IMG/VR virus record: IMGVR_UViG_3300031952_000008
Location: 1-64,000 of that record
DNA length: 64,000 nucleotides
Reading direction: 5' to 3' (one strand)
Origin: a virus
Program-made: the position numbers and the translations under genes
The notes under the pieces: model-generated
The model's input: the letters and a program-made list of their open reading frames with translations, nothing else
What the model was told of the DNA's origin: nothing
Database searches by the model: none
Part shown: piece after piece, positions 1 through 64,000 of the stretch
Layout of the letters: the number at the start of each line of letters is the position of its first letter
How positions within the stretch are numbered: position 1 is the first letter of the stretch

Positions 1-1
1 A

Positions 2-151
2 GTAGAGAAAACAGGTGAAGATGATATGTTAAAAGATTATAATGGGGTATATATTAATTTTGTCAAAATTGGGATTAGATTATACAAAGCAAAAGTAGTT
101 AATAATATTTTGAAAGAGTTTGAGGAGGTGAGAAACTATGAAATTGATTAA
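2..151 (+). CDS. C-terminal end of a small unknown protein (5' truncated)
   Basis: The frame is open from the window edge to TAA at 149-151 and gives 49 residues ending ILKEFEEVRNYEID. No family is recognisable. The stretch ILKEFEEV is encoded by the same DNA word that ends several of the next genes, which supports this being a member of the same series of small genes. It overlaps the start of the next gene by 14 bases, and the GAGGAGGT inside its own coding sequence is that gene's ribosome-binding site. Confidence 0.55.
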   Translation, partial: VEKTGEDDMLKDYNGVYINFVKIGIRLYKAKVVNNILKEFEEVRNYEID

Positions 152-362
152 AGTGAGCTTGAAGATTGGAAAAAGTAAAGAATATATCTGTGGTTTTCAT
201 AATGGTTATATTAGTGGACTTGCTGACCAGAAACAGAAAATGATTCAAATTATTTATAAATATTTTCCAGAAAAGCCAGTTAGGTGTTTTGCAGAAGCGA
301 TGAAAAATGGAAGTAGTCAAGCATTAAGAAGAGATATTTTGAAAGAGTTTGAGGAGTTGTAA
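138..362 (+). CDS. Small unknown protein with LADQK motif
   Basis: A 74-residue protein of unknown function. It contains GYISGLADQKQKM (about residues 28-40), a motif shared with the proteins at 668-862 (RLADQKAKM) and 1795-2214 (ALANQKQKY), so these are probably distant paralogues or carry a common short helical module. It ends KEFEEL, encoded by the junction repeat. The ATG at 138 follows GAGGAGGTG with 7-8 bases of spacing. Similar short proteins are common in the early regions of tailed viruses. No function is claimed. Confidence 0.65.
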   Translation: MKLIKVSLKIGKSKEYICGFHNGYISGLADQKQKMIQIIYKYFPEKPVRCFAEAMKNGSSQALRRDILKEFEEL

Positions 363-518
363 ATGAAACCAACAATTAAACCCGAAGATTTAAGTTTATA
401 CTGTGTAAACTTAGAACGAGATAAGTATTGCCCTATCGTTAAAGATTTCATCATGAATGGTTATGCGAGTGTTAATCTTTGTGGGGGATGTAATAAATTC
501 AAATTAAGGAGAGTTTGA
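363..518 (+). CDS. Small Cys-rich protein
   Basis: A 51-residue protein starting at the ATG directly after the previous stop, preceded by GAGGAG. Cysteines at about 14, 23, 40 and 43, the last two as LCGGC, could bind a metal ion. No family is recognised. It ends in RRV with the TGA lying inside the junction repeat, which is here read in a different frame from the copy at 341-359. Confidence 0.5.
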   Translation: MKPTIKPEDLSLYCVNLERDKYCPIVKDFIMNGYASVNLCGGCNKFKLRRV

Positions 519-528
519 GGAGTTGTAA

Positions 529-663
529 ATGAAACCAAAAACAAATCTGGAATATTGTTATGGTTGCAATAGAAAGACAAAAAGAGTTAGAACTAAGGAA
601 GGAAGTTATTGTCCTTTTTGTAAGAAAGAGGCGATAAAACAAAGAAAAAGTTTGAGGAGTTGA
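529..663 (+). CDS. Small zinc-ribbon-like protein
   Basis: A 44-residue protein with two CxxC pairs, CYGC (residues 10-13) and CPFC (28-31), spaced like a minimal zinc ribbon. Zinc binding is inferred from this spacing only. The ATG at 529 follows GAGGAGTTGTAA of the junction repeat. Its own end (SLRS, stop) reads the next repeat copy in a third frame. Confidence 0.55.
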   Translation: MKPKTNLEYCYGCNRKTKRVRTKEGSYCPFCKKEAIKQRKSLRS

Positions 664-667
664 AATT

Positions 668-862
668 ATGAAAAAGAGTAATATAAGGTTTGTTTGTCTT
701 AATGAAGCTATTTGCCCAGTAATACCTCAAAGACTTGCTGACCAGAAAGCAAAGATGATAGAAATGTTTATAGAAGAATTTAATGATGATATTTATACAA
801 GCACAAGGTTAGAAAGAAAGTGGGATAATTTAAAGAAAGAGTTTGAGGAGTTGAAACTATGA
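668..862 (+). CDS. Small unknown protein with LADQK motif
   Basis: A 64-residue protein with RLADQKAKMIEMFIEEF near residues 22-38, clearly related in this segment to the protein at 138-362. The C-terminus KKEFEELKL is partly encoded by the junction repeat. It starts at ATG 668 behind GAGGAG and overlaps the next gene by four bases. The function is unknown. The shared motif suggests a helical segment that may mediate a common interaction. Confidence 0.65.
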   Translation: MKKSNIRFVCLNEAICPVIPQRLADQKAKMIEMFIEEFNDDIYTSTRLERKWDNLKKEFEELKL

Positions 863-1344
863 AAGATGAACAAAATAATCAGGATTGTAAAGGAGTACAG
901 AATTGCAGAGGTTGTATTGAGTGCCATAACTTAACTGGGTGTGATAACTCAACTTGGTGTGATAACTCAACTGAGTGTAATAACTCAACTGGGTGTAATA
1001 ACTCAACTGGGTGTAATAACTCAACTTGGTGTAATAACTCAACTGGGTGTGATAACTCAACTTGGTGTGATAACTCAACTTGGTGTAATAACTCAGCTTA
1101 TTGTCTGTATTGTTCTGATTTAGTTTTAGAAAAGTTTATGGTATTTAATAAACCAGTAAAAACAAAAGATGCATTCAATAAAATAAAAGAAAAGATACAA
1201 AACAAGTTAGGATATTATAAACATCCAAAAGATTTAACCAAAGAAGATATTGGTTGGTTAAAGAAGAATATCAAGCAATTTAACCAAGAAGTCTTAGACA
1301 AGATAATAAATGATAGTATTAAAAGTGATAAACCAAGAGTTTGA
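859..1344 (+). CDS. Cys-rich hexapeptide-repeat protein
   Basis: A 161-residue protein. Residues about 27-80 are nine tandem copies of a six-residue unit of the form (G/W/E)C(D/N)NS(T/A), one Cys per unit, flanked by further CxxC pairs. A strictly periodic six-residue unit suggests a short solenoid with the cysteines stacked on one face; this is inference, as is metal or disulfide stabilisation. The region after residue 90 (FMVFNKPVKTKDAFNK...) is charged and helical and resembles the C-terminal part of Cys-repeat proteins seen in other tailed viruses. It starts at ATG 859 behind GAGGAG and overlaps the previous gene by four bases. The function is unknown. Confidence 0.75.
   Translation: MKDEQNNQDCKGVQNCRGCIECHNLTGCDNSTWCDNSTECNNSTGCNNSTGCNNSTWCNNSTGCDNSTWCDNSTWCNNSAYCLYCSDLVLEKFMVFNKPVKTKDAFNKIKEKIQNKLGYYKHPKDLTKEDIGWLKKNIKQFNQEVLDKIINDSIKSDKPRV
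937..1098 (+). repeat. 18-bp tandem repeat, nine copies, inside the Cys-rich gene
   Basis: Nine head-to-tail 18-bp units of the form KGGTGTRATAACTCAACT run from 937 to 1098. Differences are confined mainly to the first base (G/T) and to GAT versus AAT, which change W/G and D/N. The near identity of the third codon positions points to recent expansion by slippage or unequal recombination. Confidence 0.9.
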
Positions 1345-1353
1345 GGGGTTTAA

Positions 1354-1458
1354 ACGAAACAAACTTGTTGGCACTGCAAAGGAACAGGAGTGATTATGGT
1401 AGGAAGTTTCGCTGTAAAGTGTCCAACGTGTGATGGAACAAAAGAGGTGGAGGTCTAA
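1354..1458 (+). CDS. DnaJ-type zinc-finger mini-protein with ACG in the start position
   Basis: An open frame of 34 codons with two CxxCxGT motifs, CWHCKGTG and CPTCDGT, the arrangement of a DnaJ-type zinc finger. No ATG precedes the first motif. ACG at 1354 sits five bases after GAGGGG of a junction repeat, exactly where sister copies have ATG (GTAAATGAAACC versus TTAAACGAAACA). Either ACG initiates or the gene has lost its start. An internal ATG at 1396 would give only 20 residues and lose one metal-binding pair. Confidence 0.5.
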   Translation, partial: TKQTCWHCKGTGVIMVGSFAVKCPTCDGTKEVEV

Positions 1459-1459
1459 A

Positions 1460-1531
1460 ATGAAATGGTATACTACCGATAAAACAGTTTTTTATGTGCC
1501 CGACTATAATGTGTGGTGGGTGAATGGATAA
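1460..1531 (+). CDS. Very small unknown protein
   Basis: A 23-residue open frame rich in aromatic residues (YVPDYNVWW). It starts at ATG 1460 after AGAGGTGGAGG, a strong Shine-Dalgarno site, and overlaps the next start by eight bases. The good ribosome-binding site and coupling are the only support for expression. The function is unknown. Confidence 0.4.
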   Translation: MKWYTTDKTVFYVPDYNVWWVNG

Positions 1532-1721
1532 GAAATTATTTGAGAAAACATTAGAAAGAATAAAACATTGGCAAGTAAGAATTCCGTTCTTTATAAAGAA
1601 GTTAACAAAAGAGGAAGCGTTCATTCACGGATTCGATGCTGGTTACAGATGTAAATTATCCGAATTAGAAGATAAAATACATAGATTTACTCCAACATTT
1701 GTTTTTAAAGAGAAAAAATGA
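1524..1721 (+). CDS. Small unknown basic protein
   Basis: A 65-residue, Lys- and Phe-rich protein starting at ATG 1524 behind GTGGGTGA. It contains HGFDAGYRCKLSELEDKI (about residues 37-54), a pattern similar in spirit to the G..G..(A/L)...K motif of the LADQK proteins nearby. Its stop overlaps the next start as ATGA. No family is recognised. Confidence 0.6.
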   Translation: MDKKLFEKTLERIKHWQVRIPFFIKKLTKEEAFIHGFDAGYRCKLSELEDKIHRFTPTFVFKEKK

Positions 1722-1789
1722 AATCGAAAAAACAATTATTTGATTCAGAACACATAATAGGTTTATTGAAAACGTTTGAGGAGTTGTGA
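1718..1789 (+). CDS. Very small protein ending KTFEEL
   Basis: A 23-residue frame from ATG 1718 (ATGA overlap with the previous stop) to TGA 1787-1789. It ends in KTFEEL, encoded by the junction repeat. It may exist mainly to carry the ribosome-binding word for the next gene. The evidence for an independent function is weak. Confidence 0.4.
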   Translation: MKSKKQLFDSEHIIGLLKTFEEL

Positions 1790-1794
1790 AAAAT

Positions 1795-2214
1795 ATGAAA
1801 CCAACCGAATATATTAAAGAAAAAAATGGATATAAAGAAGATGAAATTATGTGGGATGAAGGAAAAGACCAAGAAATAGATTTTGGAGATTTAGATGAAA
1901 AATTCGTTGAAGCAACACCAGAAGTTAGTCTTATACAAGCAACTACTAATAAATTGTTGAGAGATTATGCTACAATAAAAGAAGCTTTCATTATAGATGA
2001 ATTGCAAAAGTATATGGATTTATCTAATCCATCAGAACCGAAATGGGTTGAAAATGTTAGATTAAGATTGCAAGAAAAGAAAGATTGGGAAATAGAGAAA
2101 GAACAAGCTCTTGCTAACCAGAAACAGAAATATAAAGATATGTTAAAAAATAGTTTAAAATTGTGTGGATATTGTAAACATCAGATTTTGAAAGAGTTTG
2201 AGGAGGTAATTTAA
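1795..2214 (+). CDS. Unknown acidic protein with LANQK motif
   Basis: A 139-residue protein. ATG 1795 is preferred over the upstream in-frame GTG at 1786 because GAGGAG (1778-1783) is 11 bases from the former and only two from the latter. The middle is acidic and helical (REK/EKKDWEIEKEQ). Residues about 104-115 (ALANQKQKYKDML) match the motif of the proteins at 138 and 668, and the C-terminus ILKEFEEVI comes from the junction repeat. The function is unknown. Confidence 0.7.
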   Translation: MKPTEYIKEKNGYKEDEIMWDEGKDQEIDFGDLDEKFVEATPEVSLIQATTNKLLRDYATIKEAFIIDELQKYMDLSNPSEPKWVENVRLRLQEKKDWEIEKEQALANQKQKYKDMLKNSLKLCGYCKHQILKEFEEVI

Positions 2215-2742
2215 ATGGGAATAAAAGAAGAAAAACAAGCAGTTAGAGATACTATAAAAGCCAGTACTAAAATGGTTACTTTCTATAGAACAGAGGCTAG
2301 TGATAAGGTAATTAATGATTTGAAAAAATTAGATATATTTATAAAGGCTAAAAGCATATGTATTTATAAACCTTTCGTTAATGAAATAGATACTATGCCA
2401 ATTATAAAAGAAAGCCTTAAACTAAATAAAAAGGTTTATATACCCAAGATTACTCCCAAAGGTATGGAACTTCAAGAGTTAGAACGATTAATTGGAGAAG
2501 AAGAAAGATTAGATATATTTAAATATGGGAACATATATGAAGGAGATGTAGAACTGATATTGGTACCAGGAGTAGCTTTTGACCATGAAAGAAATAGGTT
2601 AGGTAGAGGACAAGGAAACTATGATAAGTACCTTTCCAAACACAAAACTTATTCAATAGGTTTAGCTTTTATGGAACAGATAGTAGAAAAGTTACCAGTT
2701 GAAGACCATGACCAGAAAGTTAATCTGGTAATATTTGGTTAA
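2215..2742 (+). CDS. 5-formyltetrahydrofolate cyclo-ligase (MTHFS family)
   Basis: A 175-residue protein of normal family length. The family converts 5-formyltetrahydrofolate to 5,10-methenyltetrahydrofolate with ATP in the cytosol. Diagnostic segments are VELILVPGVAFDHERNRLGR and GQGNYDKYL near residues 117-147, matching the family signature VPG.AFD..G.RLG.G.GYYD with Tyr1 changed to Asn, and IGLAFMEQIVEKLPVEDHD near the end, where the family usually has IGLAF..Q....P.E.HD. The start is ATG 2215 after the last junction repeat (GAGGAGGTAATTTAA). It is probably a metabolic gene supporting one-carbon units for nucleotide synthesis together with NrdD. The change in the glycine-rich motif means activity is not certain. 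Confidence 0.85.
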   Translation: MGIKEEKQAVRDTIKASTKMVTFYRTEASDKVINDLKKLDIFIKAKSICIYKPFVNEIDTMPIIKESLKLNKKVYIPKITPKGMELQELERLIGEEERLDIFKYGNIYEGDVELILVPGVAFDHERNRLGRGQGNYDKYLSKHKTYSIGLAFMEQIVEKLPVEDHDQKVNLVIFG

Positions 2743-2762
2743 TCGCATTATCGCCAGTTAAT

Positions 2763-3068
2763 ATGGTAAACGTAAAAACTAGATTAAAAGGAACTGATGG
2801 AACCAATAACTATGAAATAGAGATAGCGTCAATAGGTAATGAATGGAGAATATTTAGAAACGGAATAGAAATGACCAATGTAGAATCCTTCCATATGGAA
2901 GCAACCCCTAATAAACCAACCGAAGTAGAATTATTAGTATTTAAATTCGATGAAGATGATAGTCCTCTTTATATAAATGAAGTATTACAAACAATGTATA
3001 TATCCTTTTATTTAACAGAAATGGTATGTTTAACCAATAATAGGTTTTTGATGGATTTGGAGTATTAA
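2763..3068 (+). CDS. Unknown protein, 101 aa
   Basis: A soluble, mixed alpha/beta-looking 101-residue protein with no family I recognise. It has no clear Shine-Dalgarno site before ATG 2763, and only 20 bases separate it from the cyclo-ligase stop. It ends FLMDLEY; the ending NLMDLEYEK of the protein at 9954-10262 is similar, which may be coincidence. It is followed after one base by the next gene, so it belongs to the same operon. Confidence 0.6.
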   Translation: MVNVKTRLKGTDGTNNYEIEIASIGNEWRIFRNGIEMTNVESFHMEATPNKPTEVELLVFKFDEDDSPLYINEVLQTMYISFYLTEMVCLTNNRFLMDLEY

Positions 3069-3069
3069 A

Positions 3070-3387
3070 ATGAAAACAATAAAATATTTAACATTAAGAG
3101 TAAATAATAAGATTGTAATATTTTATGATTGGGAAATACATACTGGTATGTTTACAGATTCATACTTTTATGGTTATGTAGTAGATAGTTTAGTTCCTGA
3201 ACAAATAGGTAATGAATATATGTTAATCGGAACAACTATATCGACAACTAATTTATTTGGTAACAAACAAAAAATAATATTTAGTGAAGACGTTGAAGAA
3301 TTGGAATTAGAAGAATTTAAGATACCTAACTGGTTTGAAAAGTTAGTAAGTTGGTTAACATTAGACCAAGAAAAAGAACTAATATGA
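3070..3387 (+). CDS. Unknown protein, 105 aa
   Basis: A 105-residue protein with beta-rich character in the first two thirds (alternating hydrophobic residues, YFYGYVVDSLV) and an acidic stretch followed by an amphipathic tail at the end. No motif is recognised. ATG 3070 is one base after the previous stop. The stop at 3385-3387 overlaps the next start in an ATGA arrangement, indicating translational coupling. Confidence 0.6.
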   Translation: MKTIKYLTLRVNNKIVIFYDWEIHTGMFTDSYFYGYVVDSLVPEQIGNEYMLIGTTISTTNLFGNKQKIIFSEDVEELELEEFKIPNWFEKLVSWLTLDQEKELI

Positions 3388-3581
3388 AAACTCCTAAAAC
3401 TTGTAAAGGTTGTTTAATATGGAAGAAATATCATCGTAAATGCCACTTTTTTTGGGAGAATAAAAATTATTGTTCTAAATTTACAGATAGAGAATTGGAG
3501 GATGTTAAAGATGGAATTAGCATATGTGTCGGGAAAGTATCGGGGGAGCTCGCCATCAGAGATTTACAACAACATAACTAA
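3384..3581 (+). CDS. Small Cys-rich protein
   Basis: A 65-residue protein. The first 30 residues hold CKGC (7-10) and two more Cys at about 20 and 29, a possible metal site. The start is ATG 3384 overlapping the previous stop (ATGA). Its 3' end overlaps the next gene by about 70 bases in another frame, an unusually long overlap for this genome, so the last third may be under little selection. Confidence 0.55.
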   Translation: MKTPKTCKGCLIWKKYHRKCHFFWENKNYCSKFTDRELEDVKDGISICVGKVSGELAIRDLQQHN

Positions 3582-3855
3582 GGCTAGAGATGTAGGTATT
3601 AAACTTTGGAAACTAGGCTATTGTGCGATTGTTCCGCATTTAAACACACAATTCATGGATGGTATAGTTCCCGATAATGATTTTTTAGAAGGAGATATTG
3701 AAATATTAAGTAGGTGTGACTTTATAGTTATAATGGAAGGTTGGCAAGAAAGTAAAGGAGCTAAAGAAGAAGTTAAGTATGCTAAAGAAAACCAGATACC
3801 AATATACAAGTTCGTAAAAGGAGATAAATTGTCTCCGGTTATAATCATGGATTGA
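3511..3855 (+). CDS. DUF4406 / nucleoside 2-deoxyribosyltransferase-like protein
   Basis: A 114-residue Rossmann-like protein of the DUF4406 group, related to nucleoside 2-deoxyribosyltransferases. Family features seen: YVSGKYRG at the N-terminus, INN..KARDVGIKLWKLG, PHLNT, NDFLEGDIEILSRCDFIVIM and GWQESKGAKEEVKYA. ATG 3511 is chosen over ATG 3502 because GGAGG (3497-3501) abuts the latter but is nine bases from the former. It probably binds or processes a nucleotide; the precise substrate of DUF4406 proteins is not known to me. It is the last gene before the structured element at 3848-3926. Confidence 0.75.
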   Translation: MELAYVSGKYRGSSPSEIYNNITKARDVGIKLWKLGYCAIVPHLNTQFMDGIVPDNDFLEGDIEILSRCDFIVIMEGWQESKGAKEEVKYAKENQIPIYKFVKGDKLSPVIIMD

Positions 3856-3926
3856 GTATGAGCGATGATAAAATTCGGATGGTCCCGGCTGAGCTTTGAA
3901 GGGTTACGCCTTCCATACTCAATTCA
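3848..3926 (+). ncRNA. Candidate structured RNA with 13-bp closing stem
   Basis: TGGATTGAGTATG (3848-3860) pairs with CATACTCAATTCA (3914-3926): 12 Watson-Crick pairs and one G-U. Directly inside the 3' strand lies a second perfect hairpin, GAAGG (3898-3902) / CCTTC (3909-3913) with a six-base loop, which would stack on the closing stem. CGA (3863-3865) and TCG (3875-3877) could form a short third arm. The interior is visibly richer in G+C than the surrounding genes, a usual sign of RNA genes in AT-rich genomes. It has no poly-T tail. The class is unknown. The 5' edge overlaps the last codons of the preceding gene. Confidence 0.5.
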
Positions 3927-3946
3927 AACAATCGTAACATTTATAT

Positions 3947-4255
3947 ATGAGAAGATTCATATACTATTATAGGTGCTATAAAATTAGACTTACCCTATCA
4001 CAATCCGAAATTGAAAGTTGTATAAAAACTAAGATGCCTAATATTTCTAGTTTCGAGTGGAAGATTAAAAAACGAAAAGAAGGCAAAGTAAATATAACCA
4101 GCATTGAGGTTATAGTGGATACACCAATCGAAACATTTATAAAGGAGAAGAAACAAGAACATATTGTATCTCCTATAATTACTGAACAGAAAGAACCAGT
4201 AGGTGGCTCTCCTTTAGCTATGAAACCCACTAGAGTAATGGGTCCTACTATTTGA
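3947..4255 (+). CDS. Unknown protein, 102 aa
   Basis: A 102-residue protein: basic first half with alternating beta-type hydrophobics, then a Pro-rich low-complexity C-terminus (about residues 70-102). No family is recognised. ATG 3947 lacks a Shine-Dalgarno site and lies immediately after TTTATAT, so the start is less certain than others; an internal ATG at 4033 is possible. It sits just downstream of the candidate structured RNA. Confidence 0.5.
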   Translation: MRRFIYYYRCYKIRLTLSQSEIESCIKTKMPNISSFEWKIKKRKEGKVNITSIEVIVDTPIETFIKEKKQEHIVSPIITEQKEPVGGSPLAMKPTRVMGPTI

Positions 4256-4263
4256 GGTAAAAA

Positions 4264-4392
4264 ATGGGAAAAACAAAACCTAAATTTAGAAAGGATAAGA
4301 ATATCTGTATAGAATGTGGAGCTTGTACAGATATGAGTTACAGCGATGCCATAGATATTTGTCCTGTTGAAGCTGTATTACGAATAGATTGA
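4264..4392 (+). CDS. Minimal single-cluster ferredoxin-like protein
   Basis: A 42-residue protein with CIECGAC (residues 15-21) and, 11 residues later, CPVEA (33-37). CxxCxxC plus a distal CP is the ligand set of one [4Fe-4S] cluster in ferredoxins; a normal bacterial-type ferredoxin has about 55-60 residues and two clusters. ATG 4264 follows TGAGGT. It could pass electrons to a radical enzyme activase or another Fe-S enzyme. A link to NrdD (19514) is inference only, because no activase gene is in the window. Confidence 0.7.
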   Translation: MGKTKPKFRKDKNICIECGACTDMSYSDAIDICPVEAVLRID

Positions 4393-4401
4393 GGAATTAA
4401 A

Positions 4402-4746
4402 ATGGAAGAAACTAATAATACTGAATTTTTAGAAAGTGAAATTGATGAGTTTGCCGAACAACTATCCGATAAAGACCTTGAACAATTAGGTGATTGGGGT
4501 CATCCACAAACGGCCGAAACCAAGCGAAAGATAGCAAAGAGTTTAATGGGTAAAAAGAATCCAGCTTATAAAGATGGTCGTAGATTAGATTATCGTAAAA
4601 TGAAAGGTCTTAAAAAAGGAGACTCAAGAGTAGTTCATCATAAGGATAATGACCGAACAGACAACAAACCAAGTAACTTAAAGGTTGTATCTAGAAAGAC
4701 ACACGAAGGACCTCTCCATCACAGAGGTAGGAATTTTAATAAGTGA
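4402..4746 (+). CDS. HNH endonuclease with NUMOD3 motif
   Basis: A 114-residue protein. Residues about 38-56 form a NUMOD3-type DNA-binding helix (AETKRKIAKSLMGKKNP). Residues about 77-101 carry the HNH core: VVHHKDNDRTDNKPSNLKVVS. These are features of small homing endonucleases of tailed viruses. The acidic N-terminal 35 residues are not recognised. ATG 4402 follows TTGAGGAATTAAA. It probably nicks or cuts DNA and spreads by homing; it might alternatively act in packaging, as some HNH proteins do. Confidence 0.85.
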   Translation: MEETNNTEFLESEIDEFAEQLSDKDLEQLGDWGHPQTAETKRKIAKSLMGKKNPAYKDGRRLDYRKMKGLKKGDSRVVHHKDNDRTDNKPSNLKVVSRKTHEGPLHHRGRNFNK

Positions 4747-4755
4747 GGTAAAATC

Positions 4756-4953
4756 ATGGTAAATTTTCATATACTTAACGGTTACCAACTGATTGAGTTA
4801 ATGCACCACGCTAATAAAGAACAACTAGCTATTTTTGAAAAGATACTTAATGAACAGAATATAGGGGATAGTGATGGTGGTCTTAGTGTTAAAAAACTTA
4901 ACAAGTATGTTGTTGGTTATAATAAAGCATTAGAAGAAGTTAAGGATGTGTAA
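4756..4953 (+). CDS. Small unknown protein
   Basis: A 65-residue, probably helical protein (HHANKEQLAIFEKIL). No family is recognised. The start is ATG 4756 after GAGGTAAAATC. Spacing to its neighbours is under 10 bases on both sides, so it is part of the early operon. Confidence 0.6.
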   Translation: MVNFHILNGYQLIELMHHANKEQLAIFEKILNEQNIGDSDGGLSVKKLNKYVVGYNKALEEVKDV

Positions 4954-4955
4954 TT

Positions 4956-5264
4956 ATGAGAGATATTGAAAGAATAGACCGGATTTTAGGAAAAATTAGA
5001 GCCTTATGGTTTAAACACCCCGACCAACGGCTGTATCAATTACTTATAAATGATGGACTATTTCCTGATGGGCCATTATGGAACGTTGAAGATGATAAAG
5101 TGGAAGAACACTTAAAAGGAGTTAAGGTGGTAAATATGAAAGCAGAACTAGGTAAATTAACTGGAGAAGAAATGAAAGTTTTTGATAAACTCATTTCCAA
5201 AGATGGTGGTTATGTAGAAGCCACTAATTACTTATTAAAAAAAGGTAAATTAGTTATAAAATAA
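4956..5264 (+). CDS. Small conserved viral protein of unknown function
   Basis: A 102-residue protein. The N-terminal half (RIDRILGKIRALWFKHPDQRL.QLL.NDG...W.VEDD) matches a pattern I know from many short tailed-virus proteins: I..IL..I...W...PD.RL.QL....... .EDD. The role of that group is unknown. The second half (after VVNMKAELGKL) could be a separate module, because an internal ATG at 5136 follows GGTGG. It starts at ATG 4956 two bases after the previous stop. Confidence 0.65.
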   Translation: MRDIERIDRILGKIRALWFKHPDQRLYQLLINDGLFPDGPLWNVEDDKVEEHLKGVKVVNMKAELGKLTGEEMKVFDKLISKDGGYVEATNYLLKKGKLVIK

Positions 5265-5285
5265 CGTTTTTCGGAGGCGGTTTCG

Positions 5286-5477
5286 ATGTTAAGTTTAGTT
5301 AAGTTATTTAACCTAATCATAGGTAGTATTTGTCTCACTATCATTATTTCATTTTTTTTATATTGGCTCAAACGAAAAAAGAAAAAGAAGAAAGAGAAAC
5401 CAAACAACGAAATAATAGTGGAAGAGAAACCTACATCAGTTAGAAGTACCACTGTTAATAACTACTATCATTTTTGA
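5286..5477 (+). CDS. Small membrane protein, single span
   Basis: A 63-residue protein with one hydrophobic segment at about residues 8-28 followed by a very basic stretch (RKKKKKKEK), consistent with N-out/C-in topology, then a polar tail ending VNNYYHF. ATG 5286 follows GGAGGCGG. It is one of three or more single-span proteins in the early region. The function is unknown. Confidence 0.65.
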   Translation: MLSLVKLFNLIIGSICLTIIISFFLYWLKRKKKKKKEKPNNEIIVEEKPTSVRSTTVNNYYHF

Positions 5478-5485
5478 GGGATAAA

Positions 5486-5689
5486 ATGATAGAACTACTC
5501 TTAATTCTTATTGCTTTAATCATTTGGGCCATGGCTGGCGACCTTAAAGAATATGCCGAAGATGGTAAGTTAGGAAATCATTACAATACAATTAATAATA
5601 GTTATAATGGTTGCGATGTTAAAAACAACTATGATGGCGAATATGAAATAATTGATGAGGAGGAAGATTTTTATGAGCGACGAAATTAA
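5486..5689 (+). CDS. Small membrane protein with acidic tail
   Basis: A 67-residue protein with a hydrophobic segment at residues 2-17 (ELLLILIALIIWAMAG) and a long Asn/Asp/Glu-rich tail. ATG 5486 is chosen because GAGGG ends six bases upstream, whereas the in-frame TTG at 5474 overlaps that site. It overlaps the next gene by 17 bases. The function is unknown. Confidence 0.6.
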   Translation: MIELLLILIALIIWAMAGDLKEYAEDGKLGNHYNTINNSYNGCDVKNNYDGEYEIIDEEEDFYERRN

Positions 5690-5948
5690 AAAAGAAGGCG
5701 TTAATAAAGAAATAAACCAAACAGATAAAGTAAATCAAGCAGAGGAAGAATTAAATAAATCAATGTATTTCTACCATGAAATACTGGAAAAATTAGGTAC
5801 TGATGCTATTTGTTTTAAATGTAAAAATAAGTTTGAGAAAAAGGATGTTAGTCAAATACTTCCAGTAAGAACTTGCGACCCTGGATTGGCTGTATTTGCT
5901 TCCATTTGTTTGGATTGCTATTCTAAGCTTTCAACGGCTAAGAAATAA
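5673..5948 (+). CDS. Zinc-ribbon protein, 91 aa
   Basis: A 91-residue protein. An N-terminal charged helix (about 1-45) is followed by CFKCKNKF (48-55), then CDP and CLDC (about 80-83), which together could form a treble-clef or zinc ribbon. ATG 5673 follows GAGGAGG with nine bases of spacing; an upstream in-frame ATG at 5652 lies before that site. Metal binding is inferred. No specific family is named. Confidence 0.65.
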   Translation: MSDEIKKEGVNKEINQTDKVNQAEEELNKSMYFYHEILEKLGTDAICFKCKNKFEKKDVSQILPVRTCDPGLAVFASICLDCYSKLSTAKK

Positions 5949-5962
5949 ATTGAGGTGCTAAA

Positions 5963-6490
5963 ATGGCTGAAAAAGAAAAACTCCCAAGTTGGGATATGAA
6001 AAAAAGCATACCAATAGATGGTAGTGCTGAAGTAGTATTTGATTGTTCAGTACCAGTAAAGGAAGGAGTATCAAAAGGTAAGTTTGGTTCTTTCAACTGG
6101 CATTTATGGTTTGGTCATGTTGTTAACCAGAGCGTATATTGGAAAGATGAAAAAAGAGAAGAACAGAACTATACAGGAAAGGCATTGATATTTCCTTCGG
6201 ATTTTATTAATGATAAATTAATAGAAATCTGTGATGGAAATGAAGGTGTTAAAGTAAGAATAACAAAGACAGTGGTTGAGAAACAAGGAAAGTTATTTAA
6301 GAACTTTACAGTAGAAAAACTAGAGGGGGGTACAACCCTCTCTAGAGACGAAGACCACTATGTTCAAGACTTAACTAACCTTAAAAAAGATGGTATAGTA
6401 ATCAAGGAATCAGATGCTATCCATATGGGAGTTTCGGATTATAAGTTTAAAGAAGAACGGGCTAAAGAATTGTATAAGATGGTGATGTAA
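5963..6490 (+). CDS. Unknown protein, possibly OB-fold-like, next to replication genes
   Basis: A 175-residue protein. Residues about 20-125 look beta-rich with short loops, including WHLWFGHVVN, LIFPSDFINDKLIEI and GVKVRITKTVVEKQG...FTVEKL, a pattern reminiscent of small OB folds that bind nucleic acid. The C-terminal 40 residues are charged and helical. Position at the head of the replication block is compatible with a single-strand DNA-binding role, but this is inference and no diagnostic motif is present. ATG 5963 follows TTGAGGTGCTAAA. Confidence 0.55.
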   Translation: MAEKEKLPSWDMKKSIPIDGSAEVVFDCSVPVKEGVSKGKFGSFNWHLWFGHVVNQSVYWKDEKREEQNYTGKALIFPSDFINDKLIEICDGNEGVKVRITKTVVEKQGKLFKNFTVEKLEGGTTLSRDEDHYVQDLTNLKKDGIVIKESDAIHMGVSDYKFKEERAKELYKMVM

Positions 6491-6492
6491 AT

Positions 6493-6666
6493 ATGCCTAT
6501 ACGGGTCTGGATTATGACTTTGCTGGAATATTCGAATGGTAAAGCTACCATTATTAAAAGTTTTTCCAAACCCGCCAAAGAAAGTGATGTAAAATTTAAG
6601 ACAAAAGAACCCATAAGTAAGATAGAAGTTAATAAGAGTTCGGGAGAGGTTGATATGTTTGGTTGA
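6493..6666 (+). CDS. Small unknown protein
   Basis: A 57-residue, Lys/Ser-rich protein. It starts at ATG 6493 three bases after the previous stop (GGTGATG upstream) and ends inside the start region of the ATPase gene. No family is recognised. The reading frame and spacing fit the operon. Confidence 0.5.
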   Translation: MPIRVWIMTLLEYSNGKATIIKSFSKPAKESDVKFKTKEPISKIEVNKSSGEVDMFG

Positions 6667-7786
6667 TACACGAATGCACAACGACACCTTGAAGTTTTTT
6701 AAGGGTATAATCTTGGATGGAGTTTTGACTCCTGAACATCTTTTTGATAAGAAGAAAAGTGTTAAAATTTTAGCAGATAAGTATTATGGATACTTTCTTC
6801 ATAAGAATAAGGAAACATATTTCCTTTGTAGTGAAGGAGTCGAAGACTTACCAATTAAAGTTACCAAAAGTAAAGAATATGATTTTAAAGGTGAAGTTTT
6901 CTCTATGGTATTAGATTATAAATCTGTTAAAATTCCTAATGTTAAAAAGATGGAGTTTAGGGATTTAATAGATAACCTTAGTAATTTTGAACATACTAAT
7001 CCTTTACATTTTAAACTATATAAGATAATAACAGTAACCGCTTTTTGTAACCGAATTAATTACCGAGTTATTGCACCAGCAGGTTTCGGAAAAGATTGTA
7101 CAATTAATAACCTTATAGATTTAGGCTCTACAATAGTAAATATTTACGGGGCCACATTTGCTAAGTTAGAATATAACCTTAAACATCCTTTCCTATTCTT
7201 TAATGAGATGGGTAACTTAAAGGCTGATGATAAGACCAATATGCAACAATTCTTACTGGCTACAGGAGCTTATTTTAATAGTTACAGTAAAAAAAGTAGA
7301 AAAGGAGAAGATACTCTTGAAGTTTATGATATTAGTAAGACAAGTCTTGGTATTGCTTATAACCCTCCTAATTATTATATTGAAAGAGGTCAGGAATTCT
7401 TTGATAAGATGTTCCAACCTGCTGTATTGAATAGGTTTATTCCTTTCAGTTTTAGTGGAGTTATTAGAGTACCTACTACCATAGAAGATAATACTTATGA
7501 AGAGGCTAAGAAGAACTTGCCATTTTATAAAGATTTCGTTTCCACTATTAATTATTATAAAGATAATGAAATAAGTAATAAATACGGACTTGATGATAGT
7601 GTTGTTTTTAATAAATATGAAGACAGATATAAGCGAACTTTTGAAACATTATGTAAATATATTAGTGAATATAGTAAAGATGAAAAAGAGTATTATGAGC
7701 TTGTATTTGAGTTATATAATTGTTTTATTAGATATAAAAATGAGATTAGAAAAACTATGGGAGACATAGTTATTGAAGAGGTGTAA
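6659..7786 (+). CDS. P-loop ATPase with unusual Walker A (GFGKD)
   Basis: A protein of about 375 residues. Residues near 138-145 read APAGFGKD, a Walker A loop in which the usual Ser/Thr after GK is Asp. FLFFNEMG about 40 residues later fits Walker B. Further conserved-looking blocks (NSYSKKSRKGEDTLEVYDIS, IAYNPP, FFDKMF..AVLNRFIPFSFSG) suggest an intact ATPase core with a polar sensor and an arginine-finger-like NRF. Its place just before an AAA+ ATPase and RadA suggests a helicase or helicase-loader role; this is inference. The start is uncertain: TTG 6659 is nine bases after GAGG; ATG 6674 is the first ATG. Confidence 0.7.
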   Translation: MVDTRMHNDTLKFFKGIILDGVLTPEHLFDKKKSVKILADKYYGYFLHKNKETYFLCSEGVEDLPIKVTKSKEYDFKGEVFSMVLDYKSVKIPNVKKMEFRDLIDNLSNFEHTNPLHFKLYKIITVTAFCNRINYRVIAPAGFGKDCTINNLIDLGSTIVNIYGATFAKLEYNLKHPFLFFNEMGNLKADDKTNMQQFLLATGAYFNSYSKKSRKGEDTLEVYDISKTSLGIAYNPPNYYIERGQEFFDKMFQPAVLNRFIPFSFSGVIRVPTTIEDNTYEEAKKNLPFYKDFVSTINYYKDNEISNKYGLDDSVVFNKYEDRYKRTFETLCKYISEYSKDEKEYYELVFELYNCFIRYKNEIRKTMGDIVIEEV

Positions 7787-7788
7787 AG

Positions 7789-9033
7789 ATGAGTAATGGA
7801 GAATATTTGAATTTAAAAGAAACAATGGATTTAATGGAAAAACCATTAACAGTTAGAACGCCACAAAAGGAAATAATTGATAGAGGTTATCTTTTTGAAG
7901 ACTGTCCAGCACAAGAGGTTTATAATATAGTAGATGCTGTGGATAAACTTAGGGATGATATTAGAACTAGATATAAAATCGGAGAAGATTTTAGTGAAGT
8001 TATTTATTGTGATGAAAAGGGTGCCATGGTAGATTTTGCCGAAAGACACAAAATAGACCCTAAACTTAAGAATATTATTGTAGAACTAAATTCTTATAAT
8101 GATGAGGATGAACAAGAAAGCATTAATTCATTTTTTTATGATGGCGATGATTATAAACTAATTTGTAACTATACTGCCTTTGGAAGAATATTTTATGGTT
8201 TCGCCTTTTGTAAAGATAAAAAGAAATTTATGGATGAGTTTATACCAGATACGGAAGAGGTTTCTTTCAAACCAGGGGTTTATACTGTAACAAAAGGTAT
8301 GTTTGGTTATACACTTTCTAAACTAAAAATCAGCGAATCTGAGAAACCTATATTAAATGCTGATTCAGAAGATGATATAATTAGGGATGTTGAGAACTTT
8401 TTTGATAACAAGGAATTCTATACAAAAAATAAGTTTCCTTATAAGAGAGGAATACTTATGTATGGTAGTCCAGGTACGGGGAAATCCATGCTCCTTAGAC
8501 ACTTATTTACTAGGTTTAAAAGTAAAGTTTATGGTATAATTATAGAATGTACTAAAGGTCTTGATTTGGACGTTATTAAATACTTAGATAATGTACTTAA
8601 AGATAAACCTAGAATATTAATACTGGAAGATATAGATGGTATAGAGAGTTATAATAGAAGTGTTTTATTAAATTTCCTTGATGGAATTGAAAATTTGGAA
8701 AATACTTTAATTGTGGCCACTACTAACTTTCCTAATAGATTAGATATAGGTTTAGTAGATAGACCTAGTAGGTTTGATAGGTTCTATGAAGTTGAAGTTC
8801 CTAATGATGAATCCAGAGTTAAACTATTACATCTTTACTTTCCTGATTTAAAAGGAGAGGAATTGGATGAGGCAGTTAAGGATACTAAAGGTTTTAGTGG
8901 TGCTTATTTTAAAGAATTGTTTATTATGAAAAGTATCCAAAAATCAACTATTAAAGAAGCTATTGATAATATCAAAAAACATACCACTTTTTTAAAGAAT
9001 AAGAATAAAGATGATGAAAATATATGCGGGTGA
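7789..9033 (+). CDS. AAA+ ATPase
   Basis: A 414-residue protein. The first 210 residues are not recognised. The C-terminal half is a canonical AAA+ module: Walker A GSPGTGKS near residues 226-233, Walker B ILILEDIDGIE near 281-291, sensor-1 LIVATTNFP, then DRPSRFDRFYEVEVP with the arginine finger, and a small helical lid. The sequence type is that of classical AAA proteins (proteasomal ATPase, Cdc48, Bcs1). In tailed viruses such proteins sit with replication or recombination genes. No replicative MCM or DnaB is seen, so this protein or its upstream neighbour may drive unwinding; that is inference. ATG 7789 follows GAGGTG. Confidence 0.85.
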   Translation: MSNGEYLNLKETMDLMEKPLTVRTPQKEIIDRGYLFEDCPAQEVYNIVDAVDKLRDDIRTRYKIGEDFSEVIYCDEKGAMVDFAERHKIDPKLKNIIVELNSYNDEDEQESINSFFYDGDDYKLICNYTAFGRIFYGFAFCKDKKKFMDEFIPDTEEVSFKPGVYTVTKGMFGYTLSKLKISESEKPILNADSEDDIIRDVENFFDNKEFYTKNKFPYKRGILMYGSPGTGKSMLLRHLFTRFKSKVYGIIIECTKGLDLDVIKYLDNVLKDKPRILILEDIDGIESYNRSVLLNFLDGIENLENTLIVATTNFPNRLDIGLVDRPSRFDRFYEVEVPNDESRVKLLHLYFPDLKGEELDEAVKDTKGFSGAYFKELFIMKSIQKSTIKEAIDNIKKHTTFLKNKNKDDENICG

Positions 9034-9037
9034 TTAG

Positions 9038-9976
9038 ATGGTCGAATTAACTGATATGGATGGAATTGGTAAAGTTGGAATTCAAAAATTAAAAGATGCA
9101 GGAATTTTTGACGTTATCGGTCTAGCTGTTAAGTCTCCGGCTGACTTAGTTGAAATAATTGGTGGCTCAGAAGCTACTAATAGGAAACTAATTCAAAAGG
9201 CTAGAGAAATGCTAAGTTTTAGTTTTGAAACTGGAAAGGATATAGATAAGCGTAGGACTGAAATGATTAAGATAGCTACTGGTTGCAAACCTATTGATGA
9301 TATGATGGGGAATGGTTTTGAAACTGGTAGTATAACTGAGATTTTTGGCGATTTCGGAAGCGGAAAAACGCAGTTAGCTCATTTCCTTTGTTGTAAAGTT
9401 CAACAACAAATACCTGGTTGTTTAGTTTATTACTTAGATACAGAAACTACTTTCCGACCTGAAAGGATTAGAGATTTTTGTGAGGGGTTAGAGTTAGACC
9501 CTGAGAAAGTTCTTAAAAATATAATATACGCCAAGGCATTTAACTTCGAACATCAAATACTATTAGTGGAAGAAATAGAGAAACAGATAGCTAAGGATAA
9601 GTTAAATGTTAAATTAATAGTAGTGGATAGTTTAACTGCTCACGCAAGGTCGGAAATGACGGGTAGAGGAACCTTAGCTGAGAGGCAACAATTACTTAAT
9701 AAACATATGCATAAATTAAGTAAAATAGGAGATATTTATAATTGTTGTATTTTTGTAACCAATCAAGTAATGAGTAATCCCGGAACTTCTTTTGGTAACC
9801 CAATACAACCAATAGGGGGAAATATAGTTGGACACAATTCTTGTAGTAGAATATATATCCGAAAAGGTAAGGCAGATTCTAGAGTTATGAAATTAGTTGA
9901 TTCGCCACATTTACCTATATCGGATGTTAATTTTAATATAACAAAAACAGGTCTTGAAGAAGTTGAAGAAAAATAA
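9038..9976 (+). CDS. radA: RadA/Rad51-family recombinase
   Basis: A 312-residue protein, close to the length of archaeal RadA. Residues 1-60 form the helix-hairpin-helix domain (DGIGKVGIQKLKDAGI). The ATPase core follows: Walker A GDFGSGKT at 104-111, the DTE..FRPERI segment, Walker B LIVVDSLTAH, and RGTLAERQQLLNKH with the L2-region FVTNQVMSNPG and IGGNIVGH. It should form filaments on single-stranded DNA and catalyse strand exchange in repair or recombination-dependent replication. ATG 9038 follows GGGTGATTAG. It is four bases from the AAA+ gene and belongs to the same operon. Confidence 0.95.
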   Translation: MVELTDMDGIGKVGIQKLKDAGIFDVIGLAVKSPADLVEIIGGSEATNRKLIQKAREMLSFSFETGKDIDKRRTEMIKIATGCKPIDDMMGNGFETGSITEIFGDFGSGKTQLAHFLCCKVQQQIPGCLVYYLDTETTFRPERIRDFCEGLELDPEKVLKNIIYAKAFNFEHQILLVEEIEKQIAKDKLNVKLIVVDSLTAHARSEMTGRGTLAERQQLLNKHMHKLSKIGDIYNCCIFVTNQVMSNPGTSFGNPIQPIGGNIVGHNSCSRIYIRKGKADSRVMKLVDSPHLPISDVNFNITKTGLEEVEEK

Positions 9977-10262
9977 AAAAGATTTGGTAGAAGAAATCAT
10001 AGATAATATACTTAGACTTAAACAGGTTAATAAATATGATGATATAGAACGTATTTGTATTCATCCTAACCTTTTTAAAAATCTTATAACTAACTTTTAT
10101 TACCAAAAAAGTTTTTATAAGCGTGATATTACTACAATAGATACCTTTTTGGGTATAAAAATTCAAATAGTTAGTTATATGAGCCATGAAGGGTATTGTT
10201 TTGTTTTTAAAGATAATGAAAAGAATTCAAAAAACCTAATGGATTTGGAGTATGAAAAATGA
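9954..10262 (+). CDS. Unknown protein, 102 aa (TTG start)
   Basis: A 102-residue Lys-rich protein overlapping the end of radA by 23 bases. There is no ATG near the N-terminus; TTG 9954 (after CAGGTC) or TTG 9963 are the plausible starts. The middle looks alpha/beta (ICIHPNLFKNLI, IQIVSYMSHEGYCFVF). No family is recognised. Its stop overlaps the next start as ATGA. Confidence 0.55.
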   Translation: MKKLKKNKKDLVEEIIDNILRLKQVNKYDDIERICIHPNLFKNLITNFYYQKSFYKRDITTIDTFLGIKIQIVSYMSHEGYCFVFKDNEKNSKNLMDLEYEK

Positions 10263-10354
10263 ATCCGGCAATTATTAAAGGAGTAGTTTATCTTGGTTTA
10301 ATTACTCTAGCATTTTTAAGTTATGTTGAACTTAGAGAGGGATTTAAAAAATGA
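10259..10354 (+). CDS. Very small membrane peptide
   Basis: A 31-residue frame with a hydrophobic core (about residues 8-22, GVVYLGLITLAFLSY) and a charged end. It overlaps its neighbours on both sides by ATGA junctions, which supports translation by coupling. The function is unknown. Confidence 0.5.
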   Translation: MNPAIIKGVVYLGLITLAFLSYVELREGFKK

Positions 10355-10539
10355 TATTTGAATTAATAACTTGGTTTTGTTTGGCAATATTAGCATTATT
10401 TGTTTTAGTAATAATTATAATACCAATGGCTACATTTATACTTTTAATTGGCATAGGAATTGTTGTAATATTAGCAATTTTTGTAGCTATTCCGTGTATG
10501 ATTGTAGAAACAATAGTTGAAATATTTAGAAAAAGGTGA
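10351..10539 (+). CDS. Small membrane protein, two hydrophobic segments
   Basis: A 62-residue, almost entirely hydrophobic protein with two probable spans (about residues 5-27 and 30-52) and a short basic C-terminus (EIFRKR). It starts by an ATGA overlap. Size and topology would fit a holin or pinholin, but many small viral membrane proteins look like this. Confidence 0.65.
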   Translation: MIFELITWFCLAILALFVLVIIIIPMATFILLIGIGIVVILAIFVAIPCMIVETIVEIFRKR

Positions 10540-10543
10540 TATT

Positions 10544-10855
10544 ATGAAAATTAATATAAGTGCTAAAGAAGTTATTATAATCATAATGGGTTTGTTACTT
10601 GTAGGTTCTGGAGTGGCGAACTTTAAAGTTTATGATTATGGAATGGATAAAGGAACTGAGAAAGGTATTTTATTAGGAGCCCAAAGTGCTACTTTAAAAA
10701 CACAGGACGATTGTGCCAGAACAATACTTTTCCTACATAATGTAACTCAGGATAATTATATTAAGTATATAATTGACCAGAATGCTACGGAACAGATTTG
10801 GTTAACAACAAAAACCTTACAGAATAATACGGAGAGTGATTTAAATGGAAATTAA
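10544..10855 (+). CDS. Membrane-anchored protein with outside C-terminal domain
   Basis: A 103-residue protein with an uncleaved-looking hydrophobic segment at about residues 9-27 and a polar domain rich in N-glycosylation-type sequons (NVT, NAT, NNT), which suggests that the C-terminal part faces outside. ATG 10544 is chosen because GGTGAT lies just upstream; the longer frame beginning at TTG 10517 would read through that site. It overlaps the next gene by 11 bases. Confidence 0.6.
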   Translation: MKINISAKEVIIIIMGLLLVGSGVANFKVYDYGMDKGTEKGILLGAQSATLKTQDDCARTILFLHNVTQDNYIKYIIDQNATEQIWLTTKTLQNNTESDLNGN

Positions 10856-11462
10856 AGTATCAGATAAGTTTGCCAAAAAACTTCTAAAAACAATGTTTGA
10901 ACCAGTTGACCAATCCAGTTGGTATAAGACTACAGTTAATTGGATTACCGACAGTAAATATCGCAATTACACCAGACTAGATTCTTTCTTACAGGAACAG
11001 ATAGATAATCCAAATACCGAATTATTAGAAGAAGCACAAAGATATATTGGAATGGAATATGATGATATTATAGTAGCTATCCTTAAAGATGTTAAAGCAA
11101 GAGTAAAATATAGAACCGATAACTCTAATTATGGTATGGCTGAATATTGGGCACAAGCTTCTAAAACATTAGGAAAAGGTTATGGTGACTGTGATGATAT
11201 GAACTCATTAGTTTATGTATTAGCAAGATTGGCTGGAGTTCCTAGTTTTATGCTATATTGTGCAATCGGGGATACAAATCTTGGAGGACACTTTTGGTGT
11301 ATTTATTTTAGTCCAACCACTGGGTTGATGTATTCAATAGATACTACTTTCTATCCGGATGTTAATCCTTTATCAATTAGAAGACCTTTTGTAATCAATG
11401 ATAATGGTTATCAAAGTATTTGGTATCTTTTTAATGACAAAAGTGTGTGGTGTGGTAAATAA
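10845..11462 (+). CDS. Transglutaminase-like cysteine peptidase/transferase
   Basis: A 205-residue protein of the transglutaminase-like superfamily. The catalytic triad is visible: Cys116 in GYGDCDDM, His149 in GGHFWCIY and Asp at about 166 in YSIDTTFYPD. Archaeal and viral members hydrolyse or transfer peptide or amide bonds; the substrate here is unknown. No signal peptide is seen, so the protein should act in the cytoplasm or in the virion. It lies between membrane proteins and the DNA polymerase. ATG 10845 follows GGAGAGTGAT. Confidence 0.8.
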   Translation: MEIKVSDKFAKKLLKTMFEPVDQSSWYKTTVNWITDSKYRNYTRLDSFLQEQIDNPNTELLEEAQRYIGMEYDDIIVAILKDVKARVKYRTDNSNYGMAEYWAQASKTLGKGYGDCDDMNSLVYVLARLAGVPSFMLYCAIGDTNLGGHFWCIYFSPTTGLMYSIDTTFYPDVNPLSIRRPFVINDNGYQSIWYLFNDKSVWCGK

Positions 11463-13775
11463 ATGTATCTAGTTGAAACCATTAATAAGTTTGGAATTAG
11501 TCAGTTAGTAGTGTTTAGTAGAGAGAATGGGGTTAAAAAAAAGGAATTAATTACAAGTTTTCGACCTTACTTTTTTGTAGAAGAAGATTGTATATTAGAA
11601 GATGATGCCGTGGTACGGGTAGAGAAAGGATTTGTAACTATTGATGATTTTAAAGTTAAAAAAGTATCTGTTAAAAGTACTAAAGATATGGTTAGATTAA
11701 GAGAGAATAGAAAGACTTGGATGAGCGATTTCAAGTTTGCTAATAGATATGTAGTAGATACTTATAAAGATATACCAGAAGAAGATTTAAAAGTAGGTTA
11801 TTTCGATATAGAAACTGATAGCGAAAATGTAATGCCTGATATAGTAAAGGCCGACCAAGCAATTACTTGTATGAGTATAGAAATATTAGGAACTCCAACT
11901 ACCTTTGTTTGGAGAGAAGATTTAAAGAAAGAAATTATAGGTGATATTAGATATTTTGATAATGAAGTTGAAATGTTAAAGGATTTTATAAAATTTATGA
12001 AAGAAGAAGATATAGATATACTATCAGGTTATTATATTAAAGGATTTGACTTACCTTATTTAATAAATAGGTGCACTAGACTGGATATCAATTATTCGGA
12101 TTTATCTCCTTTAAAAAATATTTATATAAGAGAAAATGATATAGATATTAAAGGATTAGTTATTTTAGATATACTAGAATTACTTAAGCATCCATTTATA
12201 AAGGATAGTGAAATGCCTAGTTATAGTTTGGATGATGTTGCTAAAGAAGTTTTAGGCGAACAAAAAATTAAACATACTCTTAGTTATAGACAGATGTGGC
12301 TTAAAGATTTACCTCAACTAATCAAATATAACATTAAAGATACTGAATTAGTTAGAAAAATTGATGAAAAGAAACATATTATCGAGTTCGTAGATATAGT
12401 AAGAAGAATTACAAAGTGCCAATTTGATAATTTTAAACCTTACCATGCTAAAGATGTTGATAAAGTATTTTATGGTACCTCCAATATTTTAGATTGTTAT
12501 ATGATGAGTACATTTCCTGGAATTATATTACCTAATAAAAGAAAGGAACCAGGCGTACCATTTGAAGGTGCGTTTATAATCGAACCAATACCAGGTTTGT
12601 ATGAGTATCTTATTTGTCTTGACCTAGAAGGACTATATACATCTATTATTAAAACTTTTAATATAAGTTATGAAACACTTGACCCTAATGGAGAGATTGA
12701 TGTTGGTGAAGGTATAAAATTTAAAAGAGAAAAGGGTTTCATTCCTAAATTGTTAGAGAAACAAAAGGTAGAAAGAGATTATTTTAAAAAACTAATGAAA
12801 GAATCTAAGACCGATGATGAAAGGGCTATGAATGACCAAAGACAGAAAGCCATAAAAATTTTGGGAAATGCGTTTTTTGGAATTCTTGGAAACAGAACTT
12901 CCAGACTTTATAAGACAGAACTTGCCTCTTCAGTTACTAGAATTGGTAGAGATATTATTAATCATACTATTAATACTGTTAAAGGAATGGGTTATAATGT
13001 TGTTTATGCCGATACCGATTCTAATTTTATAGAAGCTAAAAGCAAGACTAAAATAGGTGTTTTAAAAGAAGGAACTATGATAAGAAATGTTATTAATAAA
13101 AGCTATGATGAGTTTGTTAAAAGATTTAATGTAGAAAAGCATTACTTAAATATTCAATTTGAGAAAGCCATTGAACGAATGATTATGTTATATAAAAAGG
13201 GCGGAGACACAGGAGCTAAAAAAAGATATGCTTATAAGTTATTATGGTCAGAAAAATATTTTGACCCTAATAAACTTCATATGGTAGGAGTTGATGCCAT
13301 TAGGTCGGACCAAAATTTTATATCTAAAAATTTACAAACCACCGTTTTAGAAATGGTATTAGATGGTAAACCAGAATTGGAAGTTAAAGATTATTTAAGA
13401 AGTATAGAAAAAAGGATAAGAAATAAAGAATATATACTCGAACAAATAGGTTTTCCTGTTCAAATAACTAAAGAACTTAAAGAATATGATTCTAAAGGAC
13501 CCGTAGTAGTTGGAGCGTTATATAGCAATGAAATTTTAAAAACCAACTTCGGTAAAGGTAACAAACCTAAATGGTTACCTATTAAAGCAGTTATTGGCTA
13601 TCCAGATACTAAATATCTTACTTTTGAAACTGAAGTTCCTATAGGATTTAAGATTGATTATGATGAAGTAGTTAGAAAAACTATTAAAAGCAAGGTAGAA
13701 TCTATTTTTAAAACGGTTAATTGGGATTGGGAAGATTTATGTGTCGGTAATTCAAGTATTAAGAGGTGGTTGTAA
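11463..13775 (+). CDS. polB: Family B DNA polymerase
   Basis: A 770-residue protein, full length for viral or archaeal PolB. The exonuclease domain has ExoI DIE at 115-117, ExoII in YIKGFDLPYL (about 193-202) and ExoIII YNIKDTELV (about 289-297). The polymerase domain has motif A DLEGLYTSII near 386, motif B KILGNAFFG near 464 and motif C YADTDS near 513. All catalytic carboxylates are present, so both proofreading and synthesis should work. The Thr in LYTSII replaces the usual Pro of SLYPSII. It is the viral replicative polymerase. ATG 11463 is directly after the previous stop, and its own stop overlaps the primase start (TAATG). Confidence 0.97.
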   Translation: MYLVETINKFGISQLVVFSRENGVKKKELITSFRPYFFVEEDCILEDDAVVRVEKGFVTIDDFKVKKVSVKSTKDMVRLRENRKTWMSDFKFANRYVVDTYKDIPEEDLKVGYFDIETDSENVMPDIVKADQAITCMSIEILGTPTTFVWREDLKKEIIGDIRYFDNEVEMLKDFIKFMKEEDIDILSGYYIKGFDLPYLINRCTRLDINYSDLSPLKNIYIRENDIDIKGLVILDILELLKHPFIKDSEMPSYSLDDVAKEVLGEQKIKHTLSYRQMWLKDLPQLIKYNIKDTELVRKIDEKKHIIEFVDIVRRITKCQFDNFKPYHAKDVDKVFYGTSNILDCYMMSTFPGIILPNKRKEPGVPFEGAFIIEPIPGLYEYLICLDLEGLYTSIIKTFNISYETLDPNGEIDVGEGIKFKREKGFIPKLLEKQKVERDYFKKLMKESKTDDERAMNDQRQKAIKILGNAFFGILGNRTSRLYKTELASSVTRIGRDIINHTINTVKGMGYNVVYADTDSNFIEAKSKTKIGVLKEGTMIRNVINKSYDEFVKRFNVEKHYLNIQFEKAIERMIMLYKKGGDTGAKKRYAYKLLWSEKYFDPNKLHMVGVDAIRSDQNFISKNLQTTVLEMVLDGKPELEVKDYLRSIEKRIRNKEYILEQIGFPVQITKELKEYDSKGPVVVGALYSNEILKTNFGKGNKPKWLPIKAVIGYPDTKYLTFETEVPIGFKIDYDEVVRKTIKSKVESIFKTVNWDWEDLCVGNSSIKRWL

Positions 13776-14653
13776 TGTATCAATCTATACGAAACGAAAA
13801 TGGAAGTTATATCTATGTATTTGATTTAAATAATATTATAGATGGATATGCAAATCCTTTAGATACTCTTAAAAAAATGATGGTTTGTATAGAAATAATA
13901 GAAGAAATGCACCCTAATACTTTTAGATATAGATTTAATGGAACATCAATAGAAGTATTATCATTAATACCTTCTCATAAACCTGAACTAACTAGTTTAT
14001 TTGGAAGATATGGAGGGGCATTAAAATTTTATTTAGTCCTTACTAATTATTTAGTATGTCTTTTAAATAGTAATCTTAGACTTAATAAATCTCCACCAAC
14101 CCATATTCCAGAAACACTAATTTCAACTGGAGGGTCAGTTAGAAAAGATGGTTATAGAGCAACTTTTATAGAAACTACTTTTACAGAATTAGATATAATT
14201 AGGGTATCTAAAGCTCCTTATAATAGACCTTTAATTGAATTAGATATGAAGTATTGGATTAAACAAATTAATCCAGATTGTTTAGATTATCGGAAAAAGC
14301 CAGTTATTGAAAACCCTAAAGAACCTAATTTTAATAACTATCCTCCTTGTATTCTTTATATTATGAAACTTAAAGATAAACCAAGAAGGATAAGATATTT
14401 ATTAATGAAGTATCTACTTTTTATTCATAAACGAGAAGATGCTAAAATGGTATTACAATGTTGTCTTAATGAAGATGAAAGAAGGAATTTAGACTTTGGT
14501 GGGTTGGACGAACAATGGACTAATGCTGTTAATTGTATGGATTATAATATGGAACCTACTTGTGAACAATTAAAGAAATTAGGTGTTTGTCCTGGCTGTA
14601 AAAAGATTAGTCCTTTTGAGGATACTATTGTAGAACAAAACATATATAGTTGA
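13775..14653 (+). CDS. DNA primase-like protein with PriL-type C-terminal domain, possible PriS-PriL fusion
   Basis: A 292-residue protein. The C-terminal third resembles the Fe-S domain of the archaeal primase large subunit: PPCILYIMKLK, then RIRYLLMKYLLFI, and NCMDYNMEPTCEQLKKLGVCPGC, where PriL has PPCI..., fL...G and PPSC..L...GLC....C. The N-terminal part (YVFDLNNIID, RYRFNGTSIEVLS, FTELDIIRVSKAPYNRPLI) follows the order of PriS blocks (DxD, FSG.GfH, D.hR..R.PgSlH.KTG), but the catalytic residues are degenerate or absent to the eye. Fused short primases are known from DPANN archaea and some haloviruses. ATG 13775 follows GAGGTGG and overlaps the polB stop. It probably makes primers with PolB. 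Confidence 0.6.
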   Translation: MYQSIRNENGSYIYVFDLNNIIDGYANPLDTLKKMMVCIEIIEEMHPNTFRYRFNGTSIEVLSLIPSHKPELTSLFGRYGGALKFYLVLTNYLVCLLNSNLRLNKSPPTHIPETLISTGGSVRKDGYRATFIETTFTELDIIRVSKAPYNRPLIELDMKYWIKQINPDCLDYRKKPVIENPKEPNFNNYPPCILYIMKLKDKPRRIRYLLMKYLLFIHKREDAKMVLQCCLNEDERRNLDFGGLDEQWTNAVNCMDYNMEPTCEQLKKLGVCPGCKKISPFEDTIVEQNIYS

Positions 14654-14662
14654 GGTGTTAAA

Positions 14663-15271
14663 ATGAAAATATTATGTTTCGGCGCCCACCCTGATGATTT
14701 GGAGATTGGTATGGGAGGAACGATAAGTAAACTTATTAAACAAGGGCACGAGGTTCATATGTTTATATCTAGAGAATGTGAAGAAATTAGATTAGAAGAA
14801 CAGATGGAAAGTAAAGAAATACTAAAACCTTTTAGATTATATACAAATAACGAAACACCATTTACTTTCTATGATGAAAAAAGAATGGAAGAAGTAGGAG
14901 TAGTAACTAGATTAATTAGAGAAATTAAACCAGATAGAGTTTATATGCCTTGCATTTATGATAGTAATCAACATCACGAGGCTTTAGGTAAGATTATTCT
15001 TACATCACTTAGGCTTTCGGATATTAGTTGTTATATGTATAGTATGACTACCGTGAAAGGTTATACTATTGAAAAGTTTATTCCTCAAGTTTATGAAGAT
15101 ATTACAAACGAATTTATAACAAAAATTGAGGCAATAGGTTGTCATAGGTCACAAATAAAAAAGTGGCCAGACTATTTTAAGTATATTAAGGACAAGGATG
15201 CTCATAATGGTTTCGAGGTTGGGGTCAAGTATGCCGAGACTTTTTATGTTGTTAGAGAGGTTAGAAAATAA
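14663..15271 (+). CDS. PIG-L / LmbE family deacetylase
   Basis: A 202-residue protein with the zinc-binding signature AHPDDLEIG at residues 8-16 and a second metal motif in NQHHEALG (about 109-116). The family removes N-acetyl groups from amino sugars (GlcNAc-PI, mycothiol and bacillithiol precursors, chitobiose in archaea). The substrate here is not evident; the sugar genes of this virus are one possible link. It sits between primase and DNA methyltransferase genes, so action on a modified nucleotide is an alternative. ATG 14663 follows TGAGGTGTTAAA, and the stop overlaps the next start. Confidence 0.88.
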   Translation: MKILCFGAHPDDLEIGMGGTISKLIKQGHEVHMFISRECEEIRLEEQMESKEILKPFRLYTNNETPFTFYDEKRMEEVGVVTRLIREIKPDRVYMPCIYDSNQHHEALGKIILTSLRLSDISCYMYSMTTVKGYTIEKFIPQVYEDITNEFITKIEAIGCHRSQIKKWPDYFKYIKDKDAHNGFEVGVKYAETFYVVREVRK

Positions 15272-16965
15272 TGGAAATTAACCAAATTATATGCGAAGAT
15301 TGTATTTCTGGAATGAAGAAAATGGAAAAAGATTCAGTTGCCATTAGTATAACCTCTCCTCCTTATCGTGCAGGGGTAGATATTAGTAGCGGTAAAAAAA
15401 GTAAGTATGATATTTATAAAGATGACTTATCCGATGACGAGTATTATAAACTAATTAAAGAAAGCCTTACTGAGGCTATTAGAGTATCTAAGTATTATGT
15501 ATTTATGAACTTCCAGATTCTTTCCGGAACCAAGAAGGTTTGGAACCAGATAATGTGGGATTTTAAAGACAATATAAAAGAATACTTTGTGTGGGCAAAA
15601 ACTTGTAGCCAACCAGCAATTTGTGACTGCGTAGTTAGTTCAGGGTTTGAATTTATTATTTGTTTTACTAAACCCGAAATGGCTACTAAAAGAAAGTTCG
15701 AGTATTGTTTTTGGGATAACAGAGAAAAAGGTGCTAGAGTAGTATCTAACACCCTTATTTATCCACCAAATTTTGGGAATAGAACAGAAAACTTGGCCTG
15801 TTTAACTCCAGATACAGAAATTCTTACAATAGAGGGTTGGAAAAATTATAAGGAACTAGATTGCGAAAAAGGAACAAAAATAGCAAGTTATAATATAGAA
15901 ACGGGAAAGATAGAATATGAAAGATTAAGTTATTTACATGAATTAGATTTTGAAGGAAATTTAGTACAGATTACTAATAAAAGATTAGATATATTAATGA
16001 CACCAGACCACAGAAGTGTAATTAAAAGAAAAGGTAAAGAAATGATTGTTTTGGCCGACCAAATATCTAAAAAGGATAAAATAAGAATCGCCGCAGATTT
16101 TGATTATACAGTAATGGGAAGTATAGGAGAATCGTTTGCGGAATTGGTAGGTTGGATAATATCGGAAGGACATTTTATTAAATCAGAATATAATGGTAAA
16201 CAATATTCTCCCAATACGATAGGTATTTTTCAGAATAGAGGTAAAAAAAGTAAAAGAATAGAAGATTTGATTAAAAAATTAGAAATACCTTATTCTAAAA
16301 GAAAACACGGAAAAGGTTATGATTTTTATCTTAAAAAATCACCATTAATCGAATGGGTTTTAAAGAATATACCTGATAAACAACTTAATAGATTTTTGGT
16401 TTCTCTTCCTAAAAACGAAATTAAAAGACTATTTGAAGGTTTAGTATTGGGAGATGGTCATATTAGAAAAGATGGTAGAATTTGTTTTTCGCAAAAAAAT
16501 AAAAAAACAACTGACTGGTTTCAAATATTAGCTTTGAGATTGGGTTATAGTGCTATCATTACTAAAAGAAAAAATATTAATGTTGTTTATTTAAACAATA
16601 AAGATTGGATAGGAATATTAACTAATAAAAATAAAAGTATAATTAAAAGTAAATTTTACAAAGGTAAGGTTTGGTGTCCCACGGTTAGAAAAAACTATAC
16701 TTTTGTAGCTAGAAGAAACGGAAAACCATTTATAACAGGAAATTGTTTCCCTACTTGGCTTCCGGAGTTTTTTATCAAGAATTTCACTAGGGAGGGAGAT
16801 ACGGTTTTAGATTTCTTTGCCGGGACTTGCACCACCGCTAAAGTAGCCAAGCGTATGGGTAGAAACTATTTAGGGTTTGAAATAAGCCAGGGTTATATTG
16901 ATAAAGCTAATAAAGAATTAAGCGATATAATGGCTAAAGGAGAAGGTTTAGATAAATATATGTGA
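15271..16965 (+). CDS. DNA (N4-cytosine/N6-adenine) methyltransferase interrupted by an intein
   Basis: A 564-codon gene. The extein has the amino-methyltransferase catalytic motif TSPPY at residues 28-32 and, after the intein, the SAM motif VLDFFAGTCTT (about 511-521) followed by AKRMGRNYLGFEI. The order (SPPY first, F.G.G last) is the beta-class arrangement. Residues 177-491 are an intein inserted before Cys492, in the segment where the family reads HPA.FP..LP..FI (here LA/CFPTWLPEFFI). After splicing the enzyme has 249 residues. It probably protects viral DNA from host nucleases or modifies it. No cognate restriction enzyme is seen. Confidence 0.92.
   Translation: MEINQIICEDCISGMKKMEKDSVAISITSPPYRAGVDISSGKKSKYDIYKDDLSDDEYYKLIKESLTEAIRVSKYYVFMNFQILSGTKKVWNQIMWDFKDNIKEYFVWAKTCSQPAICDCVVSSGFEFIICFTKPEMATKRKFEYCFWDNREKGARVVSNTLIYPPNFGNRTENLACLTPDTEILTIEGWKNYKELDCEKGTKIASYNIETGKIEYERLSYLHELDFEGNLVQITNKRLDILMTPDHRSVIKRKGKEMIVLADQISKKDKIRIAADFDYTVMGSIGESFAELVGWIISEGHFIKSEYNGKQYSPNTIGIFQNRGKKSKRIEDLIKKLEIPYSKRKHGKGYDFYLKKSPLIEWVLKNIPDKQLNRFLVSLPKNEIKRLFEGLVLGDGHIRKDGRICFSQKNKKTTDWFQILALRLGYSAIITKRKNINVVYLNNKDWIGILTNKNKSIIKSKFYKGKVWCPTVRKNYTFVARRNGKPFITGNCFPTWLPEFFIKNFTREGDTVLDFFAGTCTTAKVAKRMGRNYLGFEISQGYIDKANKELSDIMAKGEGLDKYM
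15799..16743 (+). mobile_element. Intein with LAGLIDADG (DOD) homing endonuclease
   Basis: 315 codons in frame within the methyltransferase gene. The N-terminal splice block begins CLTPDTEILT with Cys1; block B is seen as LMTPDHRSVIK. The endonuclease motifs are ELVGWIISEGH and LFEGLVLGDGH. The C-terminal block reads YTFVARRNGKPFITGN followed by extein Cys. The terminal Asn is kept, but the penultimate residue is Gly rather than the usual His. This is known in some inteins and may slow Asn cyclisation. Confidence 0.92.
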
Positions 16966-16975
16966 GGTAGAGAAC

Positions 16976-17728
16976 ATGATAAAAATAAATTGGACAAGTA
17001 AGGAACAAAATTTAATGGAACAATATTTTAAGAGTTCCTCAAGCGAAATGAGTTTATATCTTAAATTGCATAAGATTAATCCTAGTAGAACTTATGAGGC
17101 TATGATGAGAAGAATTAGGCTTATGAGAGATGGCGGATGGGAAAAGAACAAGACCAATGCTTTAAAAAAGCTTAGGGTTGGTTATTTAGATATAGAAGCA
17201 ACTAATCTTAATGGAGACTTTGGATACATCCTTAGTTGGTTTATTAAACATAAGGGAAAGGATAAGTATGATTTTAGTGTTATTAAAAAAAGCGAGATTT
17301 TTAATTATACTTTTGATAAAAGAGTAGTTAAGGAATTACTTGAAGCACTTAAAAACTATGATGTAATCTATGCTCATTATGGAGCAGATTATAGGTTTGA
17401 TATACCTTTTATCCGTACAAGAGCATTTAAGCATGGTTTGGAAGGTATGTTGCCTATGGATATGGAATTATTTATTATGGATACTTATGATATTGCTAAG
17501 AAAAAACTTAAGTTGCATAGTAATAGATTAGGTAGTATAGGAGAGGCTGTGGGTATTAAAGATGTTAAGAAAACTCCTTTATCTCCAGAACAATGGAGTT
17601 TAGCGACCGCAGGGCATCCAGATGCTTTGGCCTATATAGTTAAACACAACCAAAAAGATGTACAATTATTGGAAAAAATACATTTCAAATTAGAGTGTGT
17701 ACAAAGACCAGTTTATAAATCGATGTAG
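16976..17728 (+). CDS. DnaQ-like/RNase H-fold 3'-5' exonuclease
   Basis: A 250-residue protein. Residues 1-55 look like a Myb/SANT-type helical DNA-binding segment (WTSKEQNLMEQYFKSS...). From residue 70 comes an RNase H-like exonuclease of the RNase_H_2 (YprB-like) type: YLDIEATN at 70-77, then GADYRFDIPFIRTR and a final HNQKDVQLLEK giving the HxxxD pair. These are the DEDD metal ligands. It could trim DNA or RNA ends in replication or recombination. ATG 16976 is ten bases after the methyltransferase stop (GTGAGGTAGAGAAC). Confidence 0.8.
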   Translation: MIKINWTSKEQNLMEQYFKSSSSEMSLYLKLHKINPSRTYEAMMRRIRLMRDGGWEKNKTNALKKLRVGYLDIEATNLNGDFGYILSWFIKHKGKDKYDFSVIKKSEIFNYTFDKRVVKELLEALKNYDVIYAHYGADYRFDIPFIRTRAFKHGLEGMLPMDMELFIMDTYDIAKKKLKLHSNRLGSIGEAVGIKDVKKTPLSPEQWSLATAGHPDALAYIVKHNQKDVQLLEKIHFKLECVQRPVYKSM

Positions 17729-17735
17729 GAGGGAT

Positions 17736-18416
17736 ATGTTGAAAAATAATAATGGTAAAAACAATTCATTTTATGGAAAGCACCATTCCAAAAAAACCAA
17801 AGAATTGCTTAGTAAAATTAATACTATACCAAGAACAAAACCTTTTATTATTTCGGAGACAATGGAATATATAATAAATGGTCTTATGTTGGGTGATGGT
17901 TGTTTGTTTCAAAGTAAAAAAACAACCGCTAGATATTCACATGGATATAAATATAAAGAATATATAGATTTTATTTGTAAAGAATTAGATATAGAATGGG
18001 GTAAATTATACCAAGATAAAAAAACTAATTGTTTTCATATAAAATCTCTTTCATCTCCAACTTGGTTAGAATTAAAACAAAAATGGTATATTGATAACAA
18101 AAAAATAGTTCCAAAAGATATAAAAATAAATGGCAAAACATTATTATTTTGGTTTTTAGGTGATGGATTTATAAATACACCAACGAAATATAGAGATAAA
18201 GATACAAAATATTATGAAATTTTTCTTTGTACAGATGCATTTAATAGGGATGATAATAATTTTTTAATAAATAAATTGAGCGATATAGGTATAGTTTCTA
18301 CATTAACTAGTAGAAATAGATTAAGAATTAGTGCAAAATCAAATAAACGATTTTTCGAATTAGTCGGAGAATGTCCTGTAGAATGTTATAAATATAAATG
18401 GAGGATGAAAAAATGA
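17736..18416 (+). CDS. Free-standing LAGLIDADG homing endonuclease with NUMOD3-like N-terminus
   Basis: A 226-residue protein. It begins with NNSFYGKHHSKKTKELLS, a NUMOD3-type helix. The two LAGLIDADG helices are IINGLMLGDGC (about 45-55) and LLFWFLGDGF (about 137-146), each ending in the catalytic acidic residue. Low-GC codon use and a gene of selfish type between exonuclease and sugar dehydratase suggest recent insertion. ATG 17736 is only a few bases from AGGAGGG; TTG 17739 would have similar spacing. Its stop overlaps the next start (ATGA). Confidence 0.85.
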   Translation: MLKNNNGKNNSFYGKHHSKKTKELLSKINTIPRTKPFIISETMEYIINGLMLGDGCLFQSKKTTARYSHGYKYKEYIDFICKELDIEWGKLYQDKKTNCFHIKSLSSPTWLELKQKWYIDNKKIVPKDIKINGKTLLFWFLGDGFINTPTKYRDKDTKYYEIFLCTDAFNRDDNNFLINKLSDIGIVSTLTSRNRLRISAKSNKRFFELVGECPVECYKYKWRMKK

Positions 18417-19426
18417 AGGTGGTTGTGATAAGTGGGGTTTCTGGTCAAGATGGTTCGTATATTGTAGAGAAATATCTTAATATGAAAAACTTTCGGGTAG
18501 TTGGAATAGAACGCTGGAATCCTACTGGCGTATCTAAAAATTTAGATAATGTAATTAACGACCCCAATTTTATCTTAGAGAATGGAGATATTTGCGAACA
18601 TAATTTTATACATAGGATATTTGAAAAGTACAAGCCTGACTACTTTTATAACATGGCCGCTATATCGTTAGTTCCTGAAAGCTTTAAGATACCTGAACAG
18701 TTTTTTGAAATTAATACAATAGCAGTACTTAAGATATTGGAAGAGATTAGAACTTACTCTCCAAAGACAAAATTCTATCAAGCAAGTACTTCCGAACAGA
18801 TTGGAACTAATAGAAGTATGCCACAGAATACGGAGTCTAAAATGTTACCTAATTCTCCTTATGCTATAGCTAAATTGGCTAGTTATCATTTAGTTAGAAG
18901 TTATAGGGAAGCTTATGGTTTATTTTGTGTAAATGGTATGCTTTGGAACCATGAAGGTCCTAGACGTGGTCCAGATTTTGTAACTCGTAAGATAACTATG
19001 GGTATTGCTAAGATTAAAAAAGGAACTTTAGATTTTGTAGAATTAGGAAATCTTAATGCTATTAGAGATTGGGGTAATGCTGAGGATTATGTAGAAGCTA
19101 TGATTATGATGATGCACCACGATAAACCTGATGATTATGGAGTTGCCACTGGAGAATCTCATAGTATTAGGGAGTTTGTTGAAGAAGCATTTAAGCAAAT
19201 AGGAGAAACAATTACTTGGAAGGGTAATGATGCTTTTGAATTGGGAGTTAATCAAGATGGTAAAATTAGGGTTAAAATCAATGAACGATTTTATAGACCT
19301 GTTGAAGTTCCTCAACTTTGTGGAGATGCTTCAAAAATTAAAGGAATACTAGGATGGACACCTAGAGTAACATTTAGGGAATTGGTAAAAAATATGGTAG
19401 ACGCTGATATAAATCTTTTAAAATAA
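18413..19426 (+). CDS. gmd: GDP-mannose 4,6-dehydratase
   Basis: A 337-residue short-chain dehydrogenase of the extended type, the normal length for Gmd. NAD(P)-binding GVSGQDGSYIVE is at the N-terminus; the catalytic segment QASTSEQIG is followed by YAIAK (Tyr and Lys); the GDP-mannose-type signature NHEGPRRGPDFVTRKI is characteristic of this enzyme. It makes GDP-4-keto-6-deoxymannose, the substrate of the perosamine-synthase-like gene at 62363 and the ColD-like gene at 57498. ATG 18413 is chosen because GGAGG lies about eight bases upstream; the in-frame ATG 18398 precedes that site. It lies far from the other sugar genes. Confidence 0.93.
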   Translation: MKVVVISGVSGQDGSYIVEKYLNMKNFRVVGIERWNPTGVSKNLDNVINDPNFILENGDICEHNFIHRIFEKYKPDYFYNMAAISLVPESFKIPEQFFEINTIAVLKILEEIRTYSPKTKFYQASTSEQIGTNRSMPQNTESKMLPNSPYAIAKLASYHLVRSYREAYGLFCVNGMLWNHEGPRRGPDFVTRKITMGIAKIKKGTLDFVELGNLNAIRDWGNAEDYVEAMIMMMHHDKPDDYGVATGESHSIREFVEEAFKQIGETITWKGNDAFELGVNQDGKIRVKINERFYRPVEVPQLCGDASKIKGILGWTPRVTFRELVKNMVDADINLLK

Positions 19427-19437
19427 GTTTAGATAGA

Positions 19438-19445
19438 TTTAAATA
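19438..19445 (+). promoter_or_regulatory. Probable TATA box upstream of nrdD
   Basis: TTTAAATA lies in an 87-base gap, about 70 bases before ATG 19514, with GAT upstream in the BRE position. A second AT-rich word (TATATATAT, about 19457-19465) follows. This is one of few gaps in the + strand block, which suggests that nrdD has its own promoter. GGAGTGG just before the ATG is its ribosome-binding site. Confidence 0.5.
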
Positions 19446-19513
19446 GGTGAACATAGTATATATATCTATTCTGCATAGATAATATAATCTTAAAAATTTT
19501 ATGGAGTGGAAAC

Positions 19514-21310
19514 ATGGTAGAAAAATTTATTAAGGAAACAGTAGAAAATTATGTCAATAGCAAGTCTTGGAGAATTGCCGAAAACGCTAATGCTCGTTGG
19601 AGTTATAGCGGGTTACAATCCTTTATAGCAGGGGCCGTTCTTTCCGATTACGCTCTTAATAACGTTTACACTCCAGAAATTAAAGAAGCTCATAAAGCCC
19701 ATTCTATCCATATACATGACCTTGATGGTGGTGGGAAGATATTTTATTGTTTAGGTCATAGCCTTAAGCAACTTCTTATAAAAGGATTTTGTGGCGTTCC
19801 AGGAAAGGTTTCAGCAAAACCAGCAAAACATTTCGATTCGGTATTGGGACAAATCGTTAATTATATAGGAACCCTCCAAAACGAGGCAAGTGGCGCCCAA
19901 GCTTTTAGTAGTTTTGATACTTACTTATGCCCCTTTATTAGGTATGATAATTTAAATCCTGAACAAGTTAAACAAGCACTTCAAGAGTTTATATTTAGTA
20001 TTAACCAATCCTGTAGATGGGGTAATCAAGTACCTTTCTTTAATATTACTTTAGACCTTAAGTGTCCGGAACCTTTAAAAGATAAGTTTGTTATTATAGG
20101 TGGTAAGGAGCAAAAAGAGAAATATGTGGATTTTCAAAAAGAACAAGATTTATTTAATAAGGCTTTAATTGATTTATTTATAGAAGGTGATAGTGATGGT
20201 AGACCATTTACCTTTCCTTTACCTACTATTAATTTAACCAAAGATTTTGATTGGGAAGGAGAAATTGCTCAAAAGATATTCTTTATGACAGGCAAGTATG
20301 GAACTCCCACTTTCCAAAACTTTATAAATAGTGATATGAAACCTGAGGATACTTACTCTATGTGCTGTCGTCTTAGATTAGATAAAAAATTATTAGAGAA
20401 AAAGACTGGCGGACTATTTGGAGCAGGAGAAATGACTGGAAGTATAGGCGTTGTTACTATTAATATGCCACAATTAGGGTTTAAAACTAAAGGTAGTGAA
20501 GAAAAGTTTTTTATTGAACTAGATAGGTTAATGGATATATCCTCTAAATCTTTAGAAATAAAAAGAAAAGAGATAGAGTATTCTCTTAAAATAGCTTTAA
20601 CTCCTTATACTAGGGAATATTTAGGTACAACAAGAAATCATTTTAGTACTATTGGTTTAAATGGTATGCATGAGTGTTGTTTGAATTTCTTAGGTAAAGA
20701 TAAGGGTATTGATACTAAAGAGGGTAAAGATTTTACTCTTAAAGTATTAGATTTTATGAGAGGAAAGTTAGTGGTTTATCAAGAGAAAACTGGCAATCTT
20801 TATAACTTAGAAGCTACACCAGCCGAAGGTACTAGTCATAGATTTGCCAGATATGATATAGAAAAGTTTCCTGATATAATTACTGCTGGTACAAAAACAA
20901 CTCCATACTATACCAATTCAACACAATTACCAGTTGATAAAGTTATTGATGTCTTTGATGCACTAACTCAACAGGATGAATTACAATGTAAATATACTGG
21001 TGGAACAGTATTTCATGCATTTATTGGGGAGAGATTACATGATTGGAGAACTACAAGAAATTTAGTTAAGAAGATAGCTGAGAACTTTAAATTACCATAC
21101 TTTACTATTAGTCCAACTTTTACTATTTGTAAAGAACATGGTTACATAAGTGGAGAACATTTTAAATGTCCTATAGATAAATGCGAACAACCTACAGAAG
21201 TTTATAGTCGTATTGTGGGATATTATAGACCCGTTCAACAATGGAATAAGGGGAAAAAAGCCGAGTTTCGTGAAAGAAACGAATTTAAGATAGAACAAGT
21301 TGATATTTGA
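19514..21310 (+). CDS. nrdD: Anaerobic (class III) ribonucleoside-triphosphate reductase
   Basis: A 598-residue protein of the archaeal NrdD type, reducing NTPs to dNTPs with a glycyl radical. Seen: HSIHIHDLD near the N-terminus, the active-site Cys pair in MCCRLRLD, and the glycyl-radical segment RIVGYYRPVQQW with Gly569, preceded by a Cys/His metal site (CKEHGYISGEHFKCPIDKC). No ATP-cone domain is present, so allosteric activity control is probably missing. The activase NrdG is not in this window (the radical SAM gene at 63508 has a different neighbourhood), so the host activase or a gene outside the window must supply it. This points to an anaerobic host habitat. Confidence 0.96.
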   Translation: MVEKFIKETVENYVNSKSWRIAENANARWSYSGLQSFIAGAVLSDYALNNVYTPEIKEAHKAHSIHIHDLDGGGKIFYCLGHSLKQLLIKGFCGVPGKVSAKPAKHFDSVLGQIVNYIGTLQNEASGAQAFSSFDTYLCPFIRYDNLNPEQVKQALQEFIFSINQSCRWGNQVPFFNITLDLKCPEPLKDKFVIIGGKEQKEKYVDFQKEQDLFNKALIDLFIEGDSDGRPFTFPLPTINLTKDFDWEGEIAQKIFFMTGKYGTPTFQNFINSDMKPEDTYSMCCRLRLDKKLLEKKTGGLFGAGEMTGSIGVVTINMPQLGFKTKGSEEKFFIELDRLMDISSKSLEIKRKEIEYSLKIALTPYTREYLGTTRNHFSTIGLNGMHECCLNFLGKDKGIDTKEGKDFTLKVLDFMRGKLVVYQEKTGNLYNLEATPAEGTSHRFARYDIEKFPDIITAGTKTTPYYTNSTQLPVDKVIDVFDALTQQDELQCKYTGGTVFHAFIGERLHDWRTTRNLVKKIAENFKLPYFTISPTFTICKEHGYISGEHFKCPIDKCEQPTEVYSRIVGYYRPVQQWNKGKKAEFRERNEFKIEQVDI

Positions 21311-21319
21311 GGTGAGTTT

Positions 21320-21586
21320 ATGTTAGATGTTTATACAATGTTAATAATTATGTTAATAGTTTTAGGATTACAAATAGTGTTTTTCTTAACTAATATTTTT
21401 ATTTTAGGTTTTTGTTTATCTAAAGTATTAAGTGTTCCAACACCTAAACAAATTATTAAGGAAATAATGGATACAAAAGTACCTGTAGCCATGAATCCTA
21501 ATCAAATAACACCAGGTACATTACCACCAACAGATGAAAATATAAAACCTACAATTCCTAGAGGTAAAGATGGCTACTTTGGTTAA
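21320..21586 (+). CDS. Single-span membrane protein
   Basis: An 88-residue protein. Residues about 4-36 form a long hydrophobic segment, enough for one or two spans; the rest is Pro-rich and polar (VPTPKQ, TPGTLPPTDEN). ATG 21320 follows TTGAGGTGAGTTT. No family is recognised. It starts the small membrane/surface block after nrdD. Confidence 0.6.
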   Translation: MLDVYTMLIIMLIVLGLQIVFFLTNIFILGFCLSKVLSVPTPKQIIKEIMDTKVPVAMNPNQITPGTLPPTDENIKPTIPRGKDGYFG

Positions 21587-21620
21587 GTTTCTTAGAAAGA
21601 TAGTAAAAGAGGCATTATAA
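21570..21620 (+). CDS. Possible 16-residue amphipathic peptide
   Basis: A 16-residue frame, MATLVKFLRKIVKEAL, from ATG 21570 (GAGGTAAAG just upstream) to TAA 21618-21620, which overlaps the next ATG as TAATG. As a helix it would have Lys/Arg on one side and Leu/Val/Ile on the other. The support is only the good ribosome-binding site and the coupling geometry. It overlaps the end of the previous gene by 17 bases. Confidence 0.3.
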   Translation: MATLVKFLRKIVKEAL

Positions 21621-22015
21621 TGGTAGAATGGATTGGCGTTCCTAAAGATATAACCAAGTATATAGGGTACACATATATTATAACTAACATACCAGAACGA
21701 AAGTTTTATATAGGGAAGAAACTATTCTTCTCAATTCGGAAGTTAAAGCCTTTAAAAGGAAAGAAAAATAAAAGACTAGTTCGAAAGGAGACAGATTGGA
21801 GAGACTATTATGGTTCCTGTAACGAACTTAATGCCGATATTGAACGGTTAGGGAAGGATAATTTTGAACGAGAAATACTCTCCTGTTACAAAACTAGATG
21901 GGAATGGAGTTACGCCGAACTAAAAGAACAGGTGGATAGAGATGTTTTACGCAGGAAAGATTTTTATAACGGAATAATTCGAGTTCGTTTACCTGGTTTT
22001 AAGAAGGATTTATAG
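21620..22015 (+). CDS. GIY-YIG-like endonuclease
   Basis: A 131-residue protein. TYIITNIPERKFYIGKK near residues 17-34 is the GIY-YIG-type core (Y.Y.ITN...K.YIGKK), followed by WRDYYGSC, IERLGKDNFEREIL and a C-terminal YAELKEQVDRDVL...YNGIIRVR. This matches small seg-like or putative homing endonucleases seen in many tailed viruses. It may be a homing enzyme or a nuclease that cuts host DNA. It starts at ATG 21620, overlapping the 16-residue frame, with AGAGG upstream. Confidence 0.72.
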   Translation: MVEWIGVPKDITKYIGYTYIITNIPERKFYIGKKLFFSIRKLKPLKGKKNKRLVRKETDWRDYYGSCNELNADIERLGKDNFEREILSCYKTRWEWSYAELKEQVDRDVLRRKDFYNGIIRVRLPGFKKDL

Positions 22016-22055
22016 GAATTTATATAAAATTTATAAAAACTTTACGAAATCAACA

Positions 22056-22069
22056 GAAAGCTTTAAATA
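22056..22069 (+). promoter_or_regulatory. Archaeal promoter (BRE and TATA box) of the S-layer-like gene
   Basis: GAAAGC followed by TTTAAATA (22062-22069) is a good BRE/TATA pair. Transcription would start about 25 bases downstream, near 22092, and give a leader of about 125 bases before ATG 22218. It lies between the endonuclease stop and the S-layer-like gene. Confidence 0.65.
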
Positions 22070-22091
22070 CTAGAACTTGTATATAGTAATT

Positions 22092-22125
22092 AAGGACGCT
22101 AAAAACAAGGTTAAATGCGTTCCTT
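22092..22125 (+). promoter_or_regulatory. Hairpin at the predicted 5' end of the S-layer-like mRNA
   Basis: AAGGACGC (22092-22099) pairs with GCGTTCCTT (22117-22125) with one bulged T, giving an eight-base-pair stem on a 17-base loop. It would lie at the very 5' end of the transcript predicted from the TATA box. Such hairpins often stabilise mRNA; a regulatory role is inferred. Confidence 0.4.
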
Positions 22126-22217
22126 TCTTAAAATATGGCTAAAGTTGAATGTTAAAGGGGATTGATTTCTTTGGCTTACAGCTAGTGGAACAATCTTATA
22201 AGCGAGGTTTAAACAAA

Positions 22218-23891
22218 ATGGAAATAAAAAAAGTTATGAAGGGAGTAGCGTTGGGGTCTTTAATGCTGGGTGCTACATTCTTAGCAGGATGTAACGGAGC
22301 AGTTATTGAACAGCAAAAGAACCAAATTGACGCTCTTAGTACAAAATTAGATAGTATGGCAACCAAGACAACAGGTCTTGAACAATCTGTATCAGATTTG
22401 ACTGATATAGCTAAAACACAGCAAGATATTGCTAAATCTATGGAATTGGCTAAAGAAGTTGCAGAGAAAAAGGCAACTGAAAACGATGCTAAAATCTTGG
22501 AAGATGCTAAATTAATAGAAGCATTACAAGGAGAGATAACAGGTCTTAAAGCTGAAGTTACTGTTGGTGCAGGAAGCGGAACAGGAAAAATTCTTGAAAT
22601 GGATTTTAATGAAGGCGAGAATACAACACTTGATGATTCAGACCTTGGTTTGATTAATGATGAAGTGGAATTTGATGGAGACGATTATGATGTTAAAGAG
22701 GAAGTAATCTTTACAGATGCTTTTAAACTAATGACATCAATAGAAGGCGATGAGAACTTTGCTGAGAAACCTTACTTGGTTACTACAGATGAAGGAGCTA
22801 TTGCTTACAAATACATTATAGAAGATGATTTGTTGGCTTCAGATATTTCCGAAGATGAACCATTGAACATAAAGTTCCTTGGTAAAGATATGGAAATTAT
22901 AAAAGCAAACAATGTTACTGGCGAGATAACTGTTAGAGAAGGAGCTAAATTCTTGATGGATGAAGGAGCAACCAAAACTATTACACTAGACGGAAAAGAC
23001 TATGTAGTCACCGTTGATTTTATTAGTGAAAATGGCGGAGCTAAATTTTCCATTAATGGACAAGTTACATCAACTCTAGATGAAGGCGAAACTGATGAGG
23101 CATCAGATATTGAAGTTTCTGTAATAGAAATCTTGGATAATGAAGCCGCTGAAGGAAGAGCAGACAAAGTAGAATTCTACCTAGGAGAGACTGTTTACAA
23201 AACAATCGCTGATGGGGACGAATATACTGAGGATGTTGAAGACTTTATCTATACAATAAAATTTGATGGAGCTAACCTAAGGAGTATCGGTGTCAGTTAT
23301 GATAGACAAGCAGATGACTTGGAAGACATCGAAGACGGTTTTGAACCTATCGCTATAGGAAAGGAATTAGTATTCCCTGAGGGTTATGTTAAAGTTAAAT
23401 TCTTGGGAGTTACAGATGTTAATTACAACCAATATGATTTGACACTTGAAGAACAAGGAGATACTCATATGCCAGTTGTTCAATTAGTATCTGATGACGA
23501 TAGAGGATTTAGTGTTGGTACTGAAGAAGTTAACAAGGTTAGAATTAATGCAACCAATGTTTTCTACAGGGATGACAATAATGATTGGATAACAGCAGAT
23601 TTGAATACATTAAAACTAACTTTTGAAGACACAGAATTAGGTGTAACTTATGTTGGTACAAAACTAAGTATCGGAAAATTAGATGTAGTTACTGACTTTA
23701 CAAAGTTAGGAGTTACAGAAGAACAATCCGAGCCTACAGAAATAGTCTATAACGGAGTTAGTCTAGGAACTAAAGAAGATAAAGTCTTGACAACTGATGG
23801 AGTTATCATAGCAGTAGAAGAGGATGAAGATAGATTCAGCTTCTCACTACCTGGTGATGACATCACAGGAGATGTTGAGGTTTATCAATAA
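22218..23891 (+). CDS. S-layer-like lipoprotein
   Basis: A 557-residue exported protein. Residues 1-25 are a lipoprotein signal peptide with lipobox LAGC (Cys25). Residues about 26-115 are Ala/Lys/Glu-rich coiled coil. From about 120 to the end it is beta-rich and acidic, with blocks such as DEPLNIKFLGKDMEI, ITVREGAKFLMDEGA, KTITLDGKDYVVTVDFI and ADKVEFYLGETVYKTI that follow the order typical of S-layer proteins of DPANN archaea. It may coat the host cell, mask receptors against other viruses, or be a virion surface protein. It has its own promoter and terminator. ATG 22218 (GAGGT nine bases upstream) is preferred to ATG 22149, which would put 23 polar residues before the signal peptide. Confidence 0.72.
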   Translation: MEIKKVMKGVALGSLMLGATFLAGCNGAVIEQQKNQIDALSTKLDSMATKTTGLEQSVSDLTDIAKTQQDIAKSMELAKEVAEKKATENDAKILEDAKLIEALQGEITGLKAEVTVGAGSGTGKILEMDFNEGENTTLDDSDLGLINDEVEFDGDDYDVKEEVIFTDAFKLMTSIEGDENFAEKPYLVTTDEGAIAYKYIIEDDLLASDISEDEPLNIKFLGKDMEIIKANNVTGEITVREGAKFLMDEGATKTITLDGKDYVVTVDFISENGGAKFSINGQVTSTLDEGETDEASDIEVSVIEILDNEAAEGRADKVEFYLGETVYKTIADGDEYTEDVEDFIYTIKFDGANLRSIGVSYDRQADDLEDIEDGFEPIAIGKELVFPEGYVKVKFLGVTDVNYNQYDLTLEEQGDTHMPVVQLVSDDDRGFSVGTEEVNKVRINATNVFYRDDNNDWITADLNTLKLTFEDTELGVTYVGTKLSIGKLDVVTDFTKLGVTEEQSEPTEIVYNGVSLGTKEDKVLTTDGVIIAVEEDEDRFSFSLPGDDITGDVEVYQ

Positions 23892-23893
23892 AT

Positions 23894-23917
23894 GGGAGCT
23901 TTTGCTCCCTCTTTTTT
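23894..23917 (+). terminator. Hairpin terminator after the S-layer-like gene
   Basis: GGGAGC (23894-23899), TTTT loop, GCTCCC (23904-23909), then TCTTTTTT. A perfect six-pair stem followed by a T tract begins three bases after the stop codon, which indicates efficient termination of a single-gene transcript. Confidence 0.8.
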
Positions 23918-23957
23918 AGTAAAGTTTATTAAGTAAAGCTTGTGAGGAGATTTAAAA

Positions 23958-24197
23958 ATGGCCGATTCCGAAAAGAGACCACCAATTAGAGTGGATGATG
24001 AAGTAGATGTTGAAATAGAAAGTAGAGGTGCTAGAAGTGATGGCGTTGCTAAGTATGATGGTTTTATAATCTTCATACCAAATACTTCTGTAGGAGAGAA
24101 GGTAAAGGTTAAGGTTGAGAAGGTCTTCAAAAAATTCGCTATAGGCCGTCGGATGCTGGTTTCTGAAGATGATATTATTGTTACGAAAGACGAATAA
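23958..24197 (+). CDS. TRAM-domain RNA-binding protein
   Basis: A 79-residue protein consisting of a single TRAM domain: PIRVDDEVDVEIESRGARSDGVAKYDGFIIFIPN followed, across TSVGE, by KVKVKVEKVFKKFAIGR (as two adjacent stretches). Stand-alone TRAM proteins are an archaeal hallmark and act as RNA chaperones or cold-response proteins. This is strong support for an archaeal host. ATG 23958 follows TGTGAGGAGATTTAAAA. The viral role is unknown; it could assist late-gene translation. Confidence 0.85.
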   Translation: MADSEKRPPIRVDDEVDVEIESRGARSDGVAKYDGFIIFIPNTSVGEKVKVKVEKVFKKFAIGRRMLVSEDDIIVTKDE

Positions 24198-24209
24198 AGG
24201 TGAAATATA

Positions 24210-24506
24210 ATGATACCATTTGGAACAATATTAGTAGGACTAGGCTCAGGCCTTTCCAGAGCTTTGGTAGGATATGTTAAAAACTTACCAGATAGTACAA
24301 AAGATAACTCAATAGATTGGGTAAAAGCCGCTCCTGCTTTGATAGTAGGTGCAGGTATAGGAATTTATGGAGCAGTTGCAGGTGCAGACTTTATGACCGC
24401 TGAAGCTTTCCTAGCCTCTACAGGTGTAACTTATCTAGTAGGAGAGATATATAACACAATATATAAGGCTATAGTTGCTAAGAAATTAGTTGTTAACGCC
24501 AAGTAA
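24210..24506 (+). CDS. Small membrane protein, Gly/Ala-rich
   Basis: A 98-residue protein with probable spans at about residues 4-21, 42-62 and 64-82, the second very Gly/Ala-rich (ALIVGAGIGIYGAVAGA). Small size, two or three spans and position at the end of the surface block fit a holin-like protein, but no conserved motif proves it. ATG 24210 follows AAAGGTGAAATATA. It is the last + strand gene before the late operon on the other strand. Confidence 0.65.
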   Translation: MIPFGTILVGLGSGLSRALVGYVKNLPDSTKDNSIDWVKAAPALIVGAGIGIYGAVAGADFMTAEAFLASTGVTYLVGEIYNTIYKAIVAKKLVVNAK

Positions 24507-24516
24507 AAATTAACTC

Positions 24517-24540
24517 CCTAAGGTCGTAATTGACCTTAGG
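24517..24540. terminator. Perfect hairpin at the convergent junction
   Basis: CCTAAGGTC (24517-24525), loop GTAATT, GACCTTAGG (24532-24540): nine perfect pairs, ten bases after the last + strand stop. Because the structure is symmetric it could end transcription from both sides. There is no strong T tract on either side. Confidence 0.5.
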
Positions 24541-24578
24541 CCTGTTAAGTTTCTCTATTTCTCGACCTAATTAAAAGC

Positions 24579-24642
24579 CATTAGAGCAACGATTATTTTG
24601 GCCTACATATATCATGTCTAATTAATAATCGTTCTCCTAATG
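24579..24642. repeat. Imperfect inverted repeat at the convergent junction
   Basis: Two 19-base arms, 24579-24597 (CATTAGAGCAACGATTATT) and 24624-24642, are inverted copies matching at 16 of 19 positions, with a 26-base AT-rich spacer. A short direct repeat, CCAGAATTG (about 24648-24668), follows. The gap 24507-24723 holds these elements and no gene. It could be a bidirectional terminator, a protein-binding dyad or an origin; I cannot choose. Confidence 0.55.
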
Positions 24643-24723
24643 TCACCAGAATTGGCCAGAATTGATTTTCTAAGCGTAGAATTATGCTATATTAACTACT
24701 ATATAGTTGTAAAACTTTTACGA

Positions 24724-26226
24724 TTATTTGTATAGTACACAAATCTTAGAATATGTGGCACCAGCAAACATTTTTTTAATTCTAACCTTAAGTTGATTAC
24801 CAGCCGTTGTAAAAGTAAAAATTTGACCGGAACCAGGAACTATACCTTCCCAATTCAATCCATCATCATTACAAACTTCCCACTCATCTTCTTCTGTATC
24901 AGGATAGTTACCTAAATATCTAACCTCACATTGAGTAATATTGTTCTCCGAGGTTGTAGTAGGACTAGTAGCTTTTCCATCCGATGCAGGACTAGTAACT
25001 ATTAAATATCCTTGTTCAGAAACTTCGGTATTTTCATAGGTCCAAGTAGGAGTAGTAATTTCATTAATAAAATCAATAGTATAACTATTAGTCATATCAT
25101 TTAAATTAACAAAAGGTCTAATAACTTTTTCCGCATCAATTCTATCCTTAAACAATTTAGACATATTAATAGTTCTTTCATTAATATCAATGGTAGAATA
25201 GAACCCACCCTCATCCCAAATATGTGTTAAAGTTTGAATTCTATACCAACCCGAAACGCCACAATAAGGAACTTGACAATCTACTTGCTCCCCAGGGTTA
25301 AGAACCTGAAGACCTAAAGCAGATAAATTACCAAGGTCAGGAAGACTGGTTGTAATACTAAGTTCAGCATTAGCTTTTTCTTGAACAAGAGTCATATTTT
25401 TAAGAGTAGAATCTGAAACTACCTCATCCTTTCTCCAAACATCAGTTTGACTAGGAATATCTTCTTCCGTCTTTAAATAAACAATTCCGCCATCTTCTTC
25501 TCCATAAACAGTAACTCTATTTTTTAAAATATCATAATCTTTACCAAACCTATCTATTCCTTTAAGATTAACTCCAATAGCAATACTTGTTTCCTCACTT
25601 TTTATACTGTTTTGAGAAAAAACATGAAGGTCTCCGGTATTATCGATATAACAATCAGCATTGCACCTTTTACAAATATCTACTATAGCACTCCAACCAC
25701 TAACGTTAGAATAATTATTAGTAATCCTAGTAGTAAGTGCCGAAACATTTATATAAGTAACTACCCCACTAAAATGGTCATCAATAATGGCTTTTATTCC
25801 ATCACTACCTAATTGGTTAACTAATTCTTGAATAATTAATTGGTCGGATAATTCAGGACAACTTTTACTTTCTATATTAATTAAATAACCATTCATATCA
25901 AGACTGTATTGGCAATTAGTAACTTTTCCTTTAAAAATCTTAGTAGTTAAACCATCTTCATAATCTGCCCATATTTCTAATACATCACCAGCATCAAAAA
26001 TATCAAGCCATTCGCCTTCACTATTATCTAAAACAACTTCAGCAGTAGGAAGAGCCTCGGTGGCCGGAAGAATAACTCGGAAATTTAAGGCATAATCACT
26101 AACATCGTAAACCATACCAGTTTCGCCATCAGTAATCTTGATAGTTCTATAAGGAGTGGCGTAAGCATCACTAAGAAAGATAACACCATGTTCTCCTCTA
26201 TTATATCTATCGCTAGTATCTCCCAT
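24724..26226 (-). CDS. Baseplate hub / tail tip protein
   Basis: A 500-residue protein. Residues about 25-340 have the layout of a tail hub protein (gpD/gp27-like): a beta domain with VILPATEALPTAEVVLDN, then DAGDVLEIWADY...FKGKVTNCQYSLD, a central helical part with a possible metal site (CKRCNADC), and LGLQVLNPGEQVDCQVP near 320. The C-terminal 130 residues look like a small beta sandwich. It is the last gene of the late operon, after the adhesins. ATG 26226 lies one base after the upstream stop, with GGAGAG in front. Confidence 0.65.
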   Translation of the reverse strand: MGDTSDRYNRGEHGVIFLSDAYATPYRTIKITDGETGMVYDVSDYALNFRVILPATEALPTAEVVLDNSEGEWLDIFDAGDVLEIWADYEDGLTTKIFKGKVTNCQYSLDMNGYLINIESKSCPELSDQLIIQELVNQLGSDGIKAIIDDHFSGVVTYINVSALTTRITNNYSNVSGWSAIVDICKRCNADCYIDNTGDLHVFSQNSIKSEETSIAIGVNLKGIDRFGKDYDILKNRVTVYGEEDGGIVYLKTEEDIPSQTDVWRKDEVVSDSTLKNMTLVQEKANAELSITTSLPDLGNLSALGLQVLNPGEQVDCQVPYCGVSGWYRIQTLTHIWDEGGFYSTIDINERTINMSKLFKDRIDAEKVIRPFVNLNDMTNSYTIDFINEITTPTWTYENTEVSEQGYLIVTSPASDGKATSPTTTSENNITQCEVRYLGNYPDTEEDEWEVCNDDGLNWEGIVPGSGQIFTFTTAGNQLKVRIKKMFAGATYSKICVLYK

Positions 26227-26227
26227 T

Positions 26228-29200
26228 TTATTCTATCTCTCCAAAGGTATAAGCATCATCAGTTTCAACACATCCCGAGCACCTCTTAATGAACATAAAA
26301 TAAGGAAGTTCCACAAATCCTCCACCAGTACAACTGAAATTAGTATAAGTACTGATGTTCTTAACTTGGTTAATTCCTGTAAAATTCATAAATAACTGGG
26401 GAGTAGTATTTAAAATTATAGTATAATCATTACTTACAAACCTATTCTTGATACAAGTATTTGAAAGACTTTCATTATACCTAAGATAAACACTAAAATT
26501 ATCAGTTGAATGACTAGTCACATTCCAGAAAGGATTACCGCCCATAGGGGCAACATTCTTACTGGTTGCACTTTTAGGGGAAACATACCATTCATTCATT
26601 CCTTTAGGAATAATAGATATAGTAAAATTGGAAAGTAAAACACTAGCATATAAATCATCATCAAAATAGTATTTAGTTCCGCCAATATTATAAAATCCTC
26701 TAATTCTAAAGTTTTGACCGGATAGATTTCCAAAAATAAATCTTAAGTCTGAAAAATTAATATTACCATTTTGTGTAGTAGTTGTATTAAAAGGAACAGT
26801 TATTTCTCCGCTAGTTGGATTACTAACTCCTGTATAAATAACTATATTAGATAAATTAATTTGACTATCTTCTTCCGAAGTAAACCTTATTGGAATAGTA
26901 CAACTTCCTTCGGTCATACAATTACTTTGTATATAATGATTTAACTCTCCTCTATCCAAATTTAATACCCAAGAACTATTAAGTTCGCCATTATAATTAT
27001 GTGAATAATCAGAAGAATTACCTATATAAACTTTAAGATTATAAGGATACCTATTTGCTATAACTTCCTTATCACTACTATTTTTATTAAAATCCGAGTA
27101 AAGTTTAACGGAACAATTCCAAGTTTCCCCAACATGACTACCATTAACTTGTATGGTAGAATTATAATTATATTCTGTAGTTAAAGGAGGAATACCTATT
27201 TCATTTTCGGTATATTTAGCAGTAGTTCCATTATAAAAAGTAATATTTATATAATAAGGTCCCATAGCTTCTTCATCAATATCTATACCAATAGAACAAC
27301 TAAAATTTGAACTAGCATAAAACTTAGCCGAACCACTATTATCTTTTTTAATCAAATCTACCTTAGATATAGTACTCCAGAAATTATCATAAGTAACATT
27401 AGTATAACTTGTATCAAACGTAAAATCGCCCAAACTACCAGGAGTACTATTAGCAACAATTTTAGGAGAACTAATAGCAACATTAGTATCCAAAGCACTA
27501 ACAGGAGTAAAGTCCATATTCTGTAATAATAACCTAGTTGTTGTAATACTTAAAGTATTAGAAGGAGCAGTACCTAAATAAACTGTTGAGTTTTTAAATA
27601 TTACTTCGGGAGAGGTTATAATAGCTAAAGTATTATTATTTAATATAGATATTAATTGTGAATATTTCAATTCAAATAAGTCGCCAGTGGAAACAAGCAT
27701 AAAGGAACCATAAGAAGTAGAAGTATCGGAAACAAAAACAAGACTACTACCAGCATCCGCTATAAAATCCCCATAAGTTGTTAATATATTATTACCGCTT
27801 TCATCTCCTATAAATCCTATAGAAATTAAACTGGTATTATAAAAATCTATATCATCATAACTAATAAAACTAGTATCTCCTCCAGTAGTAGAAAATGAAC
27901 AACCAATACCAAAACCACCACCTGAAAGAGAAATATCGCTATCATTAAAAACTGTTTTATCATAAGTATAAAATTTTACATCTCCACCTTTACAACCATC
28001 ATCTCCTACATCATTACCACTAATACCTCCAACAGTAGTAAAGGTTGATTTATAAGAATTTATAGTATTATAAAAATAGGTATATACATCTCCTCCATCT
28101 CCACCATCTGCATCTCCACTATTTATACTTGCCGCATTTCCACCTTCTCCACCAGTAGCGGTTAAGATACCCTCGCATCGTTCATTAGAGTAAGATTCAT
28201 TATAACCATAATAATCTGCGTATATATGACCACCATTTCCACCATAAGACGCTCTACTAGTAAGATAATTACATTTAATAGCACCAGCATTACTACCTTC
28301 TCCAGCAGTTAATGTAACATCAAAATTGGTAATATTAGCATAGTTTTCGTAAAAATTATAATAAATATTTCCACCAACCTGTCCTTCTTCGACAGAATAA
28401 GCAGTACTACCTGTTCCACATCTAGAACAACAAACTGATGCATCATCAGGGTGAGCACCAGTAGAACTAAGTGTTGAATTTATTATTTTAATATCATAAA
28501 ATTGGAAAGTAATATTAGCATCTAAAGGAACATAACCCATAGTATTATCATCCGCGGTTCCGGTATCTCCAGTAGCACAACTAGTGGCACATTGTGCATC
28601 GTTATCTCCAGCATCGCCAGGAATCATAACTGTATCAAAATTATAAATATCATCGGTTCCATTACCTATATTTTCCCAAAATAAAGTACTTACTCCACCT
28701 TGACCGCCATTCGTATTTTCAGAAAGTTCACAAGTATCCCAACCATATGTACTATAGGCAATAACTCCATTTCCTCCATCTCCATTAGTAAAAGTCATAC
28801 TAACATCATCAATATTAGAAGTATTATCATAAATATAATAATAAGTTTTTCCACCAGCACCACCATTTGCACTAGCAGAAGTACAATTATCGGTAATAGA
28901 ACCAGTTTTGGCATTACCACCTTTTCCTCCTATCAATAAAATAGTTACATTATTAAGAGTTAAACTATGTGAAGCATTTAATATAAAAATAGCAGAACCA
29001 CCAGCACCACCCTCAGTTGCTATATTAGTAGGAGTAGAACCATCACCACCATTTCCACCTGTAATAGTAATTATAGCATCCTTAATTTCAATATCTTCTG
29101 CGGTAATATTTAAAATACCATCAATACCAGGATTTGGAGGAGAATAACCATTAGCACCATTATTACCAATAATAGTAATAATACCAGTAAGATAAACCTT

Positions 29201-29389
29201 TCCTTCACTTGTTCCTATTATTTCTTCATTATACAAAGAACCATTAGCATAAACACCATATTTGCCCGCATTAAAAGAAGTTAAATTAATATAAACTATA
29301 TGGTTACCTTCATGTGTATGAGTTGCACTAGTAAAATTAATTAATGAAAGCAATAATATTAATAATATTAATAAAGTTTTTTTAATCAT
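26228..29389 (-). CDS. Giant exported Gly-rich adhesin or fibre
   Basis: A 1053-residue protein with a clear N-terminal signal peptide (MIKKTLLILLILLLSLINFTSA). The first 550 residues are Gly- and Asn-rich with recurring GG(N/D)GG(D/N) turns and NITNFDV/YNFDTV-like strands, suggesting a parallel beta fold. The second half has Ig-like domains, including the block IGNSSDYSHNYNGELNSS and SNIVIYTGVSN shared with the neighbouring 29382-35087 protein. It carries many N-glycosylation sequons. Position between hub and baseplate genes suggests a receptor-binding role; export through Sec is unusual for a virion protein. It starts by an eight-base overlap with the upstream gene. Confidence 0.65.
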   Translation of the reverse strand: MIKKTLLILLILLLSLINFTSATHTHEGNHIVYINLTSFNAGKYGVYANGSLYNEEIIGTSEGKVYLTGIITIIGNNGANGYSPPNPGIDGILNITAEDIEIKDAIITITGGNGGDGSTPTNIATEGGAGGSAIFILNASHSLTLNNVTILLIGGKGGNAKTGSITDNCTSASANGGAGGKTYYYIYDNTSNIDDVSMTFTNGDGGNGVIAYSTYGWDTCELSENTNGGQGGVSTLFWENIGNGTDDIYNFDTVMIPGDAGDNDAQCATSCATGDTGTADDNTMGYVPLDANITFQFYDIKIINSTLSSTGAHPDDASVCCSRCGTGSTAYSVEEGQVGGNIYYNFYENYANITNFDVTLTAGEGSNAGAIKCNYLTSRASYGGNGGHIYADYYGYNESYSNERCEGILTATGGEGGNAASINSGDADGGDGGDVYTYFYNTINSYKSTFTTVGGISGNDVGDDGCKGGDVKFYTYDKTVFNDSDISLSGGGFGIGCSFSTTGGDTSFISYDDIDFYNTSLISIGFIGDESGNNILTTYGDFIADAGSSLVFVSDTSTSYGSFMLVSTGDLFELKYSQLISILNNNTLAIITSPEVIFKNSTVYLGTAPSNTLSITTTRLLLQNMDFTPVSALDTNVAISSPKIVANSTPGSLGDFTFDTSYTNVTYDNFWSTISKVDLIKKDNSGSAKFYASSNFSCSIGIDIDEEAMGPYYINITFYNGTTAKYTENEIGIPPLTTEYNYNSTIQVNGSHVGETWNCSVKLYSDFNKNSSDKEVIANRYPYNLKVYIGNSSDYSHNYNGELNSSWVLNLDRGELNHYIQSNCMTEGSCTIPIRFTSEEDSQINLSNIVIYTGVSNPTSGEITVPFNTTTTQNGNINFSDLRFIFGNLSGQNFRIRGFYNIGGTKYYFDDDLYASVLLSNFTISIIPKGMNEWYVSPKSATSKNVAPMGGNPFWNVTSHSTDNFSVYLRYNESLSNTCIKNRFVSNDYTIILNTTPQLFMNFTGINQVKNISTYTNFSCTGGGFVELPYFMFIKRCSGCVETDDAYTFGEIE

Positions 29390-32300
29390 AGTAACTACCT
29401 GTAATATTTATAGTTGCATTTTTAACCACTCTAACTCCATCAGTAATAGCATTAATACTTACTTTGGATGTGCTTACATTTTTAGGAGAGGTAGGTGTAG
29501 TTGTGTTGCTAATTAAACTACTACCTGCATTAGTTAAATAAGCTTTTATAGGATTAATATCTAAATTTAAATCTTGAACCGAATAAGTAATGGAAAGGTC
29601 TGTTAAACTAACAAATCTCTCTCCATCAAAACTAACATTTATAGGGAAAGTACAGAAAGGAGTAGTACAACTTGATATAGCACTACTTATAAGTGAAGTA
29701 TTAAAATTAATAAGAACATAATTACTGCCACTGGTATCTATTGATATAGGAAGATTTCCTGTATAGTTATAATCACTAATACCATCATTACCTACATCTA
29801 AAGTAACATTGTGAGGCCTATTACCTAATCCATCAAAATATAAATTATATAAATAACTTTTCTTTGAGCTGGTAGGTTTTAAATTAGCTTTCCACATAAC
29901 ATCTGCTCCTGAAGTATTAAAACTTACATTTTCACTATTACTTGTATAAGTATTAAAAGGAATAGGAAACCAATTATTTCCATTATCATTAGAAATATAA
30001 AAGTTAAGGGTTGAAGTATTTAAATAATTTAATTGTTCTATACTAACTGTTAAACTAGTAATATTTGAACTATTAGAATCTAACCTTGTCGAATAAATCC
30101 AACAACTAGAAGCAACTCCGCTAATCTCACTACTATATTGATTAAAAAATGCATCAAAATCACAAGTAGTAGTTGAACTGTTTATATAATCTAAATCTTC
30201 GAAATCTTCATAATAAGTATCTTTAGAACTTTGTCCTCTCATTCTAACCGTAAATGTTGAAAAAGGAGTTGATGAAGGAACTTCTATATAAGCTAAACTA
30301 CTTGTTCTACTAGTCGAACTACCATTATCACTATGATAAAAGTCTGACCCAGATTCATTAAATTTATTAACACTAGAACTGGTAGTAGAAATCATACCTG
30401 ATAAGTTAATATCTACATAACCATCATCACCTATATCAATAGTTAAATCTTCAGGATATGTAATATAACTTAAACGTATAATGAAATCACTAAAAGTAAT
30501 ATTTCCTCCAGTAGTTACACTAATATTAAATGGGAAAGTATATATTCCATCAGTAACGGTTATGTTACCATTAGTTATCCAATTATTTAAATAACTTTCG
30601 TCCAAAACTATAGTTATAGAAGGCTGTAAATAGTTTTCTGAATTATAAATAGTAAGAGAATTTGTAATATTAGGAATAGTTACCGAAATATTATAAGCAC
30701 TACTAGATTGTACCATAAATTGAATACTAGCAAACTTTATATATTGAGTATTACCAGTTCCAGATTGTTGCCTTTTATCTCTAAGAGTTAAATTAAAAAT
30801 CATACTTCCATTATCTGTAAAATTATAAGTTTTTGAAGTAACCTCGTTATTATACATATCATCCCAACCAAAAAGAGTTTGGTCGGAGTTCAATCCTGAA
30901 ACATCTAAACTTGCCGAAGTAATAGTAATATAATTAGGCAACTCTACATAAAATGCTTCATAATTATATAATCTATATTTAAGTAATATACTGGTTGAAT
31001 TATCCGAAAATTCATTAATCTTATTAGTATTAATAAGAGAAAGGTCATAACTGGCATTAAAAGTAGTATTTGAAACTCCGATAAAATAATCTATTCCTTT
31101 ACCTACCATATAAACATCTGAACCTACACTTAAATTATCCGAATTAACACTAACAATACTAACATTAGCAGTAGTACCATACTCATAAGTTCTATTAGCA
31201 AACAAACCATCTAAATTAAGATAAACATTTCTATCTAAAACACCTATATAAAACGTTCTATTCTCTCCCCAACCAACGCTATTATTAGTTCCGATAGTAC
31301 AACTTGCTGTACCGTTATAATTAAGTGCTGAATGTAATATTAATACATTTTTTATGTCCCAATTCATAGCCTCTTCATAAAGGGAAGAGTATGCTTCTTC
31401 ATTATCAACCGTCGAACTCCATAAACTCTCATTATGTTTAGCTCCAGTTGTCCAATCAGCATCCCATATTTTTGAAGAGGACGCACTACTAGTTTGTGTA
31501 CCAAAACTAGCACCATAAACCAAAGGAGCAACAGTTTCCCAAGTACTTCCATTCCAACAATCTCCCCTAGAACTAGGAGAAACATAAGTAATATTATTTA
31601 ATTTCATTGTTGCTGTTGAACTACAAAAAGCGGCACCATTAGTGATTCTACTAGCATAGGCTGATGTTTTTACAAAAATATTTCCGGTTAATGAACTAAT
31701 ATCAACGTTTCCAGAACTTATCCCCGAATAATTATAGTACCAATGGGTAGAATTAAGTTTTTCTATAATAAAATTATTACCTGCGTGAGAATATGAAGCA
31801 CCGCCATCACATTCCGCAACTATACCATCAGTATAAATAGTAACATCATTAGTTAGATTTGTGAAGATTATTCTTGTATAGATATTTGTAGATTCGCTGT
31901 GAGCACAAGCACCACATTGACCTGACATACTAAGGTTGTATAAAGTAATCTTAGATTTTAAAGCTATTTTTAAAGGGTCTATTGTACCATTTGTATAAAT
32001 ATCCATTTGACCATATTCATTAGTTCTACCAGTATCCATATAGGCACCAGCATCTAATTGAAGATAACCATTTACAATATAACTACCGGAACCATAAGTT
32101 GATTGGGCGGAATAATTATAAAACTTACTCAAATTAAGAGTTGAAGGTATAAAATTATCAAAAAGGAAAGGAGTTATACTAGAATAAAACCTATATTGTA
32201 AATTATTTTGTGACCAACAATCGGAAGGTATTGAAAAGTTTTTATCTATAGCCTGTCCACTAGATATATTATATCCATATTTTACACGCCACGAACTAGT

Positions 32301-35087
32301 ACTCATACTATTGATTAGTTTAGAATAATTAATATAAACATAGGAATCTGTATTAGTCGAATAATAATTTCCGGTACTTAATCCACCACAAACAGTAGAT
32401 ACATTAGCAGTTTCTTGATAACAAATATTAGGAGAATCTACTCCCAAAATTTCACAATCTACCTGGCTGGTATTTTCGGCCTGGATACTGAAAATAAACT
32501 CATTAGTTACTGGAGCAGTAACGTAATCTGAAAGATTAGTAATGTAAGTATAACTATTAAAGTTTTCCATTAAAGTAATATTCGAAATATTAACTACCCA
32601 AACCGGAACATCATTTACATATATAACATTTATACCAAGAGTTTGGTTAAGTCCATTAGCTCCTATGCTATCATTAACACCAATAATACAAGTTGCGTTA
32701 CCATACCAACCAAAAAAAGGAGATAATATAAGATTATTACCTGTTATATTACAATCTACCTGGCTAGTATTCTCGGATTTAATACTAAAAGTGGTACTAT
32801 ATCCGCCAGTATCATTAACATAACTAGAAAGGTTAGTAAGATAAGTGATGGTTGAACTATATTCATTAACTGAAATATTAGAAATGTTATAAAGCCAATC
32901 TATTTTAACATAAGTAAAATTAAGACAACCACTACTAGTATCTATATTTTGGTCGGCATAATTGACGCAATGTACATAAAGACAGTGATTGCCACCAGTA
33001 TAAGTATCAAAAACTGTGTAAGCATGAGAAGTAGTAGTTGTTGTGGCGAATTTATAATTGGGATTAGTAGCGACAGCGGTAGAATAATTAAGGTTGGTAT
33101 CTACTACTCCGGAACAATTAGCATTTTGACCAGTAGTTAAAGTAAGACTAAGAGTGTTACTATTTATAATAACATTTCCGTTACTATTCCAAAGAGTTCT
33201 ATTTCCTTCACTAAATACTGAACTTGTAATATTATAATTAGATATATTAGTATATGGGTGAATAGTTAAAGTAAAATTAGCTGGAGCTTGAAAACAAAAA
33301 CCAAGTATGTCACAAACTTCTACATTCCAATACCAAAGGTTGTTATCAGAAAGTGTTGCCTCAATTAAGTTAGCCGAGTTATTAACAACAGCACTAGCAT
33401 TAACTACATCTCCATGCCCACTCCAGATATGAAGTGTGGCATTAGAAATATTATTAACATAAGATTTAGGAGTATAACTAAAATTTAAAGTAATATTAGA
33501 AGTATAAGTTGTATTTGCTGGACTATTAAGAGTTACACTTATGTTTCCAGAAGCTCCACTTCCTACTGTGAAAGTATAATAGTTTCCACTGTTATTATTC
33601 AAAGCCGAGTCCCAACAACTAACATTATAATAATACTGACCATTGGAGAGACTAACTGCCTGACTAACATTACTCGCATTATAACTTTTATAATTGAATT
33701 GTGTAGTATTACCACTATCATAAACCCAAGAAACAGATTGAGGGTTATTATTTGTTGGAGTTCCTGTCTTAGTATAGTTTATACTTATCATGTTCCATGC
33801 TGATGCATGAGGTGCTCCTGAGTATATTCCTTTTAACCAAGTAATTGAACCATTGGTGAAAGGAAATCCTGAAGCTAAATTAGAATATGTGCAAGAACCC
33901 TCAGCTACCACTGGCATATCTAAAGAAAGATTTGTATTTGCTGGAAGATTAAAACTTCCTACAGCACTCGTTCCACTTCTTGTCCAATTAATAGGGTTAG
34001 TTCCATTATCATAAATAAATCTTTGAGTAGTCCTACCTAAGTTTTGCTCACCGCCACCAACAATATCATAAAATATACCTGTTATAGTAATATTTTCAGT
34101 GGCTCTTATTTTAATACCGCAAGAACCACCTCCAGAAGGGTCTCCCCAATCTAAATTTACACCATGAATAGCGGTTTCATTAACATAAGTAGTAACATTA
34201 TTCCAATTAACTATGCTACAATTTCCTCCAGCTTCATCAAGAGATAAATTAATAGCATTAACAGGAGAGCTTGTTGAACCATTGGCTGGAACAAAAGTTG
34301 TGATGTTTGGTGGTGTTATATCCCATCCATTTCCGCCACCATACAATGTTGCTATATCTCCTCCACAAATAGCATCTAATGAACAACTTGCATCATTTAT
34401 AGAATTATTAAAAAAATAATATTCATCAATGCTGACATTACCACTACCACTAGTTCCAGCACCTTGTCTATTAACACTTAAAAAGGTAGTTCCAACATTT
34501 TTAGCGTGAGCCCAAGATTCTCTATAAACACCATCTATGTATAAATATCCAATATTCGAACCCCATCTTAAAACTAAATGATGCCATTTTCCATCACTAA
34601 ATTCTGTTGTAAGTGATTCATCTGTTTGCCAATCATTACCTCCACCATAACCAGAGATTATAACATTATTAGAACTATCAAACCCAAATTGCACAAGTTG
34701 ATTTGTTGTATAAGTTCCAAAAGCAGTAAAATAACCATAATTATCTGCTGTTTGAAAAGGTCCATTGAACCACAATGATACTGTCCAATTACTTGCTCCT
34801 GAAGGTAAACCTGTTGGAGAAGCTTTGTTTGCATAATTAGTAATTCCACTACTAAAATTAACTGCTTTCCCACCACCAACACCAGTTATTTGATAAGTTG
34901 GAGAACCATACGCAGTTAAATTATTAATTCCATATTTCCCAGTTCCGTAATCTGTTATATTGCCACTGGTATCATTAAATGCCCAATAAGCTACTATATT
35001 CGCATTAGTTAAAGCACTAACCATACTTGCCATCACAAGTGATAAGATAAACATTAATCCAATTAAAAAAAATGATTTAAACTTCAT
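29382..35087 (-). CDS. Giant exported adhesin with LamG-like N-terminal domain
   Basis: A 1901-residue protein, the largest in the window. A signal peptide covers about residues 1-27. Residues about 30-240 form a concanavalin/LamG-like lectin domain (VAYWAFNDTSGNITDYG, WTVSLWFNG, DGKWHHLVLRWG, GYLYIDGV). Then come Ig- and cadherin-like domains, two of them in tandem with FSIKSENTSQVDC and FSIQAENTSQVDC, the second split by about 366 extra residues (DNA 31350-32447). The C-terminal end carries the DVGNDG module seen in archaeal surface proteins. It is very rich in NxS/T sequons. ATG 35087 (GGTG upstream) is preferred to TTG 35099. Likely role: host recognition. Confidence 0.7.
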   Translation of the reverse strand: MKFKSFFLIGLMFILSLVMASMVSALTNANIVAYWAFNDTSGNITDYGTGKYGINNLTAYGSPTYQITGVGGGKAVNFSSGITNYANKASPTGLPSGASNWTVSLWFNGPFQTADNYGYFTAFGTYTTNQLVQFGFDSSNNVIISGYGGGNDWQTDESLTTEFSDGKWHHLVLRWGSNIGYLYIDGVYRESWAHAKNVGTTFLSVNRQGAGTSGSGNVSIDEYYFFNNSINDASCSLDAICGGDIATLYGGGNGWDITPPNITTFVPANGSTSSPVNAINLSLDEAGGNCSIVNWNNVTTYVNETAIHGVNLDWGDPSGGGSCGIKIRATENITITGIFYDIVGGGEQNLGRTTQRFIYDNGTNPINWTRSGTSAVGSFNLPANTNLSLDMPVVAEGSCTYSNLASGFPFTNGSITWLKGIYSGAPHASAWNMISINYTKTGTPTNNNPQSVSWVYDSGNTTQFNYKSYNASNVSQAVSLSNGQYYYNVSCWDSALNNNSGNYYTFTVGSGASGNISVTLNSPANTTYTSNITLNFSYTPKSYVNNISNATLHIWSGHGDVVNASAVVNNSANLIEATLSDNNLWYWNVEVCDILGFCFQAPANFTLTIHPYTNISNYNITSSVFSEGNRTLWNSNGNVIINSNTLSLTLTTGQNANCSGVVDTNLNYSTAVATNPNYKFATTTTTSHAYTVFDTYTGGNHCLYVHCVNYADQNIDTSSGCLNFTYVKIDWLYNISNISVNEYSSTITYLTNLSSYVNDTGGYSTTFSIKSENTSQVDCNITGNNLILSPFFGWYGNATCIIGVNDSIGANGLNQTLGINVIYVNDVPVWVVNISNITLMENFNSYTYITNLSDYVTAPVTNEFIFSIQAENTSQVDCEILGVDSPNICYQETANVSTVCGGLSTGNYYSTNTDSYVYINYSKLINSMSTSSWRVKYGYNISSGQAIDKNFSIPSDCWSQNNLQYRFYSSITPFLFDNFIPSTLNLSKFYNYSAQSTYGSGSYIVNGYLQLDAGAYMDTGRTNEYGQMDIYTNGTIDPLKIALKSKITLYNLSMSGQCGACAHSESTNIYTRIIFTNLTNDVTIYTDGIVAECDGGASYSHAGNNFIIEKLNSTHWYYNYSGISSGNVDISSLTGNIFVKTSAYASRITNGAAFCSSTATMKLNNITYVSPSSRGDCWNGSTWETVAPLVYGASFGTQTSSASSSKIWDADWTTGAKHNESLWSSTVDNEEAYSSLYEEAMNWDIKNVLILHSALNYNGTASCTIGTNNSVGWGENRTFYIGVLDRNVYLNLDGLFANRTYEYGTTANVSIVSVNSDNLSVGSDVYMVGKGIDYFIGVSNTTFNASYDLSLINTNKINEFSDNSTSILLKYRLYNYEAFYVELPNYITITSASLDVSGLNSDQTLFGWDDMYNNEVTSKTYNFTDNGSMIFNLTLRDKRQQSGTGNTQYIKFASIQFMVQSSSAYNISVTIPNITNSLTIYNSENYLQPSITIVLDESYLNNWITNGNITVTDGIYTFPFNISVTTGGNITFSDFIIRLSYITYPEDLTIDIGDDGYVDINLSGMISTTSSSVNKFNESGSDFYHSDNGSSTSRTSSLAYIEVPSSTPFSTFTVRMRGQSSKDTYYEDFEDLDYINSSTTTCDFDAFFNQYSSEISGVASSCWIYSTRLDSNSSNITSLTVSIEQLNYLNTSTLNFYISNDNGNNWFPIPFNTYTSNSENVSFNTSGADVMWKANLKPTSSKKSYLYNLYFDGLGNRPHNVTLDVGNDGISDYNYTGNLPISIDTSGSNYVLINFNTSLISSAISSCTTPFCTFPINVSFDGERFVSLTDLSITYSVQDLNLDINPIKAYLTNAGSSLISNTTTPTSPKNVSTSKVSINAITDGVRVVKNATINITGSYYD

Positions 35088-36063
35088 TAGTAACACCAAA
35101 AGCTATCTTATCAAGACTGGTAAGTTTAGAAACTCCTTTATCTATTTCATATTGTCTAAAAGGATACTCTATCCAATTACGGTCTCCTACTGGTACAGAC
35201 ATTTCATTTAATGTATTATTAAAAATGTTTATATTAGGATTAATAATAGTTTTATTTCCGATAATCACTCCAGTTTTAAGTTTTGAAGTGTCTGAAACCA
35301 CTTCCGAAACTATACTCTTTTCTTCCACAACCTTAATTATAGTAACGTTCTTAATATCATAATGGTCGATTTGTGAGATAATATAATCATAACATTTAAG
35401 AACGGTTTTGTTAATGGTACAATCATAACAATGCATAGAAACGTTCTTGGATTGGTCAATACTACAAATATTAGTTAAAGTAACATTTTTATAAACCGGA
35501 GTAGAATCTATAGAGGTTTCGGTAACGTTCTTATAAGTAATTACTTCCCTCTCCACAGTCTTGTTAGTAAACGTGTACGACCAACTCGCCCATAAGGGGT
35601 CCACAGATACTTTACTAACTACAAAGCTCCACTTATAATATGCAGGTTGTGTGGCGTGTCCTACTAATTTGTTCAAATTATTCTTCCCACTCCAACAATA
35701 ACCATCATAGATAATTGTCCAATTCTTACTAAGCGAACCTGTCTTAGCTTTTTTAACATACCAATCTACAGTAATATTAGGGTTAGTACTAACTATATTA
35801 GATATTTTATTTAAATTAACCCAAACAGTAGTACTGTAAGGTTTTTTATATAAGTAATTACTGTTATTAGAGTATTCAAAACAAATTTTGGAAGAAGTAT
35901 TTACCGTAACAAACGCTTCACAAGTTAACCCATTACAAACCACGTCACCACTACTTATAAACTTAACCCCAGTAAGTAGGAAAAGGAAAGCAAATAATCC
36001 AACCAAGCCAACTGTAGCCCCTCCAGCTAACATCTGTTTATTTATAGTGCTATAAGTAGCCAT
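35077..36063 (-). CDS. Membrane-anchored tail-locus protein
   Basis: A 328-residue protein with a hydrophobic segment at about residues 12-35 and an outside domain rich in NVT/NKT-type sequons and Cys (for example SMHCYDCTINK). Residues 170-280 contain repeated KNVT(E/L/I) strands of coiled or beta character. No family is recognised. It precedes the two adhesins and overlaps both neighbours by a few bases, so it is probably made with them and may anchor or assemble them. Confidence 0.55.
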   Translation of the reverse strand: MATYSTINKQMLAGGATVGLVGLFAFLFLLTGVKFISSGDVVCNGLTCEAFVTVNTSSKICFEYSNNSNYLYKKPYSTTVWVNLNKISNIVSTNPNITVDWYVKKAKTGSLSKNWTIIYDGYCWSGKNNLNKLVGHATQPAYYKWSFVVSKVSVDPLWASWSYTFTNKTVEREVITYKNVTETSIDSTPVYKNVTLTNICSIDQSKNVSMHCYDCTINKTVLKCYDYIISQIDHYDIKNVTIIKVVEEKSIVSEVVSDTSKLKTGVIIGNKTIINPNINIFNNTLNEMSVPVGDRNWIEYPFRQYEIDKGVSKLTSLDKIAFGVTNEV

Positions 36064-36455
36064 TAGTCACCGGACCATTCTATCAAACTTAAGGAAAATT
36101 GAAAATGATTGAATACTCTATCTGCTGAATCGTCAAACGTTAAACCTTCGTTTTCTACGCAAAAACTCCCAACAATCCTACCATCATTGTAGTCGTGCTT
36201 CTTTCCATCTTGTAAACTTTCTAGTTTCTCCCTAATCTGTTCTTTAGTAGTAGCACCAGTAGAATAAATTATTCCATTTAACTGTATTCTCCAATCTAAA
36301 GCATCCATGCCAGGAATCTCATGTTTCGCTATCCTTTTACCTAAGGTTTGTTTAATAGTAGCAGTAACCTTAACAGGAGAGATACCAGTGACTAGCAATC
36401 CAACGGTTCCAAATAAAACTTCATTAACATCATCATAAGACGCAATCGTAATCAC
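36063..36455 (-). CDS. Tail/baseplate protein, gpU- or Dit-like
   Basis: A 130-residue protein. VTATIKQTLGKRIAKHEIPGMDALDWRIQ is broken here as VTATIKQTLGKRIAKHEI and PGMDALDWRIQLNG; with the later segment FNHFQFSLSLIEW it matches small tail proteins next to the tape measure that follow the order GR....PG......I.G.......F.....LVEW. The start is GTG 36455, two bases after the tape-measure stop; no ATG is available in frame. It probably joins the tail tube to the baseplate. Confidence 0.55.
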   Translation of the reverse strand: MITIASYDDVNEVLFGTVGLLVTGISPVKVTATIKQTLGKRIAKHEIPGMDALDWRIQLNGIIYSTGATTKEQIREKLESLQDGKKHDYNDGRIVGSFCVENEGLTFDDSADRVFNHFQFSLSLIEWSGD

Positions 36456-36458
36456 CCA

Positions 36459-39400
36459 TTAATAAGATTGTAATTCTTTCCTAATCTGCCTAGCTATCTC
36501 GTTCGCCGAAACATTAGACCCACTTACATTAACAGTAACATTAATATTATTACCCATTTTACCTAGTTTACTTAATGGAATAACAGCTTCCGGACCTTTT
36601 TCGCCAATCATAGCACGAGTAGGACCATTAACTATTCCTCCTTCAGCAAAACCAAAAAAGCTTCTTATAAAATTAGGAACAATAGTGTCCATAACATTGG
36701 TACCCATATTCTTTAAAAAATCTGTAGGACCCATAATTTGAAACCCCGGTTGCGTTTCTTTTCTATTAGCAATTTCATTAGCAGCCTGAAAATTATTCAT
36801 ATCGAAAGGATTATAAAAAGGAACACTATTAACAACGCCAGGTCCCGCTGGAGTAGTATAATTAACACCAGTATTTTGTATAACAGCATTATCTATTACG
36901 CCTTCAGCTATTGTTTTTTTATCTTCTAATTTATTAATATCTTTCTCTTTTTTATCAACTTGTATTGCTTTTTTATCTTCATACTCTCTTCTTTCCTGTT
37001 CTAACGTAGCTTCTTCCGTTCTTAATTTAGCCACTTCAGCAGCCGCACTAGCATAAGCGGCCATTTCAGTTTTTAATAATTCAACAACTTGAGACGAATT
37101 AACTGTAATCTGGTTAGTTTTATCCTCTTCTTCCATCATAAAACCTTTAACATTATTATGCATGTCCCCATAATATACATCATAAGCTAACTGTAATTTA
37201 TTAACGAACTGAGATTGAGTACTGGTATTACCACCACCCATATTAAGATTATTAATACCTAAAAGAGCAGTTTGCCAAGTCTTAACTCTATCAGTAACAT
37301 CAGCATTAAGAGACTCCCCAGCAGAAACCTCAGCTTTAATAGCTGTTTCTATAGTAGTTTTCCAAGCATCATAAGCATTAGCACTATCTTCGGAATTTTC
37401 AATAACCGTTTCCTGTTGGGCTATTAAATCATCAAAACTATCTCCCACTCTACTAAGTTGGGATTGAATAAATGCACCAGCATCAGCTATACCAAGTTCT
37501 AAAAGCTTCTGTTTCTTCATCCAAATATCTACTTTATCAAGTAACCCTAAAATAACTGTTTCACCAGTAAATCTTTGGGTGGATAGTGTAGAAATATTCT
37601 TTTGTGCATCAGAAGCCGCTCTACCAAAATCTTCTAAAGAAGACCTTACATCTCTTAATTGATTAGCATTATCTTTTAAAGTATCATTCCATTTTTCATT
37701 AATATCTTTAAGATTTTGTTGTTCAGTTACTAACTGGTCGTCTATATTAACTATTGAAATTTTAGCATTTGTAACACTTTCTAAAAGTTTAAGTTGTTGT
37801 TGATAAACAAGATTATCCCTAATTCTAACATCTATAGATTCAAAAGTAGAAGTAATAAGTTCTTTTTGAGCATCAGCCTCTTCATTAATAGCTTTTATTC
37901 TAGTAATTAAAGAAGGATTACCTTTTTCTGTCCAATCAACTAAAGATTTAAGAGAATCAGTAGATTTTCTATTAGCAATATCAATCGCAGTTTGTGTTAC
38001 AAATAAATCTTGATTATTTTTAATATTAGTTCCAGAAACTCCAGATTCCATAGGTGCTTTAAATAAATCGGTTACCATCTGATAAGCTTTTTCTGTATCC
38101 TTCATCAATTCAGGAATCCACCAAAAAGGATTGACTAAATCTGCTAAATCTAATAAAGCAGAATAAGCAACTACACTCCAACGACCAACATCTCTTAAAA
38201 ACGAACCAATTTCTTCATGATGAACTTGAATATTTTTTGCCGAACCACTCATACTAATCGAAAACTTGTCAAGAGTTCCACTAGCACCTTCTATACCTTT
38301 AGTCATATCGGAAATGGCTCCATTATTAAGTAAAATCTTTTCAGTAGCTAAAGCAACCGAGGTAGCGACTCTTCTTTCAAAAATATCACCCATAGCTTCT
38401 AATTTAGTACTCATATCACCTTGACCTAAGGAAATAGCTAATTGAGTAAAAACATCATTTAAACCAACAAAATCGCCATTAGAATCATAAATAGCAACTC
38501 CTAATCTTTCCATTTGTTCTCTAGCTTTTGGAGATTCATTAGTAACAGCGGCTAATATACCTCTAATAGCTGTACCTGCCATCTCTCCTCTAATACCTGC
38601 ATCAGATAACATGGCAATAGTTGATAATAGTTCTTCAAACCCAACACCAGCCGCATAAGCTGTTGGACCAGCATATTTCATAGCTTCGGCTATAGTATCC
38701 ATACTTGCCGCACTATTAATATCGGCATAAGTAAGTTTATCAGCAACCTCAGCCGCTCTTTCGGCAGTCATATTAAACTGATTCAAAACCATTGTAACAA
38801 CATCGGTAGCAGAAGATAATTCTACTTGTGAAAATGTAGCTAATTTAGTAGAAGTAGCCATTATCTTATCAGATTCGGCCTTATCGAAACCTCTTTTAGT
38901 AACATCCAAATAAGCTTCTGCAATTTGGTCTAAACTATAAATAGTTCCTTGTTGTAATCTATTGATAGCTTCAAGAGAAGCACCTGAAGAAGTTTGAGTA
39001 ACTGCGGCAATACGAGCAATAGTCATTTCATACTTAACAGCAGGTTCTATTAATCTACTCCAAACCATACCACCTAAATTAATAACTAAAAAAGCATTAA
39101 CTAATGCCCACCTAAAATGGGTCATTTTACCTAAGAAAGAATCTATTGCACTCTCCGATTTTTTAATTTGTTCAGGAAATTTAACACCAATTTCTTGTCC
39201 GGCATTTTTAACATTTTCAGTAATCTCACTTTTTAAAACTCTAGCAAAAGTACCAAAAGAAGCGGCTTGTTCAATAGGTTTAAGTTTTGCAAACTCAGCA
39301 CTCATTCTTTGAGCTTCAACACTATTTTTTCTAGCGGCCAATGCCAATTCATTAAATTTTTGAGCCAAATCTACTGTAGATTTAGAAGTTTTAACACTTT

Positions 39401-39521
39401 CTGCTTGAAGATTTCTAGTCTGGGCTCTAACGGCATTTAAATCAGTATCTAACTTTTTAAGTTCAGCACTAGCTTCATTAAGTACCGAAACAACAATTCG
39501 AAGTTCACCGATGTCTGACAT
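36459..39521 (-). CDS. Tail tape measure protein
   Basis: A 1020-residue protein. An N-terminal coiled coil (about 1-100) is followed by the TP901-type core: hydrophobic LVNAFLVINLGGMVW near 140-154, IARIAAVTQTS, then EMAGTAIRGILAAVTN and YDSNGDFVGLNDVFTQL near 310-350. The central part is helical. The C-terminus has AEGGIVNGPTRAMIGEKGPE, a motif typical of tape-measure ends. Its length sets the tail length, and the presence of this protein plus a tube protein indicates a long tail. It starts two bases after the second chaperone gene. Confidence 0.93.
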   Translation of the reverse strand: MSDIGELRIVVSVLNEASAELKKLDTDLNAVRAQTRNLQAESVKTSKSTVDLAQKFNELALAARKNSVEAQRMSAEFAKLKPIEQAASFGTFARVLKSEITENVKNAGQEIGVKFPEQIKKSESAIDSFLGKMTHFRWALVNAFLVINLGGMVWSRLIEPAVKYEMTIARIAAVTQTSSGASLEAINRLQQGTIYSLDQIAEAYLDVTKRGFDKAESDKIMATSTKLATFSQVELSSATDVVTMVLNQFNMTAERAAEVADKLTYADINSAASMDTIAEAMKYAGPTAYAAGVGFEELLSTIAMLSDAGIRGEMAGTAIRGILAAVTNESPKAREQMERLGVAIYDSNGDFVGLNDVFTQLAISLGQGDMSTKLEAMGDIFERRVATSVALATEKILLNNGAISDMTKGIEGASGTLDKFSISMSGSAKNIQVHHEEIGSFLRDVGRWSVVAYSALLDLADLVNPFWWIPELMKDTEKAYQMVTDLFKAPMESGVSGTNIKNNQDLFVTQTAIDIANRKSTDSLKSLVDWTEKGNPSLITRIKAINEEADAQKELITSTFESIDVRIRDNLVYQQQLKLLESVTNAKISIVNIDDQLVTEQQNLKDINEKWNDTLKDNANQLRDVRSSLEDFGRAASDAQKNISTLSTQRFTGETVILGLLDKVDIWMKKQKLLELGIADAGAFIQSQLSRVGDSFDDLIAQQETVIENSEDSANAYDAWKTTIETAIKAEVSAGESLNADVTDRVKTWQTALLGINNLNMGGGNTSTQSQFVNKLQLAYDVYYGDMHNNVKGFMMEEEDKTNQITVNSSQVVELLKTEMAAYASAAAEVAKLRTEEATLEQERREYEDKKAIQVDKKEKDINKLEDKKTIAEGVIDNAVIQNTGVNYTTPAGPGVVNSVPFYNPFDMNNFQAANEIANRKETQPGFQIMGPTDFLKNMGTNVMDTIVPNFIRSFFGFAEGGIVNGPTRAMIGEKGPEAVIPLSKLGKMGNNINVTVNVSGSNVSANEIARQIRKELQSY

Positions 39522-39522
39522 A

Positions 39523-40047
39523 TTAAGTTTTAAATCCCTTGCTTTCTACTTTTCTTTTTTCTTCCCTTGCATTATAACACTCTACAATCCAATTAATCTC
39601 CCATACAGTAAGATTATTTACATTATAAAAATTGTAACCAAGTTCGTGAAGGAAAAGCAACATATCGCCTTCTTTCCTTCTTTCTCTTAACTTCCTTAAA
39701 TGTTTTCCAAACTCATCATCTTTCTCAAACTGCTTACTTCTTTCTTTCTTCTTCTCTGTCTTTACTCCGGAAATATCAAATACTTTATCAACCAACGCAG
39801 TTGCGAACTCAGGTCTTACAAGATTAAAATCCTTTCCTATATCAGGAACCTTAACATTGTTCCCAAGGATATAATCATCATAATCCACATTATCGCCAGA
39901 CAGTATGCGTTTCAGTTCTCCCCTAGTAAGAGGAATGAGCTTAACCTTGTGCTCCTCTCCTTTCACTACTATACAAAACTCTTGAGGTATAAGGTTTCCC
40001 TTATTATCTCTATCAAAATACAAATCATCACTTAACCCTTGAACCAT
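39523..40047 (-). CDS. Putative tail assembly chaperone, copy 2
   Basis: A 174-residue protein placed between tube and tape measure, the usual site of tail chaperones. Its N-terminus (DRDNKGNLIPQEFCIVVKG...KVKLIPLTRGELKRIL) is parallel to that of the upstream gene (DNKDGELVPQDVEL...IKIIPITRKEMKEIF), so the two are paralogues. The C-terminal part (LGYNFYNVNNLTVWEINWIVE) resembles the C-terminal domain of chaperone T products. They are separate genes, with ATG 40047 two bases after the first stop, so no ribosomal frameshift is needed. Confidence 0.6.
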   Translation of the reverse strand: MVQGLSDDLYFDRDNKGNLIPQEFCIVVKGEEHKVKLIPLTRGELKRILSGDNVDYDDYILGNNVKVPDIGKDFNLVRPEFATALVDKVFDISGVKTEKKKERSKQFEKDDEFGKHLRKLRERRKEGDMLLFLHELGYNFYNVNNLTVWEINWIVECYNAREEKRKVESKGFKT

Positions 40048-40048
40048 A

Positions 40049-40519
40049 TTACTTAAGTTCTAACTTCGACACTTTTTCGGATAGTTCTTTGATTTTCTTT
40101 TCATACTCTTCCATCAAAAGTAATTCGTGTCTTGTTCTTCCCATTAAAATTAATGAATTAAATGTTGGATTTAAAACAATTAATCTTTTTATAATATCTG
40201 GTTTCTCAAAGTCTCTTACAATACTAAAATCAAAGATAGTCTGAGCAATGTTTTTAACAAAGGTAGGCTTCATAACTCTAATTTCTTCATCCGAAAATGA
40301 AGGCTCTTTGCAATATTTCTTAACAATTAAAGCATCCGAATCCTCATCTGTCTCTCCTTTATCTTTATTCTTTTCAAAAATCTCTTTCATTTCCTTACGA
40401 GTAATAGGTATTATTTTAATAGTTTCTACCTTATCATCTACTCGTTCCTGTAATTCGACATCTTGTGGAACTAATTCTCCATCCTTATTATCGAATAATG
40501 CCTTATCTTTTGATAACAT
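40049..40519 (-). CDS. Putative tail assembly chaperone, copy 1
   Basis: A 156-residue acidic protein, paralogous to the next gene over its first 100 residues. The C-terminus (about 125-156) is a charged coiled coil (ELLLMEEYEKKIKELSEKVSKLE). It presumably coats the tape measure protein before tube assembly. ATG 40519 follows GCGAGGGATTTAT. The 44-base gap upstream is AT-rich and might hold a weak promoter. Confidence 0.55.
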   Translation of the reverse strand: MLSKDKALFDNKDGELVPQDVELQERVDDKVETIKIIPITRKEMKEIFEKNKDKGETDEDSDALIVKKYCKEPSFSDEEIRVMKPTFVKNIAQTIFDFSIVRDFEKPDIIKRLIVLNPTFNSLILMGRTRHELLLMEEYEKKIKELSEKVSKLELK

Positions 40520-40563
40520 ATAAATCCCTCGCTTAAATATAATATACTTTACTCTAAATTTAC

Positions 40564-41700
40564 TTAGCTTTTATATGAAGGGTCGTTATCTACGACAAAG
40601 AACTTAATTCCTTTAACGAATACGTTCGTGTCGTTACCAACAATGTCCTCAGGGCCACCATTGATTGCCATATCGTCGAAGACGACTGAACCAGCAACCA
40701 TTCTTATATAGTCTGGTGAGGATACTGGGCTACTAACGCTACCTATTTCTCCACCCCTTACGAAGTCTAGTACTACTTGAGGCTTTGTAAATGTAGGTTG
40801 GTCTGCGGTAGCTCCAAGAGCACCTAAGAACCTTTCATACATTTCCCTATCTTGGTAATGCATACCAAGTCTCAAAGAGTAATCTCTTCCTTTAGGATAG
40901 ATTGCTTTTGCCGACCTTATACTATCATAACTAGTTGTAGTTCCACAAATATACCAGACTGCTTCACAGTTGTTATTAACAGTTAATTCAAAACTATTAA
41001 CTAAAACAAGCTGGTCACTTGCTAAATCTCCACTAGCATCTCCCACTGTTGCCTCTCCTGTAGTCATATAAATTGCTCCTTGGTAGAAGACAAATGGGTC
41101 TTGAGCTATCTCTGTTGAATAGGTTTCATCAGATGTTCCTACAATAACTCTTTTAGCCAACCAATCAACTGCAACCTTTACAGGTTCGTCAATATTAGCA
41201 GAAAGGGTTAATCTATTAACTCTGCAACCTACATATGTTCTTTTCAAATTTAACTTTTTAGTTTCATCACTTGTAACACTTGAATCCTCGTAATCAGTAA
41301 ATTCTAACTGAAAACTAGGAAAGTCGTTAATTCCAGGTGAGTTTGCACTACCCATGATATGTTTACACATACCTGCTGTTGCACTAGGGTAAAGAAGTTT
41401 TGCTCCAGAATCTATTGTATCTGTTGAAGCTGTATCTTCTCCTATTGCCTGCCTAAGGAAAGCACATCCTTGCAAGTAATATTCCATTGCTCCTGTAACT
41501 TCGAATTTTCCAGGAATGATTGTGTAGTAATCTCTTGTACCACCAAGTGTTTTAATTTTAAACAAATTGTTCTTTTCGCCAGGCGTGATAGATTGAACTA
41601 GTCCTAATGATTGGTCCATCGTTGAAAGATAGGAACCATATTGGTAATCAGGGACTTCGCATCTCCATCTGACGCTCTGTTTATATCCAGTTGCCGCCAT
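40564..41700 (-). CDS. Tail tube protein
   Basis: A 378-residue, mostly beta protein placed upstream of the chaperones and tape measure. GLVQSITPGEKNNLFKIKTLGG, PGKFEVTGAMEYYLQG and SFELTVNNNCEAVW follow the layout of tail tube proteins, whose strands form rings stacked around the tape measure. It is longer than a minimal tube subunit, so an extra surface domain is likely. ATG 41700 lies 18 bases after the upstream stop, with AAGAGATGATT in front. Confidence 0.75.
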   Translation of the reverse strand: MAATGYKQSVRWRCEVPDYQYGSYLSTMDQSLGLVQSITPGEKNNLFKIKTLGGTRDYYTIIPGKFEVTGAMEYYLQGCAFLRQAIGEDTASTDTIDSGAKLLYPSATAGMCKHIMGSANSPGINDFPSFQLEFTDYEDSSVTSDETKKLNLKRTYVGCRVNRLTLSANIDEPVKVAVDWLAKRVIVGTSDETYSTEIAQDPFVFYQGAIYMTTGEATVGDASGDLASDQLVLVNSFELTVNNNCEAVWYICGTTTSYDSIRSAKAIYPKGRDYSLRLGMHYQDREMYERFLGALGATADQPTFTKPQVVLDFVRGGEIGSVSSPVSSPDYIRMVAGSVVFDDMAINGGPEDIVGNDTNVFVKGIKFFVVDNDPSYKS

Positions 41701-41718
41701 AAATAATCATCTCTTTTA

Positions 41719-41919
41719 TTAGTAACTTTTCTTTTTACTTTTAATTTCCGCTTTAACTTCTTCTACTTTCTTAATTTCTTCAACAAACTCAAACTTGCCA
41801 GTACTAACTAAGTTACCAGCAACCTTATCATTAGTTTCATAAATTCCTCCCTTAACAACACCACAACCCAGTTTCTTATCGTACCCGGGAACTCCATCCT
41901 TATACATTATTTTTACCAT
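41719..41919 (-). CDS. Small unknown late protein
   Basis: A 66-residue protein with a Lys/Glu/Val-rich tail (EEIKKVEEVKAEIKSKKK). The first half (KDGVPGYDKKLGCGVVKGGIY) resembles short head or connector accessory proteins, but no family is certain. ATG 41919 follows AAAGGTGATTTA, a strong ribosome-binding site. Confidence 0.5.
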   Translation of the reverse strand: MVKIMYKDGVPGYDKKLGCGVVKGGIYETNDKVAGNLVSTGKFEFVEEIKKVEEVKAEIKSKKKSY

Positions 41920-41929
41920 TAAATCACCT

Positions 41930-42358
41930 TTATAATCTTATTTTGGAAAGACTTATTTGAATGTTTTCGGCCATAGTATCTTTAATATTAAGTAAAGCCA
42001 TCTGGTAAGCCTGTTCCATAAAATGATAACCTTCAAAACTTTGATGTCCAAACTCAACATATTTAGCATAAGGAGCCTTATTTTCGTCAATAAATACAAA
42101 AAATGTGTTTTCTATACCCTTAGATGCTCTATGTATATCAACCATTATACTTGCCGAAAGATTACCTGTTCTACTAATAGGACCCTTAGGATTATAAGTA
42201 TTCATACTTTCCATAAGATTAATCTCAGCCGATTCGGCAATTCTTTTAGTTTCTTCAATCGCACCATCAACTATACCATTAGCTATAGCATTTTGAACAG
42301 CAATCAATCCTTTGGAAAGAGTATCCTTTTCTACCTTAAAACTTATTCCAAAAGCCAT
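41930..42358 (-). CDS. HK97 gp10-like head-tail connector protein
   Basis: A 142-residue protein with the pattern of the HK97 gp10 family: a helical start, TKRIAESAEINLMESM, RTGNLSASIMV, an ENTFFVFIDENKAPYAKYVEFGH block and a final helix. YAxYVExG is the hallmark of the family, which takes part in head-to-tail joining or tail completion. It sits between the tail terminator-like gene and the tube gene as in other tailed viruses. Confidence 0.75.
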   Translation of the reverse strand: MAFGISFKVEKDTLSKGLIAVQNAIANGIVDGAIEETKRIAESAEINLMESMNTYNPKGPISRTGNLSASIMVDIHRASKGIENTFFVFIDENKAPYAKYVEFGHQSFEGYHFMEQAYQMALLNIKDTMAENIQISLSKIRL

Positions 42359-43573
42359 TTATATCGCCTGCGTGAAATAAAAATACCTAACTGTTATAAA
42401 ACCATGATAAAGTTTAGTGTCCGGGTCAAAAATAATTTTACTAGTACCCAACATTTTAAATCCATCTATATATAAAGCTTGTGTAATACTCTGGTGCTCC
42501 TTTAATGCGTTCTTTATTTCCTTAAAATAATGGGAAACCAAGGTCTCATCTTGAACACTAACCCTAACACCATTAAGTCTAGTAGTAAGTTTAAAATCTT
42601 TCATTGTATAAAAATGGATGTTATAATAACAATAAGTTAGTTCGGAATAATTAGTTCCGAGGGAGATAATATCATTAGTACCAGGAAGTTGCTCTATTTG
42701 TATTCTAGGATAGGTAGCATCTGTTCTAGGCTTATCAAAATGGCACCAAGTTGAACGAGTAGTACCACCTGCTAAAGCACGAGGGTCAGTAAGATAAGTA
42801 TTCAAAATATCTTTTATCTCAATAGCAATAGCGGCCTCATCAACATTATTACTATAATTAGCGGTAAAAGTCCAATTAGTATTATTACCACCATCTACAT
42901 TAGTATCATCATCTGCGGTTATTACAAATCCCGAAACATAACAATCTGTAGGATTGGTATAAGTAACGGTAATAGCATTAGGAATAGCAAAAATATATTG
43001 TGTTCCTAGAGTGCTGGATACGAAAGCATTAACTAATCCATAAGCTCCATTCCAATTACTTGCAGTAAGATTAGTAAAAGTAAAGGTTTGTCCAGCTCCA
43101 AACGTACCAGTAATACCATCAGTTCCGAAAACTAATCTGGAAATTGTACAAGCACCATTAATACTAAAATTACTGGTAAAAGTGCATTGAGGTAAAGCTT
43201 TAGTATTAGTAGTAATTACAGCACCATCTTTACTAAAAGCGTAAGTAGTACTAGAATTAGTAGTATGAGTACAAGTGGCGGAAAGAGTTAAGTTACCGGA
43301 AGAAACAAGAGCTGTTCCACTAAAATCTAAAACAACAGCACCTACTATTGTAATATCTCCTACCGTAAGGGTAGTAGCTCCGAAGGTTATAGTTCCTGTA
43401 TAATCAGCAGTTGTAGTAATACCTGCAACAGTTATACCAGTAGAAAAAGTACAGTTTACATTACTTGTAGTATCGAATATAAGGGTATCTGTGGCACTAA
43501 GAACTCCTAACGACCAGTTAGTTCCTAAATTTCCGTTTTCGGAACTGGAACTACTCCAAATATTGTTAACGAT
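42359..43573 (-). CDS. Beta-rich decoration domain fused to a tail completion-like domain, ATC in the start position
   Basis: One frame is open for 405 codons from 43573 to 42359. Residues 1-250 are Thr/Ser/Asn-rich beta repeats (TNWSLGVLSATDTLIFD, ATTLTVGDITIVGAVVLDF) of the type found in fibre or decoration proteins. From EAAIAIEIKDILNTYLTDP it becomes a tail completion/terminator-like protein. There is no ATG; the first TTG (42805) lies in the middle of a helix. ATC 43573 is eight bases after AAGGGG, where ATG would be expected. Either ATC initiates or a point change destroyed the start; the intact 1.2-kb frame argues for expression. Confidence 0.55.
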   Translation of the reverse strand: MVNNIWSSSSSENGNLGTNWSLGVLSATDTLIFDTTSNVNCTFSTGITVAGITTTADYTGTITFGATTLTVGDITIVGAVVLDFSGTALVSSGNLTLSATCTHTTNSSTTYAFSKDGAVITTNTKALPQCTFTSNFSINGACTISRLVFGTDGITGTFGAGQTFTFTNLTASNWNGAYGLVNAFVSSTLGTQYIFAIPNAITVTYTNPTDCYVSGFVITADDDTNVDGGNNTNWTFTANYSNNVDEAAIAIEIKDILNTYLTDPRALAGGTTRSTWCHFDKPRTDATYPRIQIEQLPGTNDIISLGTNYSELTYCYYNIHFYTMKDFKLTTRLNGVRVSVQDETLVSHYFKEIKNALKEHQSITQALYIDGFKMLGTSKIIFDPDTKLYHGFITVRYFYFTQAI

Positions 43574-43617
43574 TTTTTATTCCCCTTGGACTATTAATAT
43601 GCCACTTGGCACAGAAC

Positions 43618-43791
43618 TCAACAATTCTTTTTCTTTTTAGCTAAAATATCAACATTTAAATCGGTTAACATAGTAGTTCTATGTCTGCATCCTATATCTT
43701 CTATAGGTGTTTCCCTAAATTGCTCATCCAAATTACCGATTACTTTATCTTTGCTCATCGAGCTTTTTTTATTTAAATCAGATTTGACCAT
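43618..43791 (-). CDS. Small basic late protein
   Basis: A 57-residue protein from ATG 43791, seven bases after AAGGTGA, to TGA at 43620-43618. It is charged, with a C-terminal KKKKNC and a Cys/His-containing middle (IGCRHRTTML). No family is recognised. It lies between the connector and the beta-rich tail protein, in line with the late operon. Confidence 0.55.
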   Translation of the reverse strand: MVKSDLNKKSSMSKDKVIGNLDEQFRETPIEDIGCRHRTTMLTDLNVDILAKKKKNC

Positions 43792-43825
43792 TATTTTTCA
43801 CCTTAAAGATATTATTTATAATATC

Positions 43826-44461
43826 TCAAACAGTTGATAAGTATTTATTTCTTTGGAATTGTTGAGTTAAACTAAACATATTAGTATCGTAATCCTCGTC
43901 CCAATCAAGATATTTGTCAGTTAATTGCATTTCTATCTTTTGACGGATAAGGTCTTCATATTCCTTACGCCTATCCTTTATAACTTGTAATTCCTTACTT
44001 GTTTTATCCCCACTCATAGTGTCGGATTTTTCAAGTAATTTCTCGGCTGTTCTAATAGCACAAAGCTTTTTGTAAGGCATACCAGCAAACCAAATAATAA
44101 CTTCTGAATCATCTGCGATTGCAACCCCACCTAAAGTGGTAGAGCTTTGCATTTTAACAATTCCAGCCCCAGTGGCAACCACATAATCCGTGGAAGATTC
44201 TAACTCAGTTTTGGTCGCAGTACCCATATAAACTTTGTCCACTCTTTCTATAGACCTTTCTCCTAAATAAAATTTAGTATAATAATCATTAGTAGTATCA
44301 TCTCTATCCACTTCTGATATAATGGATTGTAATGGATTACCATATTCATCATAAATATATTGTGTTTGTTCGGCTATTTCATAACCTATATCAGTAGTTC
44401 CATACCTACCTACACAGTCTATAATTCTCATAACGTCCGTTGTGCTACAAAGGTCTTGCAT
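43826..44461 (-). CDS. Head-tail connector protein
   Basis: A 211-residue protein with the layout of head completion/adaptor proteins: helical N-terminus with MQDLCSTTDVMRII, a central beta hairpin region (FYLGERSIERVDKVYMG, SEVIIWFAGMPY) and a long C-terminal helix with KKLCAIRTAEKLLEKS. Its place downstream of capsid genes and upstream of gp10-like and tube genes supports the role. A TATA box lies 35 bases before its start. The Shine-Dalgarno site is weak. Confidence 0.65.
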   Translation of the reverse strand: MQDLCSTTDVMRIIDCVGRYGTTDIGYEIAEQTQYIYDEYGNPLQSIISEVDRDDTTNDYYTKFYLGERSIERVDKVYMGTATKTELESSTDYVVATGAGIVKMQSSTTLGGVAIADDSEVIIWFAGMPYKKLCAIRTAEKLLEKSDTMSGDKTSKELQVIKDRRKEYEDLIRQKIEMQLTDKYLDWDEDYDTNMFSLTQQFQRNKYLSTV

Positions 44462-44495
44462 TGTTGTTACCCAATAGTAATAATAGATGTTCTAG

Positions 44496-44503
44496 TATAT
44501 AAA
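44496..44503 (-). promoter_or_regulatory. Probable TATA box upstream of the connector gene
   Basis: On the - strand TTTATATA (44503 down to 44496) lies about 35 bases before ATG 44461, in a 51-base gap between genes. Spacing to the start would leave a leader of about ten bases. It may boost the distal late genes. Confidence 0.45.
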
Positions 44504-44512
44504 CATATCTAT

Positions 44513-44620
44513 TTAATCTTTATAAGGACTACCCTTACTTTTCTCATAATCCCCTATATCTCCCTCTACAACATCCTTCTCTTCTACATTTCCAAATACA
44601 TTCTTTCTAGTTTTAGCCAT
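44513..44620 (-). CDS. Very small late protein
   Basis: A 35-residue charged protein from ATG 44620, five bases after AAGGTGA, to TAA 44515-44513. It contains FGNVEEKDVVEGD and ends GSPYKD. The strong ribosome-binding site supports translation. No family is recognised. Confidence 0.5.
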   Translation of the reverse strand: MAKTRKNVFGNVEEKDVVEGDIGDYEKSKGSPYKD

Positions 44621-44630
44621 AATAGTCACC

Positions 44631-44879
44631 TTAAAAAAATAATATCTTTATAAATATACTAAAAAAAGCAGTAGCAATAGTACCACCTATAATCCTAATC
44701 CAATAAATATCCTTAGCATTCTTAACATGACACTCAGATAGTTCAATGGTTTTATCGTGGATTTTATCTACTTTACTACAAAGATACATTAACATATCAC
44801 GGTCTGTATAACCTGAGTTTCCATTAACTCGCTTAAATTCACTAACTTCAGCTTTTAAAGTCATTTTAGTCAGGGTCAT
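44631..44879 (-). CDS. Small tail-anchored membrane protein (XhlA-like layout)
   Basis: An 82-residue protein: a helical N-terminal region with a conserved-looking DRDMLMYLCSKVDKIHDK, then one hydrophobic segment at about residues 60-81. Coiled segment plus a C-terminal span is the layout of XhlA-type haemolysin/holin partners. ATG 44879 overlaps the upstream stop by 14 bases; ATG 44864 is an alternative. The role is inferred. Confidence 0.5.
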   Translation of the reverse strand: MTLTKMTLKAEVSEFKRVNGNSGYTDRDMLMYLCSKVDKIHDKTIELSECHVKNAKDIYWIRIIGGTIATAFFSIFIKILFF

Positions 44880-45207
44880 ACTTGCTATATGTTATGTTAA
44901 AATCAAATGTCTCACAACTTGAAACGTTATAAACCACTACATTCATAGGAGAACCATTTGCTGCCCAACCAGTCCTATCTGCATAATACCCTGTCTGTTG
45001 TGCTGTTAATAAATTAGTCAACCCAGCTTTATCAACAACTTTAACAATAAACTTATTTGTTGGTATACTTGCTTTTATATTAAACTGTTTTATATCTCCA
45101 CATATACCCGAAACAATTACCGAACTAACACTGCTTCCTGCAAAGGAGGCAATAGTTGCCGTAGTAAGTTTACTAGGATATGTCGCCATAATGCTATTAT
45201 CTGCCAT
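44866..45207 (-). CDS. Unknown structural-type protein, 113 aa
   Basis: A 113-residue beta-rich protein (TIASFAGSSVSSVIVSGICG, NKFIVKVVDKAG, VVVYNVSSCETFDFNITY). No family is recognised, but the composition fits a small virion component. ATG 45207 is chosen because AAGGTG lies eight bases upstream; the longer GTG start at 45216 overlaps that site. Confidence 0.55.
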   Translation of the reverse strand: MADNSIMATYPSKLTTATIASFAGSSVSSVIVSGICGDIKQFNIKASIPTNKFIVKVVDKAGLTNLLTAQQTGYYADRTGWAANGSPMNVVVYNVSSCETFDFNITYSKYDPD

Positions 45208-45234
45208 AAATGACACCTTTTTATTATTTAAAAA

Positions 45235-46263
45235 TTATAACTCTTCAGGCTTTAATTCATAACTCCCCTGTTCTAAAAAATCAATAAATCTATTTTTACA
45301 CTGTTCATGTGAATAGTATTCAACCTTTTCCTGTGCGGTTTCTATAACCTTCTTTCTAAACTCAGGGTCATTTAAAACCTTTTTCAAAAGTTCTCTACCA
45401 GCCTTGACATCCAATGGGTCAAATGTAGTATAAGGATAGCATCTTCTACAACTTTCTACCCTTTCACTTCCGATAACTGGAACTCCCATAGCGGCACAAT
45501 CAATAGTAGTCCTACCATGACTTGTAAGAGTGAACGGTTCTATTACCACTAATGATTCTTGAAGTTCGTCGCAAAAATCTAAATAATTTGTAGCTCCCAA
45601 CATCTCATCAAAATAGGTAGATGTACAAAACTTTTTTCTATCGGCATTTTCTTCATAACCAATTAATCTTATCTTATATCCTAAATCTTTAGGAATAAGT
45701 GAAGGTAGCATTGAAAATGTATCATATCTATGCCAAACAATCGTTATAACTGGCAAAGTTCTTTTTGGCTTTAACGATTTAAGTCTTTTAGTATGACAAG
45801 GATGAGGAGTGGTATGCACTTTCCTTCCTATCATTAATTCCAAAGCATTACTCATATGATGTTCTGTTCCGAAAATCATATCAGCTCCTTTAAGCCCATC
45901 TTTTAAGGCCTGAAGGTAGTCAAAACTTGTTTGCCAAAGCTCAACAGTATAATCAAGGTTGGCTACTATTTTAGTATGTGTATTACCAGCCTTATTAAGC
46001 ATTTCTCTAATTCGATTAACTAAGTGCCAATCTTGAACGCTTAAGTTAACCTGTATAACATCGTAATCGGTAGCTAATTTATCTTTTACTTCATTGAAAA
46101 GAGCGACTTCGCCTTTCCAAACTTGTGCCCACTGGTAACTTCCTGTTCTTAAATAAAATTCTTGCTCAACAAGTCTTTGATGACGATACCAAGTGCATTG
46201 TACCCAACGTAATGTACCATCCATTGCTTTCTCCCTTAACGTCTTTTCGTTATTTACATCCAT
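45235..46263 (-). CDS. Glycosyltransferase inside the late operon
   Basis: A 342-residue GT-B-type protein. The C-terminal half has the family-4 pattern: PVITIVWHRYDTFSMLPSLIP, IRLIGYEENADRK, then LVVIEPFTLTSHGRTTIDCAAMGVPVIGS with the Glu-type nucleotide-sugar site, and a terminal helix. The N-terminal half (QVNLSVQDWHLVNRIREML, GTEHHMSNALELMIG) fits the acceptor domain. It is the only metabolic gene among the virion genes, so it may glycosylate a capsid or tail protein. ATG 46263 follows GGTGATGAATA, which lies inside the end of the upstream endonuclease gene. Confidence 0.75.
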   Translation of the reverse strand: MDVNNEKTLREKAMDGTLRWVQCTWYRHQRLVEQEFYLRTGSYQWAQVWKGEVALFNEVKDKLATDYDVIQVNLSVQDWHLVNRIREMLNKAGNTHTKIVANLDYTVELWQTSFDYLQALKDGLKGADMIFGTEHHMSNALELMIGRKVHTTPHPCHTKRLKSLKPKRTLPVITIVWHRYDTFSMLPSLIPKDLGYKIRLIGYEENADRKKFCTSTYFDEMLGATNYLDFCDELQESLVVIEPFTLTSHGRTTIDCAAMGVPVIGSERVESCRRCYPYTTFDPLDVKAGRELLKKVLNDPEFRKKVIETAQEKVEYYSHEQCKNRFIDFLEQGSYELKPEEL

Positions 46264-46910
46264 TATTCATCACCTTTAACTAACAACCATTTACTCCATT
46301 TTCTTTCTAAACTTATACATCCTGGTTGATATAACCACTCACATAACTTCCTTATACTATCCTTCTTAATATATTCTAATATATAAATGCTTGTATTTTT
46401 TCTAAACTTACCATCAATACCTAACTTTTCTTTAATTAATTCCTTAATTCTTTTTATGAATTGCTCATTACCAACCATATTTAGATAAAATAATGGTTTT
46501 TTATATCTTTTATCATTTAAAAAATATAAACTTCCATCTCCATCAATATATCCTCGGATATAATCTTTAATATACTCATCCGGAATTATTGTAGGAAAAT
46601 TGAGTGTGAATGTTTTTCTTGGAGTTATTCCATAACCGATTAACAATTCTACTAATTCTTTTGAATTACAACTATATTTAATAGCTTTAATTCCTTTATA
46701 TTCATCTTCCGAAATAGGAGATAAACATAGTTTTTCTCTTAACTTATTAAGATGTTCCTTATCTTTCGGATTTAAATGTAGTGATAATCTATAACAAGTA
46801 TATTTTTCTTTTTCATACTGAACACATCCATCCGCACTTATAAATCCTAACCAATAACAGCTTTCGGATGTTAAGTTCCTAAAAAAGTCAATATTAACTT
46901 CATATTTAAT
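46263..46910 (-). CDS. LAGLIDADG homing endonuclease, ATT in the start position
   Basis: A 216-codon frame. The two catalytic helices are CYWLGFISADGC (about residues 18-29) and YIRGYIDGDGSLY (about 113-125). The N-terminus (KYEVNIDFFRNLTSES) matches that of related free-standing endonucleases, so the frame upstream of the first TTG (46646) is coding. No ATG/GTG/TTG is available there; ATT 46910 is seven bases after GGAAGGTG. It sits between a head protein and the glycosyltransferase and is almost certainly a mobile gene. An intron is not evident because both flanking genes are complete. Confidence 0.75.
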   Translation of the reverse strand: MKYEVNIDFFRNLTSESCYWLGFISADGCVQYEKEKYTCYRLSLHLNPKDKEHLNKLREKLCLSPISEDEYKGIKAIKYSCNSKELVELLIGYGITPRKTFTLNFPTIIPDEYIKDYIRGYIDGDGSLYFLNDKRYKKPLFYLNMVGNEQFIKRIKELIKEKLGIDGKFRKNTSIYILEYIKKDSIRKLCEWLYQPGCISLERKWSKWLLVKGDE

Positions 46911-46963
46911 AAAACAACACCTTCCTATTTAATAATCTTTACAAAACTTTACAATGACTTTAC

Positions 46964-47614
46964 TTAGTTATTTTGTCCACCAATACTATATTTGGTCTTA
47001 TACTTTATCCTTAAAGTTATTGCATCTTCCATTAGTGTTGGATGTATGGTATTATAACCATTTGAACCGACTGGAATAGCTGTTGTTCCACATGCTGTTC
47101 CTTGGGTAAAGGTTATTATATCATCACTTGTTGCAATAGGGTAAGGTAACCCGATTATATCTCCCCAACTAAGTCCTATATCACTGCTAGAACTTGCACT
47201 ACCAACTCTCTGTGAGATTGTTGATATAAATGCAAATGCTTGTCTTGTTGATGTAGTAGCATCTGAAACGCTAGGTACATACAAAGTTTCCTGAATATGG
47301 TTTCCCATAGCATTATATCCTTTAAAAGTCAATGGGTCATGGTCTGCATCTGTATGTCCTGTTTCTGCTCCATTTGCACAAACAACTAAGTTAAGTGCGT
47401 AAGGAGGCTGTTTCGCAAATGACGAACAAGTCATTGCACTAATATCTGCCGTTCCAATTCCTTTTAAAACATATCCTGTTAGGATTGCTCCTGTACTAAC
47501 TGCGGAAGCTTGTAGTATTGAATATTCAACTACTGCATTTGGCTCTCCACTTTCATCAGCGATTGTTAGTTTTTTAACAACCAAACCACCATCCCTATAT
47601 CCATAATTCGCCAT
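46964..47614 (-). CDS. Putative head decoration or minor capsid protein
   Basis: A 216-residue protein, beta-rich with few charges. The segment SWGDIIGLPYPIATSDDIITF and the ending TIHPTLMEDAITLRIKYKTKY follow the pattern of small capsid-associated proteins near major capsid genes (G.K.GLP.PIA...D.....NTI......DI...Y). ATG 47614 follows CAGGTGAATAATA. A cluster of three hairpins lies just upstream (47632-47670). Confidence 0.6.
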   Translation of the reverse strand: MANYGYRDGGLVVKKLTIADESGEPNAVVEYSILQASAVSTGAILTGYVLKGIGTADISAMTCSSFAKQPPYALNLVVCANGAETGHTDADHDPLTFKGYNAMGNHIQETLYVPSVSDATTSTRQAFAFISTISQRVGSASSSSDIGLSWGDIIGLPYPIATSDDIITFTQGTACGTTAIPVGSNGYNTIHPTLMEDAITLRIKYKTKYSIGGQNN

Positions 47615-47631
47615 TATTATTCACCTGTTTT

Positions 47632-47670
47632 AACGGTCTAACGACCGTTGCATTGCAACGTTAAAACGTT
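47632..47670 (-). promoter_or_regulatory. Cluster of three overlapping hairpins before the decoration gene
   Basis: AACGGTC/GACCGTT (47632-47638 with 47643-47649), CGTTGC/GCAACG (47646-47651 with 47655-47660) and the palindrome AACGTT..AACGTT (47657-47670). The stems share bases, so they exclude one another. They fill most of the 61-base gap between the two head genes. This could be an RNA processing or attenuation site. Confidence 0.45.
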
Positions 47671-47675
47671 AATTA

Positions 47676-47897
47676 TTACTTCTTCTTTACTTTTTTAATT
47701 ACTTCTTTCACTTTTTCCAAAACAGCAACTTTTTCAACTGGTTTTTCAACCTTTTTCTCAACGACAACTTCTTGTTTTTGAGGGATTTCTTCATTTTTTA
47801 CCTCTCTAATAAAAATAGGGTCTAACCTTCTTTGTTGATACAAAGATAACTTATCCCATTCTTCTTTTGTTATTCTTATCTTCTCATATAATCTCAT
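47676..47897 (-). CDS. Small Lys/Glu/Val-rich late protein
   Basis: A 73-residue protein. The first 35 residues (YEKIRITKEEWDKLSLYQQRRLDPIFIREV) look folded; the rest is a low-complexity VEKKVEKPVEKVAV tail. ATG 47897 follows AGGTGATTGTT and is preferred to the GTG at 47906, which overlaps that site. It is located just after the capsid terminator. Proteins of this shape are common next to capsid genes, but I assign no role. Confidence 0.55.
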   Translation of the reverse strand: MRLYEKIRITKEEWDKLSLYQQRRLDPIFIREVKNEEIPQKQEVVVEKKVEKPVEKVAVLEKVKEVIKKVKKK

Positions 47898-47910
47898 AAC
47901 AATCACCTAA

Positions 47911-47935
47911 AAATAAAAAGGAGGCCGAAGCCTCC
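47911..47935 (-). terminator. UUCG-loop hairpin terminator after the major capsid gene
   Basis: On the - strand GGAGGC, TTCG loop, GCCTCC (47935 down to 47920), followed by TTTTTATTTTT. It lies 20 bases after the capsid stop and in the middle of the late operon, so partial termination here would raise capsid transcript levels over downstream genes. Confidence 0.8.
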
Positions 47936-47956
47936 CAAAAAAGACTTACTCTTTAT

Positions 47957-48988
47957 TTAAGCATCTGAAAAACATCCAAAACAAATTGCACATGCATTTA
48001 TTCTAGACATTTTATACCAAGCGTCCAATAGAACCTTGTGAACTCTCTCATCATCCCAAGTTTCTACTTTGACCTTAGCTTTCTCTTTCCAAACAATACA
48101 AGCAGCAGCAGTAGGGTCTATCATGTAACTGACGTGACCTGTTGCTCCCCAAGCGTCACAGCTAGAGTTTGTTGTGAACAATGTGCTTGTTGATATAAGT
48201 GTTGAAACTTCTATCTTACAACCTACATATGTTTCAATAACTCCTGACTGAACGATTCCACCTGCACCATACTCAGCAGCGTTTGTGAACTGAGATGATT
48301 TAAGCAAGTACTTGTACTGGGTTGGATGTACAAAAAGTACAGCCTGTCCTGGTCTTTTTGCAAAGTTCTTTTTTTGCAATTCGATTTTCATATCGACTAC
48401 TTTATCAACAGTGATAACATCTCCTGTTGCTAGTTCATCTGTGTCAGCAGCGTCTCCACCATAAACTTCTGAAGCTCCTGTAGTTCCTCTTCCTGACCAT
48501 GCTCCTTCTAGACATTTGTTAGCATCTGTTTCTATAGTTTCTAGATACTGTTGAACAAGCATCCTGTGTGCCATTTCAACTAGTGAAACTCTTGTACCAC
48601 TTGCTGTCTCGAATGATATACCGCATCCACCTAGTTTAACATCCCTAGCTGTTAGATAAACGGTTACGTTATCAGCAGTGTCGAAATTAACTAGTGTTCT
48701 TGTCTTACCTTCTGTGTAAGCTGTTCTTCCACCCATTAGGTCTACATCTCCTATTTTAGGCAATACGAATGTTAGGTCGTTATTTCCCATTAGGTCTGTA
48801 AACTCAAGGAAGTACTTTGACAAAACTCTATCAGGCTGAGCATCAAATATGATTCTCTCAGACCATGTTTTTCCCATGATGGATGAGATACCTGTGGTAA
48901 GACCACTAGCTACTCCGCCTACCCATGGACCAAAACCAGAACCGATATCGGTTACTGGTGATATGTCTAATTGTTCTTTAGATGGCAT
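47957..48988 (-). CDS. Major capsid protein, HK97 fold
   Basis: A 343-residue protein directly downstream of the scaffold gene. The layout is that of HK97-fold capsids: a long N-terminal region, SERIIFDAQPDRVLSKYF, then TVYLTARDVKLGGCGISF, a spine helix with LVEMAHRMLVQQYLETIETDA, a P-domain strand region with PGQAVLFVHPTQYKYLLK and an A-domain ending in ETYVGCKIEVSTLI. Several Cys are present (CAICFGC at the end), unusual for a capsid and possibly forming disulfides. ATG 48988 follows GAGGTAATTA. Confidence 0.85.
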   Translation of the reverse strand: MPSKEQLDISPVTDIGSGFGPWVGGVASGLTTGISSIMGKTWSERIIFDAQPDRVLSKYFLEFTDLMGNNDLTFVLPKIGDVDLMGGRTAYTEGKTRTLVNFDTADNVTVYLTARDVKLGGCGISFETASGTRVSLVEMAHRMLVQQYLETIETDANKCLEGAWSGRGTTGASEVYGGDAADTDELATGDVITVDKVVDMKIELQKKNFAKRPGQAVLFVHPTQYKYLLKSSQFTNAAEYGAGGIVQSGVIETYVGCKIEVSTLISTSTLFTTNSSCDAWGATGHVSYMIDPTAAACIVWKEKAKVKVETWDDERVHKVLLDAWYKMSRINACAICFGCFSDA

Positions 48989-49006
48989 ATTAATTACCTC
49001 GTATAT

Positions 49007-49801
49007 TTAGTAAACTCGTACGGATTTATTTCCGAAAACTCCTTCTTTACCTTGCTGTTTAGCCATTTCATCACAAATTTCTGTGAAGAAAGGTTTTGGT
49101 TTTACTAATGCTTCTGGTTTCTTCTCTTCTAGTTTTTCAGTTGCCACAGCCTGTGAAGGATGTGTTATTGTTTCTCCAAGTTTCTCATTTTGTCTCTTAG
49201 CACTCAAACCTGCATTTACCACTTGTTCAAACTCTGAAATCATTGCCACTGGCAACGCTTTTAATTGTTCTACACTCTTATCTTGTCCAAGTTGTTTAAA
49301 ACTAGCACTTAGTTTCTCCAGTCTCTTACATAGTTCAGTTTCTTCAATTTTTGCTAATTTCTCTTGAGATTCTTTCAGTTGTGCCGAAAGTGTCTCTTTT
49401 TCTTTGGAAAAGGTATCTACCTTACTAAGCAATTCAGTATTAGAATTTTTAAGTTCTGAAGACTCCTTACCCAACTTTTCCATATCAACATAAACTTTTG
49501 CAAGTTCTTCCCTTGTTTCTTTTATTATGGAAAGTTGTTCCTTAAGTTTTTCAATAGATAATTGTTCCTTTGCAGGTTCAACTACTGGTTCTACCTTAAG
49601 AACTTCTTTAGGAGCTTCCACTACTTTCTCAGATAATTGTTCAGTTTTTACTTCTTCAACCTTAATAGCAGAATTTTGTTCTACCTTTACTTCTGCCGTG
49701 ATAGGTTGAACAACAATAGTTTCATTATTCATAATTCCACCCATATTTTCATCCTTAACGCCAGAAGCATCAAGAATATCCAATTTACCATCACTATTCA
49801 T
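49007..49801 (-). CDS. Capsid scaffold protein
   Basis: A 264-residue, highly charged, coiled-coil protein (about residues 75-165, LEELAKVYVDMEKLG-type heptads), located between the protease/ChaB genes and the major capsid gene, the standard position for a scaffold. It contains Val/Glu/Lys-rich segments and no hydrophobic core. The N-terminal 20 residues (DGKLDILDASGVKDENM) resemble an EF-hand-like loop. An alternative start at an internal ATG (MNNETI) is possible. ATG 49801 follows AAGGGGTAAGTAA. Confidence 0.7.
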   Translation of the reverse strand: MNSDGKLDILDASGVKDENMGGIMNNETIVVQPITAEVKVEQNSAIKVEEVKTEQLSEKVVEAPKEVLKVEPVVEPAKEQLSIEKLKEQLSIIKETREELAKVYVDMEKLGKESSELKNSNTELLSKVDTFSKEKETLSAQLKESQEKLAKIEETELCKRLEKLSASFKQLGQDKSVEQLKALPVAMISEFEQVVNAGLSAKRQNEKLGETITHPSQAVATEKLEEKKPEALVKPKPFFTEICDEMAKQQGKEGVFGNKSVRVY

Positions 49802-49802
49802 T

Positions 49803-50108
49803 TTACTTACCCCTTAAAAAAGAATCTAACTTAGATTTAAAATCTTCTTTATGTTTAAAATCTATCGGTTTAACTTTTTCATCTTTTAAAAAGTTTTGAA
49901 CGTTATTATCTAAATCGCCTTCAATAACTTCAGCACTATGACTCTCCCTATATTTTTTTACAGCCGCATTAGCAGTAGCAAAAGATTTACCTTCATCACC
50001 ATTATATTCTTTATAAGCGGCATTAAAAGCACTCATCCAAATTCTTTTAAGATTTGATGGCAACTTCTTAACGAATGGAGGTAGCTCACTCTCATTTGTA
50101 TATGGCAT
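49803..50108 (-). CDS. ChaB-domain protein
   Basis: A 101-residue protein. Residues 1-52 are a ChaB domain: MPYTNESELPPFVKKLP, then WMSAFNAAYKEY and ATANAAVKKY, matching P....LP.....LP.......Y..AFN.A...... .....A...A...VK. ChaB-like proteins are frequent in head gene clusters of tailed viruses, although their function there is unknown. The tail is charged. ATG 50108 follows AAAGGTGATTTA. Confidence 0.8.
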   Translation of the reverse strand: MPYTNESELPPFVKKLPSNLKRIWMSAFNAAYKEYNGDEGKSFATANAAVKKYRESHSAEVIEGDLDNNVQNFLKDEKVKPIDFKHKEDFKSKLDSFLRGK

Positions 50109-50121
50109 AATAAATCACCTT

Positions 50122-50736
50122 TTATTTTAAATCTACTTCGATTTTGTTACCAGTAACGGCACCATGAATAACTGTAGATAGTTCAGTAAAAGTAAGACCT
50201 TTACCAACTAATCCTCTTGCAGGGTCCATATATTCTTGTTCGCTATAAACACTTGCACTAACTTCATTGATTAAACCATCAAGAATATTTCTTGCTGTAG
50301 TTTCATCATTAATATGTCCCCACCATCTTATTCCGGCCTTTAATCCGTTAGGTGTTGGTATACCATTGTCAAAAGCTATCTTATCAACAACTCCGACAAT
50401 AACAGAAGTTTCTTCATCTCTATGGTCAGAAATGATTGGAAATCTTTGGTTAACAGGATTATCTACTGCTTTAAGCATTTCTTCCTTTGTATAAAACCTT
50501 CTTTGAGGTCTTCCTTCTACCAAGAATATTCCTTTAACTTTAAGAGGTAGTTTAAATCCGCTAGATAAAGATTCTGCTGTTTCAAAATCTGTAGATAACT
50601 TTTCAGGTATATTATTTTTTATAACTTGTTCTGCCATATCCAATTTTAACATCATACTGGCTCGTAGTAATTCCTGAGACAACCTAAGTTGTTCCATTAT
50701 TAGTTCTTCTTCCTTTTTATATAATTTTTCTATCAT
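50122..50736 (-). CDS. Prohead maturation protease
   Basis: A 204-residue protein between portal and scaffold, the usual place of a capsid maturation protease. Visible: KLPLKVKGIFLVEGRPQ..FYTKEEM, ISDHRD with the candidate catalytic His (about residue 106) and LINEVSASVYSEQ with the candidate nucleophile Ser, followed by GKGLTFTELSTVI. This is the order of the assemblin-like/S78-type prohead proteases. The first 45 residues form a charged helix that may target the scaffold. It starts by ATGA overlap with the upstream gene. Confidence 0.72.
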   Translation of the reverse strand: MIEKLYKKEEELIMEQLRLSQELLRASMMLKLDMAEQVIKNNIPEKLSTDFETAESLSSGFKLPLKVKGIFLVEGRPQRRFYTKEEMLKAVDNPVNQRFPIISDHRDEETSVIVGVVDKIAFDNGIPTPNGLKAGIRWWGHINDETTARNILDGLINEVSASVYSEQEYMDPARGLVGKGLTFTELSTVIHGAVTGNKIEVDLK

Positions 50737-51050
50737 TGAACATCAAGCCTATCAAAATTTTTATGGTTACTTAACTTTCCCTTTACTTCCTTATGTAATC
50801 TAACGATATCCTCCCTAGATAATTTTTCACAGTTTCCTGAACTGTAAAAGAGATGTAACATTGTGTGCAACATTCTCAATTTCTCCATGGGATATATTTC
50901 CAAATCTGTATTTGGAGTAATAACCCCAAGAGTGTTTTTCAACTCTTGGGGAGTGTTAGTTTTGGAGGGAGCGGTTTCTTGGGGCAATACTGCCTCAATA
51001 AGCCTCTCAAAAGACAATAATTCTTCATCTAATTTCTTTAAGTTATTCAT
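50733..51050 (-). CDS. Unknown head-locus protein
   Basis: A 105-residue helical protein with a Pro/Thr-rich linker (about residues 26-40, APSKTNTPQELKN). No family is recognised. It is coupled by ATGA overlaps to both the portal gene upstream and the protease gene downstream, so it belongs to head assembly by position. Confidence 0.55.
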   Translation of the reverse strand: MNNLKKLDEELLSFERLIEAVLPQETAPSKTNTPQELKNTLGVITPNTDLEIYPMEKLRMLHTMLHLFYSSGNCEKLSREDIVRLHKEVKGKLSNHKNFDRLDVQ

Positions 51051-52492
51051 TTTATGTTAGGCAATCCTTCTCCTTTAAAACTTGAATCTTGACTAGATTT
51101 CATCTTCGTTTTATTTCCAGATTGGCTACCAGCTGGTGAACCTGGTTCGTATGGATGCCAAGATTCCATATCTTGGTTCTTTATTTCCTTAGAAGTGCCA
51201 TCAATAGATACTTTAGATGACCCACCTAATGAAAGTCCTATCATTGTTCTTGCCTCTTCCCTGTCTATCAAACCTGCTTGGAACAGTTCCACCGCTCTTT
51301 GTCCTGTAGCGTCTGCGTCTTCGGCAACGTCTCTGAAAACAAATTTTGGAGCTTTGAAACCTGAAAGGTCTGCGTATTGTTGGAAAAGTTCATTTATTCC
51401 TGTTTCGAAAATCAATTGGTTATCTCGCATGGCACGATAGAAGTGTTTGGAAAGCGTTATAGTTTCTGCCCTGTTATCCCCACCACTACCTAAAAGGATA
51501 GATTTTGGAACTCCAGTATCGGAAACTACTGCATCTAAGAAATAATCTGCGTAATCATTAAAATTTTGCCTTCCAGGAGAAAGAAACTCAATAGTTTGGT
51601 CCTCTCCTAAAGAAATCTCTTGTTGGCCATTTAATTTACCAATGGTTTTCATCCATTTTCCAAGAATTAAAGGACTTTTTGCATTAGTTTTAAGAACCAT
51701 TAATGGATTAGCTGTTTTAATAGCTGCCAAAGCAGCCGCCTTTTCCATGTTCATAAGCCTAATTAAAGTATCATAACCTGGTTGAAGAGTTGATATACCA
51801 CTAAACTCATCACCAAAAGTATTATATTTGATGTGAGTTATTTTATCCTTTGGAACATCCACTAATATTTCTGTTCCCAGTTCAGGGTCAAAGACCTTTT
51901 GGGCATACATTAATGGAGTTTTATCGTCACCAAAAATTATGGTATGTGTAACTTCGTCATATTTGAATCCAAATGTTAAAGGATGAACTTGTCTAAGAAG
52001 TAAAATGTCTTTCCCTCCTTGAGAAAGAATGTGTTCCCAGTAATTATTACCAAAAACATCAGCGTTTATGCTAGATTGTCTTAAGAAAGATTCTCCACCT
52101 GAGTTCTTTATTAAGTCACTGCATTTTTTAACTCCTTCCGAATCTTCACCAATAATATCATATCCTCTACTTACCATTTCGGAAGCTCGGATATTTACTG
52201 CTCTAAATATAAATTGATTTCTTAAATAAAGAGATTGAAAACATCTTAAATCTACCCTTCTACTCATTTCATTCATTATGTCAGTTAATTGTCTTTGGTC
52301 TGAGGCTATAGCACTAGGGTTAGTGGTTTGACTATCCACTCCTAATTCTTCTAGAAGTCTATTGGAAGCTAATAGTTCAGATTCTCTCTGTTCTAGTTGT
52401 TCCTTTAATTTTTGATGTTGCCCTCTATAGTCTTTTGATAGAAATTTGAATATTCCCAAAGAAAATCCTTGTTTTTCTGTTTGTTCCGCCAT
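51047..52492 (-). CDS. Portal protein
   Basis: A 481-residue protein of normal portal length. An N-terminal coiled segment (about 20-60) is followed by the portal core: RNQFIFRAVNIRASEMVSRGYDI near 92-114, DVFGNNYWEH, DVPKDKITHIKYNTFGDEFSG, the stem helices after LQPGYDTLIRLMNMEKAAALAA, GVPKSILLGSGGDNRAE and the wing/crown region (DLSGFKAPKFVFRD). Portals form a dodecameric ring through which the terminase packages DNA. It is the first gene of the late operon. No Shine-Dalgarno site precedes ATG 52492, and a TATA box lies only about 42 bases upstream, so the leader is short. Confidence 0.9.
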   Translation of the reverse strand: MAEQTEKQGFSLGIFKFLSKDYRGQHQKLKEQLEQRESELLASNRLLEELGVDSQTTNPSAIASDQRQLTDIMNEMSRRVDLRCFQSLYLRNQFIFRAVNIRASEMVSRGYDIIGEDSEGVKKCSDLIKNSGGESFLRQSSINADVFGNNYWEHILSQGGKDILLLRQVHPLTFGFKYDEVTHTIIFGDDKTPLMYAQKVFDPELGTEILVDVPKDKITHIKYNTFGDEFSGISTLQPGYDTLIRLMNMEKAAALAAIKTANPLMVLKTNAKSPLILGKWMKTIGKLNGQQEISLGEDQTIEFLSPGRQNFNDYADYFLDAVVSDTGVPKSILLGSGGDNRAETITLSKHFYRAMRDNQLIFETGINELFQQYADLSGFKAPKFVFRDVAEDADATGQRAVELFQAGLIDREEARTMIGLSLGGSSKVSIDGTSKEIKNQDMESWHPYEPGSPAGSQSGNKTKMKSSQDSSFKGEGLPNIK

Positions 52493-52779
52493 TTTATATA
52501 AAATCTTAATAAATTTATAAATAATCTTAACACTATATAAAAAATAAGTCTCTACATAGTATATATAATCTTCCAGTATATAAATGTTTCGATTTTACTT
52601 AGTCTACCCTAGTATAATTTGAACTAAATAACGTCGTCTATTTAAAAAAATAACCCTAATACAATACATACATTTTTATACTATTACAACAATGGCATAT
52701 AAAACCTTCGTTTTAAAAACGATAGATTTATATAGTAGAACATTCATATGATATATTAGATATAAAATATTTGTGTAAT
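52493..52779. promoter_or_regulatory. Divergent promoter region between late operon and right-hand operon
   Basis: 287 bases, very AT-rich, without a gene. On the - strand TTTATATA (52541 down to 52534) would give a leader of about 20 bases for the portal gene. On the + strand TTTATATAG (52727-52735) would start transcription near 52757 for the next gene. CGTTTT-A-AAAACG (52708-52720) is a palindrome placed just before the + strand TATA box, a good operator candidate. TATATATAAT occurs near 52558-52567 as well. Confidence 0.6.
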
Positions 52780-53172
52780 ATGGTAAAGGAACGAATGATT
52801 CGGAAACGAAACAAGAGCTTTTTCACCAAAGCTAAGAAAGGCGTTAAGTTTGTTGAGGAAATTTATACAAAATATGAAAAAATCTATAACTTCTATTGTC
52901 CCAAGTGCAGAACTAAATTTGATACAGATACTTATAAATACACAATTACTGTATATTCCACATTAAACTTAATAACTAGGCACACTTGTGGAATTAGGTG
53001 TCATAGGTTTATAAAAACAGATTATGATATTGTAGAAAAACTGTTTTTAGAAAGTAATAAAACCCCAACATATTATCCCAAACATAAAAAAATCAGGGAA
53101 GGATTTAAAAAGAGAATGTATGTTAAACAATCAAAACATAAAATTAATGATAAAGATGAATTCGAGGTGTAA
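52780..53172 (+). CDS. Basic zinc-ribbon-like protein
   Basis: A 130-residue, Lys-rich protein. FYCPKCRTKFDTDTYKY (about residues 38-54) and, 20 residues later, HTCGIRCHRF supply a C..C...C...C set for one zinc ion. The rest is basic and probably binds nucleic acid. ATG 52780 and ATG 52795 are both possible; AAGGA is four bases before the latter. It is the first gene of the right-hand operon, so it may be an early regulator. Confidence 0.55.
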   Translation: MVKERMIRKRNKSFFTKAKKGVKFVEEIYTKYEKIYNFYCPKCRTKFDTDTYKYTITVYSTLNLITRHTCGIRCHRFIKTDYDIVEKLFLESNKTPTYYPKHKKIREGFKKRMYVKQSKHKINDKDEFEV

Positions 53173-53175
53173 AAC

Positions 53176-53604
53176 ATGGTTAAAAATGGATTGAAAATCC
53201 GCTATAAAGGCAACGATGCCTTGTCCACTCAAAAAATAAATCATATAGTATATGGAAAGTTACATAAAGTAAAAGGGAATTGTATGAACTATACCCCAGG
53301 TATACTACATGCGGTAGAATATGTTAAACTTTATAATGGTTGTTATTTCATTCCAGACCAAGTATTTCATATTCAATCAGGACTAGGAAGTTCACCAACT
53401 CCTATGGAAGATTTAGAAAAAAACATAAGGGAATCCATCGGAACGTTATGTTTTGACTTATTAATCGAGAAATTCGAGCTTCCGGAAGATGAACATTTCA
53501 AAAAGTATGTTTTCAAAAATGGTTTTAATTATTGGAAAGATTACACAAGAGACTTAGGGAGAGTGTTTAAATGCAAGGGGAAATTCAATCTGGAACTGGT
53601 GTAG
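53176..53604 (+). CDS. Unknown protein, 142 aa
   Basis: A 142-residue protein with no recognised motif. It looks alpha/beta with several Cys that are not paired as CxxC. The C-terminal end overlaps the next gene by 34 bases. ATG 53176 follows GAGGTGTAAAAC. Confidence 0.55.
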   Translation: MVKNGLKIRYKGNDALSTQKINHIVYGKLHKVKGNCMNYTPGILHAVEYVKLYNGCYFIPDQVFHIQSGLGSSPTPMEDLEKNIRESIGTLCFDLLIEKFELPEDEHFKKYVFKNGFNYWKDYTRDLGRVFKCKGKFNLELV

Positions 53605-54137
53605 AAACACCAATTAAGGAGAAAGAAACTAAATATAAAACTTCTGGAGTTAAAGATAGGGCTCTGGAACTTTACGAGAATGGAATGAATCCTTCCGAAA
53701 TAACTAAAAAATTAACTGAGGAAGGATTTGAATGTAGTGATGAAGGAATTAGACAGATGTTACTTAATAATTCAAAAGTTAGAAAGAACGTGATTTCAGA
53801 TATTCAATTAACAAAGAAATTCAAAGATATGGTCTTGGATTATGAAAAGGAACTCAAAACTATCTTTGATGAAATAAACGAAGTTAAAGCTATGGCCAAA
53901 AATGAAAAGGAGTACAATGCTTACTCGGCTTTAGTAGGACGAATGTTACAAGGCATAGAATTGTTTTCCAAGATAGCAGGAGACTTTAAAGAACAAAAAA
54001 TAGATATTAATGTAATTATTGGCGAGATAGATAATAGAGTTAGAGCAAGTAAAGGAATATTTGAAGAACCTATAGATATTAATGCTGTTATTATCGAAGA
54101 CGATAAACGAATAGCAAAATCTAAAGAAGAACAATGA
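53571..54137 (+). CDS. HTH coiled-coil protein, possibly small terminase
   Basis: A 188-residue protein. Residues about 27-65 (VKDRALELYENGMNPSEI, TKKLTEEGFECSDEGI) form a helix-turn-helix of the type found in small terminase subunits and transposase-like regulators. Residues about 85-135 are a coiled coil (DYEKELKTIFDEINEVKAMAK). The combination of an N-terminal helix-turn-helix and an oligomerising coiled coil, near the portal, suggests a DNA-recognising terminase small subunit. The large subunit is not in the window. A transcription regulator is an equal alternative. Confidence 0.5.
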   Translation: MQGEIQSGTGVETPIKEKETKYKTSGVKDRALELYENGMNPSEITKKLTEEGFECSDEGIRQMLLNNSKVRKNVISDIQLTKKFKDMVLDYEKELKTIFDEINEVKAMAKNEKEYNAYSALVGRMLQGIELFSKIAGDFKEQKIDINVIIGEIDNRVRASKGIFEEPIDINAVIIEDDKRIAKSKEEQ

Positions 54138-54487
54138 AAGTTGGTATTGTAGGTAGTAGGAAACGAATAGATAAGAGTAATGTTATAAAGTTAGTAGATT
54201 CATTAAATAAAAAAGATATTGTAGTATCGGGTGGATGTAAAGGAGTAGATACTTGGGCTATTGAAAGAGCTAAAGAAAGAAAAATGAATACTATTATAAT
54301 ACTACCAGAAAAACCTACTATCGAAACTACTTACTTTGATGCTGTTAAAAGATTTTATAAACGAAATGAAGCAATAGCTAAAGAAGCTGACATAATTTAT
54401 GCTTTTGTATCCTTTGATAGAAAAGGTGGAACGGAAAATACTATTAAACATGCCAAAAAGTTAGGTAAGGAGGTTGTTATATTATGA
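54134..54487 (+). CDS. SLOG/DUF2493-like nucleotide-binding protein
   Basis: A 117-residue Rossmann-like protein. KVGIVGSRKR at the N-terminus, VVSGGCKGVDTWAIERAKE near 31-49 and a final RKGGTENTIKHAKKLGKEV match the cpYpsA-related SLOG (DUF2493) group, related to DprA and LOG. These proteins bind nucleotides or nucleotide-derived ligands; here the ligand is unknown. It is coupled by overlap to both neighbours. Confidence 0.75.
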   Translation: MKVGIVGSRKRIDKSNVIKLVDSLNKKDIVVSGGCKGVDTWAIERAKERKMNTIIILPEKPTIETTYFDAVKRFYKRNEAIAKEADIIYAFVSFDRKGGTENTIKHAKKLGKEVVIL

Positions 54488-55221
54488 AAATAGTGAATTT
54501 AGGATTAGGCCAGGTTGGAAAGCCTTTAAAGGAAATATGTGAAAAGAATGGTCATCAAACATTTACAATAGAACTAGATTATCAAGATGTTATACCAGAA
54601 GATATAGATATTATGATGGTTAACATTCCTTACAACAATAAATTTATTGATATAGTAACTAAAAGGATAGAAGAAGTTAAACCTAAAATAGTTATTATAA
54701 ATTCCACAGTTGATATGGGAACTACTAGAAGTATTGAAGAAATATCTGGAATCCCATGTACACACTCTCCTATAAGAGGAGTACATCCTTACCTAAAAGA
54801 AGGTATTATGACATTTGTTAAATATGTAGGTGCCACAAATATGGAAGTAATGGATAAGGTTGTAGAGTTCTTTGAAAAGATGGGAATAGATACTAAAGCA
54901 TTTAATTCGCCAGAAGAAACAGAACTTGCTAAACTACTTTGCACCACCACCTATGGCGAATATATTGCTTGGGCAACAGAAGTTAAAAGGATATGTGATA
55001 AACATGGTTTAAATTTTGATAATGTTTATACAGACTGGAACCTAACTTATAATGTAGGTTTTATGGAATTAGGTATGCCTCATGTGGTGAGACCAATACT
55101 AAAACCAAATAAAGGGGGGTTTTTAGGCCACTGCGTTTTTGAAAATTCCCAAATATTAGATAAAGAACTATCTAAAGACTGGAAACATATTAAAAAAATA
55201 GGGAAGTGGGTTCAAGAATGA
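54484..55221 (+). CDS. Short UDP-glucose/GDP-mannose dehydrogenase-like protein
   Basis: A 245-residue protein. The NAD-binding loop GLGQVGKP is at residues 7-14. INSTVDMGTTRSI, THSPIRGVHPYLKEG, EETELAKLL and GFLGHCVFENSQIL (near 210-224) follow the family in order; the last contains the candidate catalytic Cys of the GGHC.xKD motif. Normal family members have 400 or more residues, and here the C-terminal nucleotide-sugar domain is missing. It may oxidise a smaller substrate or be catalytically altered. It leads into the sugar island. ATGA-type overlaps join it to both neighbours. Confidence 0.7.
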   Translation: MKIVNLGLGQVGKPLKEICEKNGHQTFTIELDYQDVIPEDIDIMMVNIPYNNKFIDIVTKRIEEVKPKIVIINSTVDMGTTRSIEEISGIPCTHSPIRGVHPYLKEGIMTFVKYVGATNMEVMDKVVEFFEKMGIDTKAFNSPEETELAKLLCTTTYGEYIAWATEVKRICDKHGLNFDNVYTDWNLTYNVGFMELGMPHVVRPILKPNKGGFLGHCVFENSQILDKELSKDWKHIKKIGKWVQE

Positions 55222-55457
55222 TAAGCAAAGGAATAATTGATAGCATAGAAAAATACTCTTTCGTGACTAAAGTAACTGTTTCCAAAGATTTTTATATTAC
55301 AGTATTTTATAAAACTAATGGTAAAGAAAGGCATAAATCTATAAGTAGAAGGGCTAATCATAACGAACTGGTTGAATTTTTGACCAAGATAAGAATGGAA
55401 GCAGATAAGCCAATGCTTCCTGAATTTAAAGATGATTTGCCTATCGAAATAGTTTAA
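55218..55457 (+). CDS. Small unknown protein
   Basis: A 79-residue protein with a beta-rich first half (VTKVTVSKDFYITVFYKTNG) and a polar second half. ATG 55218 overlaps the upstream stop (ATGA); the longer GTG start at 55206 lacks a ribosome-binding site. No family is recognised. Confidence 0.55.
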   Translation: MISKGIIDSIEKYSFVTKVTVSKDFYITVFYKTNGKERHKSISRRANHNELVEFLTKIRMEADKPMLPEFKDDLPIEIV

Positions 55458-55469
55458 GGAGGGATAATA

Positions 55470-56207
55470 ATTAAATATTGTAAAGATTGTGGTATACAAA
55501 TTTGTGTTGGAGCCAAACAATGGTGCCGAAAGTGTTATTGGAAATCTTTAAAAGGTAGAAAAGTAATATTTACGGAAGAACATAAAAATAATATAAGTAA
55601 ATCTTTAACTGGTAAGAAATTAACACCTATACACATAGAGAATTGTAGAAAATCACATCTAGGTTCGATACCATGGAATAGAGGAAAAGTGGGAGTCTAT
55701 TCGGAAGAAACCCTAGAACTATTTAAAAAAACACATCTCGGTAAAATAGCCTCTACAGAAACAAGAAAAAAGATGTCTTTATCGCATATAGGTTTTAAAC
55801 ACCCACCAAGAACAGAAGAATGGAAAATAAAACAAAGAAAAGCACATTTAGGTAGAACTGGAAAACTAGCAAGTAATTGGCAAGGTGGCAAAACAGAAGC
55901 TACTAAATTAATTAGAAATAGTATAGAATATAAAGAATGGCGAAACCAAGTATTCAAACGAGATGATTATACTTGTCGATTTTGTAAAGTAAAAGGAAAG
56001 GATTTAGAGGCACATCATATATATCCTATTCATAAAAGTATAAAATTTATCTATGATGTTGATAACGGAATAACACTTTGTAAATTTTGTCATGGTTTTA
56101 TAGATAAAAAAAGAAGAATAAAGGAGGAAAGAAAATGGTACATCTCGTGCACATGGCAGTCATCGGTTCCGACCGTTATGACATTGAAAAATTGGGTAAT
56201 GCTTTAA
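55470..56207 (+). CDS. HNH homing endonuclease with zinc ribbon and NUMOD3 repeats, ATT in the start position
   Basis: A 246-codon frame. KYCKDCGIQIC and CRKCY form an N-terminal zinc ribbon (residues 2-29). Residues about 45-135 are tandem NUMOD3-type DNA-binding motifs (EEHKNNISKSLTGKK, CRKSHLGSIPWN, TRKKMSLSHIGFKHP). The HNH domain follows: YTCRFCKVKGKDLEAHHIYPIHK, broken here as YTCRFCKVKG and LEAHHIYPIHK, and NGITLCKFCHGFI. No ATG/GTG/TTG lies upstream of the zinc ribbon; ATT 55470 is seven bases after AAGGAGGG. A GTG at 55689 would remove the ribbon and the first NUMOD3 repeats. The 3' end overlaps the next gene by 73 bases. Confidence 0.8.
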   Translation: MKYCKDCGIQICVGAKQWCRKCYWKSLKGRKVIFTEEHKNNISKSLTGKKLTPIHIENCRKSHLGSIPWNRGKVGVYSEETLELFKKTHLGKIASTETRKKMSLSHIGFKHPPRTEEWKIKQRKAHLGRTGKLASNWQGGKTEATKLIRNSIEYKEWRNQVFKRDDYTCRFCKVKGKDLEAHHIYPIHKSIKFIYDVDNGITLCKFCHGFIDKKRRIKEERKWYISCTWQSSVPTVMTLKNWVML

Positions 56208-56371
56208 AGAAAGTAAAAGATTCATTGGGTGGAGAGTTTGAATTTTTAATAACTAACGATAGAATTACCGTTAGAGACCCAGAAATGTTATTTAAAGAAT
56301 ATAGGGCTTTACTAGATTCCATGCAAGAACTATATTTAAAATATAAAGATAAAGAAAAAAAGGAATTATAA
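56135..56371 (+). CDS. Small unknown protein
   Basis: A 78-residue protein, mixed alpha/beta, ending in a Lys-rich helix (ALLDSMQELYLKYKDKEKK). ATG 56135 follows AAAGGAGGAAAGAAA, the ribosome-binding site, which lies inside the endonuclease gene. No family is recognised. It leads directly (one-base overlap) into the glycosyltransferase. Confidence 0.55.
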   Translation: MVHLVHMAVIGSDRYDIEKLGNALKKVKDSLGGEFEFLITNDRITVRDPEMLFKEYRALLDSMQELYLKYKDKEKKEL

Positions 56372-57390
56372 TGAAAATAGCACTACTTGCTCAAAATTGG
56401 GGGTTTGGAAGAGGCGTTGCCTACAACGCTTTAGCTTATGTTAAAGCCTTACTTGCTTTAGGACACGAAGTTACTGTATTACGATTTGGTCAATTAGATG
56501 AGAACGCTCCAGAATTTGACCTTCCGATTAAAAAGATAGACTCTCCAGACTTTTGGCAAGTGGATGGAACCTTTTTTAAAACCATATTGGATTTAGAAAA
56601 ACCTGATTATTGCTTATTTTTCGAATACGACCAGTGGGTAGTTAATAAAGATAACTTAATCGAAATCTGTTGGGAAAAAGGAGTTAAACCAATAGGTGCT
56701 TGGATTGCTTGGGAGAAACTATTTAATACATCAGTTCCTAAATTTAAAAGGTTTCATAAAATATTCAGTCATACTAAAGAACAGGTTAAGATATTTCGAA
56801 GATTTGGTTTAACTAATACCTATTTAGTTCCTTTTGGGTTAGATTTAAAAGAATATGAAGGAGAAAAGTTTCCTCATAGCAAATTTGTATTCTTACACAC
56901 ATCAGGATTTGGAGGAGTTAAAGGAAGAAGAAATACGGAACTAGTAGTAGAAGCATTTAAGAAACTTAATGACCCAAACACCTCACTTATTTTAACTAGT
57001 CAAAAAGTTGCTAACTTACCATATTCCGAGATTAAGAAACTATATAAAAAAGCAGATTGTTATCTTTGTCCAAGTAAATGGGAAGGATTAGGAATACCAA
57101 ACATAGAAGCAATAATAAGTGGAACGCCAGTAATAACAACAAACTATCCTCCAATGAATGAAATAGTAAAGGATAGGGTTAGTGGATTATTAGTAGATGC
57201 TGATGATTATATAGAAACTAAAGAAATAGGTGTTGCACAACAAATAATAGAAGTAGATGATTTGATTGAAAAAATGAAGTTAGTTATGAATCCAGAAATA
57301 CACGAAATACTAGTAAAAGGCTGTCAAATTGAAAAAGAACGATTTAGCCAAGAGAAAATGATGGAGGCTTTAAAAAAGGAGTTGATGTAA
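56371..57390 (+). CDS. GT4-type glycosyltransferase
   Basis: A 339-residue GT-B glycosyltransferase. The N-terminal domain has AQNWGFGRGVAYNALAYVKALLALGHEV; the C-terminal domain has FLHTSGFGGVKGRRNTELVVEAF and YLCPSKWEGLGIPNIEAIISGTPVITT with the E(x7)E-type motif that binds the nucleotide sugar. It transfers a sugar from a nucleotide donor to an unknown acceptor at the inner face of the membrane or in the cytosol. It overlaps the upstream stop by one base. Confidence 0.88.
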   Translation: MKIALLAQNWGFGRGVAYNALAYVKALLALGHEVTVLRFGQLDENAPEFDLPIKKIDSPDFWQVDGTFFKTILDLEKPDYCLFFEYDQWVVNKDNLIEICWEKGVKPIGAWIAWEKLFNTSVPKFKRFHKIFSHTKEQVKIFRRFGLTNTYLVPFGLDLKEYEGEKFPHSKFVFLHTSGFGGVKGRRNTELVVEAFKKLNDPNTSLILTSQKVANLPYSEIKKLYKKADCYLCPSKWEGLGIPNIEAIISGTPVITTNYPPMNEIVKDRVSGLLVDADDYIETKEIGVAQQIIEVDDLIEKMKLVMNPEIHEILVKGCQIEKERFSQEKMMEALKKELM

Positions 57391-57392
57391 AT

Positions 57393-57485
57393 ATGGGAGA
57401 TGAAGATTATGAAGGCGGATTCGAAGATGATGATGAAGATGTTTTCAATGATGGTCACGATGATGCTATTATAGAAGATGAATAG
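57393..57485 (+). CDS. Very small acidic protein
   Basis: A 30-residue frame consisting largely of Asp, Glu and Gly (EDDDEDVFNDGHDDAIIEDE). ATG 57393 lies behind AAGGAGTTGATGTAAAT. The composition resembles DNA mimics, but 30 residues is very short. The support is only the start signal and the fit between two genes. Confidence 0.4.
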   Translation: MGDEDYEGGFEDDDEDVFNDGHDDAIIEDE

Positions 57486-57497
57486 GAGGGGTTATTA

Positions 57498-58628
57498 ATG
57501 AAATTTAAGGTCGGAGATTTTAAAACCACTACAGCATTTAGGGATGCAATAAATGATGTACTTGGTAGTAATCATATTACAGAAGGTAGATATGTTAAAC
57601 TATTCGAAAGAGAAGTAGAAAAAATACTACATGTAAGACACGCTATTGCTATTTGTAATGGAACAATATCCCTTCAGATAATAGCATATTATTTAAAAAC
57701 TCAAAAGATTAAAAAAGATAAGCCAGTAGTTTGCGTTCCAGCAACTACATTCCCTGCCACTCTTAATGCTTTCCTAATGATAGGTTACGAACCTATACTT
57801 TGTGATATTAACGAAAACGATTTATGTATTAATATAGATAATTTAACAGAGGATGAGAAGAAAAGGATAGATGTAATAGTTCCAGTATCTATATTAGGTT
57901 ATACTCCTGATATGGATAAAATAATGTTAGAAGCTAAAAAATATGGCTGGTTTGTAGTAGAAGACTTCGCCGAAGCTTTCGGAAGTAAGTATGATGGGAA
58001 ATATTTAGGAAGCATAGGAGATTTTGGTAGTTCTTCATTCTTCGTAAGTCACGTCATTCAAGCAGGAGAAATGGGAGTAATAACTACTAACGATGATAAT
58101 TATGCGGAAGCTATTAGAAAAATGAAAAATCATGGTAGAGATGGAGACCCTATGAAGTTTGAACATGGTCTAGTAGGTACTAATGGTAAAACAACAGAAT
58201 TTTGTGCCGCAATAGCTTTTGAACAACTAAAAGATTTTGAAAGAATAGTAAAAAATAGACAAGAAATAGCTAAAACATACTATCTTGGTATAAAAAATAC
58301 TAATTTAATTGCTATGCCATGGGGAGTTAATTATAGTATGTTAGGATATCCTATAATAGCTAAATCTAAACAACAAAAAGAATTCGCTATTAAAAAACTT
58401 CATGATGGTGATGTAGAAACACGAGGAATGTTTCCTTGTTTGGCCAACCAAAAAGCTTATCAAGAACTTGACGAAAATGGTAAGGTTAAAAAGTATTTAT
58501 TGGGAGAACCTAGCAAATATCCTATATCGGTTAAAATGGAAGAGAATGGATTCTATATAGGTGTTCATCAATATATAACTCCTATTGCGGCAGAAAAAAT
58601 AGCACAAATACTTAACGTATCAAAATGA
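57498..58628 (+). CDS. DegT-family PLP enzyme with His in place of Lys (ColD-like 3-dehydratase)
   Basis: A 376-residue member of the DegT/DnrJ/EryC1/StrS family. CNGTISLQ, VVEDFAEAFG with the PLP-binding Asp and the active-site strip SSSFFVSHVIQAGEMG are clear. Aminotransferases have Lys in the last motif; here His185 takes its place. The same replacement defines PLP-dependent sugar 3-dehydratases such as ColD (His188) and the E1 enzymes. It therefore probably removes the 3-hydroxyl of GDP-4-keto-6-deoxymannose, made by the Gmd at 18413, towards a 3,6-dideoxy sugar. E1-type enzymes use an Fe-S cluster, for which no motif is seen here. ATG 57498 follows AGGAGGGGTTATTA. Confidence 0.75.
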   Translation: MKFKVGDFKTTTAFRDAINDVLGSNHITEGRYVKLFEREVEKILHVRHAIAICNGTISLQIIAYYLKTQKIKKDKPVVCVPATTFPATLNAFLMIGYEPILCDINENDLCINIDNLTEDEKKRIDVIVPVSILGYTPDMDKIMLEAKKYGWFVVEDFAEAFGSKYDGKYLGSIGDFGSSSFFVSHVIQAGEMGVITTNDDNYAEAIRKMKNHGRDGDPMKFEHGLVGTNGKTTEFCAAIAFEQLKDFERIVKNRQEIAKTYYLGIKNTNLIAMPWGVNYSMLGYPIIAKSKQQKEFAIKKLHDGDVETRGMFPCLANQKAYQELDENGKVKKYLLGEPSKYPISVKMEENGFYIGVHQYITPIAAEKIAQILNVSK

Positions 58629-58972
58629 AACTAGAACATTTCATGGATGGAAGAGGAATATTAATTTGGGTAAGTCCAAAAATACTCAAATTTGACTACA
58701 AATACTTACTCATGGGAAGTATAATGCCCGGAGAAACAAGGGGGAATCATTACCATAAACGAATATTTGAGAAAATACTTTGTATAAAAGGAACTATATT
58801 AGTAAGGGTAGGACTTAAAGAGTATGAAATTACAGATGGGGAGATAGTAGATATAATAACTGGCGAATTACATAGCGTAACTAATATAGGAGAGGAAGAA
58901 GCATTTTTTATAGAATTTAAAAGTGAAGAACTAAATGAGGCGGATAGAGATACTCACAAACCAAATAATTGA
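58625..58972 (+). CDS. Sugar cupin (CapF C-terminal/FdtA-like)
   Basis: A 115-residue cupin. MPGETRGNHYHKR near residues 34-46 gives the metal-binding His pair, EKILCIKG the Glu, and ITGELHSVTNIGEEE the last His. The end NEADRDTH resembles the closing NE.FD...PDT of the CapF C-terminal domain. Related cupins epimerise or isomerise 4-keto nucleotide sugars. It is therefore probably the isomerase step between the PLP enzyme and the acetyltransferase. It starts by ATGA overlap with the upstream stop. Confidence 0.75.
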   Translation: MKLEHFMDGRGILIWVSPKILKFDYKYLLMGSIMPGETRGNHYHKRIFEKILCIKGTILVRVGLKEYEITDGEIVDIITGELHSVTNIGEEEAFFIEFKSEELNEADRDTHKPNN

Positions 58973-59408
58973 TAAGGTAATCATAGGTAAAAGATGTAAG
59001 ATATGGTACTTTGTTAATTTATACAACTCTATAATAGGAGACGATGTTAATATTGGAGCATTTGTAGAAATACAAAAAGCTAAAATAGGAAATAGGTGTA
59101 GGATAGCCAATGGGTCGTTTATTCCTAATGGTGTTATAATAGGCGATGATTGTTTTATCGGCCCAAAAGTTTGTTTTACCACAGATAAATATCCTTCCGT
59201 TAAGAAGGCTATGACTCAGAAACAATTTTGGCCAGAAAAACTTACGGTAGTAGGTAATAGAGTAATTATAGGAGCTAATACTACCATCTTACCAGGTATA
59301 AGTATAGAAGAAGGAGCAATAATAGGAGCAGGAAGTTTAGTAACTAAAGATATAGGTAAAAATGAAGTATGGTATGGTTCACCAGCAGTTTGTGTGAGGA
59401 AATTATGA
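58935..59408 (+). CDS. Hexapeptide-repeat sugar acetyltransferase
   Basis: A 157-residue left-handed beta-helix acyltransferase. The repeats run from IIDKVIIGKRCKIWYFVN through IIGDDVNIGAFVEI to VIIGANTTILPGISIEEGAIIGAGSLVTKDI, broken here as VIIGANTTILPG and IEEGAIIGAGS; the end is WYGSPAVCVRKL. This is the layout of WlbB/FdtC/PglD-type N-acetyltransferases. It probably acetylates an amino sugar such as perosamine. ATG 58935 overlaps the cupin gene by 38 bases; the true start may be slightly different, because no strong ribosome-binding site is seen. Confidence 0.82.
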   Translation: MRRIEILTNQIIDKVIIGKRCKIWYFVNLYNSIIGDDVNIGAFVEIQKAKIGNRCRIANGSFIPNGVIIGDDCFIGPKVCFTTDKYPSVKKAMTQKQFWPEKLTVVGNRVIIGANTTILPGISIEEGAIIGAGSLVTKDIGKNEVWYGSPAVCVRKL

Positions 59409-60517
59409 AAATTATTGTAATAACCCCAGTACATACAGGAGTATATAAAGACGATACTCAAATGTTCTGTGATGGATTAGAAAAATATTTTGGTCATGAA
59501 ATAGTTAGGGCAGAAATTTGGTATGACCAAGGTAATGTATGTTGTAGGTATGGTAATACGATGGATACTGAAAAATTTAAAGGAGCGGATGTTGTTTGGG
59601 CACCTTATGAACCTTTAATACCTGTAGCTCTTTGGATAAGAGAAGAATGTAAAATACCAGTATTAGGTCATTTTGAAGTTATTCCTCCAGGAAGATTTAG
59701 TATGGAAGCAATTGATAAATACTGGTTTTATAATGAAGAAATGCCAGATTTAGAAAGTAAAACATTTAACGAGTATGCAAAATATAGATATTTGGCAATA
59801 GCATTTGCTAATTGTGATATTAAAACAATTATAGGATTAGAACAAAAATATAAAATAGAAAAACTATTGGGTTGTCAATTAGATAGAGAATTATTCATTA
59901 AACCCTATCCTTTAGATGAAGAATTATTAGATAAATATAGAGACCCTAGTATTAAAGAAAAAAGGCAGATATTGAGTATATTAAGCCTTCAACCTCATAA
60001 AAGAACTGCTCATGTTATTAGAGCATTATCTTTAATTAAAAATCCTCCAGAATTAATAATAATAGGTGGTTGTAAAAAAAATAAAGAAGGAAAGAAAAAA
60101 GAACTAGAAAAATTAACTAAATTAGCAAATAAATATAATGTAAAAGTTACATTTAAAGAAATAGTAACTGATGAAGAAAAATGTAGGTTAATTCAAGAAT
60201 CTATATTTACAGTGCACCCATGGGCGTGTCTACCCGTAACAGAAGTGGCATACTTTAAGAAAGCTTCTATTTGTTATGATGACCCAGTACTTAGGGATAG
60301 ATTAGCAGATTTACCTTTTTATGTTTTAGATAATAATATTGTAGAAATGGCACAAGCAATAGATTACTTTGATAAGAATCCAGAATTTAGAAAGAAATGG
60401 GGAGAAAAAGCTTATAACGACCTTATAAGTAATAAAACACACACTCACTTACTTAAAGAAGCCTGTAAGCAAGTTAATGAAACACTAATTTTGGCAAGTA
60501 AGGTGAAGGTAGAATGA
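59405..60517 (+). CDS. GT4-like glycosyltransferase, copy 1 of a tandem pair
   Basis: A 370-residue protein. The C-terminal half has glycosyltransferase features: LSILSLQPHKRTAHVIRALSLI, ELIIIGGCKKN, VTDEEKCRLIQESIFTVHPWACLPVTEVAYFKKASICY, broken here as IQESIFTVHPWACLPVTEV and AYFKKASICY. The whole protein is paralogous to the next gene (ITPVHTGVYKDDTQMFCDGLE versus CPIKKDYKDDTDMFCEGFE at the start, as shown in part). ATG 59405 overlaps the previous stop. It acts on an unknown acceptor. Confidence 0.78.
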   Translation: MKIIVITPVHTGVYKDDTQMFCDGLEKYFGHEIVRAEIWYDQGNVCCRYGNTMDTEKFKGADVVWAPYEPLIPVALWIREECKIPVLGHFEVIPPGRFSMEAIDKYWFYNEEMPDLESKTFNEYAKYRYLAIAFANCDIKTIIGLEQKYKIEKLLGCQLDRELFIKPYPLDEELLDKYRDPSIKEKRQILSILSLQPHKRTAHVIRALSLIKNPPELIIIGGCKKNKEGKKKELEKLTKLANKYNVKVTFKEIVTDEEKCRLIQESIFTVHPWACLPVTEVAYFKKASICYDDPVLRDRLADLPFYVLDNNIVEMAQAIDYFDKNPEFRKKWGEKAYNDLISNKTHTHLLKEACKQVNETLILASKVKVE

Positions 60518-61578
60518 AAATAATAGTTATATGCCCTATTAAAAAAGATTATAAAGATGATACAGATATGTTTTGTGAAGGGTTTGAAAAATTAGGACAT
60601 AAAGTTATTAGAATATATATGTGGATAGAAAACGGAAAGATATTTTCTGATACTATTATAGATAAAGAAGATTGCGAAACCGCAGATGTTATATGGGCGC
60701 CATATGAACCATTAATATATCCAGCATTAAAACTTAAAGAAGACCTTAAGATACCAGTAGTTGGTCATCTTGAAATTATCCCTCAACAAAAATATAATTT
60801 AGAAAACTACGACAATCACTGGTATACCCACATATCTCCTCCAACAGATAATAATTATAGGGAACTTGAAAGGTTGCTTAAAGACTTTTTAAAGTGCGAT
60901 GTTAAATCTATTACGGGACCAGAAGTTAAGTATAGAATGGAACGATTCTTAGGAAGAATATTACCACTAAATTTTTATATAAAACCATATCCTTTAGATA
61001 GTGAAATGTTAGAGAAGTATAAAAAAGAACTTCCTTTAAAAAATCAGATACTTACAATAGACACTTTAGTGCCTTATAAAAGAATACAGCATATAGTAAT
61101 TGCCCTATCTTTACTTAAAAATCCTCCAAAATATATAATAGTAGGTAAGTATCATACTGATGTTAAACAAAAGATAATGGAATTTGCCAAAACTTATAAA
61201 TTAGATATAGAACTTAAAGGAATTATAGGAGATGAAGAAAAGTGCCACCTTATTCAGGAATCACTATTCCTTGTAGAACCAATGTCTTGTTTAACCGTAA
61301 CAGAAGGAGCGTATTATAAAAAGGCATCAATTTGTTATGACGAACACATTATGCATGAAAGATTAGCAGATATGCCATTTTATACACCTGCTAATGATAT
61401 CCCTAAACTAGCTAATTCTATCAAAATATTAGTAGAAGGAGAAATATTTAGGGATAATATAGGAAATAAAGCATATTCTTTACTTATGACTGATAAAACC
61501 AATACTCATACTTTAGAAAAAGCTTGTAAAATAGTAGAAGTAATGTTTAAAGAAGCTGTTGAGAGGTATAAAAAATGA
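60514..61578 (+). CDS. GT4-like glycosyltransferase, copy 2 of a tandem pair
   Basis: A 354-residue paralogue of the upstream gene along its whole length (VIWAPYEPLIYPALKLKE versus VVWAPYEPLIPVALWIRE; TIDTLVPYKRIQHIVIALSLLKNPP versus the equivalent block, shown only in part). DEEKCHLIQESLFLVEPMSCLTVTEG is the donor-site region. The divergence is large, so duplication is not recent. The two enzymes probably add different sugars in one glycan. It overlaps its neighbours by ATGA on both sides. Confidence 0.78.
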   Translation: MKIIVICPIKKDYKDDTDMFCEGFEKLGHKVIRIYMWIENGKIFSDTIIDKEDCETADVIWAPYEPLIYPALKLKEDLKIPVVGHLEIIPQQKYNLENYDNHWYTHISPPTDNNYRELERLLKDFLKCDVKSITGPEVKYRMERFLGRILPLNFYIKPYPLDSEMLEKYKKELPLKNQILTIDTLVPYKRIQHIVIALSLLKNPPKYIIVGKYHTDVKQKIMEFAKTYKLDIELKGIIGDEEKCHLIQESLFLVEPMSCLTVTEGAYYKKASICYDEHIMHERLADMPFYTPANDIPKLANSIKILVEGEIFRDNIGNKAYSLLMTDKTNTHTLEKACKIVEVMFKEAVERYKK

Positions 61579-62363
61579 TGTTTCATAAAAGTGCACAATT
61601 CTATGATGATTTTTATAATGCCAAATATGATGGTAGGTCTGATAAAGAGGTAAAATACTTAGAAAGTATTATAAAAAAATATAAGGCTAAAAAAATACTT
61701 GATTTAGGATGTGGAACAGGAAGACATACACTTGCACTTGCTAAAAAAGGATATGATATTATAGGTGTAGATATTTCGGAAGATATGATTGATATTGCAT
61801 TATTAAAAAAGAATAATGCGGATATAAATACTTGGTTAAATACAACTTTTGTAGTGGGAGATATGAGAAATACCTATTGTGGAAGCAATTTTGACCTAAT
61901 TTATTCAATGTTTCAATCAATGAACTATCTATTGACGGATTCGAATTTAAGAGATACTCTTTATAATGTAAATACTCAATTAAAAAAAGGAGGAATATTC
62001 GTTTTCGACTGCTGGTATGGTCCCTCTATTGAAAAATATGGTTGTCCTAAAAAATCTTTCTCTATCAATAAAGGAGATTATAAGATATTTAGGGATAGTA
62101 TAAGTACAATACATTATGGAACCAGAACTGTAGATGTAGAACAATATTTTACTTTATTAAATACCAAAAGTTTACTACATAGATTGTTTTTAAGTTATCA
62201 TTTTAAAGAAAAACATACTATGCGTTTTCACTACTTGACAGATATAGCACCTTTAATACAGGATGCAGGATTTGAGATAGTAAAGATAGAAGAATGGATA
62301 ACTAAAAAGAAACCTTCTCCAGATACTTGGGCTATTACTTTTATATGTAAAAAGGTGAGATAA
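61575..62363 (+). CDS. Class I SAM methyltransferase
   Basis: A 262-residue methyltransferase. SAM motif I is ILDLGCGTGRHTLALA near residues 41-56, followed by IIGVDISEDMIDIAL and MFQSMNYLL; the later KKGGIFVFDCW is motif post-III. The N-terminal SAQFYDDFYNAKYDGR and C-terminal segments fit small-molecule or sugar methyltransferases. Its place among glycosyltransferases suggests methylation of a sugar in the glycan. It overlaps both neighbours by a few bases. Confidence 0.85.
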   Translation: MMFHKSAQFYDDFYNAKYDGRSDKEVKYLESIIKKYKAKKILDLGCGTGRHTLALAKKGYDIIGVDISEDMIDIALLKKNNADINTWLNTTFVVGDMRNTYCGSNFDLIYSMFQSMNYLLTDSNLRDTLYNVNTQLKKGGIFVFDCWYGPSIEKYGCPKKSFSINKGDYKIFRDSISTIHYGTRTVDVEQYFTLLNTKSLLHRLFLSYHFKEKHTMRFHYLTDIAPLIQDAGFEIVKIEEWITKKKPSPDTWAITFICKKVR

Positions 62364-63511
62364 TGAAAACTATTCCAGTTTGTGAGCCTACTCTTATAGG
62401 AAATGAAAAGAAATATGTTAATGAGTGTTTAGATACTAACTGGATTGGTTCTCAAGGTAGATTTATTAAAGAATTCGAAACAAAGTTCGCCGAGTTCTGT
62501 AAAACAAAATATGCTGTTACTTGTTCTAATGGAACAACAGCTTTACACTTGGCTTTACTAGCTTTAGACATTAAAGAAGGAGATGAAGTTATAGTACCAA
62601 CATTTTCTTTTATAGCAAGTTCTAATGCTATAGTTTATGTAGGAGCTAAACCTATATTTATAGACTCCGAACCTATTACTTATAATATGGATATATCTAA
62701 AATAGAGGAAAGAATAACAGAAAAAACCAAGGCTATAATGGTAGTTCATATATTTGGTCAGCCTATGGATATGGATAGGGTTGTTGAAATTGCCAAAAAA
62801 CATAACCTTTATATAATAGAAGATTGTGCCGAAGCACACGGGGCCGATTATAAAGGAGACCCTGTAGGAACTATAGGAGATGTAGGATGTTTCAGTTTTT
62901 ATGGAAATAAAATAATTACCACAGGAGAGGGCGGTATGTGCGTTACTAATAACGAAATTCTTTATAAAAGAATGGATTTCCTTAAAAATCAAGCTTTTGG
63001 CGAAATAAGATTTATACATAACGCAGTAGGTTATAATTATAGAATGACTAACATACAAGCCGCTATTGGTTTAGCTCAATTAGAAAAGGCCGAAATTCTT
63101 ATTAGAGGAAGGATAGAGAACGCTTTATTTTATAATAAAGAACTTAAAGATGTAGAAGGAATAACTACCCCATCAGAATACGAGCATGGTAGACAAGTAT
63201 ATTGGATGTATGGAATTACTATAGATGAAAAAAAGTTTGGGTTGAATAGAAGTATTATTCAAAAAGAACTAGAAAAGTATGGTATAGAAACAAGGTCTTT
63301 CTTCTTTCCATTAAATCTACAACCTGCATATATAAACTATGGAATAGATTATATAAAATGTCCAATAGCAGAAGAACTTTGGAATACAGGATTTTATCTT
63401 CCTTCATCAAGTCAATTAGCAGTTGAAGATATACATTATATATGTAATACTATCAAAAATATTAAAACTAATGCTAAAAAGATTAAAAAGAAGTATGAAG
63501 AACTAGAATGA
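62363..63511 (+). CDS. GDP-perosamine synthase-like aminotransferase
   Basis: A 382-residue DegT-family PLP aminotransferase of normal length. IPVCEPTLIGNEKKYVNECL and NWIGSQGRFIKEFE open the protein in the way PerA/RfbE enzymes do; CSNGTTALHLALLAL, VVHIFGQPMDMD, IIEDCAEAHG (PLP Asp) and CFSFYGNKIITTGEGG with the Schiff-base Lys183 follow. PerA aminates GDP-4-keto-6-deoxymannose, the product of Gmd at 18413, to GDP-perosamine. The assignment to perosamine is by overall resemblance; other 4-keto sugars are possible. One-base overlap with the methyltransferase stop. Confidence 0.8.
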   Translation: MKTIPVCEPTLIGNEKKYVNECLDTNWIGSQGRFIKEFETKFAEFCKTKYAVTCSNGTTALHLALLALDIKEGDEVIVPTFSFIASSNAIVYVGAKPIFIDSEPITYNMDISKIEERITEKTKAIMVVHIFGQPMDMDRVVEIAKKHNLYIIEDCAEAHGADYKGDPVGTIGDVGCFSFYGNKIITTGEGGMCVTNNEILYKRMDFLKNQAFGEIRFIHNAVGYNYRMTNIQAAIGLAQLEKAEILIRGRIENALFYNKELKDVEGITTPSEYEHGRQVYWMYGITIDEKKFGLNRSIIQKELEKYGIETRSFFFPLNLQPAYINYGIDYIKCPIAEELWNTGFYLPSSSQLAVEDIHYICNTIKNIKTNAKKIKKKYEELE

Positions 63512-64000
63512 TAACTCCCAAACTATACGGATTAACTGTAGAAGTCACTAATATATGTAATCTACATTGTAGTATATGCTTTAAACGAGGATTAGAAAAG
63601 ATGAAACCTCAACATCTTAAATTAGAAACATTTAAAAAGCTTTTAAATGAAGCAAACCCTACAAATACTATTTGTTTTGTTGGATTGGGAGAACCACTTT
63701 TGAATCCGGATTTTTATAAGATATTAAAAGAATCCGATAATAGGCATTTAGCTATCAATATGGTTACTAATGGTGTTTTGATGGATGAAACTTGGTGTAG
63801 AAAAATAGTAGACCTTAGAGTTAGTAAAATAAGTATCTCCCTTGATGCGGCTACTAAAGAAACATATGATAAGATACGATTAGGCTCGGATTGGGATAAA
63901 GTTATTAAAAATATTAAAACCTTAGTTAAGTTAAGGAATGAATCCGTAACTAAATATCCTCATATTAGAATTGATATGGTTATGACCAAACAAAACGTTC
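63508..64000 (+). CDS. Radical SAM protein (3' truncated by the window)
   Basis: 164 codons are visible. The [4Fe-4S] site CNLHCSIC is at residues 17-24, preceded by LTVEVTNI; GLGEPLLNPDF is the GGE-type SAM-binding motif, and SISLDAATKETYDKIR follows. The arrangement is that of MoaA/SPASM-type radical SAM enzymes and not of NrdG. It may alter a sugar or a peptide. ATG 63508 overlaps the upstream stop (ATGA), so it belongs to the sugar operon. Confidence 0.88.
   Translation, partial: MITPKLYGLTVEVTNICNLHCSICFKRGLEKMKPQHLKLETFKKLLNEANPTNTICFVGLGEPLLNPDFYKILKESDNRHLAINMVTNGVLMDETWCRKIVDLRVSKISISLDAATKETYDKIRLGSDWDKVIKNIKTLVKLRNESVTKYPHIRIDMVMTKQNV

What the first reader, a model, noticed from the sequence alone, without database searches (positions are those of the whole stretch)
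22056..23917. Viral S-layer-like lipoprotein as a separate transcription unit
A tailed virus carrying a host-type S-layer protein with lipobox, coiled coil, own BRE/TATA promoter, 5' hairpin and strong terminator is unusual. It may re-coat infected cells to block superinfection, hide from other viruses or help release. The coiled coil plus lipid anchor would place it on the membrane, beneath or within the host S-layer.
Basis: partly seen in the sequence, partly recalled or inferred. Interest (0 to 1): 0.8.

Follow-up and report, generated by a model that had tools for sequence, protein, structure and literature searches.

The report
Highly expressed viral surface lipoprotein on stalk
A tailed virus of archaea carries, as a gene with its own promoter-like signal and terminator, a protein built to be secreted and lipid-anchored on a helical stalk at the cell surface; its codons are tuned like those of the main capsid protein, so the virus probably makes a lot of it to re-coat infected cells, but a true relationship to cellular S-layer proteins could not be shown here.

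Summary
The observation largely holds. In a 94 kb archaeal tailed-virus record, window 22056-23917 is a self-contained transcription unit: the only exact AAGCTTTAAATA in the window, a ~125-nt leader with hairpins, a lipoprotein gene and a strong terminator. The start is better placed at 22218. The product has a signal peptide with a LAGC lipobox (the only lipobox in the virus), a significant heptad coiled coil (residues 27-117, about 13 nm), and a very acidic 440-residue ectodomain.

New here: its synonymous codon usage matches the major capsid protein and tail tube (z = 7-8; with the capsid gene as reference it ranks first of 42 genes). No other gene outside the structural block behaves this way. 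This predicts capsid-level expression.

"S-layer" is unproven. Pfam, NCBIfam, PHROGs, PDB, phage, plasmid, GTDB and IMG/VR searches found no relative, and structure prediction failed (pLDDT 32 and 38). DPANN genomes could not be searched by profile. The host is an archaeon; DPANN is not shown.

Best reading: a moron-type surface lipoprotein that re-coats infected cells, most likely to block further adsorption or injection, comparable in logic to phage Ltp-type exclusion lipoproteins but with a much larger, stalked ectodomain. Function is inferred.

The parts
22053..22069 (+). archaeal promoter: BRE-like ACAGAAAG followed by TATA box CTTTAAATA
   Evidence: Exact AAGCTTTAAATA occurs once in the window; it lies in one of the few intergenic gaps (the virus is 91% coding). 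Transcription start inferred near 22090-22095.
22092..22125 (+).
   Evidence: Predicted; the leader as a whole is not more stable than shuffles (z -0.87), so no weight is put on it.
22158..22197 (+). second leader hairpin immediately upstream of the ribosome-binding site
   Evidence: Fold of 22150-22206: -14.9 kcal/mol, z -2.48, 5 of 200 shuffles as stable (chosen after looking). No Rfam match.
22204..22208 (+). Shine-Dalgarno-like GAGGT, 9 nt before ATG 22218
   Evidence: read directly from the sequence
22218..23891 (+). surface lipoprotein gene, 557 aa (the longest ORF starts at 22149; 22218 preferred)
   Evidence: Translation; codon usage like capsid protein and tail tube, z 7-8
22218..22292 (+). 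signal peptide with lipobox LAGC; Cys25 is the predicted lipidated residue
   Evidence: MEIKKVMKGVALGSLMLGATFLAGC; only lipobox in the 94 kb; the protein's only cysteine; weak local similarity to Lpp N-terminus (NCBIfam PRK15396, E 2e-5, 24.6 bits, far below cut-off)
22296..22568 (+). heptad coiled coil, residues 27-117, about 13 nm if one continuous helix
   Evidence: Heptad contrast 0.48 against shuffle mean 0.16, none of 2000 shuffles as high; Fourier period 3.5; no proline
22569..23888 (+). acidic ectodomain, residues 118-557, strand-rich by appearance only
   Evidence: Net charge of the mature protein about -80, no Cys beyond Cys25, one Trp; no family, PDB or genome relative; AF2 without alignment unusable (pLDDT 32 and 38)
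23894..23917 (+). intrinsic-type terminator GGGAGC-TTTT-GCTCCC + TCTTTTTT
21620..22015 (+). neighbour upstream: SegE-type GIY-YIG homing endonuclease, a hint of an insertion site
   Evidence: Pfam PF19835 E 1.2e-31
23958..24197 (+). neighbour downstream: TRAM-domain protein, beyond the terminator
   Evidence: Pfam PF01938 E 9e-12

Best explanation
The gene is a moron-like accessory unit of an archaeal tailed virus, lying between the rightward replication genes and the convergent structural block. Its product is exported, lipidated at Cys25, oligomerises through a coiled-coil stalk of about 13 nm, and presents an acidic ectodomain at or just below the level of the host's outer protein coat. It is made in very large amounts during infection and re-coats the infected cell, most likely so that further virions (its own or competitors') cannot reach or use their surface receptor or inject. 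Shown: the transcription unit, lipobox, coiled coil and capsid-like codon usage. Inferred: lipidation, oligomerisation, surface coverage and the exclusion function.
For: Own promoter-like signal and terminator. Only lipobox in the virus; LAGC is the commonest haloarchaeal lipobox, and non-halophilic euryarchaea are predicted to export lipobox proteins through Sec (PMC2945643). Heptad stalk. Codon usage: z 7.8 with the capsid gene as reference, rank 1 of 42 genes, ahead of the tail tube; 200 random reference pairs give mean -0.9, maximum 3.8. GC3 is average (rank 26 of 54), so this is not base composition. Precedents: Ltp of phage TP-J34 is a surface lipoprotein, probable moron, involved in superinfection exclusion, which acts by blocking injection (PMC3952083); the surface protein CwpV blocks DNA entry in C. 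difficile (PMC4737114); S-layer proteins are receptors of HFTV1 and HRPV-6 (PMC9973310).
Against: No relative and no fold, so the ectodomain's activity is unknown. Known exclusion lipoproteins are small (Ltp 142 aa) and are not known to need capsid-level amounts. HFTV1, a tailed archaeal virus, shows no superinfection exclusion (PMC9973310). Whether the virus is temperate is not established. High-expression codons could be inherited from a highly expressed host gene captured recently.
Confidence: 0.4

Rival explanations
1. It is a captured host S-layer (or S-layer anchor) protein that maintains or replaces the host coat while host gene expression is shut down, keeping the cell intact until virions mature; the coiled-coil stalk works like SlaB of Sulfolobales or the tetrabrachion stalk.
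For: Stalk plus strand-rich-looking, very acidic, Cys-poor ectodomain; capsid-like codon usage fits an S-layer gene, usually among the most highly expressed in an archaeon (the last point is general knowledge). SlaB (20 nm coiled-coil stalk under beta-sandwich domains) and tetrabrachion have this layout (PMC5744192). Motifs FLGKxxxI, GKxYxV, KFxxNG and LxEGET resemble those I recall from DPANN proteins annotated as S-layer: a lead, not a test.
Against: No S-layer family, structure or genome relative found. IMG/VR scans with patterns built on those recalled motifs gave only unrelated proteins. Only 3 N-glycosylation sequons, as many as chance. At 557 aa it is small for an archaeal S-layer protein.
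Confidence: 0.27
2. It is a virion or assembly component, for example a membrane-tethered assembly or release factor, expressed late with the capsid.
For: Codon usage matches the capsid, the tail tube and 46964-47614; it lies next to the structural block; weak spanin profile hits to the lipobox plus coiled coil (PHROG 739, E 0.005).
Against: It is transcribed separately and from the opposite strand to the structural block; it has an export signal with lipobox; spanin hits cover only the signal and coiled coil, a known source of false matches; spanins span the envelope of bacteria with an outer membrane.
Confidence: 0.15
3. It is an adhesin or lectin-like surface protein that changes the infected cell's contacts (aggregation, attachment to another archaeon) rather than blocking viruses.
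For: Long stalk with a distal domain is an adhesin layout; the same virus encodes two giant exported, sequon-rich proteins, one with a Laminin_G_3 domain, and a glycan-modification cluster.
Against: No lectin or adhesin domain detected in this protein; nothing links it functionally to the giant proteins.
Confidence: 0.12

Closest known systems
Ltp-type superinfection-exclusion lipoproteins (Streptococcus thermophilus phage TP-J34)
   Same: virus-encoded, surface-exposed lipoprotein, moron-like gene
   Different: Ltp is 142 aa, bacterial and in a temperate phage; here 557 aa, archaeal, coiled-coil stalk, capsid-like codon usage, no sequence relation detected
SlaB / tetrabrachion-type archaeal S-layer stalk proteins
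   Same: membrane-anchored coiled-coil stalk carrying an outer domain
   Different: SlaB is anchored by a C-terminal transmembrane helix; tetrabrachion uses hendecad repeats; here N-terminal lipid anchor, heptads (hendecad test negative), no homology shown
Haloferax-type lipid-anchored S-layer glycoprotein
   Same: lipid-anchored acidic surface protein of an archaeon
   Different: anchored at the C-terminus through archaeosortase and PGF motif, hexagonal lattice of Ig-like domains; here N-terminal lipobox, no coat assembly shown
Lpp/OprI alanine-zipper lipoproteins
   Same: lipobox followed directly by a heptad helix; weak profile hit (E 2e-5)
   Different: score far below the curated cut-off (24.6 against 108 bits); a 440-residue ectodomain follows; archaeal virus
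CwpV of Clostridioides difficile
   Same: large surface protein interfering with phage DNA entry (functional analogy only)
   Different: host-encoded, cell-wall-bound, repeat-based; no sequence similarity tested

Membership tests
Archaeal S-layer protein | homology to a known S-layer family or structure | tested here: not met
   No Pfam, NCBIfam or PHROG S-layer match; PF05123 absent from the virus; no PDB relative at E 10. Models for DPANN S-layers may not exist in these libraries, and no DPANN profile search was possible.
Archaeal S-layer protein | forms a two-dimensional lattice on the cell | not testable with these tools
   needs microscopy
Archaeal S-layer protein | very high expression | tested here: inconclusive
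   capsid-like codon optimisation supports it indirectly; no expression data
Archaeal S-layer protein | exported and anchored to the membrane | tested here: met
   signal peptide and LAGC lipobox in sequence; lipidation itself not shown
Phage moron | own promoter and terminator, unlinked to flanking operons | tested here: met
   sequence signals only
Phage moron | absent from close relatives at the same place | not testable with these tools
   no close relative of the virus was found
Ltp-type superinfection-exclusion lipoprotein | sequence relation to Ltp | not tested
   no direct comparison was made; no phage protein matched usefully
Ltp-type superinfection-exclusion lipoprotein | blocks infection by other viruses | not testable with these tools
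   needs an infection assay
Lpp/OprI alanine-zipper lipoprotein | scores above the curated family cut-off | tested here: not met
   24.6 bits against 108 (PRK15396), 15.1 against 43 (Ala_zip_lipo)
Rz-like spanin | spanin domain beyond a generic coiled coil, small size | tested here: not met
   weak hits only over residues 17-98; 557 aa

The most novel reading that the evidence does not exclude
An archaeal tailed virus rebuilds its host's envelope with its own S-layer-like coat protein, made at capsid level, so that infected cells become unrecognisable to other viruses; with its giant exported sequon-rich proteins and glycan-modifying genes this would be a virus-encoded cell-surface replacement programme.
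Probability: 0.2. Interest if true: 0.85.

Novelty: new variant of a known kind. Interest (0 to 1): 0.55.

Why it matters
Entry and exclusion of tailed viruses in uncultured archaea are almost unknown, and S-layers are among the few known receptors. A virus that invests capsid-level expression in a stalked surface lipoprotein makes a concrete, testable case that archaeal viruses remodel the infected cell's coat. Capsid-referenced codon bias is also a cheap way to find such abundant non-virion proteins in metagenomic virus genomes.

Tried and rejected
Homologue searches: single-protein scans of IMG/VR and of GTDB genomes; tblastn against phages (one chance coiled-coil hit, E 0.5) and plasmids (none); four degenerate-pattern scans of IMG/VR, hits read and found unrelated. 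These pattern scans need near-exact peptides and would miss distant relatives. DPANN genomes by profile: no centre genome could be obtained, a second GTDB scan with the RadA-like protein found nothing, metagenome scans are capped at 0. AF2 on residues 118-557 and 210-340: pLDDT 32 and 38, so no fold search was made (it would be meaningless). Internal repeats in the ectodomain: not above shuffles. Horizontal transfer by base composition: GC slightly high (rank 8 of 54), GC3 average; the atypical codon usage is explained by its likeness to the capsid gene instead. Hendecad (tetrabrachion-type) coiled coil: not supported. Relatives of the virus by portal, RadA-like and capsid proteins in IMG/VR: none. 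Spanin and Lpp membership: rejected.

Full report
What was checked. The window is the first 64 kb of a 94,280-base virus record. It is a tailed virus: portal, HK97-type major capsid, tail tube, tape measure and tail proteins lie on the minus strand from 24.7 to 52.5 kb, and a terminase-like gene lies beyond the window. It is archaeal: family B DNA polymerase and a Rad51/RadA-like protein whose best phage matches are haloviruses at about 30% identity, a TRAM protein, archaeal BRE/TATA-like signals before several genes, and a capsid protein whose only relative among 50,697 phage records is that of the Altiarchaeum virus Altivir_8, 26% identical (PMC8324899). A DPANN host is plausible but not shown.

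The unit. AAGCTTTAAATA at 22058-22069 is the only exact match in the window and sits in an intergenic gap of a 91% coding genome. A GAGGT motif 9 nt before ATG 22218 makes that the likely start rather than 22149. The leader is about 125 nt; as a whole it is not unusually structured (z -0.87), although the hairpin just before the ribosome-binding site is mildly so (z -2.5, post hoc). A strong terminator follows the stop codon. A GIY-YIG homing endonuclease lies directly upstream.

The protein. Residues 1-25 form a signal peptide ending in LAGC; no other ORF of the virus has a lipobox. Residues 27-117 form a heptad coiled coil (none of 2000 shuffles as good, period 3.5), about 13 nm as a helix. 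Residues 118-557 are very acidic, with no cysteine and no internal repeats above chance. N-glycosylation sequons are at the chance level (3).

Codon usage. I compared synonymous codon choice of every gene of at least 600 bases with that of the major capsid protein and tail tube, against the rest of the genome and conditional on each gene's amino-acid content. The lipoprotein gene scores z 7.2 to 7.9. With the capsid gene alone as reference it ranks first of 42, ahead of the tail tube. With PolB, NrdD or the tape measure as reference it ranks 40th of 42, and 200 random reference pairs give a mean of -0.9 and a maximum of 3.8. The signature is the C-ending codons ATC, AAC, TAC and TTC and the absence of CGN arginine. 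GC3 is average, so this is not base composition. The simplest reading is selection for very high translation, either in the virus or in a highly expressed host gene from which it was taken. This is an inference from codons, not a measurement of expression.

Is it an S-layer protein? Every homology route available was negative, and the motif-based scans of IMG/VR returned unrelated proteins. Single-sequence AlphaFold gave no usable model. The resemblance to DPANN S-layer motifs is my recollection only. A profile search of DPANN genomes, which would decide, could not be run. So 'S-layer-like' can stand as a description of layout and predicted abundance, not as membership. Literature searches of the held library found no report of an archaeal tailed virus carrying an S-layer protein; that is absence from this library, not proof of absence.

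How it probably works. Export, lipidation and the stalk would place the ectodomain about 13 nm off the membrane; the periplasmic space reported for Nanoarchaeum is about 20 nm (PMC5744192), so the domain would sit near the coat. Capsid-level amounts suggest surface coverage rather than a trace factor. Since S-layer proteins are receptors for tailed and pleomorphic haloviruses (PMC9973310), and phage surface lipoproteins of the moron type are involved in exclusion (PMC3952083), masking or exclusion is the leading function at about 0.4. Coat maintenance, a virion or assembly role, and adhesion remain open.

Context. The same virus encodes two giant exported proteins in its tail block (window 26228-29389 and 29382-35099) whose N-glycosylation sequons are about twice the shuffled expectation (40 against 21, 100 against 51), and a cluster of glycosyltransferases, DegT aminotransferases and methyltransferases. 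The lipoprotein may be one part of a wider surface programme; this is conjecture.

Noticed in passing
window 26228-29389 (-) and 29382-35099 (-): Two giant tail-block proteins (1053 and 1905 aa) start with Sec-type signal peptides and carry 40 and 100 N-glycosylation sequons, about twice the shuffled expectation; the larger has a Laminin_G_3 domain. Exported, glycosylated proteins inside a tail-gene block are odd.
   Followed up: partly
window 57498-63511 and L019:553-3343: Cluster of glycosyltransferases, DegT/DnrJ aminotransferases and methyltransferases: the virus may make or modify a glycan, perhaps for the sequon-rich proteins.
   Followed up: partly
L020:2495-8130 (record 82495-88130): ThiF/E1-like gene (Pfam E 1.7e-14) near ORFs that look by eye like an E2 (HPHAHDNGECCLG), a JAB protease and a small ubiquitin-like protein: a possible viral ubiquitin-like conjugation (PRTRC-like) set. 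Only ThiF was confirmed by Pfam.
   Followed up: partly
window 46964-47614 (-): 216-aa protein of no known family whose codon usage also matches capsid and tail tube (z about 5): likely an abundant virion protein.
   Followed up: no
window 15271-16965 (+): N4/N6 DNA methylase interrupted by an intein with LAGLIDADG endonuclease.
   Followed up: no
window 24210-24506 (+): Small hydrophobic protein downstream of the TRAM gene; a holin or membrane factor is possible.
   Followed up: no
window 19514-21310 (+): Anaerobic ribonucleotide reductase NrdD carried by the virus, suggesting an anaerobic host.
   Followed up: no
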